From Paramacrobiotus metropolitanus (taxonomy: Eukaryota; Tardigrada; Eutardigrada; Parachela; Macrobiotidae), in assembly GCF_019649055.1 (NCBI RefSeq), contig NW_026570420.1:1-64000 (forward strand): a stretch of DNA of 64,000 bases, given 5' to 3'. The position numbers and the translations under genes are program-made. Positions within the stretch are counted from its first letter, which is position 1. Every line of letters begins with the position of its first letter. The notes beneath the pieces were generated by a model that searched no databases, had not been told where the DNA came from, and was given only the letters and a program-made list of their open reading frames with translations. This document shows positions 1 to 64,000 of this stretch, in pieces.

Positions 1-6
1 TTAATT

Positions 7-969
7 TTACCTCTTAATTTTGACGTGGTAAAAAACATTTCGGAACGCAATGACAGCCGACTGTTCGAAATCCATCAACATGTATTCGGGTCCGACTTCT
101 TCAGATCCACCTTTCTGCATCAGTGCGTCACGGATAATTGTAAAAAAGCGTCGATAAGTGAGCTCACATTTATTTGGCAACAACGCATAAATAAGCGGAG
201 CCGTTGCACCACAAACATCAGCATGCACCGTACAACTGCGTGAAAACAGGCGGGCTGACGCTGAAGGTGCCATCGCTGAGCCAAACATTTGTTCTCTCCA
301 GATAATCGAAGCATTTCGGATCTCCGAACACAATAATCCGATGAATGTCTTCTGCACCAGTATCGGCAATTAGCACGAATTCATTGCGCGTTGTTTCTTT
401 CAGAAAATAACTGCCATCGATATCCGCCAAGTTACACGACCGGTAGGGATACCTTCCGCTTTTCTTTGGCGTCCAATGGTTTTGGCAAGAGCGTTGTAAG
501 AAGACATTTTTACTGCAGCATATACAGGCATCCCGGCGCGAACTTCATCAATAATCTGCCGTGGTCGCTCCACTGTATTGGTTGCACGAACCTTTAACGC
601 CTGTCTAGTTGATTTCGCAGTAACTTTTATGACATCCGGGGCATGAGAATGCTGGCCGCGCTCAACAGCTGCGCCATCGGCATAATATAAACGAGCACTG
701 CAGTGGGTCCTTTCTCGGCAACGCCAGTTCTGACAATTCTCCGTTCTGTCTTCTGCGCGTTTCCAGAATTCGATATACTCATAACCTTTGTAATTTAACA
801 CTTTGTCTTTGCGGTTGAAAAAGAAAACGTTATTTCCGTCATAATTAACTAGGCAGTTAATTATCTGTGCCCTGCTATAAATACGTAGACAAAAAACCTG
901 GAAAATTGTGGTTAATACGAAATTGAAGATTATCCAACGGCTTTTCTGTGCGCATATAAGATGTGGCAC
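7..969 (-). pseudogene. FLYWCH zinc finger / MULE transposase-like gene, two frameshifts
   Basis: Read on the minus strand, the first frame (969 to about 430) carries a FLYWCH-type zinc finger: an aromatic-rich stretch, then W-x-C, a second Cys before ARLYY, and a closing H-x-H in RGQHSHAPD. About 60 residues later the frame ends, and the homology continues in another frame from about 430 to 218 (ADIDGSYF, VWLSDGTFSVSP) and in the original frame from about 240 to 7 (PLIYALLPNK, YMLMDFEQSA). These last blocks are typical of the MULE transposase core, in which LSDGTF and MDFE carry acidic residues. Two single-base shifts, at about 425 and 230, are needed to join it. It is probably a decayed transposon or domesticated-transposon copy, with its C-terminal part missing at the left edge. 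Confidence 0.75.
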
Positions 970-2957
970 TGAGGGTTCGATTTTACGCTTAATCAGCCTT
1001 GCTCATAATATGCATATGACTGAGTAATGATTTCGAGTCGAACTCATTTACATCAGCAATTGTTCATGTGCAGCTCAGTTTCGAATCACATTATACGATG
1101 TACAATCTGTACGTCATTGCAGCGTTGAGCCGTGTGCATTAATGCCAATGGCATAAATACGATGTCTTATAGCAAAGTACTGTAGTTCAGTAAACGGGAG
1201 CAAATCACCCGGTTGGCGAAATGTCCCGTTGGCGAAATGGGATGATACCTTACGACCAGCATCAGCGCCACTAAGATTGCCAGCATCGCCGTCGCTGCCA
1301 CTACCAGAACCATTTCCGTAACTAGAAATTAGTACCACCTTTTTTCAGTTTTCGAAAGCTTTTGAGCTTTTTTCTTGCTTTTAGCTTGCTGAGCTTATTA
1401 TGTTTCTTTGGTTTCTTAAATGTGTAAGCCCTTACTGTAGGTCTCTTAGGTTTTGCCAGAATATTAAAGTCGTTTGTTTTTATGAGCACTGGGGTTTTTT
1501 ATGTTTATTTCTCAACCGATATAACCGGGGCGCATTAGCTGCTCCAAATTTTTTGCAGAAACAAAACTAAGTTTTACCGTTTCCTGCAACTGCCACCTTT
1601 TATCGCTTGCCAGAACACGGGGTGGCAACTGCCACTGCCGGTAGTTGCCAGTGGCAGGTGCCACTGCCACCTTTATCCCCTGCCAATTTCCGGTAGTAAT
1701 ATTAATGCACAATTTCATCTCATGCCAACTCGCACGACTATCGTTTCATACTCAGCGAGCGCGGGAACAATAATTATCATCCGTCAAGGAAACAAGGTAT
1801 CTCCACTTTAAGTTTATAACCGCCGATTCCGGCATTCCTGACCCGCATCCACCGCCTTTAGCCGCTACCCACCGCGTCTCCCCGCAACCCTTTAAGCCGG
1901 CGCCCTTTATACACTTGCAGCGCCATGCACGATCGGCCTACCAGCACTTTTCGTGACCTTTGCCTCCTAACCTTCTTACTGGGTTCTGTTTGCTCATTAC
2001 TGTAGAGTACATAATGTGGAGCACTCAGCAGTGGTATAACGGTCATTGACTAACCCTGCCTCCCTTAGACAATGTTTTAGTCTCGCTGTTGTTAGAGGAA
2101 ATGCGGCCGCTGTCTTGGGTACATTAAACGCGCGATCGATAGTTGGAACTTGGAAGTGACAGTAATGATTTTGGTTGTTTCTTCAATGTGTAAATTCGAA
2201 ATTTTTAATTAATATCTACCAGCGCAGGCTTGTTATTCTGTTAATTGACTAACCTAACGAGCTATTGGAAATATATGCTACGCAGCCTACCCTTATATGA
2301 ATTGTAATCATCTCACATCTGCGCCATGGTTTTGGCCTCATTTCGTTAAGCGGCCTTATCTTTGGTTCTACTCATCCCGTTTCTCTCCTTGGAAATGCAG
2401 CAGAATACTGCAGTAAAAAAAAACTTAGTAGGTCAAATTTCATTCATCCTTCCATTTGTACGAGTAGTTTCTCAAATCTAATCTTGCCGTTCGGATCGAC
2501 GAAGTTGCATAGCCAGGCCCGTTGCGAGGTCCGAGGGACGATGATGACAAACATCTTCATTATGCTTATTAAAATCGTAAGTTCTTTACTTTGATGGATC
2601 CCTTACCATGCTATACAGATACGAGTACTTTTAATTCGTCATTAGGTTATTTCTTGTTACTGTATAGCCTTTAAAGCTGAAGGCCCGACTATGCCCAAAT
2701 CTGTGCCTATTGATTAATTTCAAACATTTTAATGGAAAATTAATAGACCGTAAGACAAAACACACCAATGAAAAAATGCTTGGAACCATAAGAACGGCGG
2801 ATAAAAGAATTAAGCTTGCAATAAAGTTAGAAAAGCCGAGAATGCTTGGTACGCGGCCGCACTTCCGTTCAGCTGCGGTTGGTTCACTTCGTCGCCAAGG
2901 GTATGGCATCGACGCCGTTGATGTTCTCTGTCAGACGGACAGTCGTGCGTCGTCCAC
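970..2957. other. Gene-free stretch
   Basis: I see no credible exon here. Between about 1570 and 1690 there is a short low-complexity patch built from GCCACTGCC and its reverse complement. The open frames are short and unlike any family I know. Confidence 0.5.
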
Positions 2958-4379
2958 CTACGGCGTGTAGTGCACGTACGCCGACTGGACGTACCACTCG
3001 CGACTCTGGACATCGGTGCGCAGCCAACACTCCACTCGCGTCGACTGCGGAGTACTAGCAATGTTCTCGCGCATGCCGACGATCAGTGTGGTGGCGCAGA
3101 AGGTGTCCGGCGCCCGTGCGCCGACGCGTTGCCGATGACGTTGACGCGGCGCAAACCGGGTTTCAGGCCGCCGCCGTAAATGTCGTACAGCATGGGATAG
3201 GGCGCCGAGACGAAATGCCCGTCCACCCTCCAGCTAAACTGCAGTGCGCCGTCCGTCTGACTGCAGTCCACGCGGCCGGTGCACGTCAGAGAAGTTCCCA
3301 GTGGGCGTGGACAGGTTGTGCATGGGCGCCACAAAGGCGTCGCCGGCCGTGCAGCTTCGGCTGCAGAAGGAAGGTGTAGAGTCCGCAAGCTAGGATGATG
3401 CCGACGTTGCCACAGGAACAAAGCAGTCGACCGTCCCGGCAGAGTCACGAGTCACGTTGTGGATGCGGAGGTAGCTGGTGTTCCCGCGGGACGTCTGGTG
3501 GTATCCGTGACCTTTGGGAGGTCCACGGCCGGGCGTCGGCACGGATGGTGTTGTTCTGGTGGCGCCAGAGAACCAGCTGAGCTGAATCCGAATTGGGGTT
3601 CGAACAGACGAATTCTGCCACGCCCCCCAGCGGGACACGGACTATACGGGAGGGTCGGGGTGCGACGTACGGCAGCAGTTTCGCCTCCAGCTCCAGCTCC
3701 GGCAGGGTTATGATGTCGTCGGCCATGTTGGCTTCGGCCCGCTTCACCGCCTCGGCCACACGCTGAACTATGGGAAAAAATGATGGATGTATTATAACAC
3801 GCACGCGCTAATTATTAGTATTAGTCAATTGGCCAACTATGTTAAGGTTAAGTGAATGGACGCAGGACGACGTAGCTTGATAAGTTTTGCTCCAGAATCT
3901 ACTTTATTTTTGCTCCTGCTCCAGAATCTACTTTTTTTAATCTACTCTACTTTTGATTTTTCTTCCGGCTCAAATAAAAAAAAAGTTTATAACTTACGGC
4001 TTGAACAAAGTGTTCGCTGCAGAGATTGACGTAGTGTAGTGCCTCGCGTGGCCTAGCTTAAGTGCTTCCTCACCGAATTTTTACAAACTGAATAAGGAAA
4101 AAACGGTTCAACTAATTTTCGAGTGCTTTATAAAGAGTAAGTTGCGCTTAACATGCTAAAACAAAAGACCGGAAGGAAAGTGATTCGGGAACAAAAAAAC
4201 TGAAGCCTGGCCGCTCAAAGGCATGGCGCCCAATTCACTGAATATACAGTATATATCTGCACGCAGCTGGGCACTTGAACGTCCTTACGGGTTGGGTTCG
4301 GTGGCCCGACTGGACCGTCATCCAAGCCACATTCCGACACGCTGACCAGCATTCCCAGAAAGAGGATGCTGCTCATCAT
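2958..4379 (-). pseudogene. Secreted two-Ig-domain paralogue A (frameshifted)
   Basis: This is a member of the local two-immunoglobulin family. Exon 1 (4379 to 4289) starts MMSSILFLGMLVSVSECG, a signal peptide, and ends at a GTAAGG donor in phase 1. Exon 2 starts at 3767 after CCATAG and resumes LQRVAEAVKRAEANM, matching B and E. The first Ig domain has its Cys (EFVCSN), Trp (LVLWRHQ) and the DSAGTVDC motif; the second has LTCTGRVDCSQ, FSWRVDGHF and FCATTL. The stop is at 2958. At least three single-base shifts break the reading frame: between RHQNNTIRA and the KGHGY segment, just after the second Ig1 cysteine, and at NASA before DTFCATTL. The 5' leader resembles that of B, but A has GTG where B has an upstream ATG. 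It is probably non-functional unless the shifts are assembly errors. Confidence 0.8.
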
Positions 4380-7199
4380 CGTCCCGTGGGATGCGCTTAA
4401 CCGGTTAGGCAACACGGGAAATGGTCAACCGTTGCAAGATGCTAACGGGGGACGGTCTGTGACTCTGTGTAGCGCTGTCCAGAATTATCCTTATTCCTTA
4501 ACACTCGCTAGTAACATCTACTGAAAAAGTATCGGCAGTACATTCGTGTTGTATGTAATACACAAGTACATATCTGATGATATCGGGCATATCACTGTTA
4601 AAAGGCCTACTCGAGTACATCCATCAGTATTATCATCAGCCTAAACTCCAACAGCTAGCATCTGTGAGATGCGCGACTGGCTTCGCTTCGACTGCTGGGG
4701 CAGCCAATTAGTGCGAAACAGCCACATGCATGCTATTAAGTTTGGTCAGCTGAGCAAAGAAAATTCCAGCATCTTACGAACACGACAAAAGAAATGTAAA
4801 TACGAATCGGAATGCTTTACATTAGGAAGTATGCTGTGGTCGGCTGCGCCTAGCTTTAAGTATCAAGTACAGATACAGTACTGCATCAGGGAAGAATAGC
4901 GGCTGGGCCGACGGCCAAATACGTATGTAATAGTACACTATACATGCGATAACAGTCTATATGATTGTGTATCTGAACAGTCTAAAACTAGAGCCTCTGG
5001 TAGGACGAAACAATAGTTGCTACCAGGCAAGTGGTTCTCATTTGCAGCTATAAGAGGAATTAAGTGTGCATGCATGATCGGCCGCGACGCATTATGATAA
5101 GTCGGTCTATGCCTCTGCGGAAGCTGTGTTAGCGCCCGTAAGTGGTCTCTAGTCCTACCAAAATGTTAGCGCCTTGTTGTAAATTCCGCTTGCCTTATCA
5201 CAGCACATGTTACTGTTCTATCGCACATATTCTGTGTTTAGTTACGTGATCTTGTGATATTGTTAAGGGTTTGATTCTACACCATTTTATGAATTTTACT
5301 TATGCTTTCCACTCAATAATGGGTCTGTTCGACTGATCGGATTACAATTGACCATATAACAGCTTGCTCGTCTGGCTTGAATCCATGACCCTCAACAGGC
5401 AAAAGCACTGTATATGTAGATGTAAATTGCGTTTGGCGCAACATCCGGTTGCGGAGTTATTAGGTTACAAAATTCTAAAAGTTTAAATGCATTCCGGTGT
5501 ACCGGAAGTCCCATTACGGACCGATCTCTTCAAATTTTGCACATGCATAAATGCACATAACCATGACGATCGTTCTCACCCCAAACCAGTGTTGGGATGT
5601 TTTCAAATTTTAAAATGAATTTCAAAAGTTTTAAAATCCATTTTAAAATCTGAAAATAATCGGTGAAGTCTGGATCCCTGTAAGAAGGCAGGCCGACAAT
5701 ATCGATAACTTAATGCTGTGGGTTAAAGCCAACATATCCGCTGCAGTATTATGGTTACCAGACGACACTGCACAGATTTGTGTTCATTTTTCAAAAACGT
5801 TTTCTCCGTTGCGAATAAAAGGTTCAGGTAGTGGGAAGCCAGTGCGCAGCCGTTTATTTGTAACCACGGCTCTAGCAAGTATTTCAGGAGTAGTCGCAGC
5901 AAACTCATAAAGCCCGATAACTTTCGATGACTTTCGACTAAGATAAAGATCTACACAAACCCGTCCGGAAACAAGAGCATAACTATACGTGATAAATCAC
6001 CGCATGCCGTGTATATGGCTTAAGCCGATCTCTACGGTGATTTCTCACGTATAGTTGTGCTCTTGTTTCCGGATGGGCTTGTATTATCTGTATGCCCGGC
6101 CTTCCTATAATCTTCAGATCTCGCTAATGAGGAAATTTGAAAAAAAAAACTGACAACACCATTTGCCATTCCTCAAACAACAGTCTCGTGACGCAGTTGT
6201 GCACCACGGTCGATGTGGTTATGGCGTCGGATCTTTTTAAAAGCTTTCAGTTAGAGAAATCCCGCGACTGTCGGGACTGAGGAGCCCGCAAGTAATATTC
6301 ATCTTTTTTTATTACAGTCCGGTCGAAAAGTTTTAGCGCAGAGGTGAAAATAACGGGCAACACTACGAGTAGGCAACGAGCCGACCGTGTGATCCGATCC
6401 CGATATTTTTGCACGATTGCTCCATCTATCGGCGGCATGTTACACCACGGATGTTCAAACATCCTCTGTATCATCACGTAATTAACTGTTTCTGTTGATT
6501 AAGACGCCGTCTGTTTTCTCTGCTTATTGGTCAGCGTTATGCTAAAGTTATCACTGAGCGGTTCATGTATCTTGATCGTGTACAGTAAAGTTTACAAGCC
6601 GTCCGGGTTAACGACAGATTTGACCGGGATGTGGACGCTGTGGAGTGTGCAAACTGCAAACTGCAGATAGCGATAACGATATGTTTAGACTAAGACTCTA
6701 GACGAGACTGCTATTTTTAGACTGTTCATAGGCCATCGTATGTACGCAAGTACATACGTTAAGTAAGCCGGCGACAGTCGACAAAATTTAACAGTACTGC
6801 TGTTATCAACTTCCCAGATATACATACTGTCATTTAATATGGTAATAATATTAGAGCTTGTTCTAATCTATACCGCTCGTCGTACTCATACGATAACATC
6901 AGATTAAATTCTTCTTAAGCACACAGGACTGAACGGTATCAGCATGTGACTGTTTCTGTCCAGCTAATTAATCCTTTGAACATCAACTGAAGCGATGCCG
7001 GTCACGCTGTATCATGCACTTGCTGGCTTTTTAAACTTTTGGCCGATGACAGAATCAGGCAACCGTCTGCTTGACCCGTTAAAATGGCGTTTGCTTGTAC
7101 AAGTTTGAGATAAATATTTCTACCTGCGTTAGCATCCTGAAACGGCAGACCATTAATTTGTGAATGTTGCCAAACCGGATGAACGAATCCCGCAGGACA
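4380..7199. other. Gene-free spacer between Ig paralogues A and B
   Basis: No exon is supported here. The stretch holds the 48-bp-arm inverted repeat listed separately, and the last 60 bases form a leader that is similar upstream of A and B. Confidence 0.5.
5955..6082. repeat. Imperfect inverted repeat, 48-bp arms
   Basis: The left arm (5955 to 6002) and right arm (6035 to 6082) are reverse complements with a few mismatches, separated by 32 bp. Both arms contain the core GGAAACAAGAGCA or its complement. It could be a small foldback element or a transcribed hairpin; no coding sequence is attached. Confidence 0.8.
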
Positions 7200-8099
7200 A
7201 TGAGGAACAGCATCCTCTTACTGGCTATAATGGTCAGCATGTCGGAGTGCGGCACGAATGAAGGGAGTGGCGGCGCAATCGGGCCACCGCACCCGGATAC
7301 TGCAGTTCAGCGTGTCGCCATGGCGGTGCGGCGGGCCGAAGCCAACATGACCGACGGCGTCATCAGCCTGCCTGAGTTGGAGGGACCGCCGTACTTCACA
7401 CCCCGGCCGTCCCGGATCGTCAGAGTCCCGTTGGGGGGCGCGGCGCAGTTTGTCTGTTCGGACCCCAATTCGGCATCGGCGCAGCACATCCTCTGGCAAC
7501 ATCAGGGCGCTTTCGTCGCCGACGACACCGTCACCGCCTCCCCCAAAGGTCACGGCTACCGGCACACGCTCAGCGGCAACACCAGCCATCTCACCATCCA
7601 CAACGTCACCCGCGACTCCGGCGGGACGGTGGTGTGCTTTGTGCCCTGCGGCGGGGGCGGCATATGCGCGTGGGACACCTTCCATCTGCAGCCGGAGCTG
7701 CGCACGGCCGCCGACGCCTTCGTGGCGCCCCTGCGCAACGTGTCCACGCCGTACCGCAACTTCTCCATGACGTGCAGCGGGCGCGTGGACTGCAGCCAGA
7801 CGCATGCCGAGCTGTATTTCATCTGGAAGGTGCAGGGGCATTTCGTCTGGGCGCCCTATCCCATCCTGTTCGACATTACCGGCCGCCGGCCCTACCCCGG
7901 TCTGAGCCACATCCTCGTCAAGAACAACGCGTCGGCGCCCGGAGGGGCGGACACCTTCTGCGCCACCACACTGACCGTGGTCATGCGCGAGAACGATACT
8001 CGTACTCCGCGGTCGGCGCGCGTCGAGTGTTGGCTGCGCCCCGACGTCCACCGCCGCGACTGGTTCGTCCAGTCGGCATACGTTAATTACGCGCCGTAG
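7200..8099 (+). CDS. Secreted two-Ig-domain protein B (intact, single exon)
   Basis: This is the only intact intronless member of the cluster, 299 aa from this ATG. MRNSILLLAIMVSMSECG is a signal peptide. I prefer this start to the in-frame ATG at 7164 because paralogue A has the same leader without an ATG there. Numbering from 7164, Ig1 spans about 82-160 with C98, W111 and C158 in DSGGTVVC. An extra pair, C162 and C168, lies in PCGGGGIC. Ig2 spans about 185-311 with C204, C210, W221, C266 and C289. There are seven N-glycosylation sequons and no membrane segment or obvious GPI tail, so secretion is inferred. A nine-base residue of the ancestral intron is translated as part of the linker (see findings). 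Partner and role are unknown; binding or defence would be guesswork. Confidence 0.85.
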   Translation: MRNSILLLAIMVSMSECGTNEGSGGAIGPPHPDTAVQRVAMAVRRAEANMTDGVISLPELEGPPYFTPRPSRIVRVPLGGAAQFVCSDPNSASAQHILWQHQGAFVADDTVTASPKGHGYRHTLSGNTSHLTIHNVTRDSGGTVVCFVPCGGGGICAWDTFHLQPELRTAADAFVAPLRNVSTPYRNFSMTCSGRVDCSQTHAELYFIWKVQGHFVWAPYPILFDITGRRPYPGLSHILVKNNASAPGGADTFCATTLTVVMRENDTRTPRSARVECWLRPDVHRRDWFVQSAYVNYAP

Positions 8100-8591
8100 C
8101 AGGATGTCGAGTGTCGACTACGACTAGATATCGTCAGACAACTGCAGCAGTGTTCACGCCACACCCACCGGACCAAAAGAAATGACCGGGGTTGTGGCCG
8201 CATATATAGGTGCTCTCCGCTTTTTTTCCAACCATATTTTGTCAGCTTCCAGCTCAGTCCGTCTTGCGATGGATGGTGGCGAATTCTGCGCCTGATTTAT
8301 TTTTCTTCAAGTATTTTACACTAGTAATTAATCAATGAGACTGACATGTTTTTATTAATTTGCACATCTTGTATGAATTGCACCCTCAGCTAGGCTGTCG
8401 TATCGGCATTCGGCAACCATGACGGAATAATAAAATAAAAAAATATTTAAACGACGTTGCTTGAAGCTGAAGCAACCAACTCTGATTGAGCTGCTTCTCC
8501 GTCTTTTTCTTTTGTGGTATCTTCGTATTTGCATGCCTAATCAGCGCCCAAGATAAAGTCAAAAATATTATTTAGACCAGTACTAAAGCGT

Positions 8592-8687
8592 AGTGGATTA
8601 AATCATTTTCATTGACCTCGTAATAGATGCAGACAGCAACAAAAGATCTGAAATCTGGATATTCAGCAGAATGCCAACACAAGGGAC
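8592..8687 (+). repeat. Direct repeat, copy 1
   Basis: This segment shares TGGATTAAATCA, CAGACAGCAA-like and AGCAGAATGCCAACA blocks in the same order with copy 2 at 8857-8947. It is an imperfect, non-coding duplication of about 90 bp between Ig paralogues B and C. Confidence 0.75.
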
Positions 8688-8856
8688 GTAACACTAACCA
8701 GGGCTCGGTCACCACGTCCCCCTTCAGAAAAATCTCATCTTTTGGTTGAAGACAGAATAGGTATGAGGAACACTTGAAAAAATACTTTCATCGGCAATGG
8801 TCCAATGGGCGTGGCCAGACACGAATTTAATGGTTGACTGTTGACATTATTGCGCA

Positions 8857-8947
8857 CTGGATTAAATCACTTTTATTAGCCTTGTACTATGTAGATGAAG
8901 ACAGCAAAGGAATATGTGGATATGTAGCAGAATGCCAACAGAAGAGA
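8857..8947 (+). repeat. Direct repeat, copy 2
   Basis: This is the second copy of the non-coding segment at 8592-8687, about 170 bp downstream in the same orientation and with scattered substitutions and small gaps. Confidence 0.75.
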
Positions 8948-9164
8948 CCTGACAACATACCTCACTAATGTCAAAAACAACCAACTCCGATAGAAGTATG
9001 CATGGTGAAAAACGTACTTCTAACTACCAGGGCGGCACGATATCTTCTCACTGTGTCTGTGTGGTTCATTCAGAGCAGACCTTTCTTTAAACCACTGTGT
9101 CATGGAAGCTCCATGTATGCATTATATAGCACGACACTGTCGAGGTGGTCGCGGCGTACGACGT

Positions 9165-10227
9165 CTACTGCAGCGGCTGCCCGAAATAGACGTTCACTAT
9201 TCGGCTGGACGACCGGCCTCTGCGGACATGGGTGCGGAGATTGCACCCCACACTCGCATTGCGGGGATGGGCCTCCTCCCTCATAATGATGGTCAGCGTG
9301 CTGGCGCAGAAGGGATCAGGAGCTCCCGGCGCTGACACGTTGAAGGTGACGGTGCTGTTGCGCAGACCAGGGATGTCCCCGCTCAGCAGAGCGCGATGAG
9401 GCGTCGCCACGTAGTAGTCGTCGTACCTCCATGCAAAATGCAGTACCGGCGACGTCTGGCTGCAGTCGAAACGGCGGCTGCACGTCACGGAGACGCTGCC
9501 GTTCGGCGAGGACACGCTGTGCATGGCCGGGAAGGCGTCGTCCCAGGCGGTCCGTTCGGGCGGTCCCAGCTGCAGGCGAAAGGTGCGGAAGACGCAAAGG
9601 TCACCGCCGCAAGGCAGCATACACACCACCGGCCCGGCGGAGTCCTGGCGGACGTCGATGAAGAAGGTGCTGATGTTGCGAACGGTCGCGTGTGCTCAGG
9701 CGTGACCGTTGGGGGAATACGTCGTCACAACCCGGCCCAGCGGAACAGGGTGGGTGGTGGTGTTCTGGTGGCGCCAGACGATCCGCTCGGGCGTGGCGGT
9801 GCGGCAGGACAGGGATGCCGTGCTTCCCACCTCGGCACGGACCACATCCGGCGCTGGCTGTGCCGTCGACGTCGGTGCGGTGCTTGGGGCGTCCTCTCGG
9901 GCGGAGAAGTCGATGACGCGGTCAGGAATGTGGCGTGCGGCCGGCTCCACCGCCAGTGAGGCACGCGGGCGCTGTACTGCAGTGCAACACGGACATAATT
10001 AATTTGTAATTATGTCAGCCTACTCGAAGACGAAATATCCTGAACAGTCAAAAATGCTTCCATTTGCACTAGTCTCTACGGCAACGACACTGACAGCCGC
10101 GGGCGACAAAAAGCTGCAGCCCATATTAGAGCTTAGTCCTACCCGGGTGCGGACCGCCTGCAGGACATCCGTTGACGGCGCATCGCGAAACACTGACCAG
10201 CAGTAGCAGTACGAGAAGGCTGTTCAT
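9165..10227 (-). pseudogene. Secreted two-Ig-domain paralogue C (one in-frame stop)
   Basis: Exon 1 (10227 to 10143) encodes MNSLLVLLLLVSVSRC, a clear signal peptide, then a short linker ending PHP at a GTAGGA donor in phase 1. Exon 2 (9976 to 9165) follows an ACTGCAG acceptor. Ig1 has SLSC, IVWRHQ and DSAGPVVC, followed by the extra cysteine pair CGGDLC also seen in B. Ig2 has VTCSRRFDCSQ, FAWRYDDYY and FCASTL. The whole 298-codon frame is open except for one TGA at 9696-9698, in the strand before DSAG. Otherwise it is well preserved, so it is a very young pseudogene, a polymorphic null or a sequence error. It is more diverged than A and B. Confidence 0.8.
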
Positions 10228-12129
10228 TTTCGTCCGACGGGAAAACTGGACAGCAGGTGTCAAAACCCCTAAAATAAAATTTGACAGGGATCAGGGAATG
10301 CCAACGCCTCAATGTCACAGAGGGGTCAACAGCATTTGGCAAAAGGGGAGTTCCACAAAATGGCGGTGGACACCCCCCCATCCCGTATTACGCCCCTGGC
10401 CTTACTCAAGGGACTTGAGAAAAGAGAGGAGTTTTTTAATGGTATTTCAACATTTTTCGCAATGCGGACATGGGCACTCTCTGGATTCCCGTACCCGGGC
10501 AACAGAGAAATGCAAATCTCTGCATCTGCCACATTAAGAACCTTGAAAATGTTCCCTAAACCTCGTGCACAAGTCTGGGCATCGCTTCGCTTCTCAATGA
10601 TAGCCAGCGTCCAGCGGAATAATCTTCGACAGAATATTCCGTCTTTCCCAAACACTTACCTCTCAATATCCTGATCAGACAAGAAACCTAAAAACCCGAA
10701 TTTGTGATGTTTTGCGAGTCAGTCCTTGAACAGGGCAAAATACTACATTCAACAGTACAAATTACAGAATGGGGTTCTGTGGTAATTTTCATTCCGAGGC
10801 ATGTTTTCGCTGCTGACGACGAAAATGGCAGCCTTAATTGATGATGCCACTGCATGGCTGTGATTGGCTGGCCTTTGTCTACCCGCTTTTAGCTTTTAGC
10901 ATCTCGGATTGCAGGTCATGGCGGCCAGTACCAGCATGGCTATGGCGGGCAATTTGTGATGATACTTACAATTTGACTACTGGGATGAGATGTGCAAATT
11001 GTGATGTGCAATTTGACTAAGTCAATTTGCACAGCACCATTTAAACAGTGCAAAACTTCCAAATTTTGCAGTACCATTTTGAAGGATAGCGCACCCTGTT
11101 TGTTGCCGAACTTGTCCGAAATCCAGATTGGTTTGTGTTTGTATGTCATTGGTGCATAATTTGCCATCAGGCTACAGGCTATGAGATGAAATTGCAGCGG
11201 CGCAGCGTGCCTAACAATAAGCCCATGTTTCAATTTTTCCGGCTACAGCCGTGCAACTCCTGTGAGACGGGCTTGCTCTACAGTATGTAGTACTGTACTG
11301 TATGTCTGCTGACTTTTCTTTTTTCACATTATCGCTTTTATCAAATATGACGCTGTGCTTCTGATCCATCATGTCGTCAGTATCAAACAGTTACACATCT
11401 GGATCCTGTCAACCAAACCGCTGCGACGGGCTGTTGCAGAATCAGGATCAATAGAAGAAAACAGCACAAACCGGGTCGGCGCAGGCATAATACAGAGTGT
11501 ACAGATGAGCAGAGAAAGCACACCGCCGGCCGTGCTGCATTGTCAAGTGCCCATGCCTTCGACCAGACGAATCCAACAGCCGCTGGACGCCACTCGGTCA
11601 GGCAGACATATACTTCACTTCATTTGAATTTGTAGACAACAATTTCTCATTGCACACCTAACTGCATTAAGCCAACCGTTGCGCTGACGTCAACACGGGT
11701 GGCGATGGTTGTCGGCCCTGATCTGGTTGGACCATAGGCGCGTGGAGTCGCTAGTCCACTCTGGGAACGTTTGCTCTTGGCCGTGCGAATCAACAACCGC
11801 TGCTTCTGCAACACATGGCGCAAGTCTCATACTGCACGAAAACGAGTTCTCTGCTCGCGCCTTGTCCTATCAAGTTATGCGCACTAGACGTTTCCTTCTT
11901 GCACAATAATTTTGTGGCGACTCGTCAATGATCAGTTCCTGGGACTTCGCGCTCATGAATTTCCATTTGTTTCAGGTTATCGTTTTTGGAACTGTTAGTC
12001 AGTGTGTGATTGATACGTTGGAACAGTTTTCGAATTCAGAAGTAGTTAAGGACTTAAGTTTGCTTTTCACGGAATCGACTTTCCTTAATTTGTTTTTATA
12101 ATTTGAAACACTTGTATAATAAAATGTTA
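10228..12129. other. Gene-free spacer
   Basis: I see no supported exon. Around 10990-11040 there is a short imperfect palindrome built on GTGCAATTTGAC. The longer open frames have no signal peptide and no family resemblance. Confidence 0.45.
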
Positions 12130-12545
12130 CTTATGTTTTCATGGGCAGCTCGTTCATCGTCAAATCCTGAATATACCAGCAGCGTGGTGGCGCAGTAGGG
12201 ATCGGCAGCGCCGCGCTCCGAGACAAGGGCTGTGCTGCAGACCGGGGATGTACGAGCTGCCGTCACAGGTGATGTATGGCGCACTGGCACAGCGCCCTAG
12301 CCTCGAAATCGAATGATGCCTCCGCATGGGCACAGGGAAGATGTCGACGTGGTTGCCGCGGCAGCAGGTTATAATATAGTGGTGACGAAATGAAGGCACA
12401 AGGAAAACAAGTGCTGCACCAATACAACGGCGTCACTGTTGGCTTACGTGGCAGCACGGCTGAGCCGGCAAAGGTCACCGTCAACTCCCAGCCGGACATG
12501 GACCGTGCTGGTCGGTGGCAGCATGCAGATAAACTGCCCGCGGCA
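12130..12545 (-). pseudogene. Remnant D of the two-Ig-domain family
   Basis: Only fragments of the family survive here on the minus strand, in three frames. A piece like the end of Ig1 (ICMLP) lies near 12530. APYIT with PGLQ, matching the Ig2 segment APYP...PGL of A and B, lies near 12260-12300. ERGAADPYCATTLLV, matching GGADTFCATTLTV, lies near 12185. No signal-peptide exon or intact Ig fold can be assembled. Homology rests on order and the CATTL block, so the limits are approximate. Confidence 0.6.
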
Positions 12546-12970
12546 TCCTCCAGCTTACAAGTAAAGCGGGCAGGATAGTAAATAAGACAACGCTCATGCG
12601 ATTATCCGTGACTGTGATCAGCAGCTTTCTGCCGCGATGTTGTTTGTCAAATTCTTGGAAGGATTGGCTTGGTTAACTAGACCCGTTAACGGATAACCGG
12701 TGGTGTCGGTGAAAAACCTCTTTTGTCTGCAGTCTAGAAATAGGCAGATCACGGGGGTGGTGCGCTGCTGCGCCTTCCGATCCGCTATCGAGAGATATTA
12801 TTGTAGGGTGAAGAAAACAAGTGCAGCCGGAATGCTGTCGTCTATTCGGTGGTATTTAAGGATTACTTGTACAGTAAGTAACTGTAAGCCGCTCGCGCAC
12901 GCGCCCCTCGATCAATACATCTTAGATTATAAATGCTGCATCACCCGCAGTCGACGAATTTGTGTTGCAA

Positions 12971-13030
12971 CAAACTTCACAGTGTTCTTGCTATTTGTGC
13001 AGCACATATAACAAGAACACTGAAGTTTGT
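12971..13030. repeat. Near-palindromic hairpin, about 29-bp stem
   Basis: CAAACTTCA...GTGTTCTTG at 12971-12990 pairs with CAAGAACACTGAAGTTTG at 13013-13030, and the inner bases continue the pairing almost to the centre (GTGCAGCAC). A further copy of GTGTTCTTGTTATTTGTGC follows at 13029-13047, and a 17-bp palindrome lies at 13056-13072. Confidence 0.75.
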
Positions 13031-13146
13031 GTTCTTGTTATTTGTGCTGAAATTAGAGCACAAATTGTGCTCTATTTTTCTTATGTTTCAGTTCGCTACA
13101 TCAGCAATGATCAGTATAAGAAAGAACCTGCGCTTGATAAATGCTG

Positions 13147-13230
13147 TGCATTCAGTTGTTTCCATTGGTTTGCTGGGTGCACGGGCGACCGGCGTGCCAC
13201 CAATAAACCAATGGAAACAACTGAATTGCA
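13147..13230. ncRNA. Candidate precursor-type hairpin, 84 nt
   Basis: The arms 13147-13181 and 13195-13230 pair over about 35 positions with one bulge and a few mismatches, leaving a 13-nt loop. The paired core reads TTCAGTTGTTTCCATTGGTT on the 5' arm. Size and shape suit a microRNA precursor, but a small inverted-repeat element would look the same, and nothing shows that it is transcribed. Confidence 0.35.
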
Positions 13231-13360
13231 TCGGATGTTGCATCGGATTAGCCAGATGATCGGATCTGCCAAATGCCTCCCAAGAAGATATTTTTTATCA
13301 GTAGCCGAAATGATAAAGAGAGGAGAAAGAGTGACAACGCAAAGAATTTTCCCAATTTTC

Positions 13361-13418
13361 CCATTATTTGAACTGATATGCTATCATACCAGATACCAGT
13401 TCAAACTTCAAATAGTGG
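13361..13418. repeat. Hairpin, 58 nt
   Basis: CCATTATTTGAACTG at the left pairs with CAGTTCAAA and CAAATAGTGG at the right with a small internal bulge. It is the third hairpin within 450 bp. Confidence 0.5.
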
Positions 13419-15730
13419 CAAAAGTGTATCAATTGAATGCTCGTGTTATACTCGTAGCAAACAAGCGTTCAACTGAAGGTTGTCATTCTTCGGTATGTTA
13501 TAGCTCTAGTGGATGCCACGGTGCACAACAAGAATCAATACGAAGGCGCTGGCAAAAAGGAATTCCGGGCAAGAAGAACTGACGAGGCGCCGTAATTAAG
13601 CCTGCCCGTGCCACGCCACAGTCACTCGTGACCTTTAACGGTAACTCCGGTCAGTTCATAAGTTATGCATGTACAATTATCCCTAATATAGATAGAGCGC
13701 ATTTGCGTCTTATTGAAGGACGTAATTACATTATATCGAGAAATATAAAAATTCCGTTAGCACTTCGGCCTCACCTATCGCGCACAATCCGTCCGTCATG
13801 TGGAACTGCCATCAAGCATGTCGGCTTCCTCACCAAGCCGTTTTCGACTACGGGGTAACCTTTAACATCGTCATCTTGTCCCGACCTCTTGACGATTCCA
13901 CATAGTGTAGTTGCTTTGTGCCTGTACAGGACACCTGTTTCCAGCAATCACAACGTGTAAACTCTAAATGAATCAGACGCTGACGCAGATTGCCAAAGGA
14001 TAATCTTTGTGTGTCAGCGACGACCAGCGGATACGCGGATCTGTTGAGGTGCCAGCGCGACAGTATCGCGCCTCTAATCATCCGCGGTACGTACAACGGA
14101 CCCCACGTTTCTAATGCAGCTAGTTCTCATTTTTATTTATCCGATATTGTTAGAGTCTTTACGATTTTGGTAAAATTATTTCTTTTGTCGTTGTTAAGGC
14201 CTTGAGGAAGTGGATCCGCTGGGCAGGTCAACGCAGTGACCACTGTCAGCTTCCATATTGCAGCATACCTCAACGAGCAATGATACCATACTATCAGTCC
14301 GTGGATAACGAGCCTGTGCAGCTGGAACTGGAAGAGCTGTCTTCCGCTGCCGGATGCACGCCTGCCCGACATTTCGATCATATCCAACACTGGCGCGTGG
14401 CTCTCTACGCTCGCTTCCGGCCAAAATGAACATGCACACCCCGTGCCGATCATTACCAAAAGTCACTACTGAGCGGCAGTTTCATATATAGCGCAGAAGT
14501 CGGCCAGTTATAATTTCCATCACGGAATTAATTGGGATAAAATGAGTAAAGCAACATTTAAATAAATAAATAAATAATTAAAGTAATTATAATTATAACA
14601 AAACGCCCCTTGAAAGTACGTAGTTGTTTATCGTATTTATGAAATAACAGTAGTGTAATACTTAGTAATATGTAATACAGCTAATAATACTAATTATTAG
14701 GAAAATATTTAATAGTTTTATGGATGTCAGTCCCGTCTCACATCAACGGGGACCAGTTATTCTGGTTTAAGCGATGCTTTCCTGTCTGTATTCACACTGA
14801 ATTAAACTGACTGATATTACTTATAGTAAGAAAACCAATGCATTACGTAAATTGTAATGATAGGTAATAAATAATATTTGAATAAATAATACTGGTGCAA
14901 TATACTTTTATTATAAGTCCATGCCAGCAATGCTGCGCATTTCACTGGTACACATATACTTCTACTGTAAATTATTTCAGTGGGAGATTCACCATACACT
15001 GCATACTCTGCGCTGCGGCGTTATTCCCGTTTCTCTTGTCGGCATATCAATCGTACAGGCCTTTCAATAAGACGACTTTACTGCCCTGTAGTTTTAAACT
15101 TCTACACCGTCCGACTATATGGTTGCTTGTGGGGGGATTGAGCACCGAAAAGCAGCGACTCCTCAGATTGTATCCTGCTTGTTCACATCAGCGAACATCC
15201 CCAACGTCGGCCACACTGCACGGTGTTTTTGTATAAGAAATGCCACCGAACATCTCAACGGTACCACGCGTTAGAATTCTGAAGGATTCGAATGCCTAAT
15301 TGTACTACACTCAACAAGAAGACAGCATACGCCAGCGGTTAGCCGGGTATTTAGACAGTCAGCAACAGGCGCAACTGCCGGATTACCAAGCACCTTTTCC
15401 ACGTTGCCTGGCAACCGATTAATTCTGAACAACACACATCCGTACGCCACACTCAATATATAATTAATATTATAATAAGACTTCACCTTGCCATCAATCC
15501 GCTGCAGTAATAACCAATGTTGCAGAACATCATCGCGGACGTCGCGGGATTCCTCCAAAGGTCGCAAGCGCACGAAATGCCGTTTCACCACTCAAGTACG
15601 CGCTGCCGGCGCACTGCAGTTCCTCACCGCCGGACGAAACATGTCCGGTGCAGCGTTATCTCTGGGTGCATGTCGGCTGGCATTTCTGACAGCTGACGCT
15701 GCCGGAATCATTTGCGCGTCATCTCGCGCA
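13419..15730. other. Gene-free spacer before Ig paralogue E
   Basis: No exon is supported. AT-rich DNA at 14550-14700 includes short AAAT and ATT repeats. Confidence 0.45.
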
Positions 15731-16723
15731 ATGGCCATCATAAACGTTGACTCCGTACATTACGTTTATAGCATTTTCTTGCTGGCTGTGATTCTTGGAC
15801 ACGTTGGACAAAGCTGCCCGATCACACCACCGACACCACGTAAGTTGTCCTTGGTGCCCTTTTTTTGGCCGACAGAGCATTGAACGTTTCTTTGGGTCTC
15901 CCCTCGATGCATTGCAGTGCAGCGTGCCGCCAAGGCAGTTCAGCAAGCCGAAGCCCACATGACCGACAACGTTATCATCCTGCCGGCCTTCGAGAACGAG
16001 ACTACCGGGGAGGCGCCACCGGCCAACACCGTGCGCGTCCCGTTGGGAGACACGGCGAGCCTTTCCTGCAACGCCGAACCGGTTCAACGGATCGTCTGGC
16101 GCCACCACAACGCCACCATCCAAGGCGTCGATGTGGTGATATACTCCACGAAAGGTCACTACTACCGACTGACGTCCAGCGCTAGCACCAGCTCTCTCTT
16201 GATCCACAACGTCACCCGCGAGGCGGCCGGGACGGTAGAGTGTCTTCTGACGAAAGGTGACCTTTTAGCGGAGACCACCAGTGGTGACCTTTCCGTCCTC
16301 CGGCAGTTCGAGCTAGAGCCGAAACTGCGCCCTCAAGACGTCTTCGTTGCGCCCATGCGCAACGTGTCCACGCCGCTGTGGAGCTTCTCCATGACGTGCA
16401 CCGGCCGCCTGGACTGCAGCCGGGCGGGTACCGCCGCGCACTTTATCTGGAAGTACGACGGGCATTTCGTAGCGTCGCCGTATCACTACCTCAACACAAT
16501 CGCCGGTAATTTGCGTCCTACCGGTTTGCAACTCGGCACCATCACCGCTGCGCTGTCGCTGCCCGGAGCGGCCGATCCCGTGTGCTACACCACGCTGACC
16601 ATTACGATGGACGAGAACACCAATCATCGGCCGGCGCGGGTGGACTGCTGGATCCGCACCGATGTGCGCCGTCACGAGTGGTTTGTGCAGTCGGCATACG
16701 TCCATTTCACGCAGTCAATTTAG
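15731..16723 (+). CDS. Secreted two-Ig-domain protein E (two exons, intact)
   Basis: The coding sequence joins 15731-15839 and 15918-16723 (304 aa) across a 78-bp intron with GTAAGT donor and TTGCAG acceptor, phase 1, the same position as in A and C. The N-terminus has a hydrophobic signal (VYSIFLLAVILGHVGQSC). After the intron, LQRAAKAVQQAEAHMTD matches the family. Ig1 has SLSC, IVWRHH and EAAGTVEC; Ig2 has MTCTGRLDCSR, FIWKYDGHF and VCYTTLTI. E lacks the extra cysteine pair that follows Ig1 in B and C. In its place is a longer loop, TKGDLLAETTSGDLSV, that looks built by a short duplication. No membrane anchor is visible. Function is unknown; secretion is inferred. Confidence 0.87.
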
Positions 16724-19700
16724 ACGACCGGTTGTTGTTGCGAATTTTTGAATTTTTGATTATTGCGATTAATGTACGGTAAGCTTTGGTTTTCTTGAAT
16801 AGACTTTTCGTTGTATGGCTAGGTTGTGCATTACGCTCTACACGTTATTTGATGTCGTTGTTATTGTTTGCGTTTTTATTGTCTCATTAAGATTTGAGTT
16901 AAAATATAAGAAAGCTGGGCATGGGGTCAGTTGCACCCCGATTCGCTAACGCGTAAACTCTCGCATATTCCGCTTACATTTCTTACCAAACCGAAATAAG
17001 CTTTAGGATCATCAGATGATCTACTATCAACATTATCCACAGGTTGCCTTGAGCGGCAGACAAAACATTTTTAGCAGTATGACGAGAAGCTTAACGTATA
17101 TCCACTGTTAAATACCGGCTACCAGATACGAAATTGCCACATTTCCAGTATCGATCGACTTCGTTTAATTTTCCATTTAAACCACCTTTCCAGTTTTACC
17201 CCGCATTTCCCGATAATTTTATTCAGCGAACGAGATACCTGAGCGTGGTTTTAGCTGAGTTCTGGTAGCGGATATTCGATTTAAATTAAGAGCTATTAAT
17301 TACGTGCAACCACTCTCCAAGAGGCCAGTAATGTTTGGCGTGACGTAAAGTGCCATAAAGAAATAAAATACTACTGGTTAAGCACATTATAAAATAACAG
17401 TACATATGTAAAGTCAGCAATATGTGCACCCATAGATATGATTAATTTCTGGCGTGCAGCGCCGGCATACACTGCACCACACCGCCGGAAGTTGTCTGTG
17501 TAACGAGCACGTTCTCCGTGTAGCAATTTGCCCGCTCTCCGCTGGGACACACAGTCACACAGTACATCGATATGTTAACAGCGTGTACGTTGCTGTTGCC
17601 GCTCAACTCTTCTCTCATCGCATATACGCATATACAGTAGTTCCAGCGAGCGCTACATGCGCTTGAGTTAGGGCATCTTCTTGCTGCTGCGCCAGCAGAT
17701 ATCCAGCTATACCAGCCACTTCCGACCGGCTATTTCGGGATGGCCAGCGGAATGTAAATTAATTGCCTTTTATATTGCACTAAATCATTGCGCGCCCCCG
17801 CTCATCTATACGCGCAGGCAAATGCCGGTATTTAAATGTTCTGCGTCAAACGCTGCCTGTATACTGAACACCGGATGTTTCCGCGTAAGATCATCAGCGC
17901 GCTTCTTCCATTGGCATCCGACGCGGCAACACAACCGATCGCGATCTGGCAATGCGCCGATATTTCTCCGCGAGTTTATTTTCTCAAGAATAACGCGCTG
18001 TTAATCTTTCCTCCGGACACGTATGCACCATTAATAACGCTCACTCTTCCCGGCACTAAAATACTGTAATCCGATGCTACACTGATGTATTTATTCTCTG
18101 ATTTTTTCTGGATTTATTTCCCTTGCATCCTGTGAAGATAATTAGGTAAGTCTGCGCATAAAACGTGCTTTAGTAAACGCGCTAAACCTCGACGCTGTTG
18201 CGCGCGGTGTAAAAAAATACAACGGCTGTAGCGTCGCCGGCGGCGTTGATGTGTTCCCAAGGCAGTCGTCAAGTGTGCGACATTAGCCGTTCGCGCGCGG
18301 CAACGGCCCATTCCGCCGCGCGACAACACGCTGATTATCCGCACTTTTCGCGCCTGTCCAACGGCATTACTGTCTCCCTCGCTGATCCCATCGATCGGGG
18401 AAACGTTCCCCATCAGCGTCCCGAATTCCCCAAACGCCGCTTAACGCGCACCGTCGAGTCGCGCAATCGCGCCGGCGTCTGATGAGAAAACCCTATCGAG
18501 CGTTGCGATCGTGAAAAATTCCAAAGGTCACCGTCCCTTTCCCGGGTTTGTACGTCAGCGAACAGCCGTTCCCCGCCGGAAGTCCCACCAGGCGAACCCG
18601 GGATGATTACGGGAAGAGCCGGGGTCGGGGATTTTTTGGTGTACGCGCGCGCACCGCGTATCGCGTTGATCCGGTTGTTATTGAGAGAGAGAGAGGGAGA
18701 GAGCGAGAGAATAGAGTCTCCACGCTCACCTGATTTCCTGTTGGTCTCTTCCGCTCCGGCTCTTTTCAGGCCCGGGCTCGCAGCAACGGCCGCGTAACAA
18801 GGCATTGTGCCTGCGCCGGCATGCCGCGCTCCATTAGCGCAATTATTCCCCTTACCTGTGTGCAGCTTAGACAAAGTGCCGCGGCGCTGTATAATCTGTA
18901 CAGCGCTGTGCGGCCGATGTATCGATCGGTGTTGTTCGATTAAGGATTGCCGACGGCCGGCGCGCTGATCCGATCGGATGACGGCCGATATACCGACATT
19001 ATATTATCGCCTCCATTCACCGTCAATCCGCTCTACCGTCAGCACGACCCCGACCTTGAATCGACGCTAATTCCCCATTGATGCGAAGCCCTGTGTCGGT
19101 AAACACGGCTCTCGTCTCTCTCACTTGTCCCGTTTTTTCTCCTTCTATGCGCAAACACGCATGCCTTCAGTACGTTCGCTGCGTGTCGAGATTTTAATTA
19201 TACATATAACACTTGACCTATATTGTCCACGCCAGCAGTTGTGCCGCTGACCGTTGCCCTGACCTGGCAGTTGTTGCGGGATAAACAGCGTCCGATGTTT
19301 ATATACCAATGTGATGTAAGTACCGAATGATTACTGTCTGCGCAGCTGTGCGACGCTGTTGCATAACGCGGCTCGGCCTTCACTATATATGCATCAAGGT
19401 CAAACTGCGGAAACCGCGTTTCCGCTGCCGCATCCCAAAAAATTCCCGGAATACTTGGCGGGATGAGCAGAGCATCCAGAAAATTGCGAGACGAGTTGAA
19501 AAATCGGCTTGTAAATTTAATGAAAAATATACGGGTTTTTGGAAAATTTAATTATGAGGGATTTTTTTTAATTCATTGTGTGTGATATTTTGATGGCTTG
19601 ATTAGCCAGCGACCTTAGCAAGGTAGGCATTGTCGTCCGTGTAATTGTATCCACGGGAACCCGGTGATCGATGACAGCGCGCTGGATGGCGCGCGCGCAC

Positions 19701-21786
19701 CGGCTCGGTTTGATTAGCGCGCCGCGCGTAATCGCTCATTTGGGCAATTTACCTGCATAGCCAATGGAAATTGCGGATAAAAATAGCCCGCCGCGCGCAG
19801 CCGCTGCTACTCCGTGTAGCGGTGTCCGGCGGGGATGCATGTTGACGGGGAAGGAAGCAAGAAAAGGGACGAGTGATCAGCGCGGATTAAGTGCCGGTCC
19901 ACACCGCTCACGGAGAGACGGCTGAGCGCGGTGTCAGTGCGATTAACAGCGCACTTAACGCGCTCGCTTAATTGAATGATCACTCAATTGCCGGCTAATC
20001 CCGTTTTCTATGCACTGGGAGCAGCGGCTCCGCTCCCAAATCAACTGGGAGGAAACGGCGCTAATTACACGGCCGGCAATGTAGTCAATCTTTTACCGGT
20101 ATATATATCTTTAAACACAGCACATGCACATATATGTATTACGTGTGCACATAACTATATATTTTTTTATATGCATGTATGTTTTAATGCATATATAATT
20201 TTTTTATACACATATATGTTTTTACATACATATATACATATATTTTTTTATATACATATATTTTTTATATACATTTTTTATGTACTTTTTTTACGCCGTA
20301 GATATATTTTTAGTAAACAGTTTTTTATGCGTAATTGTTTAGACGCTATTAAATTTTATTATATGAATACTAACTACGTAACCAGGGTCCTCGACACTTT
20401 GCCGTTGTAACCAATTTTCTCCCGTTCCACACATCCCATCTGCACGTTCTAAAGTGCTACAGAATCCTCTCAGTGTCGAGAGTGTTCCTGCATCACAAGT
20501 TTTTTGCAAAGCCCAATCCCCACAGTCCAGTGGTCACTCGAAAGCTTGTTGTCATGGTGGCCATTAGCTTAACATGGGCTGTTTGTATATCCCCAGATTA
20601 TATTACAATTATTGTTATTACATCGAATTGTCATTGAAATTAGCGAACTGCGAATGAGCAAAATAAGTAACAGATTCTGCTCATGCCTGTTTATTTTGTT
20701 CGTGCCTCCTTAATGTAGTAAACATCGTGTCGTTATTTATTACATATGTAATTAACCTTTTAACATGCTCGAAATCCTAAGACATTATTCATCCGTGCTG
20801 GGCTTGTATATAAGTACGTTAATGCGCTATCAACCTTAAATTCGCCGTACGTGAATTTAGCCTAGTTTGCCGGTTTGGGCTGTTCGGAAAACGGTTAACG
20901 ACCAAAACCATCGAGTAACAGCGTAACAAGGCGGAAACCGCGGCAATTTCATGCTCAACCACAATCACAATCATAACCGCATTACACGCTGCCTACAAAC
21001 CGTTACGGCGTGTTGTTGTGATGGGCTGTTGCATTAAGTGATAGACACAGCTGTATTAAGTGTTCACTCGCAGCTGTTGCGCCCGGGCGCAAAAAAACAC
21101 TGATCGACTGACTGGAATGTGTCAGTTTCAAGGCTGTGTTGTTACTTGTTCATCGTTCCAGCCGGGGAATAGATCAGCTGACAGGAGCGGGCCAGCCGCT
21201 CATTACCGGCCGCTGCGGCATGTACGCGCGATGTTAATCTGACCGCCGATTGCTAGCGGATGTTGGCGATCGGGTGTGCGGCTAATGTTAATCCCGGCGC
21301 ACACGCAGCGGGAGAGACAACGCTGATGAGGCCATCATCGCCGGCGCGTGTGCGCCCCGTGCGCGCTTGCACCGCCCGCAGTAGCACAGCGGACGGGGAA
21401 AGCAAACACGGCGGTTTATTTGAGCGGGGTTGAAGTGGCCGTAACGTCGTTGCTATATCGGGTGCAGTTTTCCTACATGTTGTCGTTCTTGCAGTGCTCG
21501 ATATCGACATATGTACGCGGAGTACAGAAACCGGTATCTCGTTCATAAGCAGCCGGAAGCGGAGCAGCGCGTCTTCATCCCGGTTTATCATAACGCCAGT
21601 GTGTGGATAATAATTATTGGTCCGGATGCTTCCGGCCAGTGCTGGATTTATTGACATTCCAGCGGGAATGTTTAATTGGACGGAATAAACACGGCGCACG
21701 CTGGGATAACGGCACTGCGGAATATATATTTTATCCTGGTTTGGAATTAAGCGAAACTGGATTTCCTGCGCAACCACTTGCTAAGT
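16724..21786. other. Five-kilobase gene-poor stretch upstream of the Kir channel
   Basis: No exon is supported. It contains a short GA repeat (about 18680-18712) and an AT/T-rich low-complexity run (about 20100-20300). From about 17.8 to 19.9 kb it is relatively CpG- and GC-rich, which may include regulatory DNA for the channel gene; that is inference only. Confidence 0.4.
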
Positions 21787-24700
21787 ATGCGCCCGCGCCG
21801 CACCGGCACCGCGCAGCTGCAGTTGGGCGGCGAGTCCAGTATCGCGGCGGATGATGCCAGCTCCTCGGCGGCCACGGCGCTCCTCGACGTCGAAAGCGGT
21901 AAGCTCTATTTTTTACCATTGATTTTATTTTATTTATAATTTATTTCCTTTGATCGTCAACTTCCGGTTGAAGCGGATTTTTGCGGGTTATTAAAAGTGA
22001 AATAATCGCACTGGTATCAGGTTGCAGCGATGAGTGGCCGCAGCAGAGACAACCGGCAATTTACGTAGTTCAGTCGCCAGACAGGAATGTTTCCTCTAAA
22101 TTGCTACAACTTTTTCTCCCCTCACCCGCTCATTCACTTCTGCTAACACGGCGGAACGTGACTTCCGTCCGTCCAGCGTTGGTGTTTATTTTGCGCTTAT
22201 TTATTCGTTCAACGCGCATCGTCAGTTTCCTAATAATTGTTAGAACAATGATTTTATTGATTAAGCTAAAAATATATTTAGCAAAATATTAATCAAACCA
22301 TATTAAATTTTCCGATAATTGTCGAGGAATTATGGTTGTTTATTAGCTGGAAAAATTCCCTTAATAACGTAGCACGAAACCGGTGCATAATTTGATCTGA
22401 CATAATCATATTTCCTGCCCTGATTTTAATTTATTTTAATTACTGAAATTGTTTATCTGTAATTGGTAATATTTAATTCTGGCCAATTACGGGTATTTAA
22501 TATATTTTAATTACGAAGATTATTTAAGCGTAATTTGCACTATTTGAATCTTGCCAATAATTACGGGTATTTAATATTACACTGCAGAATTTTGGCGGTC
22601 AGTCCCGGCGGGAATTATCGCAAATTATCCGCGGAATTTAATACATTAATGACAGCGTGCCGCACGCAGTTCCTGCCTGTTGACGGCATCGGCATCACAG
22701 CGCACGCGGCGCATCCGTCGCTGTCGGTAAATGTCGCTGTTTATCGTGTCTTCGGCGCTGTTAATAGGCTATTAACGCCATTTAGCACCCGGCTTCTTCG
22801 AACGGGTTAAGGACGGACATTTAATTCCTTATTAAATTTTTATTATCGTGGTATCAACCGAGACACTGTTATTAATAATAATAATTCGCAGTCAGACCGT
22901 ATCGAACAACGTCCGTTAAAAGTTTCGTTGAAGCAACCGGCACGAGTTTGTTATTAAGCTTTTTCTTGTAGTCAGCAGAAGAGTGCAGGTAGGGAATTTT
23001 CGGTGAAATGAAATGTCGAGTCGTTGGGCAAGATGACAAGTATATATTTATCTGCCGGGCAAGACTAACTTGGCGAGATTGGAGAGATGCAGGATAAACA
23101 GCGCGGCAGTGTGTGCAGCGCGGACCGAGTCAACCGAACGCGCTGTTTACTCAGCCGCTGACAGCTGCCAGCGGCCTCACGCTCCACACGGACCCCGAGA
23201 AACCCAACAATATTCTGCGTAGATTTCAATTTTTTTCCCTCCTTTTCCAAGCTTGCAACGTGCACGGCACTTAAATGGGCAACAAACTCACGCGGTGACC
23301 TTTCGCCGCTGGCACGTGACCACCGCGTTAGCTTATAAAATCGGTGTGTACGGAAAAATACGCGGCTATTCGCGGACATTTACTCTGACGTCAGGCGTGC
23401 ATTTGCGCATGTGCTGAATCATGCACGCGTGTGCGTGCGCCGCACCAGTGACTGATATGGGAACGGATGGTCGTTTAAACAGGGCTCATTACGTAAATAT
23501 AATCCCATCACTCTTGCCTTAAACCAACCAACTGTCCCTGCCCGTCAAAAGCGCGCCTTATGCCGCACTACAACGGTACCGGCAACGCCGCTACTTGTTA
23601 TAACTGATGCCCCTCTGAACAGCGAAACCGCAGCGTGAGAAAAATGTGCCAGTCATGCGATCGATGCCGTCGATAATTGGTGGAGGGATGATTAAGTGCG
23701 GGAAGTTAGTGTAATTGAATTGTGTAGTCATCAGGGAAGAACAAGCGGTTGCCGTTGGAAAAAAAACCGTCCATTAAGCGGCGGCAATCATCGGCCGGAG
23801 ATCAAGCCGGATGAGCCGCGCTCTGCGGGCGGGGGCTCCGCTCCACTGCCCGCAGCGCCCAACGGCGCTGACAAACATTCCTTCTCCTCCATCCCGCCAC
23901 TCGCTCCCTCTCCTCAACGATCAGTTTAAATTGCAAAGTAAACTCATCACTCGGCCGGAGTTAGCGCTGCGCTGTCAGATGTTGCTGCTTCCCCGCGGAG
24001 CACTCCTCCCCTCCGCTAATCCCGGCATCGCGTTACGCGTTGCATAAGCAGCAGTGTCTTGAGAAGGGTGTTCCTCTGCCTGCAGGTAAATCGCGGCGCA
24101 ACGGATACCTGACGGTGCAGGAGCCGTCGTCGGCGTCGGTGTCGCTGTCGGAGCGCAGCCGGTCCGCTTCGCCGCTCTTCCTCAGCAGTCGCAGCGCCAA
24201 TGGCTTCCTCTTCCCGTCGCCGGCGGCCGGCAACCGCTCCACGCCCTTCGCCAAGCCGCCCAGTATAATGCGCTTCGTCAGTAAGCAGGGCGACTGTAAT
24301 GTGCGCCACAGCAATGTCTACCGGAAGAATCTCAAGTACCTGGCTGATATCTTCACCACGCTGGTGGACTGCAAGTGGCGTTGGTGCGCCCTCATCTTCG
24401 CCATGGGCTTCTTCAGGTACGCACATGGAGGCTGTCACGTGACGATCTCAGTGCATAAGTAAAGGGCGCGTCCATATATGCTTATGTTAGCAGTAGTCTA
24501 ATTAAAGTATGCAAAGAAATAATTTAGGCATAAGTTACAAAGATATATAAAGTATATATTTATAAAGTTACCCAATTGACCGTAAAGAATACTGCAATCT
24601 TTTATATAAGATCACGGCATATATGCCTTTTTATACGCTTATATATATGATAAGTAATTAACATATGCATATCGGGTGCTATTTTATATAAAAGATCACG

Positions 24701-27136
24701 GCATACATGCGCCTATATAAGCATATGTCACGTTATATAGTATATATACGTATTCCCGTATGTATATAATATATTATATGATAAACATGTCATATAATAG
24801 ATGATATATATGTATATATATCGCGGAACATTTTTATTTGAAAAGGTCACGGCATGTATGCGTCTATATATGCATATGTATTGCATTAAATATGCGTAAT
24901 ATGCATATTCGGGTATGTATATAATGTTTATGTTAATGTATTAAGGTCACGAAATATATATATTATGGCTGCTACAGCACGTGGTTGTTCTACGCGATCA
25001 TCTACTACATCTTCGCCTGGTTGCACGACGACCTGGAGAAGACGCACCTCAGCGAGGCCGAGTGGATGCCGTGCATCAACAAGATCAAGGACTTCACCTC
25101 GGCGTACCTGTACTCGCTGGAGACGCAGCACACCATCGGCTACGGCTACCGCTTCGCCAACACCGAGTGCCCGCACGTCATCATCGTGCTGTGCCTGCAG
25201 TGCCTCACCGGGGTGGCGCTGCAGTCCATCCTCGTCGGCGTCCTCTTCGCCAAGCTCTCCCGGCCCAAGATGCGCTCCGAGACGCTCATGTTCAGCCGCG
25301 AAGGTACGTTAATCCGCTCTCGCTGGTACTGCTTCCGCCCGCCCATCGATTGCCTAATCAATTTATTGCTTTTTCTCCCCGCGCTGCGCTTGTCTGCATT
25401 CGTGCTGTACTGCTGCATCAGCACAATGCTAGAAAAAATATCAGCACACCTGATGTAAACAGTAGCCAACGCCGGTCGATAGATCGAAGAGCATTTACAC
25501 TCGCACCATCCAGCGGGGTGTATTAATAACTCCTTAGCTCATAGTTTCGCCGCATCGACGCTGTATTGCTTAAAATAATTGGCGTTTTATTGAATTCAAC
25601 TGACCTTGGAATTTTCTGTAAATTCTCGGCTGCGTCATACAGCTTTAATTATACTGCAAACAAATTTGTTTTCTTCGAGTAACCGGTATAAATTCTAAGC
25701 AACAAACAGCAATGTTTCCTAGTACGAAGATTAATTTATTATGATGTTTATGATGCACGCATCGCTTGCAAACTTCGACAGATACATGTTGACTTTGCGG
25801 GAATTAAGCTGGAAATTTAGCCGTTGGCAGCGGTTTGACCCGCGCGGTTACGGGTTAGCAAAAGGCCGCAATTACTCGAACATTCCTTCGCGGCCATCCG
25901 CGTCCTTTCCGCGAAGCCGCATCCCTCCCATTAAGCGGCTGTGTGTGCTGCATGCCAACCCGGCTATTTTTGATCGCATAATTTCACGCTTGATTTAACC
26001 TGGCGAAGCTGCACTAATGCACAGTTTAACCGGTTAAATTTATCTCGTGTTTTTCCAGCGTGTATTTGCCAGCGCGACGGGAAGATGCACTTTATGTTCC
26101 GCATCGGGGATATGCGCAGGTAAATAAGCAGCACTGATCCCAGTTTTCATGGGATCGGCTGTTATGAAGAAATCCATAGTCAGCTGAGCACGGCATCGAT
26201 TAACGGGGAAATTGACATGATTGGCAGATCGCACATCGTGGAAGCGCACATCCGCGTCATGTGCATGAAGGAGCGGGTCACCGCCGAGGGCGAGGAGATC
26301 CCCTTCTACCAGTACGACGTCAACGTGGGCTTCGCCGACGGCACGGACCGCCTGTTCCTCGTCTGGCCGACCATCATCAGCCACGAGATCGACGCCACGA
26401 GTCCGTTTTACGACCTCTCCGCCGAGGACCTCAAGAACGAACGCCTGGAAGTCATCGGTACGTCGGGGCGCCACTTCCGGTGGTGACCTTTCTGTTTCTT
26501 CGCCTTCCGCGGCGTATTTTTGTTGACCTTTATGTTTGCGTAGTGATACTGGAGGGGATCGTGGAGGCCACGGGGTTGACGACGCAGGCGCGGACCTCCT
26601 ACCTCCCCAGCGAGATCCGCTGGGGCTACCGCTTCGAGAAGGTGGTGCGTCCTTGCCGCGACGGCTCGGTGCGCATCGACCACGACTACTTCAACAAGAT
26701 CTACTACGTCGACACCACGCCGCGCTGCTCCCCGCGCGAACTCTACCGCCAGCAGGAGGAGGAGGCCGCCGCCGCCGAGGTCCCGGCGCCCTCCCCGCCG
26801 CCCTCCACCGCCGCCGCCTCCACGGCCAGCCCCAGTCGGCGCAGTTCGCTGAAGCGTGCGTCCAACGCTGCCTTACTGCAAGCAATACGTCCCAGCGTGC
26901 ACCTTGCCTTGCCGCCGCCCGCCCAGCACTTCCGGCGCCGGCAGTCCTCCCCGGTGGTCTACCCGGCGGCGCACCTGACCCTACCCGACGGTCCGGACGC
27001 CGAGGTTACCCGCCGCGCCTCCACGGCCGCCATCCCCACCTCCAGCAACAGTCCGGCGGTCCTACAGGACCCCCTCTCCTGCGCCAACGCCCCCGTGGTG
27101 CCGCTGCAGAACGTCGAGCTGCCCCGGGTGCGCTAA
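21787..27136 (+). CDS. Inward-rectifier potassium channel (Kir family), six exons
   Basis: Exons 21787-21898, 24086-24416, 24978-25303, 26059-26119, 26228-26457 and 26544-27136 join with matching phases into 550 aa. All introns are GT-AG; an in-frame stop lies upstream of the start. Residues 1-110 are a Ser-rich N-terminus, then the Kir signature [12 protein letters not shown]1 lies at about 135-165, the pore has TIGYGYR (T200-G204), and M2 at about 215-240 leads into AKLSRPK. The cytoplasmic domain includes [24 protein letters not shown] and [15 protein letters not shown]. The last 130 residues are a Pro/Ala/Ser-rich tail. The channel would pass K+ inward at the plasma membrane as a tetramer. 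The M2 position that controls rectification (Asp or Asn in many vertebrate Kir channels) is Gln230 here. Exon 1 is the least certain because its intron is 2.2 kb. Confidence 0.92.
24608..24880 (+). repeat. AT-rich intronic repeats in Kir intron 2
   Basis: Three diverged copies of a GATCACGGCATATATGC or GGTCACGGCATGTATGCG motif, each followed by TATATA and GCATATG, start near 24610, 24690 and 24845. They lie in the 561-bp intron between the N-terminal and pore exons. Confidence 0.6.
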
Positions 27137-27503
27137 GACGGCGGACCCCACCCGGGCGGGTCGCCGGCGGCCGGATCCCGGCGAGAGATCGATCGGGGAG
27201 TCCCCGTGCGCCCCGGGTAGCCGCGAGCTCCAGGCCCCGCCCACTGGCGTCCGGCTGCGCTGCAACGTCGCCTTGATCTTTCAGATATGACTAGTGCAAG
27301 TCCATCGGTTATTTCTGCTTGGATTTATGTAAAATGCCACCAACGCATCACCGCACAAGCAGAAGTGTACAGAAATGCTTCATTTTGTTGCGCTTTCATT
27401 GCCCACTATAATGTTATTAAAATTAATGATTATTATATAATTATGTACTTGTATTCGTATTGGCCTGCTAGTTGTGAATTGTTCGTTCCGGTCGGAATGA
27501 ATT

Positions 27504-27509
27504 AATAAA
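27504..27509 (+). terminator. Polyadenylation signal of the Kir gene
   Basis: AATAAA lies 368 bp downstream of the Kir stop codon in AT-rich DNA. It is the first well-placed canonical signal after the gene, and use is inferred. Confidence 0.5.
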
Positions 27510-27647
27510 GCCTCGATTCTAGTAATGCACAACCGGCACATGCAACGGAAACCTTGCCCCAGAAAAAGTTCTTAGAAATAAGATTCCAAATGAATCGAGC
27601 ATCTACTTTGTAAACTACATTTTCACCAAACGGATTATTCTTTCCAT

Positions 27648-27736
27648 CGCACGCTGCGCGAGACTGCGTACGCGTAGTCAGGCATGTCGATCAAGAATTA
27701 CTCGTACAGTAGCGATTCGCCGATATTTTCAATAAT
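27648..27736 (-). pseudogene. Relic of the last exon of the ATP-grasp gene
   Basis: Read on the minus strand, this reproduces the C-terminal exon of the ATP-grasp gene at 38157-38246. IIENIGES aligns with IIESTGES, FLIDMPDYA with FLMDMLDYA, then AVSR, with a stop codon inside and a small insertion. Nucleotide similarity is visible over the whole stretch (for example ATGTCGATCAAGAA against ATGTCCATCAAGAA). No other exon of that gene was found nearby. It indicates an older duplication of that gene or its end. Confidence 0.7.
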
Positions 27737-28352
27737 AAGAAATTAAGTACTCGTATAAAACAAATAAAAATGCCTATTCTAGTAAAACTATCACAGTTAA
27801 ATTACCATTTAAACAGAAAGTACCAGTACTCTGTATATGTACAAAAAATAAATCCCAAAACAAATAAAAACTGAGTACCTGGTACAGTACGACGAAAAAA
27901 ATTTAGGTGCGAAAATAATTGTGGAACAACCCGCAATTTAAAAGAATTTTTTCGCTATAATTAAGAGAGAATAACAGTATAAAAAATATTTTTCGTGCGT
28001 GCCCGGGTTTACGAGAATAAAACAGCGTCCGAGGGTTGATCAAATTAGTGCAATTGTATCGAGTGGTGAGTAGGAAAAGATGTTGCATGAAGCGGCTCGT
28101 TAGCGGTTACCAACATCGTAGACGATGATAACTGCAACCTAGACTATCACACGTCACATCGAGAGGTGGGCGGTGTTGCAATTCCTAATCCGGCAGCTAC
28201 ATGGTAGTGCCAAGACCACCACCTTTGGCCAGAGGCTCGACGGCGAAGTGGAGATCCAGTCGCAGCGTTCGGCGAGAACTGTGTGGGGTGATGCGAAGGT
28301 AATCATCTGATACGGCACTTCAGGCAAGATGCAACCAAGTACAAAAAACAGC

Positions 28353-30240
28353 AAAGTTTCGTACAGCGTCACTGTCCTGGCCTACGGCCAGAACATCGAC
28401 GCTGTACCAGTATAAAAACTGACAAGTTTCGTACAGCGTCACTGTCCTGGCCTACGGCCAGAACATCGACGCTGTACCAGTATAAAACTGACAAGTTTCG
28501 TAGCGTCACTGTCCTGGCCTACGGCCAGAACATCGACGCTGTACCAGTATAAAACTGACAAAGTTTCACAGCGTCACTGTCTGGCCTACGGCCAGAACAT
28601 CGACGCTGTACCAGTATAAAACTGATGAAGTTTCGTACAGCGTCACTGTCTGGCCTACGGCCAGAACATCGACGCTGTACCAGTATAAAACTGACAGTTT
28701 CGTACAGCGTCACTGTCCTGGCCTACGGCCAGCACATCGACGGTGTACCAGGATAAAAACTGACATGTTTCGTACACCGTCACTGTGCTGGCCTACGGCC
28801 AGCACATCGACGGTGTACCAGGATAAAAACTGACAAGTTTCGTACACCGTCACTGTGCTGGCCTACGGCCAGCACATCGACGGTGTACCAGGATAAAAAC
28901 TGACAAGTTTCGTACACCGTCACTGTGCTGGCCTACGGCCAGCACATCGACGGTCTACCAGTAAACAAACTGACAAGTTTCGTACACCGTCATTGTGCTG
29001 GCCTACGGCCAGCACATCGACGGTCTACCAGTAAACAAACTGACAAGTTTCGTACAGCGTCACTGTCCTGGCCTACGGCCAGAACATCGACGCTGTACCA
29101 GTATAAAACTGACAGAGTTTCGTACAGCGTCACTGTCTGGCCTACGGCCAGAACATCGACGCTGTACCAGTATAAAACTGACAGAGTTTCGTAGCGTCAC
29201 TGTCCTGGCCTACGGCCAGAACATCGACGCTGTACCAGTATAAAACTGACAGCGTCACTGTCGGCCTACGGCCAGAACATCGACGCTGTACCAGTATAAA
29301 AACCACAGCGTCACTGTCCTGGCCTACGGCCAGAACATCGACGCTGTACCAGTATAAAACTGACAAGTTTCGTACAGCGTCACTGTCCTGGCCTACGGCC
29401 AGAACATCGACGCTGTACCAGTATAAAACTGACAGGTTTCATAGCGTCACTGTCCTGGCCTACGGCCAGAACATCGACGCTGTACCAGTATAAAAACTGA
29501 CAGTTTCGTACAGCGTCACTGTCTGGCCTACGGCCAGAACATCGACGCTGTACCAGTATAAAACTGACAAGTTTGCATAGCGTCACTGTCCTGGCCTACG
29601 GCCAGAACATCGACGCTGTACCAGTATAAAACTGACAGTTTCGTGCAGCGTCACTGTCTGGCCTACGGCCAGAACATCGACGCTGTACCAGTATAAAAAC
29701 TGACAGGTTTCGTAGCGTCACTGTCCTGGCCTACGGCCAGAACATCGACGCTGTACCAGTATAAAACTGACAGCGTCACTGTCCTGGCCTACGGCCAGAA
29801 CATCGACGCTGTACCAGTATAAAAACTGACAAGTTTCGTACAGCGTCACTGTCCTGGCCTACGGCCAGAACATCGACGCTGTACCAGTATAAAAACTGAC
29901 AAGTTTCGTACAGCGTCACTGTCCTGGCCTACGGCCAGAACATCGACGCTGTACCAGTATAAAAACTGACAAGTTTCGTACAGCGTCACTGTCCTGGCCT
30001 ACGGCCAGAACATCGACGCTGTACCAGTATAAAAACTGACAAGTTTCGTACAGCGTCACTGTCCTGGCCTACGGCCAGAACATCGACGCTGTACCAGTAT
30101 AAAAACTGACAAGTTTCGTACAGCGTCACTGTCCTGGCCTACGGCCAGAACATCGACGCTGTACCAGTATAAAAACTGACAAGTTTCGTACAGCGTCACT
30201 GTCCTGGCCTACGGCCAGAACATCTACCAGTATAAAAACT
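28353..30240 (+). repeat. Satellite array, about 28 copies of a 70-bp hairpin unit
   Basis: The full unit is about 70 bp, with shorter variants of roughly 50 to 68 bp in the middle of the array. Each unit holds a nested inverted repeat: outer arms GTACAGCGTC and GACGCTGTAC, inner arms CTGGCC and GGCCAG around TAC. Each also has a TATAAAA stretch. Copies at the right end are nearly identical. A diverged subfamily occupies about 28715-29045 with altered but still complementary arms. All spacing is repeated sequence, so this is not a CRISPR array. The final unit is truncated at 30240, about 130 bp before the first recognisable exon of rGC1. Confidence 0.95.
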
Positions 30241-30368
30241 GTAGCCTATCATGCTCAAAGCGCGCCCATCGGTCATAACTCAAGCATTTCTTTACCGAAA
30301 TGGAAAAAATGTCTGGAAATTGAAATAGCAGCATCTGTTGCCGCTGCCTCAATAACTCTTATTTGCAG

Positions 30369-33300
30369 AATGCTCCGCCCAAGCTCTCCAGTTCGCGGAC
30401 CTTGCTCGAGGTTGGTATTGCACGACATTTCGAAAATCTTAACTGACAAGCACTGACAAGAGGAAACGGAACCTGCAACTGTGTGAATTCTGTTTCAGAG
30501 TATGATCTGCCATTTTTCATAAGGTATGCTCGAGACATTAACCATTATTATCTGATTTTTGAATGTGTAGCTTTTCGTGATGTAGAGCAAAAGTGGCAAC
30601 CATCTTGAAAAAAGAAATAACCAGAAAACATCCCGAGGCATTTGAAGTTGTATAGAACAGTATAGTTTTTTATGACAATCTAACGATATCTGGCAGCGCT
30701 TAAAAATACCTGATTGTGGCGCTGATTGTAAGCGAGCTGCCAATACAATCTTTGTACACAGAAGACCAAGTAATCAGCATTAATTTTGTCTTTGTTTCTT
30801 GAGCGCGGTAACGTACCGAACAAGAATTAGTTAAGCTCTTTTGGTAAGCGCTTTTTCGCATACGTATGTTTCCAACATACTTGTGTTGTACAGTATTTTC
30901 CGGTATGAATGCTGTCGCTGTACTAAACGGAAATTAACCAATCCGTTAAGTATTCCTATTATTAACATACAGCTGTAGTCGCGTCTACATCCGGCACATC
31001 CAACTGGGCAAATGCCGCCATAATTAGATTGGTTATGACTCTTGACAGTAGCGTCGGGGAAGAGTGCAATTGCAACCCAGCCTTCCATAATATGTAGGAC
31101 ATTATCGTACAATACAGCATGTCCTTGGCGTAATTGCTTTAAAAGCGGCACTCCATTCCGCACTCCTTCATCAGAAATAAATATCAATCAGCTCGTTTTG
31201 GCCACTGCGGTGACAAAACGCTGGGTTTACAAATATCTGCACTGTACAGTACGTAGCTAGGTATCTGTACACACCACTACCATACCGCTGTGACGCACCA
31301 GCAGCGCCGATTAAGGCACCGCTATAATAAATGTGCATTATGTTAAGGCAACGCCGCGCAATAACTGTAGTTCAACAAAGTGCAAATACATGAACCAATC
31401 GTTTTTATTTGATTTTGCGCTAAATTGTCCTAACTTACGGTGCGGTTAGTCGTACAGTAAAGGTACGGTGAATCGTGCCAGTATAAATGTCACATGTTTT
31501 AGCAATGCCGGAGATCTGAGCTTGACATTTGACAAACAAGACCCGATACTCCACCAGTGCCGCCGCAGGTACCAATTCACAATGCGTTTTGTTATAACAT
31601 AATTATTGCCTTGCGCTTAGTAATGCCACGATATCGTTGTAAAATGGCGGTTGCAGCATCCTTTTCGGGAACGGATGTCGGCGATGCGCTGGCTGCACTG
31701 CTCAAGCGTTATTCCTGGCGGACAGTCACGTTGATCTGCGACACGTTGTCTCGCCACGTGGGCCTTTCCAATTCCTTCGTCATACGATGCGGGGAAACCA
31801 GAAAAGTGTTGGCGAGAGAAAAAGATCCCGCTTATTTTCGTGAAATTGATTCCTCGCACGGTGGACAAGATTATGTGGAGCTGCTGCAAAGCTTCAAAAG
31901 CCGCAGTAGAGGTACCACTTTCAAACAACAGTGAAATCATTTTCCATGGCATACACATGCTTACAGAATTCCTCTTCGTGACCATGCCGGTCTATGTGCG
32001 ACGGTTAATGGTAAGCGCCGGTGTGGGGCTCTATAAAACCTTATAAACAAAATATAAGGTCTTCTTGACAGATTACTGCAAGTGCATTAAACATGACCTC
32101 AGGCGATTTCGTAAGTGTACAATGTTGTCTGTACTGAGACTGCGATATGCGGTATTTGAAGGTTTTTATCACCATTCAACCAATGCAACGTCCCGGCATT
32201 GTGGCCGTTAATTGGGATCAGGGAGATGATGCACAAAATAATCCGGTGCGTTTTTACCTTGGAAATCAGACTGACGTTGTCGTATGCATAATCTGTCGTG
32301 CGCGAATTTGCAGATCGCCTTTCAAGCGTTCCAGAGTTTAATTGTTATTAGAACACTTCTTCAATACTATCCTGCTCGGGGATTGTACCCATGACACATA
32401 TCGCGTTTCCCCGTTGCATTTGCATAGATAACCGCTGTCTAAAAAATTCTTTCGCCCGTTTCTGGCCTGTGGCAGTGGCGATACCGTCCCCGACCTTTTG
32501 CACTAAGTGTTTAGTCCCGTTACTCCACGGGCCATAAATTTCGAACGCTGCAGCGGTGAAATTATATCTCGATTGCATCCAGGCATGTTTTGCCAGTTTC
32601 CTCCTTTCCGCTTGCTCGGCTGCGGCCCCGACATTAGCAAAGGTGCGCTCAATGTACGAAGCTGCGAGTGTATCGACGCAAGTCACATCCACTGCCAGCG
32701 GTTTTCCCCGTTCCCATGGTATTAGTGTAATCACATCCGGCCTCTTGTTATCTTTCGTGGATAGACCTTTCGGTTCCATTCGTGCTGGGAAACCGGCCGT
32801 CTTTAATCCGCGGGTGAACTCACCACTGATGCCGTCGTGTCTAGGCAGTCGTCCGGCTGACCGTTTGCATCGAAGCCCGTGTCGTCCCAAGTTGTCGACT
32901 ATCTCCCCACAAACGCACACGTGAGGTGTAACAATTGGAGCTCCCAAACGCAGTGCCAGAAGGATAGTATTGAAGAAGTGTTTTTGTTATAAACTCGTTT
33001 TTTCTAGTACTCAGTTTGTACTTACATGACGATACTTATTAAAGGCTCCGGATATTGTTATTAGTGGACTCAACCCAAACTAGACAGAAATTGTACCGTT
33101 AACAGAGGAAATAGCCAGTGAAACCGAACGGCTGACCAACATTACTGCTGTTCCTGGAAGCGAGGTAACTTCAAGATGGTCGATGCAGTTAAGATAACAT
33201 TAAAGTTTGTGCAAGGAAAATATGAGAGGGAAAACTAAAGGGAGGGAAACTCTTCTTGACTCTGGCCGAATATTTTGATATTGTGCAGAAAAACGAAGCG

Positions 33301-36300
33301 GTCACATCGGTTTACGAGTCAACTATGATGTTTGCTCAAGTAAGGTTTCAAACTGAAATGTACATACCTGTATGTTGAACAGTTAGTTGCTCTACAAAGA
33401 GAATACGTCATTTCTTACAAGATATATTCACATTCCCACTATGTGATTCGAGTGCCGCAGTACCGATTAGACCGATTTGGAAGTTTTTAAATATTATTTT
33501 AGATATTCAATGAATCCTATCCAGAAGTGTTTACGAAGCCAAAGCGCTCCTTCATCCGAACATACTTCAACCGGGAATTTAATTACGCCGGTCGAACTTA
33601 TGCAACTGATGGAAACGGTGGAATGATTAATTTCATTTTATTTAGCCGATTAAACGTCAATACCACCGATATGGAGGTATAGACTATAGATAAGAAGCGT
33701 GATGCAGCAAACCTAAACTTGCGTTCACTACAGCGTCATAATTATGTATATGGCTCGCGACAGCCTTGTTATTTGGGTTATAGTGCTTTCTTGGGCCGAC
33801 ACACCGTTGTCCTTCTAGGTGGCCATGATCTACAGTCCCCCTTCAAAAAGCTTGGTCAATATTGTGCCGCAGTTATGGCACTGGGTAGGTCGCGATGCCC
33901 CGCCTCCGGACAGACCGCGGTGTGGTTTTCAAGACAACGAATGCGACAACACCGACCCATGTACAGAATGTGAATTTCGTCTTTACGAGCTGCGAGTGAT
34001 AAGACTTTTATGCTGTGGCAGACTTCAAAACAAAAACGGGCGGGGTTGGAGCTGCTGCGTGTGTGATTCTGGTGTCACTTTCCAGTCTGGCTTATTGGCA
34101 AGTGCCCTGCACACAGTGACAAACATGCAAATGAGTCTCTGGTCCAGTTTTGATGATGGACGCCAATGCATTTTACAGCTGGATGAAACGACGACAAGCG
34201 CTGTATGATCCATGGTGGATTCTAGATGGCGAAAAATTTTCCTGTGGTGGCGACGTTACACAAGCGTGCCGCAGTAATACACAGAGGATCGTGGAATTGA
34301 AACTGGGAGTCGTGGCAAAGTATGATGGCAGAGATGTGTACGCTTTGAACATCTCCAGCAATCTGACGACCGATTTGATCAAATGCGTGGCGAAACGAAT
34401 GGATCTCCTTACGTCTTTGCACTAGGTAGGAGCGTACAAAACGAATTTATACAGACTACGTTATAATTTACTTGTACTGGCTTATATAAATAGCAGATTT
34501 TGTGGATGCCAACCTAATTTATCTAACCAAAAACCATGTGTGTGTTTTATGCACTACAACTTTGCTCATAGAATTTACAAGGCAAAATAATTTTATCATG
34601 ATGACCTTTACTTAAATAGCTGCGAAGCCTTCACCGGAGCAACATCGCCCGTTTCGAAGGAATTGTTCGTCATGATGGACAGTGTTTCCTTATTTCGGAA
34701 CACGGTGCGAAAGACACGCTACGTCAACTGCTCGAACAACAACATCTGCCAGTAGATAAGGTTTTAAGGTTATCTCTATTGTGGGAAATGATAGAGCTAC
34801 GCGTCACTACGCGAAGACTTGTGTCTACCCCTGGTCAGTTATTATGCAATTTCGGGTTATGTAATTTTAGGGCTTGCAGTATCTCCATCGAAGTCCTGTC
34901 GGTTTACACGGGAATCTCAGCAGCTTGTGCTGTATTCTGGATTCCAGATACGCTTTAAAAATAGCGCAGGCAAAATATTACAAGATCCTGCATTTGTTGC
35001 AAGTCGCGGAGATTGCGGATGTGGAGGCTCTGAAAAGCCTGTGGAAATCTCCGGAAATCTTGCGGAAGGACACAAACGGCAAACTGCATGCTGTAACCAG
35101 AGCCAGCGATATGTACTCTTTGGGAATTATTTTCCACGAAGTGCATACAAGGTCGCTGCCATACGGCGCCACATTGAATTCAATCGAGTCGATCCAAAGC
35201 AGGTAGACTGATTTGGGCTACATACTCTGTTCTGGGAAGATGCAGTTGGTGATTTGTTTTTAATATTTGGCGTTTGCAGAAGCGGTAGAAAAAATGCGAA
35301 GCACCGGCGGTCCTTCGATATTCACGCTTCCGGAAAAGGTCATCCCGGAACGACTGCAAATCTTGCTGCGATTGTGCCTGGATGTCCCCGTGAAACGGCC
35401 AATGATTCAGACTTTTAGTAAACACTTTCGCGCTATCCAGCGCAAGCCATCGGCTTATTTGATGCAAGTGGTGAAAAAACTGCAGAAACACGCCGAGGCA
35501 CTGGAGCAAGTAGTGGCAGAACGAAGCCGGGAGCTACAAACGGAAATGCTCAAAGCTGACGCACTGCTGCGGGAGATGCTTCCTGCGTATGTCGTAGCCT
35601 AGATTCGCTAAGGCATATCTGTATAAAACTACGTAGTTAGTATAAAACTAGTTTGTATAAGGCATATTAGAATAAAACAAGGAGTCACCAAGTTTTTCTC
35701 TACGCAGCTCCATTGTAAGGCGTCTGCGGAACAAGCAAGTAATCGCTCCGGAAATGTTTAACAGCGCAACCATCACGTTCAGCGATATACCCGTCTTCCA
35801 GAAGAGCGTTTCCGCGAAATCTCCGCTGGCAATAATCGCCTTCCTGAATATGGTCTACTCACATTTGGACCGTCTTATAGAAGCCTTCGATGTGTATAAA
35901 GTGGAAACCATCAGCGATTCCTATCTGGTAAACTGTGCTACTTTTCAAGCTTGTCCGGTAATTTCCTACGTAAAGGTTCAGCTAGCGCGAAGTTTGCGCT
36001 TATCACGAGGGCCACTTCACTACGATTATCAGATTCTCTGAATGCGCTCCGCAGTTAGTTTGTCGCTTACGCACCGACCATTATCTAGCCACCTTCCGCC
36101 AGGCAGTTACTATGATTCTCATAAACTTATATGGCGTGTACCAAGCCACCAGCCAGCCAAATGCAAGTTACGTGTTTAAACAGTGTGGCGTGGCGCGCCA
36201 TAGTGTGAAGTTTGGCGTAACACGCAAATTTGTGTAAATCGCTGTATTGATTCGTCAGAAATTACCGGACAAGCTTGTAGCACGTTCAGTGAAATCATCG

Positions 36301-37355
36301 GGCAATTAAATCGACCATTCCTAACCATAGGACATCATATACCTATACAGGACTCATAGCACCAGTTACTGCATTATAAGAACATGTGCAAAAATGCCAG
36401 TACATCCCAGTGTACTGCCTTGCAGATTGCTAGTGGTCTACCCGTACAAAACGGACAAGAACATGCTCGGGAGACCTGCCGACTTGCCGCAGCTCTTGTC
36501 AAGGCCACCAACCGCTTACCAGACATCAGTTTTACCGGGAAACCGGTACAGCTGCGAATCGGTATTAATACAGGTAAACGCAATCGCATATTCATCAAAG
36601 ATATTTGAAGCCCATAGGATACAAAATCAGTGAATACATTTGGTATGTTGTTACGTGATGTACAAGTGGCTGCGTTCCGACCTGCGCTGTCCGTACTGAC
36701 AAGTCCGATGTGTGCTTCAGGGCCGGTGGTTGCCGCTGTGATTGGGACACGAATGCCGCGCTACTGTTTGTACGCAATTGGCCATTGCGCGTTAGTCCAC
36801 TAAATGCTGCGTGCCGTTGCGTTATTTCTTTCTAAACATATATTTCGCAGCCACTTTGGTTAACTTTACTCTACTGCTTCGATGAGTACTCTAGTGCTTA
36901 ATGCTTATGGCAGGTTTGGCGATACGATGAACACCGCTAGTCGAATGGAAAGTACCGGAGAAGGTACTCGTACTTAAATTAAATCATAAGTACCGGCAAC
37001 TGATCGTGATTACATACATAATAATATTTGGCTGACTTGAAAACGTATTGTAACACAGATTTATGTTTGCCTTGTAAATGTGCATTCTGCAGAGCGCAGC
37101 AGCCACCTAAGTGACAGGACAAATGTTATGTTTACTTTTATTGTTTTAGAAGGAAAAATTAATATTAGCATGGAAACGAAAGTGCTGCTTGATAATAGTC
37201 CGGATGCTTTTCGCATTGAAGCTCGGGAACCAATCAGCATTAAAGTACGCGCCATGACCACAGCATTTCTGGGTCAGAAGAAGGTTTACCGAGCAAATAT
37301 TTTTCTTTAGGGAAAAGGAATAATGCGCACCTTCTGGGTGGCAGAAAGAGCTTAA
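30369..37355 (+). CDS. Receptor guanylate cyclase rGC1 (5' end not found; element inserted)
   Basis: This is a multi-exon membrane guanylate cyclase. The first exons seen (30369-30410, CSAQALQFADLAR; 30499-30523) match internal exons of rGC2, so the signal-peptide exon is missing or lies beyond the satellite. Ligand-binding exons include about 31650-31911, 31967-32010, 32072-32110 (ITASALNMTSGDF), 32162-32245, 33088-33164, 33289-33339, 33503-33676 and one from 33819 with DRPRCGF. A membrane segment near 34045-34115 (GVGAAACVILVSLSSLAYW) follows, then a kinase-homology region (about 34.2-35.45 kb) and a dimerisation helix (LEQVVAERSRELQTEM). The cyclase domain keeps both metal aspartates (35784-35786, 35916-35918), VETI, and FGDTMNTASR; the last exon is 37311-37355. 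It would make cGMP from GTP at the membrane. An inserted element at 32349-32983 cuts into or beside one exon, so function is doubtful. Exact joins around the membrane and kinase exons are uncertain. Confidence 0.8.
32349..32983 (-). mobile_element. 635-bp element with terminal inverted repeats, inserted in rGC1
   Basis: The ends are inverted repeats of 22 bp (32352-32373 and 32961-32982, core AACACTTCTTCAATACTATC) flanked by a 7-bp direct repeat TTGTTAT at 32342-32348 and 32984-32990, as expected for a target-site duplication. Nearly the whole interior is one minus-strand frame of about 200 codons, which runs into both repeats. It has a C-x-C zinc-knuckle-like start (HVCVCG, GRHGLRC), then KRPDVITLIPW and VDVTCVDT, and ends FFRQRLSMQMQRGNA. 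The same protein region occurs in the fragment at 58731-59770, where it follows a reverse-transcriptase-type segment. A retroelement C-terminal region flanked by inverted repeats is unusual. Confidence 0.75.
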
Positions 37356-38156
37356 TACGGCCTTTAAATTCTCTCAAAAGATGATCGAAAGATCTGTTGT
37401 GTTCGGGTTACTGAAGTGAGAGATATATGTATCCAACTAATTACTGCTCTTTTCTAACGACTGTTTTTCTAATGACTACAGACGACAGTACACTGTATGA
37501 CTGTGTCTGCGGTAGATCGGTATGAGTACTGGGTGGCCGAACAAAATGTCATTCTTCTCTTTTGCTGTGTTTCTTGCGAACCATTTATCGCAATGTTTAC
37601 TGCATAGCTTCGTTTGATAGACAATTCAATTAGCTACCAGAATCAATAAGATGGTTTTGACAAAATTAAACCGGTCTCCTGTGCAATGGTGCAGATTGCA
37701 ATGTTCTGAAAATTTTTCGTTTCCCAGCTCGCAGGGCGTAGAATCTGGTGGCATTTCTTTCCGGTTCGGACTATTTGAATATTTTCAGCAGTTTTATTTA
37801 AAGCCAGACATATACTTTTAGTGAAATAAAAGTTGTGGACATGCTTCATGCGCTGGATGAGTTATGTAGTCAGCGACCTTTGTGACTTTTCCAAAACAAT
37901 GCCGGTCTTTTTATTTGATTTTATTAGTATTTTTCATTAATTTTTGTTTGCGTGACAGAAAAACTTCCGGTCTATATTTTAAATACAAAGTACCGGTAGT
38001 TTACACATTGTTCGTGCAGAAACAATATTCCGTTAGAGCAGGCGGCACATGCAAAAGCAACCTAATCCTTTAAAAGGTACTGCATTTGTACATACGTAGA
38101 TAAAAGATTCTACAGTAAATGATTAGAGCGTGTTAATTAATGGTTTTCCCAGTATA
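37356..38156. other. Intergenic, no gene seen
   Basis: This is the spacer between the 3' ends of rGC1 (plus) and the ATP-grasp gene (minus). No exon or repeat is supported. Confidence 0.45.
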
Positions 38157-39894
38157 TTACATATCCCGTCGCGTGCCGCGTGAAACTGCATAGTCGAGCA
38201 TGTCCATCAAGAACTGCGCTGGTGATTCGCCGGTACTTTCAATAATCTGCAAAAAAGTGATAGATATACATATAAAAATTAGGTTTCACAAACTACTGAT
38301 CAAAATTAATAGGAAATTAGAGATTACCCAGTGAATCTGCATATGTAAAAACCACCTAAATACTTGATTAAATGCTTCAAACAAAATATATTAATGCGAA
38401 AAACAACATGAAATAAAATTAATGGACCTAAAAAAGTAGACATTGATAAAACCGAATATAAAGTAATAAACTTTTTTAAACATTAAAATAAAGATAGAAG
38501 ATAAAATTAATAAATAAAGATAAAATTAATAAATAAAGAAAAAATAATTTAAATAAAGATAAAATTAATTAAAACAGAGATAGTTATAAAAAAGATGAGT
38601 TGGATGTACCTTTCCTATGGAAGAGGATACGCTGAAGGACAGTCCCGGGTTGGCGTTGGCCTCCAGCACTGAGAGATTCCCCTTGACCGGGTCGTAGTCA
38701 TCCGACCGGATGTCCAGTCTTGCGTAACCACTGCCGCCCAGCGCCAGGTACGCCCGCCGCGCCACCTCCACCACCCGCTCCGCGACCCCCTCCGACGGCA
38801 CCGTCCACTCGTAGAACTCTTCGTGCGGCGCGTCCGGCGCCCGTTCCGTGCCATGGAGACCGTAACCCGCCCAGTATTTCTCGTAGGCCAGGAAGCGCTC
38901 CTCCACCGGCACGGCCTCACTGAAGCGCCGCTCCACCGGTTTGTACACCTTCACGCCGGTCTCCGCGTCGCCGCTGACCAGGACGGTGTACTCGCGGCCC
39001 GGGAGGTAGCGCTCAACGAAGAGCTGCGGGAAGTGGACGAGGCGGGCGGTCAGCCGCTCGCGAAGCTGCGGCACCGTCGACACGACGGAGTCGGCGGAAA
39101 TGCCCAGGCTGGCGTAGGATACCGACGGTTTAATGATCATCGGGAAGCCTATTAAATTAACGGCCTCGGCCATATTGTCCTCCATCTTCTCGGGAAGGAT
39201 CTCCACGAACGCAGCCGTGTTGACGCCATGTTTCTATCGGAAACTTGAATTACTGAAAAAATTCACTAAGCAAAATAAACAAAAATTAAAATCATACATA
39301 CCATGGCCAAAAATACCAGACACATCTTATATAAAAAATCGATTCACTTATACCGATAAAAATATATCAATAAAATTAAAAAATAAATATAAAATATACG
39401 TATACAGTTTTCGTGTGGATACATAAAGAACAGATTAATAATATTTAGTAGGAATTATATCAGGATCATATATAAATTACCTGTAAAATTGCCTTCTGGT
39501 GCGGCTTGCTAGTGGTGTCATGGTAAAACCGGGAATCAGACCCGGTGAAGGGGATCCGCCGCTCCTCGATCTCGCGGACGACGCTGACGCCGGGATAGCC
39601 GTCGGTCTCGACGCCATCAATTAAATTAACCAGCAGCAGCTGGTGGTTTTGCTGGTCGGCGGCGCGCTGCAGATTATCCAGGACGGAGCGGAAGTTGTCG
39701 AGGGTCAGCACGTGGACGGATGTGGAAGTGAAGCCAGCGGCATCCAGCAGCGTCTTCAATACTGCGGCATCCTCTTGCTTCCCGTACTCGTTAACCAGCT
39801 GACCTTCCGCGCAGGCGGCTGCCGTACTGCCGGCGCCACCAATCAGGATACAGATGTCGGTGGTGTCGAAGAGGATAGCGCTCGGGCGGCTCAT
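38157..39894 (-). CDS. D-Ala-D-Ala ligase-like ATP-grasp protein, three exons
   Basis: Exons 39894-39481, 39233-38610 and 38246-38157 all join in phase 0 into 375 aa starting MSRPSAILFDTTD. The N-terminal 138 residues form an alpha/beta region ending PFTGSDSRFYHDTTSKP, a block seen before the ATP-grasp core in D-alanine-D-alanine ligase-like enzymes. Exon 2 holds the core: FPMIIKPS (ATP-binding lysine), FVERYLPGREYTVLV, ARLDIRSDD and LEANANPGLSF, whose acidic and Asn residues bind Mg-ATP. Exon 3 is a short helix-rich tail. Family members ligate a carboxylate to an amine using ATP, but the substrate here is unknown. There is no signal peptide, so it is probably cytosolic. Such genes are characteristic of bacteria, so past horizontal transfer is possible, although the AT-rich introns show it is a settled eukaryotic gene. 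A relic of its last exon lies at 27648-27736. Confidence 0.88.
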
Positions 39895-41114
39895 GTTCGC
39901 TAGGTCGTACCGTTTACACGGATAACTGTGGTAATTCTGTAGCTAAACCGTGCGGTGCGGAATACAAAAAATATGCAGTGATTATTTGAGATTTAAATAA
40001 TTTTTTTAATTAATTCAATAGTTTCAGTTTTATACCAAAATTTAGTTATTGTGGATGTAGCAGTTAAAACGTTAAGCACGGCAATAAGCAGCAATCTTAA
40101 CATGATAAATTTACAGCGGCTGCATGACAATGTTTGGTTACATTTGGACAATCAACTGGATACATTTTGCAGTGTGCCATCAAGATATCGTCCGGCTAAT
40201 CAGCAGCATATCGCTGCACGATACAATAGGGGAAGTGTAGTCTTGTCGGTTATCAGTGCTCGCCACTTGACAGACACACTGCGGCACAGTGCAGCGCGAT
40301 AATGAAGTTGGTGTGCGAATGTATGAAAACAAAAGCCAACCGTCTGACTCATTACACAGCGCCCTGATTAATTTTGTTATTTACCTGTCCGTGTTGTTGG
40401 CGTGTTCAGTGTACTACTGTACATGTATGTACTACTGTACTAATGTACGCATGGCACGACTGGCCACAGGTCAGCTGACCAATCGGCTAACGGCTGCAAC
40501 CGGCGCTCGCGCAGGTTATAGAATGCGACGTAACATTGGCATTTCGGAGGACTAAGGAGGGGCTGATTTTCAGGCAGGATAAAAAGACAGTTTTTGTTGA
40601 GAAAAGAAGCAACACTTTGGCAAATGCTGCTTGTGTTCAGGAAACGTTCTGTATTGGTAAGAGATTGGACGAAGTGTACTATGTGCTAAAATGATGTGAC
40701 GCTTAATTTTGTTTCTATCCTATGTTACTCCAGTAACCCAATAAAGTACCCTTTCTTTGGCAAACTTTTTGGCAAACTCAAAAATAAAAAAAAACCCACA
40801 AAATAAATTTTAATACCATCCATTTAAACCTATATCAAAGCCGCTGGCTGTTTTTCCACACAACAAAATTTAATCATCATTTTTGACGATACGATAGCTG
40901 ATGAATTATCGGGTGAAGCACGCGCATCCTTGTATCGAACGTTTTTAAAATAAACCGGTTTATTTTAAAATACAATTCTGCGCCTCTTGAATAGCGGATT
41001 TAGCGCTTGTTTATCTGTTCACTGCACAGAACAAATCACCATTGGAGCCTGGAGCGTTGGGGTTAACTGAAAACACCTTTGGCTTGCGGACGCCAAAGGA
41101 TAGACAGTAGTCGT
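39895..41114. other. Intergenic, no gene seen
   Basis: No exon is supported between the ATP-grasp start codon and the rGC2 stop codon. The ATP-grasp promoter and rGC2 3' sequence must lie here. Confidence 0.45.
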
Positions 41115-44100
41115 CTACAGATAGGAGGGCGGAATGCGGCCGCGTCGGGCGCTGTTGCGTTGGCGCGTCACGTCCGCCGGAGCTATGGTTGTGCTGGTCG
41201 TCGGCTTCAGCCAGAACGTGGTCATCATTCCCTTTCCCTGGCAGAACCGGAAACAACAGGTGTTGTTGCAGGATTCAGCATACGTGTAACTACTGCAGTC
41301 TTTTTTACCTTGATGGGAATATCGCCGCGCAGTGCGCAGACAAACTCGGTGCTCTTCCGCAAAAGCTGCGCCGTGGTGCCGCTGATGTGAATGTGTCCGC
41401 CCTGGCCGGCGCTCTCCATCCTCGAAGCCACATTAACCGTATCACCAAATCTGCAAACAACCGCCCCGTATTTTAACCAACAAACTAATAAGGAGCGAGT
41501 GCTGCACATTAAGAAACTCACATGCAGTAGCGCGGGACCTTCGTACCGATCACTCCGCCGGCGCAGGATCCTATAAACCGACCCCATTTTCTTGGCGGCT
41601 TTATTATACACATATTCCATTTCACCCAGCATGGGTACGAGTACCTGAATGAATTCCACAGCGGACGCTGCAGCCGCTCAGGACAGCGCTGCCGATGGCG
41701 TTGTTGTACGCCGTGACGTTGAGCATGGCGACGGCCAGCCGGCACATCTCCACGGCGTGCGCCTCTTCCGACAGGTTGACATCGCGCGGAATCCCGCTGA
41801 CGACCTTTAAACAGACATAGACTGTCACGGCTTATAAGCATCGCAAGAAACGATTAACTACCAGATAGCAGTCATTAACAGCCTCCACTTTCTGGACGCC
41901 CTGAAAACTGGACACTAGCAAGTCGAAGGTGGTCTGCACGCGCGCAATCAGGCCGATAATCTCGCCGGGGAGCGCCTGGTTGGCCCAGCTGGCGAAGCCT
42001 TGCAGGCTGGCGAAACACACCGACACATGCTCGAAGTATTCCGCTTGCACGGCGTTGTGATTGCGTAGCCGCTGGATGACATACCTGCCGATGGATGACC
42101 TTTTTATTACTCCTTAAAAAAGGTTGAATATACATTTGTTGTGTGACCTTTCCTAATGGCATTTACACCAGAAAACAGGCGCCAAATATCTACTTTAATG
42201 AGTGACCTTTACATACTAACAGGAACCCTTACCGGGACGACCTTTATTTTAATGTTATATGCATTATTCTACAACATTCATCATTACGTTCGTGACCTTT
42301 CATAACAAATCGCTTTTAACAGTATGCCTTACTGGGGCAGCATTAGCGCCAGGATACTGTCGCACTTCATCTGCTCGGCTTGCAGCTCCTTCGTCCGTTC
42401 CAGCACCGCCGCCTCCAGGGCGGCCGCGTACATCGCCAGCCGCGCAATCACCCGGTCGCAGACGTTGCTGTTGGGCGTGATCCCGGCGGCCTTGGTCTGC
42501 GCGAATTGGTAGAACGCCAGCAGCATGCGTTTGGCCGTCGGCCGCTTCTGTGGATCGGCCTGGCCGCAGCGTCGCACGAAGAACTGCAGATCCGGCGACA
42601 AGGAGTCCGGGTAGTTCTTGCGGTTGACGATGGAGCACGGAGCGCCCGTTAGGATATGAAAGACCACCACGCCGGCCGCGTACACGTCACCGGTCAGCGT
42701 GGAGGTGCGCGCGTTCTCCGGCGCACTGAACACGTCGTCTTCCACGGAGATTCCCCAATTGGTCGACGTGCGCTGGACGTACGCCGTCAGATCGCGAAAG
42801 CCGGCTTCCCGATTTTCAGGGTGAAGTGGCTGTCGATCAAGCAGCAGGCCGATCGCAATCGGCCGTGCGGGAAAGGCAACGAATGCAAATAATGCAGACC
42901 CTAAAAAGCATGACGTACAAGAATGTTTATCTTTCTGATCGACTGCGATTACCCGTAATAAATCCGCGATGAAAGACAGCTGGAACGTAGTGTCCAGGAA
43001 AATATTCTCCAAAAGGTCAATCAAGGAATTTTTGCTGCAGAAATGACTTAGGAGTAAAATATCCCCGTCGGCAAAAATTAGGCCGTAAAATTGGTTGATG
43101 TTCTCGTGCTGCAACACAATCGATGTGACGTAAAATTATATCGAATTTGGTAGGATTTCTGTGTTTACTTGAAGCTCCTTGATTAAGCGCCGCAAGCGGC
43201 CGATATCGACGGTGAAAGTGTTGGGCAGCGGCAGCGCTTTTACCCAGACGGGACTGCCTTTCCACGTTGCCGACCGGAGGACCACCGACATCTGGCTGTC
43301 GAAATGCGACTTACTCCATCCCTGCAGATCCTCCCGCGCCAAAAGCCACCAATCGGCTCCGCGCACCGTTAAACGTCGTCTCAACAGTCTAAATTTTATC
43401 GAGGTTAAATTAATGTTTTAACGCATGAGATTTCTTCTTCCGTACCGCGTAACGATCAGCGCGCCGAAAGCCGTGCATCCGAGAACAACAACGGAAACGG
43501 AAATAACGGTGCTGCGCATGCCTGCAGTATCAACCTTTAGCGCTATTCAAGACGCACCGGATGTGAATGTCAATGTACCGGTGAAAGCGCAGGGTCCATC
43601 TGTCCCGGTGAATCCACACAAGGGCACATCGGCCGGCGGCGCACTCAGCACCCAGCTGATGTTGAACGCGCCCAGGTTACTAATGGTCCGCGTGCTGGCG
43701 TTAAACAGCGAGTGTTTCTGCGAAAAGGTCATCCGTTAAGTGCTATTTGATACTGGAGTAAAGGAGCTTTAACCGACCGTCATCTTCCGTGTACCGGCGT
43801 CGAAAGCGTAAATGTCAAAGTCCAGCATGTGCACTTTGCGGGCGTTGATAAAGACCTGGTCAATGGAGGTCTGGAAGGCGTGGCTGGCGGTGCGCCGCGC
43901 CAACACTTGTTCCGGACAAAGACCCGTGTTGCGGCTGCCGTTGGTGGACGTTGCTTCGTGTACCAACTGGGTGAACATCTCGATGGCGTTGATGGTGCTG
44001 TGGGCGGCGTAGTTGTCTAACGGCTATCGACATAAACACTGTCTTTACTGGCGTCAAAATGATTACACTAGGAACGGTTAAGAATTACCAGTTCATCGGT

Positions 44101-45465
44101 TCCCGCGGTAAAATTGTACTTCTCCGATGCAAATTTGGCCAAGTAGGCATTTAGGGCGGCATAGCGGTTGCGCTCGGTGTGCACCGTCATGAACAGCATG
44201 GAGCGCGTGATGTTAAATGTCTGTTAATTGGGTGCAAATAAAATTATTATAAGAGCGCCAAGGTTTCAACCGTCGACGGTAACCTTACCGCTTCATCGGG
44301 TTCGTTAAAATGAGCGGCTTTCCCGAAGAATGCGGCTTGCTGCACCGGTTGAGTCGTTACGAACACCTACCAATCGAAGCGTTACAGTGCTTGCAAGTGT
44401 CAAATAACCGGTAACCGACAAAATACGTACATATTCGCCATTGCCCATGCCGAGCGTTGCTCCGATCTTCTACTTGGACAGAATATAATTCTCCTATATG
44501 TAACCCATTAGGTGATATCGGTTCGGCGGCACTTACCAGTATTTTCAGCGAAACCGTCGTCGGACACAGCAGAACATTCACTATACAGCGCAACCGACAT
44601 TTAGCAATAAATTCAAGCTAAGAGCTTCACCGCAGCGGCATGATTACCTCGACTGCGCTTTTTTGGCTGTCAGCAGCACGGACACGATCGACGCCTCGTC
44701 CGTCCCACTAAAAGACAGCTTCTCCAGCTGGAAAGCCGGGTGGACGGACTCCCGACCCAGCTTTTCCATGGACTGCCCGATCATGGCGTACAGATTGCTC
44801 GTTATATGTATGTCCAGTAAAATGGTAAAATGCTGCCAACGGTACGCCGCTATGACGTCCAACACCACGGCGGCAATTGAGCCGTAAACGCCGGACATCA
44901 TGACTGTCGGGTAAAGGTCATCGTTGGTCATGTCGTCCGTGCTCTGGCCACTGCAGCGCAAGAGTATTAAACCGTAAAAGTTGAGAGTTATAGATCAAAA
45001 TTTACCTTATAAAAAGCGTTATACCAAACTCTGCAAGGAAATAAGAATGCTTAATTTTCGGAGCGAAATTGTTTAAAGTTTAATCATACCTCGGCACAAT
45101 GCGGCGAACGTCTGCAGTTCCTGTGGGCTGCAGCCGATACTAATGGCCGCCGTGCAGCGCTCCTCGCCCGCCACCAGTTCATGCGCGTAGTGGTGTTGCG
45201 CCAAAAGGAGCGGCGCCGCCTTGTCCAGCTCCATGCAGTTAGGGAACGGCGGATCCGGAATGTAGTGCAGACCAACGCTGAGGTTGCCGTAGCGCTGTCG
45301 CACGCCGCTGACCGCGTAGTGCGCCGCGCCGTCCACCCGCGGGAGGGACGGCGCGACGCTGGGGTCCAACGGCAGCACCAGCAGAAACTCCACTTGGACG
45401 CTGCTCACCGCAGACAAAAAACGGAACGCAACGCAGAGAAATATCAGCGGATAATCCAGCGTCAT
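41115..45465 (-). CDS. Receptor guanylate cyclase rGC2, cyclase metal site altered
   Basis: Exon 1 (45465-45090) gives MTLDYPLIFLCVAFRFLSAVSS, a signal peptide, then the ligand-binding start VEFLLVLPLDP. Further ectodomain exons follow, including one ending at about 44655 (VVLDVIAAYRWQHFTILLD), about 44370-44290, 44220-44092, 44017-43769 and 43732-43590 ending LCGFTGTDGPC. The membrane segment is STVISVSVVVLGCTAFGALIV (about 43505-43440). A kinase-homology region without a glycine loop runs from about 43.38 to 42.4 kb, followed by a helix (LEAAVLERTKELQAEQ). In the cyclase domain, VSVCFASLQGF replaces the usual FSDIVGF, so the first metal aspartate is Ser (codon 42006-42008). The second is kept (KVEAVNDCYLV), as are PRYCM and FGDTVNVASR. 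The last exon begins GKGMMTTFW. It may be catalytically weak or inactive, acting as a receptor or partner. One join near 44640 does not keep phase by my reading. Confidence 0.87.
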
Positions 45466-46558
45466 TTTGACGGTTAATTAGTTAATCCAGCTGGCAATGA
45501 ACAGATCCCGTGTTAAATGAAGACATGCGGCCCCGCACATTTTGTCGGCACATTTTACAGTGTGCTCGCCACAATTAAGCCGGGAGCTCATTAGCGGTGT
45601 TTGCGTTTCCGGTCTTTACAAAGCACCCACTAAATCTCGCGTCCCGGTATTTGTGGCTGGATCACCACTACGACAACTTCCGCCGGACTAATGCATCCAT
45701 TTCCCGGACGTTGCTATCTGTTACGCTTTTTGCCACAATCTGCACAATCGACGCATTAGCCGCACTATCGTCCGTTGAGAAAATTGACAAGACTGGAATA
45801 CTGTATATATTTATGCCGGTAACCATACGGCCGACGCAGCCCGTAACGGATTTTGCAGACCCAGGTCAGAAACAGCGGAAAAAGGCTATAATACCATCAT
45901 GTGTAATATGCGCAGGCGTGCGCGCTGCATTTCATTTCCTGGGGCGAAATATGTCCCGCGTAGCGCACAGCAATCTTATCTTCTGCCAAATGCTGTTGCT
46001 GACAAGTTATACAGCATCAAAGAAGTTAATCCGTCTGCTTAGGAAGAATCGGATTGCAGAGTTGTCTGCGCACCAGCGTTAATCGCGACATGATCTCGGG
46101 AGCGTTGCACAGGTTTCCCTTTCTATTAGCCGGCTCATTTTCTTATTAGCGTAGTTAGACAATTTCGCTGGTCGATGTGTGACGAAGAAGCTGGTTTCCG
46201 ACAAATCATTATCGATCACAATTTTTCTCATCTGACACGAGAATCACATTGCACAACTCTTGAAAAATCTAGCCTTAACGTTGTCCCGAAATAAATTAGG
46301 GAAGATGTCTGATTCCTGGAATTCAACTTCATATCTTTTAAATGGAACATAAAAAATTGCACTTGAGCACTGACTGTTTAGTAGTGGTTAATTTGTTATT
46401 GCTCTTTTTTGTTGACTCTTTTAATTTTACGGAAAACGACCGGGAAATTCAGGTATCAAAATGATCGTTATTTAATAATAACTGCAATTAAGTTTTGCGA
46501 ATAGAGCATCTGCATCAGAAAAAGCGTCAGTAGCTGCTGCATAGATATCGCGATCAGA
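45466..46558. other. Intergenic, rGC2 upstream region
   Basis: No exon is supported. A 161-codon open frame on the plus strand has no family resemblance and probably arises by chance. Confidence 0.4.
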
Positions 46559-46729
46559 CTAATATCGCGGTGCGTATCGCGTCCGGTAGCTGTATCCGCT
46601 GCTGGATCCGTAGTTGGCGTCGGGCCGGGCGGCGCTGTTGGCGGAGGAATATTTGCCGCTGGTGGCGGTGGTGGCGCGCGTCAGCGCGTCGCTCATCTCG
46701 GCCAGGATGTCGTTAGTCGGCCGCGTCTC
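46559..46729 (-). CDS. Possible alternative 3' exon (57 codons)
   Basis: After a TTTGTAG acceptor, an open phase-0 exon reads ETRPTNDILAEMSDALTRA and later SGYSYRTRYAPRY, ending in TAG. Its Ser/Arg/Tyr-rich style resembles the linker of the TRIM-NHL gene just upstream on the same strand, and its phase would fit after TRIM exon 7 or a further small exon near 46790-46850. It lies beyond the NHL stop codon, so it is either an alternative terminal exon or the end of a separate small gene. Confidence 0.4.
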   Translation of the reverse strand, partial: ETRPTNDILAEMSDALTRATTATSGKYSSANSAARPDANYGSSSGYSYRTRYAPRY

Positions 46730-46918
46730 CTACAAACCGCGCATTCTACGTAAACACAGACTACCCTAGCGTTACTCGACCTCGAACACACAGGCGGGGT
46801 GCCGGTGGCGCTGCGAGTGCGGCGGCGGCGATTGCTTGGCGGGACTTGGCGGGAGGCGTCGGAACAAGGAAGCAGGAAGTGAGATTATTGCTTAGAAACA
46901 TTTATACAGAGCGGTACA

Positions 46919-47000
46919 AAGACTTTACAGAGAAAAACAGAAAGGTCATCGTTAGATGGTGCCGTAAAAAGACTATACAGAGAAAAACAGAAAGGTCACG
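46919..47000 (+). repeat. Short tandem duplication
   Basis: AGACTTTACAGAGAAAAACA followed by GAAAGGTCA occurs near 46919-46948 and again, one base different, near 46971-46998. It lies immediately downstream of the TRIM-NHL stop codon. Confidence 0.7.
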
Positions 47001-47001
47001 G

Positions 47002-50000
47002 CTAGAAGATCTGGATGCGGTGGTTGTCGCGGTCGACGACCAGAATGTGCCCATCCGGCGACACGGCCACGCCCTCCAGCCCCTTGAACTCGCCCAGCAC
47101 GGTGCCCCAGGAGCCGAAGCTGGAGACGAAGCGGTAGTCGCGGTTGCCGAAGATCTGCACGCGGTTGTTCCCGGCGTCCCCGACGAAGATGTAGTCGTTC
47201 TCGTCGACGGCGAGGCCGCGGGGATACTGCAGTTTCCCGTCCGTGGTGCCTTCGCTGGCGATCGTGGCGACTTGGCTGTTGTCGCGCACGTCGTAGACGA
47301 CGATGCGGTTGTTGCCGCTGTCGGAGATGAAGATGCGGTCGCCGGTGGCCGACAGCGCGCAGTAGTGCGGGTTGTTCAGGGAGGAGGCGCGCACGCCGGC
47401 CGACCCGAACTTCCCCACAAACCGCCCGTCCAGCGTGAATTTCTGGACGCGGGCGTTGTCCTTGTCGCACACGTAGATGTAGCCGCCGCCGATGCACAGT
47501 CCGTACGGATACTGGAACTGGTTCTCCAGGTGGCCCTCGCTGCCGAAGGAGTGGATGAACCGCCCGGCAGCGTCGTGGATGCTGACGCGGTGGTTGTAGC
47601 GGTCGGAGACGACGATGCGCCCGTCCGGCGCCACCGCAATGCCCGCCAAGCAATCGAACTCGCCGGGTGCGCTGCCGTACGTGCCGAAGGCCTTGACGAA
47701 CGTGCCCGACATGTCGAAGATACTCACCTGCAAGCAACCAACAGGGCACTGTGCTTAAGGCTGCGCGTGTTAATACATGTAACGAAACGGGACGTGTGTG
47801 TCAATCGCCATTCAGTTAGTGTGCACGCGTGCAACATGTCAGTTAGTGTGGCGGGCGGATGCAGCGCTGCGTTACCCTGTGGTTGGATGAGTCGGCCACG
47901 GCGATTCGGCTCTCCGGCGTCACGGCCACACCGCGCGGCCAGTTTAGCTGGCCCGGCTCTGTTCCCCGAGCACCTACCTTTGTAGGATTCCTCCCTGTCC
48001 AAAGGTCACCCCAAATTATTACACATTTACAGACCGATCTTCTAGTGACCTTTGGCTAGGTCGAAAGGTCATTTGAGATTATTACGTAACTTAAAATGGA
48101 GGAGGTGCTACTGACCTTTGCGCAGGTAGACACTATCCCGGGTAGCGCCCAGATCCCGGCCCGAGGAGGCGCCCCCGGCCGTACTCGTCCGTCGGCGATT
48201 GTTCGCGGGACTTGGCCTTGTTGGCTAGGTAGCGCGTGTAGTATGGCATTTTTTCCGCACGGTCCTCCTCGTCGGAGTCGTTGTTCAGCAGCGGCGTCCG
48301 GGCCCGCCGGTTGTTCACCGGGCTGGTCTCCCGCAGCGCCGACGCCGCACTAGCCACCGAGCTGTACGGTGAGCGGGCGCTGGTGGTGGTGGGGGCGACT
48401 ACCGCCGGCGTGCTGTCGTCCTGCGACCCGGCCGTGGTACTGCCGAAACGCCGGCGCCGCCGGGCAATGGCCACTTCGCAGGCGCTGGACCCGCCGCGTC
48501 CGGAGCGGGCGCTGGCCGTGTCCGGGGTCGTTGTGTCGCGTTGGTACAGACGGGTGGCGCTGGTGTCGAAGTCCGTCAGTTCCGAGGTCTTCGCGCCGCC
48601 ACTGCAACAAAAAATTCTACAATTTCTGTCCGGCACGGGCTTCCGGGAGATTTTACCGGTAGCGACGCCTCCCGTCTCCCGACACGCTCTCCGTACTGTC
48701 CTGCGTCTCCAGCCGGCGGGTGCCGTACCGTCCCCGTCCGGCCAGGGCGTCGGCGATCTCGTTGTCGGTGTCCCCGCCCGATCCCCGTCGGCCGCTCTCA
48801 TCCACACTCTCCCGCAGCAATCCGAGGTCCGCGGTGTGGGATCTAGAGTCCTTGTACTTCTGGCGGCGGGCCGCTGGGTTCTCGACGGCCGTGGTGGGGG
48901 TCGTGGTGGTGGTGCTGCGGGGCGTGAACACCGGGTCGGTGCCTGTTGTCGAGCTCGGGTCCGTCGCGGTAGTCAAGCGGTTGACCCGAGCCAGATACGA
49001 GGCCGGCGCGCTAGACTCCCGTATGTATTCGTTGCGGGTGGGGAACTCCAGGGCGGTGGTGTTGTAGCGGGAGGGCGAGGATTCCAGGCGGCGATCCCGG
49101 TACTCCCGTAAATCTTCCCCTAAAATAAAACCGCCATAATTTTAACTTCGCTTCGGTTAACGAAGAATGCACTTACCGGCGCGTCGGGTCATGTATTCAC
49201 TCTGAAACTGCGGCAGCTGGATTGCCGGTTGATTCACCGGCTGCTGTTGTTGCAGTTGCTGCTGCTGGGCGGCGGTCTCCGCTTGTTCCTGTTGCTGCCG
49301 CTTATACTCGGCCAGTGTCGCCTCAAACTGGCTCTGAATCAACTGCGTGGCCATCCGCTCCGAATTTGTCACAAACCGGTTGAAATGCATCGTGTTGACG
49401 TGTAACTCCCCGAATGCCAGGATGCACTGGTGCAGTAGATCCGGCTCCGATTGACCTTTGATGAAGCGCAGACTCTTGGTGAACTCCTGCGCGTCGGGAC
49501 TGAAGTTCTTCAGGAAGTCCAGACTCTTCTGAAATTTGTCCTTGAAGGTGGCCGACTCGGCCATGAAGTCTTCGACAGTGGAGGCCGGATCCTCCAGCAG
49601 TTTGTTGGCGGCCTCCATGGCCACGTTCAAGGACTTTGCCTCCTCGTCCAGATTGTCCTGCATGTGCTGCATGGAGCGCTGCTCCGTCTGCAGGAAATTG
49701 TTGACCTGCGACAGGAGTAGTTCCTCGCGGTTGCGGATCTCCTTGATGTAGCGCGCCACCATGTCCTTGATCTCCTCGCGAATGGCGCTGGCGTTGGTGG
49801 TCAGCTGGGCTTCGTTGCGCTTAATGTAGCCGGCCGCTTCCTCCAGCCGCGACTAAATAGTGACCTTTTCTAACTGCCCTGTTTCTTAGATTTCTTAGGT
49901 TTCTTAGATTTCCTGCACTTCCGGCCACCGGAAGTCCCGGACTTACCACTCCGCGTTTGACCTGGTTAATGAGCCGGCCCAGTTCCCGTTTGAGGATCTC

Positions 50001-51460
50001 GGCATGGCCGTCGCGGCAGTCGTTGCACACTTTCCGATCACAGTGGGCGCAGTTTTTCAGCTCCGCGTTGTCGCCGCAAACCTGTCAACAATTTTCGGTG
50101 TAAAAAATTTCCGGCGTTGTTGATCTCTAACGGTGACGATCCCGTGCGGAAAACACAGCACAACATGTGTGTTGTTGACACGGTCGTGTTTTCTACTGGG
50201 AAATTCGCGGGGGCGGACAGTTGGCGCGGCTATTTGCAGCGCTCACCAACGCACACACTAATCGCCTGCGCGTCAACAGTATATACGAAAAAACCGGTCT
50301 TACCGTGCAACGCTGCAGCACAGGCGGCGCCTGCATCGCTTCCCCGGGATCCCCGCCCATCGCCTCAATATGGACCTCCATGAAGCGCACCATGGTTAGG
50401 TTGGTGGGGTAGTTTTCGGGGTTGGAGCAGTGGTGCTCGGTGCGGCATTCCGGACACTTGATCTGCCGTTTGACCCAGTCGTACAGTCCTGCAAGCACAT
50501 GCGCCGCGTTACTCTTTCAGTCAGTTATATCACCGGATAGTTTATGTACTTTCGCAGCACATTTGCTTTTTGCCATTTACACAGGCAACAAACGTCGTCC
50601 CGGCTGGATTACATCAGCCCGGGAGGAAACCGCCGGCGTCAGCAGTGCTGGCTGATGTGCTAGTCGAGCTGATGGCACTATTAATACGCCCATCAGCCCC
50701 GTTGCGTAAATATCACTTGGCACCCGTAAATCATCTGGCATTTCAGACGATGCGGGCAGTGCCGAGCGCAGCCGGTTGACAGGAGGGGAACGCTTAACCT
50801 GCTTGTTTCCCTCCTGATTTTTCTTTCTTAACCGACTTAACTATGAAAAAATCAAGCGCATATATGACGCGTTCGAGGGAGTTGATTACCGGCTTCACCT
50901 TGTACTCACAAATAAGACAACTCCCCGAAAGTGTACACTGATATCAAATGTCTACGGCGTAAGCCATATGCCTTTAATTAAAAGCACGTCCTTCGATGCT
51001 TCCCTTGCCCACTAACCGCACCTCATAAAATTATATGTTACTTTTAACAAAATTAGATCTAATTTGGCATCAAGCTTTTCGGTAGAGTAGATAAACGATT
51101 TTAATTTGTATTCACAAACGAGACGACTCTCCGAAAGTGTACACCGGCATCAACTGCCCACGACACGAGCCTTATATAAACCGAATTACCTTCGAGACAG
51201 TGACCGCAGAAGGAGTGCTGGCAGGGCAGCATCTTGGGCACCCGGAAGCGGTCCATGCAGATGCAGCAGGTCATGAGGGCCTCCAGCTGCGCCGAGCCGG
51301 GATGCGGCAGACCACCGCCGCCCGTGGCGGGGGCGGGCGGGGCCAGCGCCGCCTTCTTGGCCTCCTCGGCCGCTTCGGCCGCCATGCGCGCTTTGATCTT
51401 CTTCTTCTCCTGGGCGATCTCGTCGTTCTCCTCGTCGTAAGGCTCGATGCGGCGCGCCAT
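47002..51460 (-). CDS. TRIM-NHL protein (RING, B-box, coiled coil, NHL), eight exons
   Basis: Exons are 51460-51190, 50488-50304, 50081-49947, 49852-49177, 49119-48657, 48601-48116, 47973-47876 and 47727-47002, about 1,012 aa. Residues 65-105 are a RING finger (CCICMDRF, LPCQHSFCGHC, KCPECR), implying ubiquitin-ligase activity. A B-box follows (ELKNCAHCDRKVCNDC), then a long coiled coil with a Gln-rich end (residues about 200-420) and a Ser/Thr/Arg-rich linker. A C-terminal NHL propeller has repeated NHR blocks (NWPRGVAVTPE, DRYNHRVSI, DSGNNRIVVYD, DRDNHRIQIF). TRIM-NHL proteins act in RNA regulation or protein turnover, often in muscle or development; layout suggests the NHL-1/TRIM32 group. 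The frame is broken once: a run of five C at 48172-48176 seems one base too long. All other joins keep phase. Confidence 0.9.
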
Positions 51461-51567
51461 CCTGCCGCTGATTAACAACACCACACCCCAAACACCATAA
51501 CAATCAGATTAAATAATAAAAAAACAACACTTGAGAGATTATTTCAGTGTTAGGACATTTTTGGGCG

Positions 51568-51681
51568 ATGGAAGTAGACAGCGCAGAGGACGAAATGGAG
51601 CAGTGCTGTGATTGCCTAATTGAGCAAATGAAGGAGCGCAGTGTTTATCTAGATCGCTCTACAACGTTCATATCCGACTAA
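51568..51681 (+). CDS. Small open frame, 37 codons
   Basis: ATG at 51568 opens MEVDSAEDEMEQCCDCLIEQ and closes at TAA 51681. It is divergent from, and about 110 bp upstream of, the TRIM-NHL start codon. The acidic composition with a CCDC cluster looks protein-like, but there is no family match that I know. It could be a short peptide gene, a first exon, or chance. Confidence 0.25.
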   Translation: MEVDSAEDEMEQCCDCLIEQMKERSVYLDRSTTFISD

Positions 51682-52951
51682 TTTGCTACCCAACATCAGC
51701 GTTCGAACGCGGACGACTGATTTTCTCCTCAGCCGAACGACAACGTACGCACGCCGCATCTTCAGTTAAACTAAGCTGCTTTGCCGAGCCGCGGCTATTT
51801 TTACCCGGCCGTTTGACTCATCCCGCGCCGCAGCGCGTCATGCGGCTATGAATCGCGCTGTATCTGTCGGCTGCGCGTGTCCACGGCAAATGATACGTGG
51901 CCGCGACAAAAATAGACATGGATGCTGCTTATTCCAGCGAATGCCACCAATCCGGTTAAGTGCGCATACTGCATATATACACCGATCTAAATACATAACT
52001 CAATGCTGGCTCATATCTGCACTCCGTTTATATTACTGCTTGTATTTTCAACAACACAGCGAATTAACTGATTACTTAGGAAGAAAAGCACCCGGTGAAA
52101 AACAATCACTTTGCTAATTATTTTCAAGCGCTGCTATGTTTTCCGGTCAACATTAATCAGCTTAACAGGAAAACAGCGGCACCGGCTTTCCGGAAAGGTT
52201 GGATCACGGGAGCCGGTGTATGTTGTATTCGGTGTGTGGGAGACGGGTAGGGTTTCCTTGACGTCGACAGCGGCGTGAATAACCGCTCGCGCCAGCTGAC
52301 CCTCAACGCCGACGTCGACGGTGCGCGGTTGGGATGTATGTACACGGAAGCAACACGCTACTCAATCATTCCTCTTGCTGCGCGGGTAATTATAGTTAGA
52401 ACACAGCATCTGCCGGATGACCACACATTCCCGCGTCCACACCGGCACATGCACGTCACAACGCATTAAACTGCAAATGTACCCGGCTTGTTAACCCCAC
52501 ACGCTCCGGATTATCTTTAAATCTATGCAGCTTTTATTTCGAATTGCTACAACTTATTTACGGAAAATAAAAAAATTAAATTAAATTCAAAGAATAAATT
52601 AAGTTATACATATTTTCTGAAAAAAGAAATTTTCTGAGAGAATCTGCGCTAATATGAGTAATTAGATAGAAAAGGAAATTATCTAATACTTCTAAAATCC
52701 AAACCAATTAAATAAATAAATTATTACGTACAGTGGACGGTATACGGCAGTTTTACCGGGAAAACTGGCAGCTTGACTCACAAATTACCACTTGGAAATT
52801 TGCTCAGTGACTAACGCTGTTGATTATTATCGTAACAGAGCCGGCACATGTCGATTACTGTCAGATCGGTGGCAATAAGCGTGCACAATTTATTTGGCAG
52901 TTAGCTAATTTAATTGGCAACCGGCAACGCGTGCGCTTTTGACTGGTAAAA
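51682..52951. other. Intergenic, no gene seen
   Basis: No exon is supported. The stretch from about 52550 to 52730 is AT-rich. Confidence 0.4.
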
Positions 52952-53676
52952 ATGATGCACAGAACACAGCGGCAGTTCGCAAATGATACGCGTTGGGCGA
53001 AATGTTTTCAGTTGATCCTTGTGGGACTGAATTCCTTCAGCGACTGCCGGCCTATTACGGAAGGTATAGTTTAATTATATCTTCTTGTACACAAACTAAA
53101 ATAATATCAGCATTCGGAAGTAGGAAAAAAGCTGTCGGCAGGTGACAATGCAGACATTGAGGAGAATGGGCGCTATTCGTTGACGCTGTTGGAGGGCGGG
53201 ATTCTGCGCGTGGACACGATGACCACGCTGGAGGCGGTACGGTATGCTTAGCAATAATCTCTCCAGGAACTAATGCACACGCTGGGCTTCCTGCACGAAC
53301 ACGCCTGGACGGACCGCGACGCGTACATGTCGGTGCACATGCATGGACAATCTCATCGACTGTACGACTTTACACCTGTATTACTTATCCAGTTTCCCTA
53401 AATCTCTTATAGCGGAGGCCGTGCGAAACAACTTCCAGAACGGGTATGTTAACGCCAGCACGTTGGGGTGGCCCTACGATTACCATTCCATTATGCACTA
53501 CCCTTCCACCGCCTTCGGGAAAACCCCGTTGACCGTGACCATCACCCCGAAACGATCCTTTCCCATTGGACAAAATTAAAATCTAAGCTACACGGATATA
53601 ATTCATATCCACGAAGCGTACAACTGTTCCGTGGAACACAAAGGTCACCTTGTTTATTCAGCCGCACTACCGGGAT
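52952..53676 (+). pseudogene. Astacin-type metalloprotease, internally deleted
   Basis: Exon 1 (52952-53063) has a hydrophobic leader (WAKCFQLILVGLNSFSDC). Exon 2 (53142-53241) continues TEGDNADIEENGRY in phase and resembles an astacin propeptide start. The next exon (from 53267) jumps to ELMHTLGFLHEHAW, the astacin zinc site HExxHxxGFxHE without its first His. The join does not keep frame, so the N-terminal half of the catalytic domain is missing. A 4-base insertion at HM(CATG)DN and a TAA in place of a residue in GQN-stop-NLSYTDI add further damage. The Met-turn segment survives (YDYHSIMHYPSTAF), as does the closing cysteine EAYNC. The gene could not make an active protease. The original enzyme would have been a secreted zinc endopeptidase. 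Confidence 0.82.
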
Positions 53677-53704
53677 CTTTATTTTAAAGTATTGGGTTTT
53701 GTAG

Positions 53705-54060
53705 AAGAGGTCTTCCTGGTGGGTGAGTACCATGCGTATAACCAGTCGCAAGCCGAGCATGTTTGCCACACGGTGGGCGCGGTGCTCGCGACGAAATCAC
53801 AGTTGCAAACAGCGCGGGACGCCGGCGCCAGTTGGTGTCTGTACGGTTGGCTGGTGGACGATATGACGGCGCCCACTTCCCCAATAACATGCATGCACGC
53901 CCACCCGGATGGCTGGTCCGGTCAGATCGGGCGGATTAGCCGGGTCGAAGAGGAGTTTTGTCACGGTTTTGTCACGACGGCCGGTTTCTGGCGACGTGTT
54001 ACGGGGTCAAGTTGCGGAAGGAGCGAAGTTGGGATGTGCCGGTGCATCCTAACAGTTTTT
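53705..54060 (+). CDS. Link-domain exon (hyaluronan-binding-like), possibly astacin gene 3' part
   Basis: After a TTTTGTAG acceptor, the frame reads EVFLVGEYHAYNQSQAEHVC, then GAVLATKSQLQTARDAGASW and CLYGWLVDD...PIT. This matches the Link (Xlink) fold: an Ala/Glu-x-x-Cys, GAxLA, QLxxA, Cys-x-x-GWLxD and PI. The closing cysteine (CYGVK) is found only in a neighbouring frame near 54000, so a frameshift or a missed intron is likely. It starts about 30 bp after the astacin fragment ends, on the same strand, so it may have been one astacin-Link protein or a neighbouring gene. A signal peptide was not found. Confidence 0.6.
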
Positions 54061-54275
54061 GTGGAGTACACACGACCGCACTGTACGGCAGACCGATGCA
54101 GTGAATTTACCAGTTATTTAATATTGTAACATCATGTTATTTGTTACATCTCCTTAAAAAGATTCCGGCATTCAAATTCTGGAGCTAAATTATATGCCGT
54201 GCGCAAAATAATAAGCACAAAAAAAATACGTTATCGTGTTGCTATCGATAAAATTCGGCGCCCGGTTCCATGGAC

Positions 54276-57200
54276 TCAACGGTAGCCTTCGGGTGGGGCT
54301 TTCTCGTAGATGGGATTTTTATAAGTCTGCACCGGTTTCTGGTATATCGGGTTTTCGCTCTACCAAGACAGAATTACTGTGAATTCTGGACAAAATGCGA
54401 GATGCCGGTTAACGTTGCAGCCTACTTCGTAGTTCCATTCGGCACGCGACTGCCACTTGGAGCTCTCCACCTCGTCGCGCCACTTCTTGTACTGCCGACG
54501 GTCGTAGATGGTGACGATGCATTTCCACAGACAGAGCAGCAGCAGCCCAATTAGAACGATGCCCACGACCACGCCCAGAATGATGGGCATGGCTTGCACC
54601 GGGGCAGGACACACTGTGTATCAACCAAAACCCTTAAATAAATTTTCCGAATAAATGTCTATATATCGCTGAACCTTTATCGCGCTGCACTTCGATGCTG
54701 GTCGGCTCCGTCCCGTAGTAAGAGAAATAAAAGGTGCAGTCGTCGCTCGCGTCGCGGCCCAAGCACGCCGTCTCCCCCGGCAAGTCCGCTGCAATCGACT
54801 TATTCAATTACTTCATTTATTGAATTACTAGTACATTAGTCAGATTGGATTAAACAAATATTAGGTTAAAAAATCACCTTCGGCCACTTTCACCAGCGTG
54901 ATGTTGTAAACGCTACAATTAGCGGCACACTGATTTCTGTCTGCCAGTTCCCCGGTCTCAAAGCCTCGGCACTGCGCACACGGCCGAAAGGTGTCGCACG
55001 GGCTGGGACAGGTCGGACACAGCTCGCACGTCGCGCCGGAGTATTCCTCCGAATCACAGGCGCACCGGCCGCATACGCACTGCCCGCGGCCGCTGCATAA
55101 TTTCTACAATCGAAATAAATTTTTTATAATTTTAGTGAAGAATGATGCTTAATACTGACCTTTAATTTTTTTATTTTTTGAATTTTGCTATTTTTAAAAA
55201 ATAATTTTGAAATAATAAAATAATTTTATAGTATAAAATATTACAAAAAATATTTTGCAGTTATTTTTATACTTTTTTATTTTTATTTATTTTTTTCTTT
55301 TTATTTTTTTTCTACCATAATGGAAGACGTTTACCCCGTTGGGACTGCGGCAGGCATCCGTCGACTCCTCACACTCGCACGCCTGCCCCGTCCACCCGGC
55401 CTTACACACGCAGGTTTTGCACTCGCACGTGCCATGATCCGGGCCTAAAGACAAGGTACAGTAAGAACCGGGTCGAACGGTCACCGAGACACCGCTTACC
55501 GCCGCAAACTGCCCCCTGGTGGCGGTCGCAGGAGAAGTTATCGCATTCGCAGTGTTTGCCGCTGATCACTTCGTTCACCGACTAAAGAAGCCGGAAATAA
55601 GATAACAGTGACCTTCAGCTGTGCGACCGTACGTACCTGCATCGGGTCGCATTGGCACTCACCGCAAACGCACTGTCCGCGTCCCGAACACAGCACGGCA
55701 CTCGTGTTGTCGCTGTAAGAAAAATAGTAAGCCGATACTTAATTTCAAAAATAGAAAGAACGAATAAAATTATTTTTAAAAGTATTATAATTATAAAAAC
55801 ATTATTTTTTTATCATATAAAATAATTTTTTAATTAATAAAAATTAAATAAATAAAAAAATAATAATAATAACTAAATTAAAAATAAATATTAGCAACGA
55901 AGTAAACTTACGCTCGGCAGCCGATATTCTTGTCGTCGCCGGGCACCGTGTCCGCGTTGCACTCGCAGCTGCGCCCAAACGTTCCCGGCATACAGCTACA
56001 CACGCCGCAGCTGTACGTGCCGTTAAAACTGCACTGCGCCGCGTTCTCCGGCGTCACCTGCATCTCTGCTTTGTCGCAGTTGCAGGTGGCAATAATCTCC
56101 AGCTCCACGAAGGTCTCCTCGTTGGAGGCTACCGGCGAGATTCGGAAGGGAAAGCGGTGCGGGCCGGGCCCTTTGGGTACGCCCACAATCTCGATATCGA
56201 CGCGCCATTCGACCTGTTTTAAAGGTCATGGATTGTTCGAATTGTAGGTCGAAGAAGCACGGTAGCTTAATTACCTCGGAGCCGATGCGAAGACCTTTGC
56301 ATTCCTTGGTCTTGTCGCGCGGCGCACCGGCCGCTTTCATGCAGGACGAGTAGTAGGTCAGCTTGACGAACTCGGACGGGGCGTTGTCCTCCAGCTGCAC
56401 GGATTCCGTGATTTTCTGTCGAATAAATAAATTGTGATCCATTGATTGTACAGTGTGCAGCAACCTACGTTGTACTGGTCTTTGATCAGTTCGACCACGT
56501 TGGAGGAATCCGTGGCCAGCTGACCGGTGACGCAGCCTTTAATCAGCGCGCACAGCCGCTCGTAGTCCTCGTGTTCGGCTTCGGTGACGGCGAAGATCAA
56601 GTTGATGTCGTTCTCGGCGGCCACCTTGGCTAACTGACTTACCGACGGATAATCCTGACAAGTACAACCGTTACCGATCGTCGCTGCTAATTAAACTCCA
56701 AAAAACCTTGCCTGGACGGTGCTCTCGGAGTACTGCAGTTCGCCGTTGGCTTTCGGTACTAAATGGCAGAGTTCGTCATTTCGGTTCACCACGCCGCCCA
56801 ACTATACATATAAACGAGGATAAAAAAGGAAAAAACGATAAAAAAAAGGTTATGCACAAATAAAAAAGGTAATGCACAAACATTGGATCAGCCTGAGCTG
56901 GACAAAGCTCAGCGAATACGAGCCGGACCGGAAACTTGTCAAAGCCGAACCCGGAACGGGCTGGGCCGGACTGGACAAGACCCGACCGATTTCATGCGTA
57001 ATACAACTGACCTTTCCGTCACCGGCGGAATGGAAGGCCGCGTCCGTGGACAGCACGAGCAGGCGTCGGGAGTTGTCTCTCCATCCTACTTCTTTCTACA
57101 ACAACGCTACCCGTAACGCACAAAAGTATTGTACAAGATAGTCGTAATTACCTTGCAGACGATGGCCTGCATCATGGCGTCAAAACCGCCCTCCGGTGCG

Positions 57201-58328
57201 TCCAAATTTCCGGAGATTTGCGCGTCATTGACCCTGGTCTAGTACACCACACACAAATGTAAACCGTTTCATCGCCAAGTGGAAGCTAGAGTCCGTACCT
57301 CAAACTCGTGCGCTTCCTCGCTGAGCGTCATATGATGGATGTACCCGTACGGCGCCGCGCACGACGGACACGGCTCCACCACCCTGCAATTCAGCCCCAC
57401 GTTCATTTAACCAGCAGTGTCGTTACGCTTTTCGACGTTGCTTACTTTTTGGGAACGATGCTGATGTAGGGCATGAGCGTCTTGTCGACGAAGGAGCCGA
57501 AGCCCAGCCGGAAGTTGGTGGTCAGGTTGTTCATCTCCTCCGCTGCACCGACACCACCCACACATCTTAAAGCACAAAGGTCTCAAAGGAGACACAAGCG
57601 ACGCCTCACCGAGGGTCCGTCCGAGCGAGGCGATCTTAACCTTATCGTCCAACATGGAATAGGAGAGATCCATCAGATAGTAGAGATCTACCGGTCGGCG
57701 GGTCTGCCGGAACTTCACCGTCAAACTCATCGTGCTGCCTATATAAAAGCAAGATCCGTTACGCTTTCCTCTTATAGATTAGGCTAATTAAGCGTACGTG
57801 GGCGCATCTTCATTGACACTTTTTGGGGCGCGATCTGGATCTCTTCGCTCGGCGGATTATCCTATGTAAAAACGGTGAAACGTTTGTATTACTAACGATT
57901 CCGTGGAGTCTGGCTTACGACGTAACGATCCTGGACATTCTGCGGCTCGACGATCTTTGCGTTGGAACACTTTTTCTCCAGGAGCACGGACGGCAGATCA
58001 CAGCGACTGACGTACGGTGTAAAATCCTAAATTCAGGTAATTAAACAAATCAACGGCGGTTTCACGGGAGAACGCTTGAGGAAAGGAGCGAACGATATTT
58101 ACTTCCTGCTCGCACCAGGCACAGCCGGGATGCGCCTGGATGCACGCTCCACAGGATTCGTACGGCGTGCAGAGATTCGAGCTGGCTGGCGCTGTAACGT
58201 CGATCAGCGTTAATTCATAAAATTCTCCATTTACTCCGATGCGTAAACGAACCTTGCGCTAAGCAGTAATGGCTATAAAAAATAATCCATAACACAGTTA
58301 AACGATACGGCCAGTTCGGCAGCATCAT
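54276..58328 (-). CDS. Integrin beta subunit
   Basis: Start [22 protein letters not shown] is a signal peptide (58328 downward). A PSI domain follows ([20 protein letters not shown]; about 58195-58100). The beta-I domain runs over small exons from about 57.77 to 56.4 kb, with the metal site DLSYSM at about 57660, [11 protein letters not shown], the [15 protein letters not shown] metal/ligand loop and [16 protein letters not shown]. Hybrid-domain exons come next, then cysteine-rich I-EGF repeats (for example [15 protein letters not shown] and [19 protein letters not shown]). The membrane helix is [20 protein letters not shown]. The last two exons (54613-54426 and 54359-54276) give a tail with [12 protein letters not shown] and two NPIY motifs, the talin and kindlin sites. 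It would pair with an alpha subunit to bind matrix. All key motifs are present. Exons are short and I did not fix every boundary. Confidence 0.94.
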
Positions 58329-58730
58329 CTTCGTCTTCTTTGCAGACAGCTTAAAATGGAACGGCACAGACCGAGGAACGCAGCAGGAAAGTGGAGCGTG
58401 TGTGTGCAGGACTGTGTTAGTCGGTTTGTTTGCATTGCGCATATTTGCAGCCTGAATGTTGCATGCAGTATAACGATATTAATTAGCGTGCTGAACAGGT
58501 GTTCCCGCGTGTGTAAGTGGCCCATCGGCGATAAGACTGCTTAGCCATGAACAGATAACGCTGTCATGATTCACGGCTACCGGCTTATCGCTACCGCAGT
58601 CATCGCTCGCATTTCCCCAATTATTTACTTATACTGCCGGCGTTGCTGGCGTCAATTACATGAACTAAATTTACTAATCTGTATTTATTTCATAAACGCG
58701 TATACATTACAGATTGAAAAGAAAGAGTAA
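58329..58730. other. Intergenic, no gene seen
   Basis: This is upstream of the integrin start codon and holds its promoter by position. No motif stands out. Confidence 0.35.
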
Positions 58731-59770
58731 TCACAACAACAAAATTGCATTTAAAGTTGCCGCTCCATCCACTGTTCCAAGTACTGAAGCGGCGTTGCCC
58801 CGCTGAATTTCTAGTGACAACCTTTGGCGGAGAAATTCATGGGAGCGAGGTTTACCTGTGTGTAGTTGAAGTCGTTTCCCGATTTCTTTTACTAAGAGTA
58901 TGGCTAGCTTCCCCCATGGCCCAAGAGTTTCGAAACCTAGTGGAGAGAAGACATATCTACCCTCCAAATACGAGTACAGTCGTAATTTTTTATCTTCGGC
59001 CTCCACAGCAGCAGCTCCTGCGGTAACTGACGTGGATTGCAGGTAAGACATCGCAACAGTATCCACGCAGGTCGCGTCCCATGCCAGGCACATACCACGC
59101 TTCCAGGCAAAGGTTGTGCACCCATCTGGACGACGATCGGACGTGTGGGATGTACCCCGGGGTTCCAGCTTAGCCGGGATGCCGGCTGACACTAACGATC
59201 TACACACAATACTATTCAAACCGCCGTGGCGTGCGTGACTTCCAGCGGAAAAAGTGCAGGATAAGCCGTGGTGTCCATACTCATCTACGGACTTGTGACA
59301 CTTCGCACATGAATGCGGCTCGCATATCTTTACGCCCAGTCTCAGACCGACTGAAATCTTTACTGTGTCGTCGTCAAGGAGGTTACCGATGTGTGCAGAG
59401 GGCAAGGCATTTAACCAAAGGCCTGCTTCCGGTGTTGATTGAGCCATTAAGCGAGCACGGTTGACCTTATCGTCGCGAAAAATGTCCAGCAGAACTGATA
59501 AAGACACGTTACATAGCGCGAGGTCCCATGTCCGTTGTGCTTTGCGAAAAGCTGGTTCGGGAAGATCTGAGAGACGCGCTTTTATCTTCCACAATTCCAG
59601 GGCGCTTGTAACATCTGCAGCAGGTTAACCAGGGATCAGTAGTGACACTAAGTCGGATAAGGAATGAATCGAAGCCAAAAAGGCTGGAAGTGCTAATTCC
59701 TCCGCTCGACGAATGCCAATACCGCCCCTGCTCACTGGGAGTGTCGCCTGCCGCCAGCACGGGTAGTCAT
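58731..59770 (-). mobile_element. Retroelement 3' fragment with restriction-endonuclease-like domain
   Basis: The minus-strand frame begins near 59770 with LPVSRGGIGIRRAEELALPA, the segment that usually follows the reverse transcriptase in certain retroelement polyproteins. An in-frame TAA at 59624-59626 interrupts it. It continues to 58731 with WLNALPSAHIG, VGLRLG, a zinc-knuckle-like CAKCH...HHGLSC, then RRPDGCTTFAW and AWDATCVDT, a spacing that suits a PD-(D/E)xK nuclease, and ends FLRQRLSLEIQRGNA. No reverse-transcriptase catalytic core lies upstream, so it is a 5'-truncated dead copy. It is related to the ORF in the element at 32349-32983 but shares no terminal repeat with it. Confidence 0.75.
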
Positions 59771-59964
59771 CGTGGCCAGTGCGCACATTTTACTAATCGA
59801 CCGGAGGGTGCAGGGGGTAAAACGTGGTCGTCGGACCTGCCAGTGGCACTGCCAATGGCATGGCATGTGATAAAACCCGGAAATTCTGTCAACTGGCACC
59901 AGATAAAACCTGGCAGATGCCGCATACAATGTGGCACCGCGTACAAACGGGTTCCGAAAGTTTC

Positions 59965-60090
59965 GTGAACTGTATGTACTACTTGAAGCTCTTGCGAATA
60001 CATATTCCATATTTCCTTTAAAGTGTTAACAGTACTGGCCATGCACAAAGTTTGTAAGTAAGTTACGGCATATAAAATTTCGAATGGTCA
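59965..60090 (+). repeat. Dispersed repeat, plus-strand copy
   Basis: This contains GAAGCTCTTGCGAATA and AAAGTGTTAACAGTACTGGCC in the same order as the reverse complement of 62790-62905. It is non-coding and about 2.7 kb from its partner. Confidence 0.65.
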
Positions 60091-61292
60091 CATTGTATTC
60101 CGCCGTTTGCGCAAAGTACTTTAAATACATCAACCAAACGATGACCAGGTGCATATCAAAATATGCACTTCCAGATTTACGATTTACACCGCTGCAATAT
60201 GTCTTGCGGTTGAGCATGGTGTGTCATTCGGTTAACTAAGTGCAGCAGACGACAAGCGTCACTTTCAACGTTAACATCGTAGGCTCGTATATAAGTTTCT
60301 CCGCACACCCCTTTGGTGGCTTAGCTTGTTATTATCGTTACCGTAAGGTAATGCCAGCCATGAAGTAATTAGGACTTCTGTTAAACCCGAAACAAACCTG
60401 GCAGGACTGTTTGGAAAACGTCGTTAATATAAAAGTTCACAACAGTTTTATTGATTTTCAATACTTCTATACTACTTTAGCAACCTTTTTCGTTATTCTT
60501 TTCCTTATAGAAAAACCATTAACATCACAGTGCAGTGTACCCAGTCAGTAAACAAGGAGGTCTAAAAACACAGAGCACCTTTTGGGTAGCCACACTTCAG
60601 CAGAGCACTACAATATGCAAAACTGCACACACGCAGACGTATAGAAATCTTAATTGTACCCTTGCCACTATGCTGTAGAGCTTAGACTAATCGAGAAAGG
60701 AATAAACAGTACATGTTGTATGACATCGTACACTAAGATCAGTACTAGAGAGGGGTATTTATTATACTCAAAATGGCGCTAGTGATACGATTTTTCAATT
60801 TTTGCACTGTATACTATATTTACCTGTTTCGGCTAGTCTTAATCAAATATGTTCTCTGTGGATAACTGGCCGCTCGTTTCTCTTGTTTCATATCAATCGC
60901 TTATAGCGAAACCAGTACTACGTGTTTACAAATCCAAACAATAATATTACCCCGTAAAATAGGTAATTAATGATAATGGTACTGGTGCTGTACATAACTG
61001 AAATATTCATAAGGAAGCGTCATTGTAATGCTAACTACAAGTAGACACCCCACGGCTTATCATTACTGCTATGGACGACAAACAGTTTCGGACCGGAAAA
61101 GAGCCTCTTATAGTGCTATAGTCGCTTGTAAACATTAGGAGATCAGCCAAGAAAAAGACAGGTAATTGAGTACAGCCGCGTTTTTGTTTTGACTGCAGTA
61201 CACACTGCAGAGTGCAGGGCCTGCAGTGCAGACCAGAGTCAGACCCAGTAAGGTGCATGGTAAATGCCTAAACGGTATGCAGTGTTCCCCAT

Positions 61293-61385
61293 ATGTGCAT
61301 GTAAACTTTGCTGTTTAATTAAATATCTCAGAAAAACCGGCGCCATGTATACACGCACTTTCACATACACATACACTGGGAAGCT
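61293..61385 (+). repeat. Direct repeat, copy 1
   Basis: AACTTTGCTGTT, AAAACCGGCGCCA, GTATACACGCA and TTCACTGGG-like blocks occur in the same order and spacing as in copy 2 at 61833-61915. Confidence 0.7.
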
Positions 61386-61832
61386 CCACAAACAACCAGC
61401 CTTATCTTCTTGTTTTGCTAACTGATTATGTTGTCGTTGGACAAAACGGCGAACATAAGCCATGGGACACAAGCAGATGAACCCGAGGTGTACATGAGTA
61501 GCACACGTCGCCTTATCGTACTGCTTCAATGCTTGTGTCAGTTGCATTGAAGGGACTGCTTCTGATTCTGGTGCTACTTTAGAATGTCTAACACTGCCGG
61601 CCCCTGCCGTTACTGTCACATTGATAAAATTATTATGGGCTCCTTTAAACTGGATAGGAAATATAAGATCTACAGTATTTGGGTAAGTTATAAGTACCTT
61701 AGCTTGTCGTTCCACCTCTTTTCCCCTTAATTGTTATTGTTAGTTGGTAGTTTTTTACTTTAAAGCGTTTAATAAGGCTGAACAAACCAGGCTGTTTTTT
61801 TTTGTTTACGCAAGTAACGCAATATAAACGCA

Positions 61833-61915
61833 TATGTGCACGTGAACTTTGCTGTTGAGTGTTTTAAAAAACCGGCGCCAGGTATACACGCATTTTCATA
61901 TTCACTGGGTAGCGG
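61833..61915 (+). repeat. Direct repeat, copy 2
   Basis: This is the second copy of the 61293-61385 segment, about 540 bp downstream, same orientation, diverged and slightly shorter. Confidence 0.7.
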
Positions 61916-62789
61916 ACAAGCAACCTCCGCATAATATTCGCATACAGAGTATCAATTACTGTAAGTTAGCTAGGACATTCTTGGGTGGTAATAAAGATTT
62001 TAGTTGCACGCTGCATAACACTAAACGATATGCTGTCGTTAACACTTAACAACTACCCGCTACTTATATTTTTGTTAGAAATATTTTTGGGTTGCAAGCA
62101 TTCATACTGGTAGCTGATGCGTACTTCATGCTGGTAGTAAGAGTTCTAGGTTACATTTACTTTCTAGCGTGAGAACACAGCAAAAATTTTTAAATATTAT
62201 ATTAGACGTAAAAAGGATATAACACGTACACCAAAACGATAATAATAATCTTTGAAGCGTTCTGGGATTAGCGGCGAGAGGTGGATGCTTTAATCGCATC
62301 TTCGCATGTACACTCGTAGTCTGAGAGTAACAGTAAACACCAAACATCACGAACACCCCTTGCTACCGAACACCAAACTAATAAACATTTTAACAGCATT
62401 ATATAGTCTGCCAGTGGCACTCTACGTTGCGCACTTTGAAGTCAAAAAACAAATCGATTTTTGCTGCTGCAATTGTCACAGCGGCACCTGTAAACATCGT
62501 GCATTTAAACTTTTTACGACATGTAGACATGGTTTTTTAGTTTCTTCTACAGTGTTAAATCCAGGTATCGATTACAGCCTGTCTAAAAGGCGTGTTTGCC
62601 GCATCGCTATCGTGCTGGGGCAGTACTTAATACCATACCGCTTTGAGTAGCGGAATAACGCGCCACGTTAATATGCTTTCTTTCCAGTGCCTTAACGATG
62701 TGCCGCGATTGTATTTTAATGCGGCTTTTCATTCTTTTTATTACGGTGCTTTCCGCGAACATCAAAGATGCAAAGTTGACCTTTTCAAA

Positions 62790-62905
62790 TTTCATATGTC
62801 GTCGCACACTTACGCACTTCGCACATGATCAGTGGCCCAGCACTGTTAACACTTTCCAAAAAAATCGACTATACTCGCAAGAGTTTCGAAGATATGCATA
62901 CGAGG
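62790..62905 (-). repeat. Dispersed repeat, minus-strand copy
   Basis: Its reverse complement carries GAAACTCTTGCGAGTA and AAAGTGTTAACAGTGCTGG, matching the copy at 59965-60090 in order and spacing. Confidence 0.65.
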
Positions 62906-63098
62906 AGGATTGCTGTTGAGTCGGTAGCGAATTAACGGCAGTCGATTGCCTCAACCGTGTATGCCATCCTGGGCGGCTGGCAAACCAGCCCGTAATGTTA
63001 CGAAATTGGTCGCGTCCACGGATTTAAACAGATTTTCCCCATACACTGGTATGCTAACTTCAGATGCCTGCCATTCTTGAATTTGAGAATGAAACCGT

Positions 63099-63371
63099 TC
63101 AAGTCAAATACCAAACGGCAGAAAATAAACTTTCACAATTTTTGACACCAAACAAGTTGCAGTTTATAGCGTGAGAGACAAGTTATAGCACTTTGAAGTT
63201 TCTCGTAGACATAGCATAGAATCGCCGTGTGGGAACCTTGATCGTGAATTGTATGCTAAGTCTACGAGAAAACTAAAATGGCAGTAACTTTTTTCAATCG
63301 CTACAAACCACAACGTTTTTGGTATCAGAAATCGTGAAAAATTATTTTCTGCCGTTTGGTATTTGACTTGA
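63099..63371. mobile_element. Foldback / MITE-like element, 273 bp
   Basis: The terminal arms are near-perfect inverted repeats of about 47 bp (TCAAGTCAAATACCAAACGG at the left, its complement at the right). A second inner pair is built on GTTTCTCGTAGAC and GTCTACGAGAAAAC. There is no coding capacity. A clean target-site duplication was not evident, although ACCGT occurs on both sides. Confidence 0.8.
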
Positions 63372-63730
63372 CTACCGTTGTATAGAGCCTCGAGCTGAAC
63401 CTAAGAAGGGCTGCGTGTATACAGCAGTAGACATCTGTAGACACCGTTGTAGATTTCTAGACACGCTGTATACAATCACTATACATCCCATCCGTGCATG
63501 ATGACAGCGTTTTCTGTTCGTGGCTACGCACTCGTGCCTCTAATGATACTACACAGACGCTTGAGTTCATCACCCAAATTAATATCCGCGGCTTCGTTAT
63601 GCTTCACACAACATTCCGGCTGCAATTATCCGCAATACGGACAGGAGCAGTTCGCCAACGCCGACATGGCGAAACGTATGCCAACGGCCGGACCATCCCG
63701 GACACCGGCGCAATAGATGGAAGCGATAAC

Positions 63731-63786
63731 GAACGTAGGTCAGTGGAATCGGGGAGAGTGATCCCCGATTCCACTGACCTACGTTC
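63731..63786. repeat. Perfect 25-bp-stem hairpin
   Basis: Positions 63731-63755 and 63762-63786 are exact reverse complements with a 6-base loop, GAGTGA. The outer arm begins GAACGTAGGTCAGTGGAATC. It lies in otherwise gene-free DNA. Confidence 0.9.
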
Positions 63787-64000
63787 GACCGTTGCGCCAA
63801 CGGCCGTAGTAAGTAGCAACCTTAGAATCAGTACATAGCCGCGGCATAATCGTGGTAAAGACTGATCGTCACTCCACGAGAACAACAGTCAAATGCAAGT
63901 ACAGATAGCCTACTACAGTGAAACCTGGTAAATAAATAACCTTCGGTTAAAGCAAAATCGTACGTGTTATCCAGGCATTATCCAGAGTTATATTACAGTC

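Follow-up and report, generated by a model that had tools for sequence, protein, structure and literature searches.

Amphioxus VCBPs are secreted proteins with two V-type immunoglobulin (Ig) domains and a chitin-binding domain, and the Alr proteins of Hydractinia are membrane proteins. The latter form an invertebrate Ig family acting in recognition, with 41 members named, and the FREPs and VIgLs of molluscs are Ig-containing multigene families that carry a fibrinogen or lectin domain, FREPs being variable immune recognition proteins (PMC11999971). In C. elegans there are eight zig genes, four of which are implicated in nervous system maintenance (PMC3400552), and the tardigrade Tar-fer/FeMP proteins consist of a ferritin-like enzyme domain and one Ig-like domain (PMC11616004). 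According to a published survey (PMC7056985), most Drosophila immune genes are undetected in tardigrades, with Relish undetected in any tardigrade and homologues of PGRP-SA/SD and GNBP1/3 in any sample; PGRP homologues were found in all eutardigrades but one, so that recognition is not wholly missing in these animals.

The window analyzed here comprises the first 64,000 nucleotides of contig NW_026570420.1 of Paramacrobiotus metropolitanus TYO (assembly GCF_019649055.1). It contains copies of a two-Ig gene family for which no description was found in the portions of the open-licence literature searched, and which an earlier note on this DNA had presented as a local cluster of five paralogues in birth-and-death turnover.

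Organization of the locus

Searching the window by tblastn with 24 family exon-2 proteins identifies four copies at an E value of 1e-3 (Table 1). Four of the five proposed paralogues, A, B, C and E, are thus clearly present, whereas D may be a weak remnant: its two pieces (12405–12232 and 12224–12174, both on the minus strand) are collinear, and its best E value is 4.4e-5, compared with 1.3e-4 for the top-scoring one among 50 shuffles. Of the features that the copies had been said to share, the leader, the linker QR..A.A...AE, both Ig units and the DC(S) motif can all be recognized. The common phase-1 intron holds for the relatives with a leader exon but not for copy B, from which it is absent with 9 bp left; since these residual bases end like the acceptor sites of the relatives, we read copy B as an imperfect intron loss that kept nine bases in the reading frame. 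The signal peptide of B probably starts with the Met at 7200. In the tree, A and B together, C, and E represent three separate subclades, which rules out one recent tandem burst as the origin of the cluster.

Table 1. Positions of the two-Ig copies and their parts in the window
Copy	Feature	Positions	Strand	Remarks
A	tblastn match	2940-3768	-	
A	Exon 2: linker, Ig domain 1, Ig domain 2	2958..3767	-	Frameshifted here, intact in contig C169
A	Exon 1, signal peptide, then ~0.5 kb phase-1 intron	4289..4380	-	Leader and GTAAGG donor same in C169
B	tblastn match	7299-8096	+	
B	One unbroken ORF, 311 aa, leader and two Ig domains	7164..8099	+	
B	9 in-frame bases ending CTGCAG	7297..7305	+	At the relatives' phase-1 intron position
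C	tblastn match	9168-9983	-	
C	Exon 2	9165..9976	-	In-frame TGA at 9696-9698, degenerate C-terminal signature
C	Exon 1, signal peptide	10143..10227	-	Donor GTAGGA, weaker than relatives'
D	Decayed domain 2 remnant (weak)	12165..12405	-	
E	tblastn match	15914-16720	+	
E	Exon 1, signal peptide	15731..15839	+	
E	Phase-1 intron, GTAAGT...TTGCAG, 78 bp	15840..15917	+	
E	Exon 2: linker, Ig domain 1, Ig domain 2	15918..16723	+	Domain 1 without the extra Cys pair

The start of the window (C200, positions 1–19203) overlaps the end of another contig, C169, where copy A is complete: an open gene that includes both leader and intron. As deletion errors accumulate toward the ends of both overlapping contigs, the frameshifts attributed to copy A are a contig-end artefact, true of the window contig only, and A as a pseudogene is ruled out. 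The single codon said to stop copy C, a TGA occupying a nearly invariant Tyr column, is present in the window contig but differs between the two contigs. On the other hand, the conserved C-terminal Trp/Gln residues are absent from copy C in both contigs, and the DNA there is alike in the two except for one substitution; judging from these residues, copy C may well be decaying.

Gene architecture and fold

In the branch of the family represented in the window, a leader exon and a phase-1 intron precede one exon, which codes for two V-like Ig domains after a short linker. The protein terminates with CWxRxDxxxxEWxVQ, no additional domain follows the second Ig, and the exon-2 frames of 24 members stop within about 18 residues past strand G. 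Residues C51, W64, C111 and C157, W174, C242, corresponding to the canonical B-strand Cys, C-strand Trp and F-strand Cys, are invariant in all 24 aligned members; some distant family members lack one or both domain-2 Cys. An extra Cys pair in domain 1 is complete in 20 members, missing in three and reduced to a single residue in one, so that in 23 of 24 the two residues are either both present or both absent. A leader search under a strict rule, run on 24 of the 30 loci from the B-query matches, gave candidates for 16, comprising 12 convincing ones, copy C (L030) with its weaker donor, and three that are weak or false (L009, L023, L026); none was obtained under this rule for the other eight. 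N-glycosylation sequons occur on average 4.95 times per protein against 1.29 in shuffles (20 members), about a fourfold excess. Together with the leaders, this agrees with the earlier prediction of secreted, heavily glycosylated proteins. Moreover, in each of 16 regions with weak or divergent matches, selected by hand and not at random, there is a two-Ig ORF, whole or in part, L055 being limited to a part.

Structures were modelled with AlphaFold2 from window-only alignments and then compared with the PDB. Confidence in the models is moderate (mean pLDDT 66 and 64); they support an Ig beta-sandwich in both domains, and with it a place in the immunoglobulin superfamily: domain 1 matches a TCR V domain (Z 11.5, rmsd 2.1 across 92 residues) and domain 2, modelled alone, CD96 D1 (Z 9.5, rmsd 2.9 across 104 residues), with best Foldseek TM values for the latter of 0.69 on the target and 0.56 on the query. 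The structural neighbours are generic (antibody, TCR and cell-adhesion Ig) and distinguish no family, absences among them being uninformative. Pfam Ig_3 is found at E values up to 0.1 in 20 of 24 members; against its gathering score of 30, copy E reaches 37.6 and copy B 26.9, the best stretches lying in domain 1 and none in domain 2. Among the 60 of 77 matches listed in the PDB profile search, the best stretches all end at or before profile position 180 and leave the C-terminal half of domain 2 unaligned.

Size and turnover of the family

Family places were counted by pooling coordinates from match listings, that of the B query in its entirety and four others minus presumed repeats and weak tail rows, two of these four having further matches beyond those listed; a second round entered one listing in full (60 matches) and, from another, the 15 of 119 matches judged possibly new, and places at most 700 bp apart were merged. 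The count gives at least 333 places, distributed over 107 of 533 contigs. It includes fragments and is a minimum for places; some alleles may be counted twice in it, and the number of genes may be lower. Approximately 265 places are 450 bp or longer (269 of 328 in the first tally, minus four overlap duplicates); if each were a gene, they would make up about 1% of the gene set of P. metropolitanus, for which 24,903 genes are predicted (PMC8277472). The cluster in the window is therefore one corner of a very large family and not merely local. A neighbour within 20 kb exists for 176 of the 333 places, against a random mean of 25, the subclades are intermingled, and the B query encounters internal stops in 23 of 128 matches, some of these being contig-end errors. 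Birth-and-death turnover thus loses part of the evidence first given for it, as the frameshifts of A stem from a contig end and the stop of C is uncertain, and draws support from the genome-wide clustering, the intermingled subclades and the internal stops.

Selection was assessed on exons by NG86, which does not model base bias, with dS appearing to plateau. In nine disjoint near pairs, chosen by us among the pairs listed, dN/dS over whole exons is 0.23–0.60, indicating constraint; positive selection on whole exons is seen in none of the nine, all being below 1. More distant pairs often give 0.6–0.9 at dS 0.4–0.7, and other pairs, notably with L024 or L026, 0.95–1.25 at dS 0.37–0.57, values that NG86 cannot separate from understated dS; these were set aside because of the base bias and the levelling off of dS. 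Within domain 1, pN/pS is 0.77 in the loops against 0.35 in the remainder, and the regions exceeding 1 include one strand of domain 2 besides loops.

Possible function and alternatives

The reading that we favour, at a little short of even chances, is that the family may constitute a repertoire, encoded in the germline, of soluble and glycosylated proteins for recognition and perhaps defence. The proteins would be released into body-cavity, gut or cuticle fluids and serve there as a set of binding molecules. Varied ligands would be bound by domain 1, with its disulphide-stapled FG hairpin and faster-changing loops, and domain 2, in which the extra disulphide is fixed and the EW..Q end conserved, would act as the constant portion, pairing with a partner or with itself. 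Diversity would arise from gene duplication and divergence, with no somatic change, and the likeliest use would be the recognition of microbes or other non-self. We infer the defence role, and gamete, feeding or neural families can have a similar appearance; one scan of viral contigs with one peptide pattern gave eight matches, none of which was confirmed as a viral relative. A more far-reaching proposal, which we consider rather doubtful, is that these soluble two-V-domain proteins, some hundreds in number, would be a humoral antibody-like system in which domain 1 varies and binds the ligand while domain 2 is constant and couples to effectors. Gene turnover would renew a diversity stored in the genome, in a lineage where much of the recognition and NF-kB apparatus of insects is undetected. 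A large soluble Ig repertoire would be a concrete candidate for microbe recognition in tardigrades, the immunity of which is hardly known.

Gonads commonly express families of secreted proteins that duplicate rapidly, and the two-Ig proteins could instead be secreted as components of sperm, seminal fluid or the egg coat and have been diversified by gamete competition in a gonochoristic species. Indeed, 1,724 transcripts are at least tenfold higher in P. metropolitanus males, leading to 325 enriched bins on 29 scaffolds (PMC11191345); however, Ig genes are unmentioned in the male-bias sections of that paper, the word "immunoglobulin" occurs 0 times in its main text, and the two-Ig family is dispersed across 107 contigs. 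We regard reproductive recognition as unlikely. Small secreted two-Ig adhesion tuners, expanded in this lineage for neural or matrix maintenance, would resemble the ZIG proteins, which are likewise small, secreted and two-Ig, and the profile matches of domain 1 include titin, LRIG, Robo, contactin and Dpr, but eight known ZIG genes (PMC3400552) stand against 333 places. Intermingled arrays also seem unlike wiring genes, and such a maintenance role appears improbable. Diversified secretions released onto prey or food would fit a secreted, multicopy family with several conserved Cys pairs; Ig pairs are, however, unusual in feeding or salivary families, which leaves a salivary role with a slight chance.

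It could finally be argued that the extra copies are haplotigs or misassemblies of a few genes. The assembly was run so as to retain heterozygous variation (PMC8277472), there is one real overlap (the end of C169 with the start of C200), and copies on C322 and C214 are 95% and 93% identical to a copy on C8. Against this, the known overlap accounts for just 4 of 337 places, each of the other 23 members in the alignment is at least 34% different from B, and most listed places are less than 70% identical to the query, although some may still be mutual alleles. As a general explanation, an assembly illusion is not tenable and has, in our estimation, hardly any chance of being right; the family is not single-copy, and in the main its copies are no product of assembly. 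Both findings that the earlier note had named as refuting its reading, a missing Ig fold and a single-copy protein multiplied by misassembly, are contradicted by these results and by the models of the two domains.

Comparison with known systems

The two V-type Ig domains are shared with the amphioxus VCBPs, whereas the chitin-binding domain is found in VCBPs only, having no Pfam match in 24 members. The Hydractinia Alr family resembles the present one as an invertebrate Ig family; unlike Alr, the tardigrade two-Ig proteins have no segment after domain 2 able to span a membrane. The FREPs and VIgLs are comparable as Ig-containing multigene families, but their fibrinogen or lectin domain (PMC11999971) has no counterpart in the tardigrade protein, which ends after the second Ig, and the Pfam scan of 24 members gave neither a fibrinogen nor a C-type lectin domain. 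The Tar-fer/FeMP proteins are likewise tardigrade proteins with an Ig-like domain, and kinship with them is ruled out by their different architecture (PMC11616004) and by the absence of a ferritin-like domain from our Pfam scans, including that of the 24 members. With the C. elegans ZIG proteins (PMC3400552) the family shares small size, two Ig domains and secretion, the last predicted from leaders in the tardigrade; compared by description, it is set apart from them by a C-terminal signature of its own and by numbering at least 333 places. Under the repertoire reading, it would be a non-vertebrate example of a large soluble repertoire made of Ig domains alone.

Family size and spread

Searches of the genome (169,799,020 bases in 533 contigs) with member proteins of this predicted secreted two-Ig family, in whose window branch a leader exon and a phase-1 intron precede one exon encoding a linker and two Ig domains, yielded 128 matches for copy B, 23 of them with internal stops, and 146, 138, 176 and 151 for four more-divergent members. 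Merging of the hand-entered match coordinates gives at least 328 places, spread over 104 contigs; 269 of these places span at least 450 bp. Two further queries, which gave 60 and 119 matches, contribute just six and three additional places, for a total of at least 337 on 107 contigs, or at least 333 once four duplicates on contig C169 are removed, which contradicts a widespread single-copy protein, the counter-reading raised in the earlier note. The gene number may be lower, since allelic copies may be among the places counted. A neighbour lies within 20 kb of 176 of the 333 places; in 200 trials of random placement, disregarding contig ends, this number averaged 25 and never exceeded 45.

Each of 16 regions that we chose by hand among weak or divergent matches was seen on reading to contain a two-Ig open frame belonging to the family, whole or in part; L055 has only a piece and L054 leaves the frame close to its end. 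The C-terminal signature of domain 2, CWxRxDxxxxEWxVQ, is matched as a regular expression by 31 of 36 exon proteins, the remaining five being off by one position, and persists in distant members. In one branch (L040, L041 and L042, on C1, C56 and C65) domain 1 is seemingly split by an added intron, the linker and the signature being retained. In the distant members L051, L047 (C1) and L057 (C336), one canonical cysteine of domain 2 has been lost, or both have, with the HEW signature kept. Copies on C322 and C214 are 95% and 93% identical to a copy on C8, possibly as haplotigs or through recent segmental duplication.

Copies in the window and their gene structure

Five paralogues had been claimed in the window, which belongs to contig C200. 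A, B, C and E are its sole matches at E 1e-3 (tblastn with 24 family exon-2 proteins); D is seen at relaxed settings only, with a score slightly above the best of 50 shuffles. Seventeen columns of the 24-member alignment are invariant; these include each Ig domain's Cys/Trp/Cys core, and domain 2 has an additional invariant pair of Cys.

Features discussed in the text
Feature	Position	Strand	Remark
Copy A	2958-3767 (exon 2)	-	
Copy B	7164-8099	+	
Nine in-frame bases in B	7297-7305		relatives' intron position
Copy C	9165-9976 (exon 2)	-	
Copy D	12165-12405	-	
Copy E	15918-16723 (exon 2)	+	
Contig overlap	1-19203		C169:199484-218709
Open frame, Pfam D-ala D-ala ligase C-terminus	38568-39233, perhaps with 39469-39942	-	62.9 bits, cut-off 24
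Four frames	24937-25455, 41228-41677, 47005-47754, 53602-54126		listed as inward rectifier K channel, guanylate cyclase, NHL repeats, extracellular link domain
L024	C200:145442-146209		
L051	C16:286100-288000		
Similar copies	C8:546-567k, C214:33-62k		

The phase-1 intron position said to be shared is occupied in E (78 bp) but not in B, a single open frame of 311 residues including the leader. The nine bases left there end in CTGCAG, like the acceptor sites of relatives, and B has therefore probably lost its intron imperfectly, by genomic deletion and not through mRNA. A scan of 24 loci for a leader with a phase-1 donor gave 12 convincing cases, three weak or false candidates and, under the rule applied, eight loci with none; C has a candidate leader with a weaker donor. 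On reading, L024 seems to carry three or four tandem repeats of the 5' portion of exon 2, splice acceptor included.

The four frames beside the cluster are ordinary genes. The ligase-like frame, judged by its Pfam match, is possibly a horizontally acquired ATP-grasp gene in an animal genome.

Pseudogenes and contig ends

The beginning of the window corresponds to the extreme end of C169 at 97.3-98.6% identity (18,942 matches, 92 substitutions, 128 indels). The indels divide into 98 deletions in C169, 84 of them within window kb 7-19, toward the C169 end, and 30 in the window, 25 of them within kb 0-6, the end of C200. This complementary pattern is that expected of unpolished long-read contig ends; the assembly was made from nanopore R9.4 reads by Canu, run with options described as retaining heterozygous variation (PMC8277472). 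Substitutions are less evenly spread (20 in kb 6, 20 in kb 9) and could reflect either real variation or the mispolishing of one paralogue with another. Contig ends that dovetail with complementary deletions are a general trap for pseudogene calls in this assembly.

The frameshifted state attributed to A does not hold, its five indels being limited to the window contig and the gene being complete and open in C169. B and E, called intact, are indeed open in the window and gapped in C169, and D is a remnant decayed in both contigs. The single stop assigned to C, a TGA on a nearly invariant Tyr column, is present in the window, but the contigs differ at that site. Decay of C is nevertheless plausible, because its degenerate C-terminus lacks the conserved signature Trp and Gln and the DNA there is the same in both contigs except for one substitution.

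Predicted structure, selection and phylogeny

The AlphaFold2 model of B, built with alignment rows from the window only, has a mean pLDDT of 66 (67-87 in the domain-1 blocks), and its domain 1 superposes on T-cell receptor V domains (Z 11.5, rmsd 2.1 over 92 residues). Domain 2 of E, modelled alone (pLDDT 64), resembles CD96 D1 (Z 9.5, rmsd 2.9 over 104 residues) and LRIG3 (TM 0.69 on target). With moderate confidence, both domains are thus predicted to be Ig folds, as proposed, and V-like by their best neighbours. Domain 1 is the only one in which Pfam recognizes an Ig, of generic type (B, E); Ig_3 is matched by 20 of 24 members at E <=0.1. In domain 1 the FG hairpin is bracketed by a further pair of Cys. 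Both residues are present in 20 of 24 members, neither in three (including E) and a single one in another, so that the pair is mostly kept or lost together, as expected of a disulphide. Predicted N-glycosylation sites are in line with the heavy glycosylation suggested earlier, with a mean of 4.95 sequons in 20 members vs. 1.29 in shuffles.

NG86 dN/dS in nine disjoint near pairs (0.60, 0.44, 0.38, 0.43, 0.58, 0.40, 0.31, 0.38, 0.23) stays below 1 and points to constraint, relaxed. Among more-distant pairs, ratios of 0.6-0.9 are common (dS 0.4-0.7), rising to 0.95-1.25 in comparisons that involve L024 or L026 (dS 0.37-0.57); these high ratios may reflect faster change or understated dS. Over six pooled pairs, with loop limits drawn from the predicted model, pN/pS in domain 1 is 0.77 in the named loops vs. 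0.35 in the rest, and in domain 2 0.52 vs. 0.48; all parts of both domains together give 0.51. Three regions exceed 1 on few synonymous sites, one of them in domain 1 (the C-to-D loops, 1.10) and two in domain 2 (strand E, 1.26, and the EF turn, 1.29); the excess is therefore not limited to domain-1 loops.

In the tree of 26 proteins, A and B pair together (support 98/96), joined by C200:95k; E groups with C169:105k, C224:39k and C60:899k (96/89). C falls with C200:129k and 145k at a support of 93/89, which is short of the starred level. The C169/C200 array is therefore a mix of subclades.

Possible function and comparison with known proteins

Leaders, two Ig domains, sequons, constraint and a large clustered family are established features. 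The family would be a putative soluble recognition repertoire, with domain 1 as the candidate ligand-binding part and domain 2 as the presumptive constant part. A possible defence role draws on a survey which detected PGRP-SA/SD and GNBP1/3 homologues in no sample and Relish in no tardigrade (PMC7056985), and in whose text the word 'immunoglobulin' has 0 occurrences. The same survey reports PGRP homologues in eutardigrades, Richtersius excepted (PMC7056985), and this presence shifts the odds one way, the near-1 ratios of some pairs the other. The main rival is a possible reproductive role; in this species, strongly male-biased genes in general are reported to be enriched in bins on 29 scaffolds (PMC11191345).

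Our literature search of open-licence papers found no published description of the family. Ig superfamily expansion as such is already known; new are the scale of the family, its Ig-only soluble architecture and the animal. The ZIG proteins, as described in PMC3400552, are closest to it in architecture.
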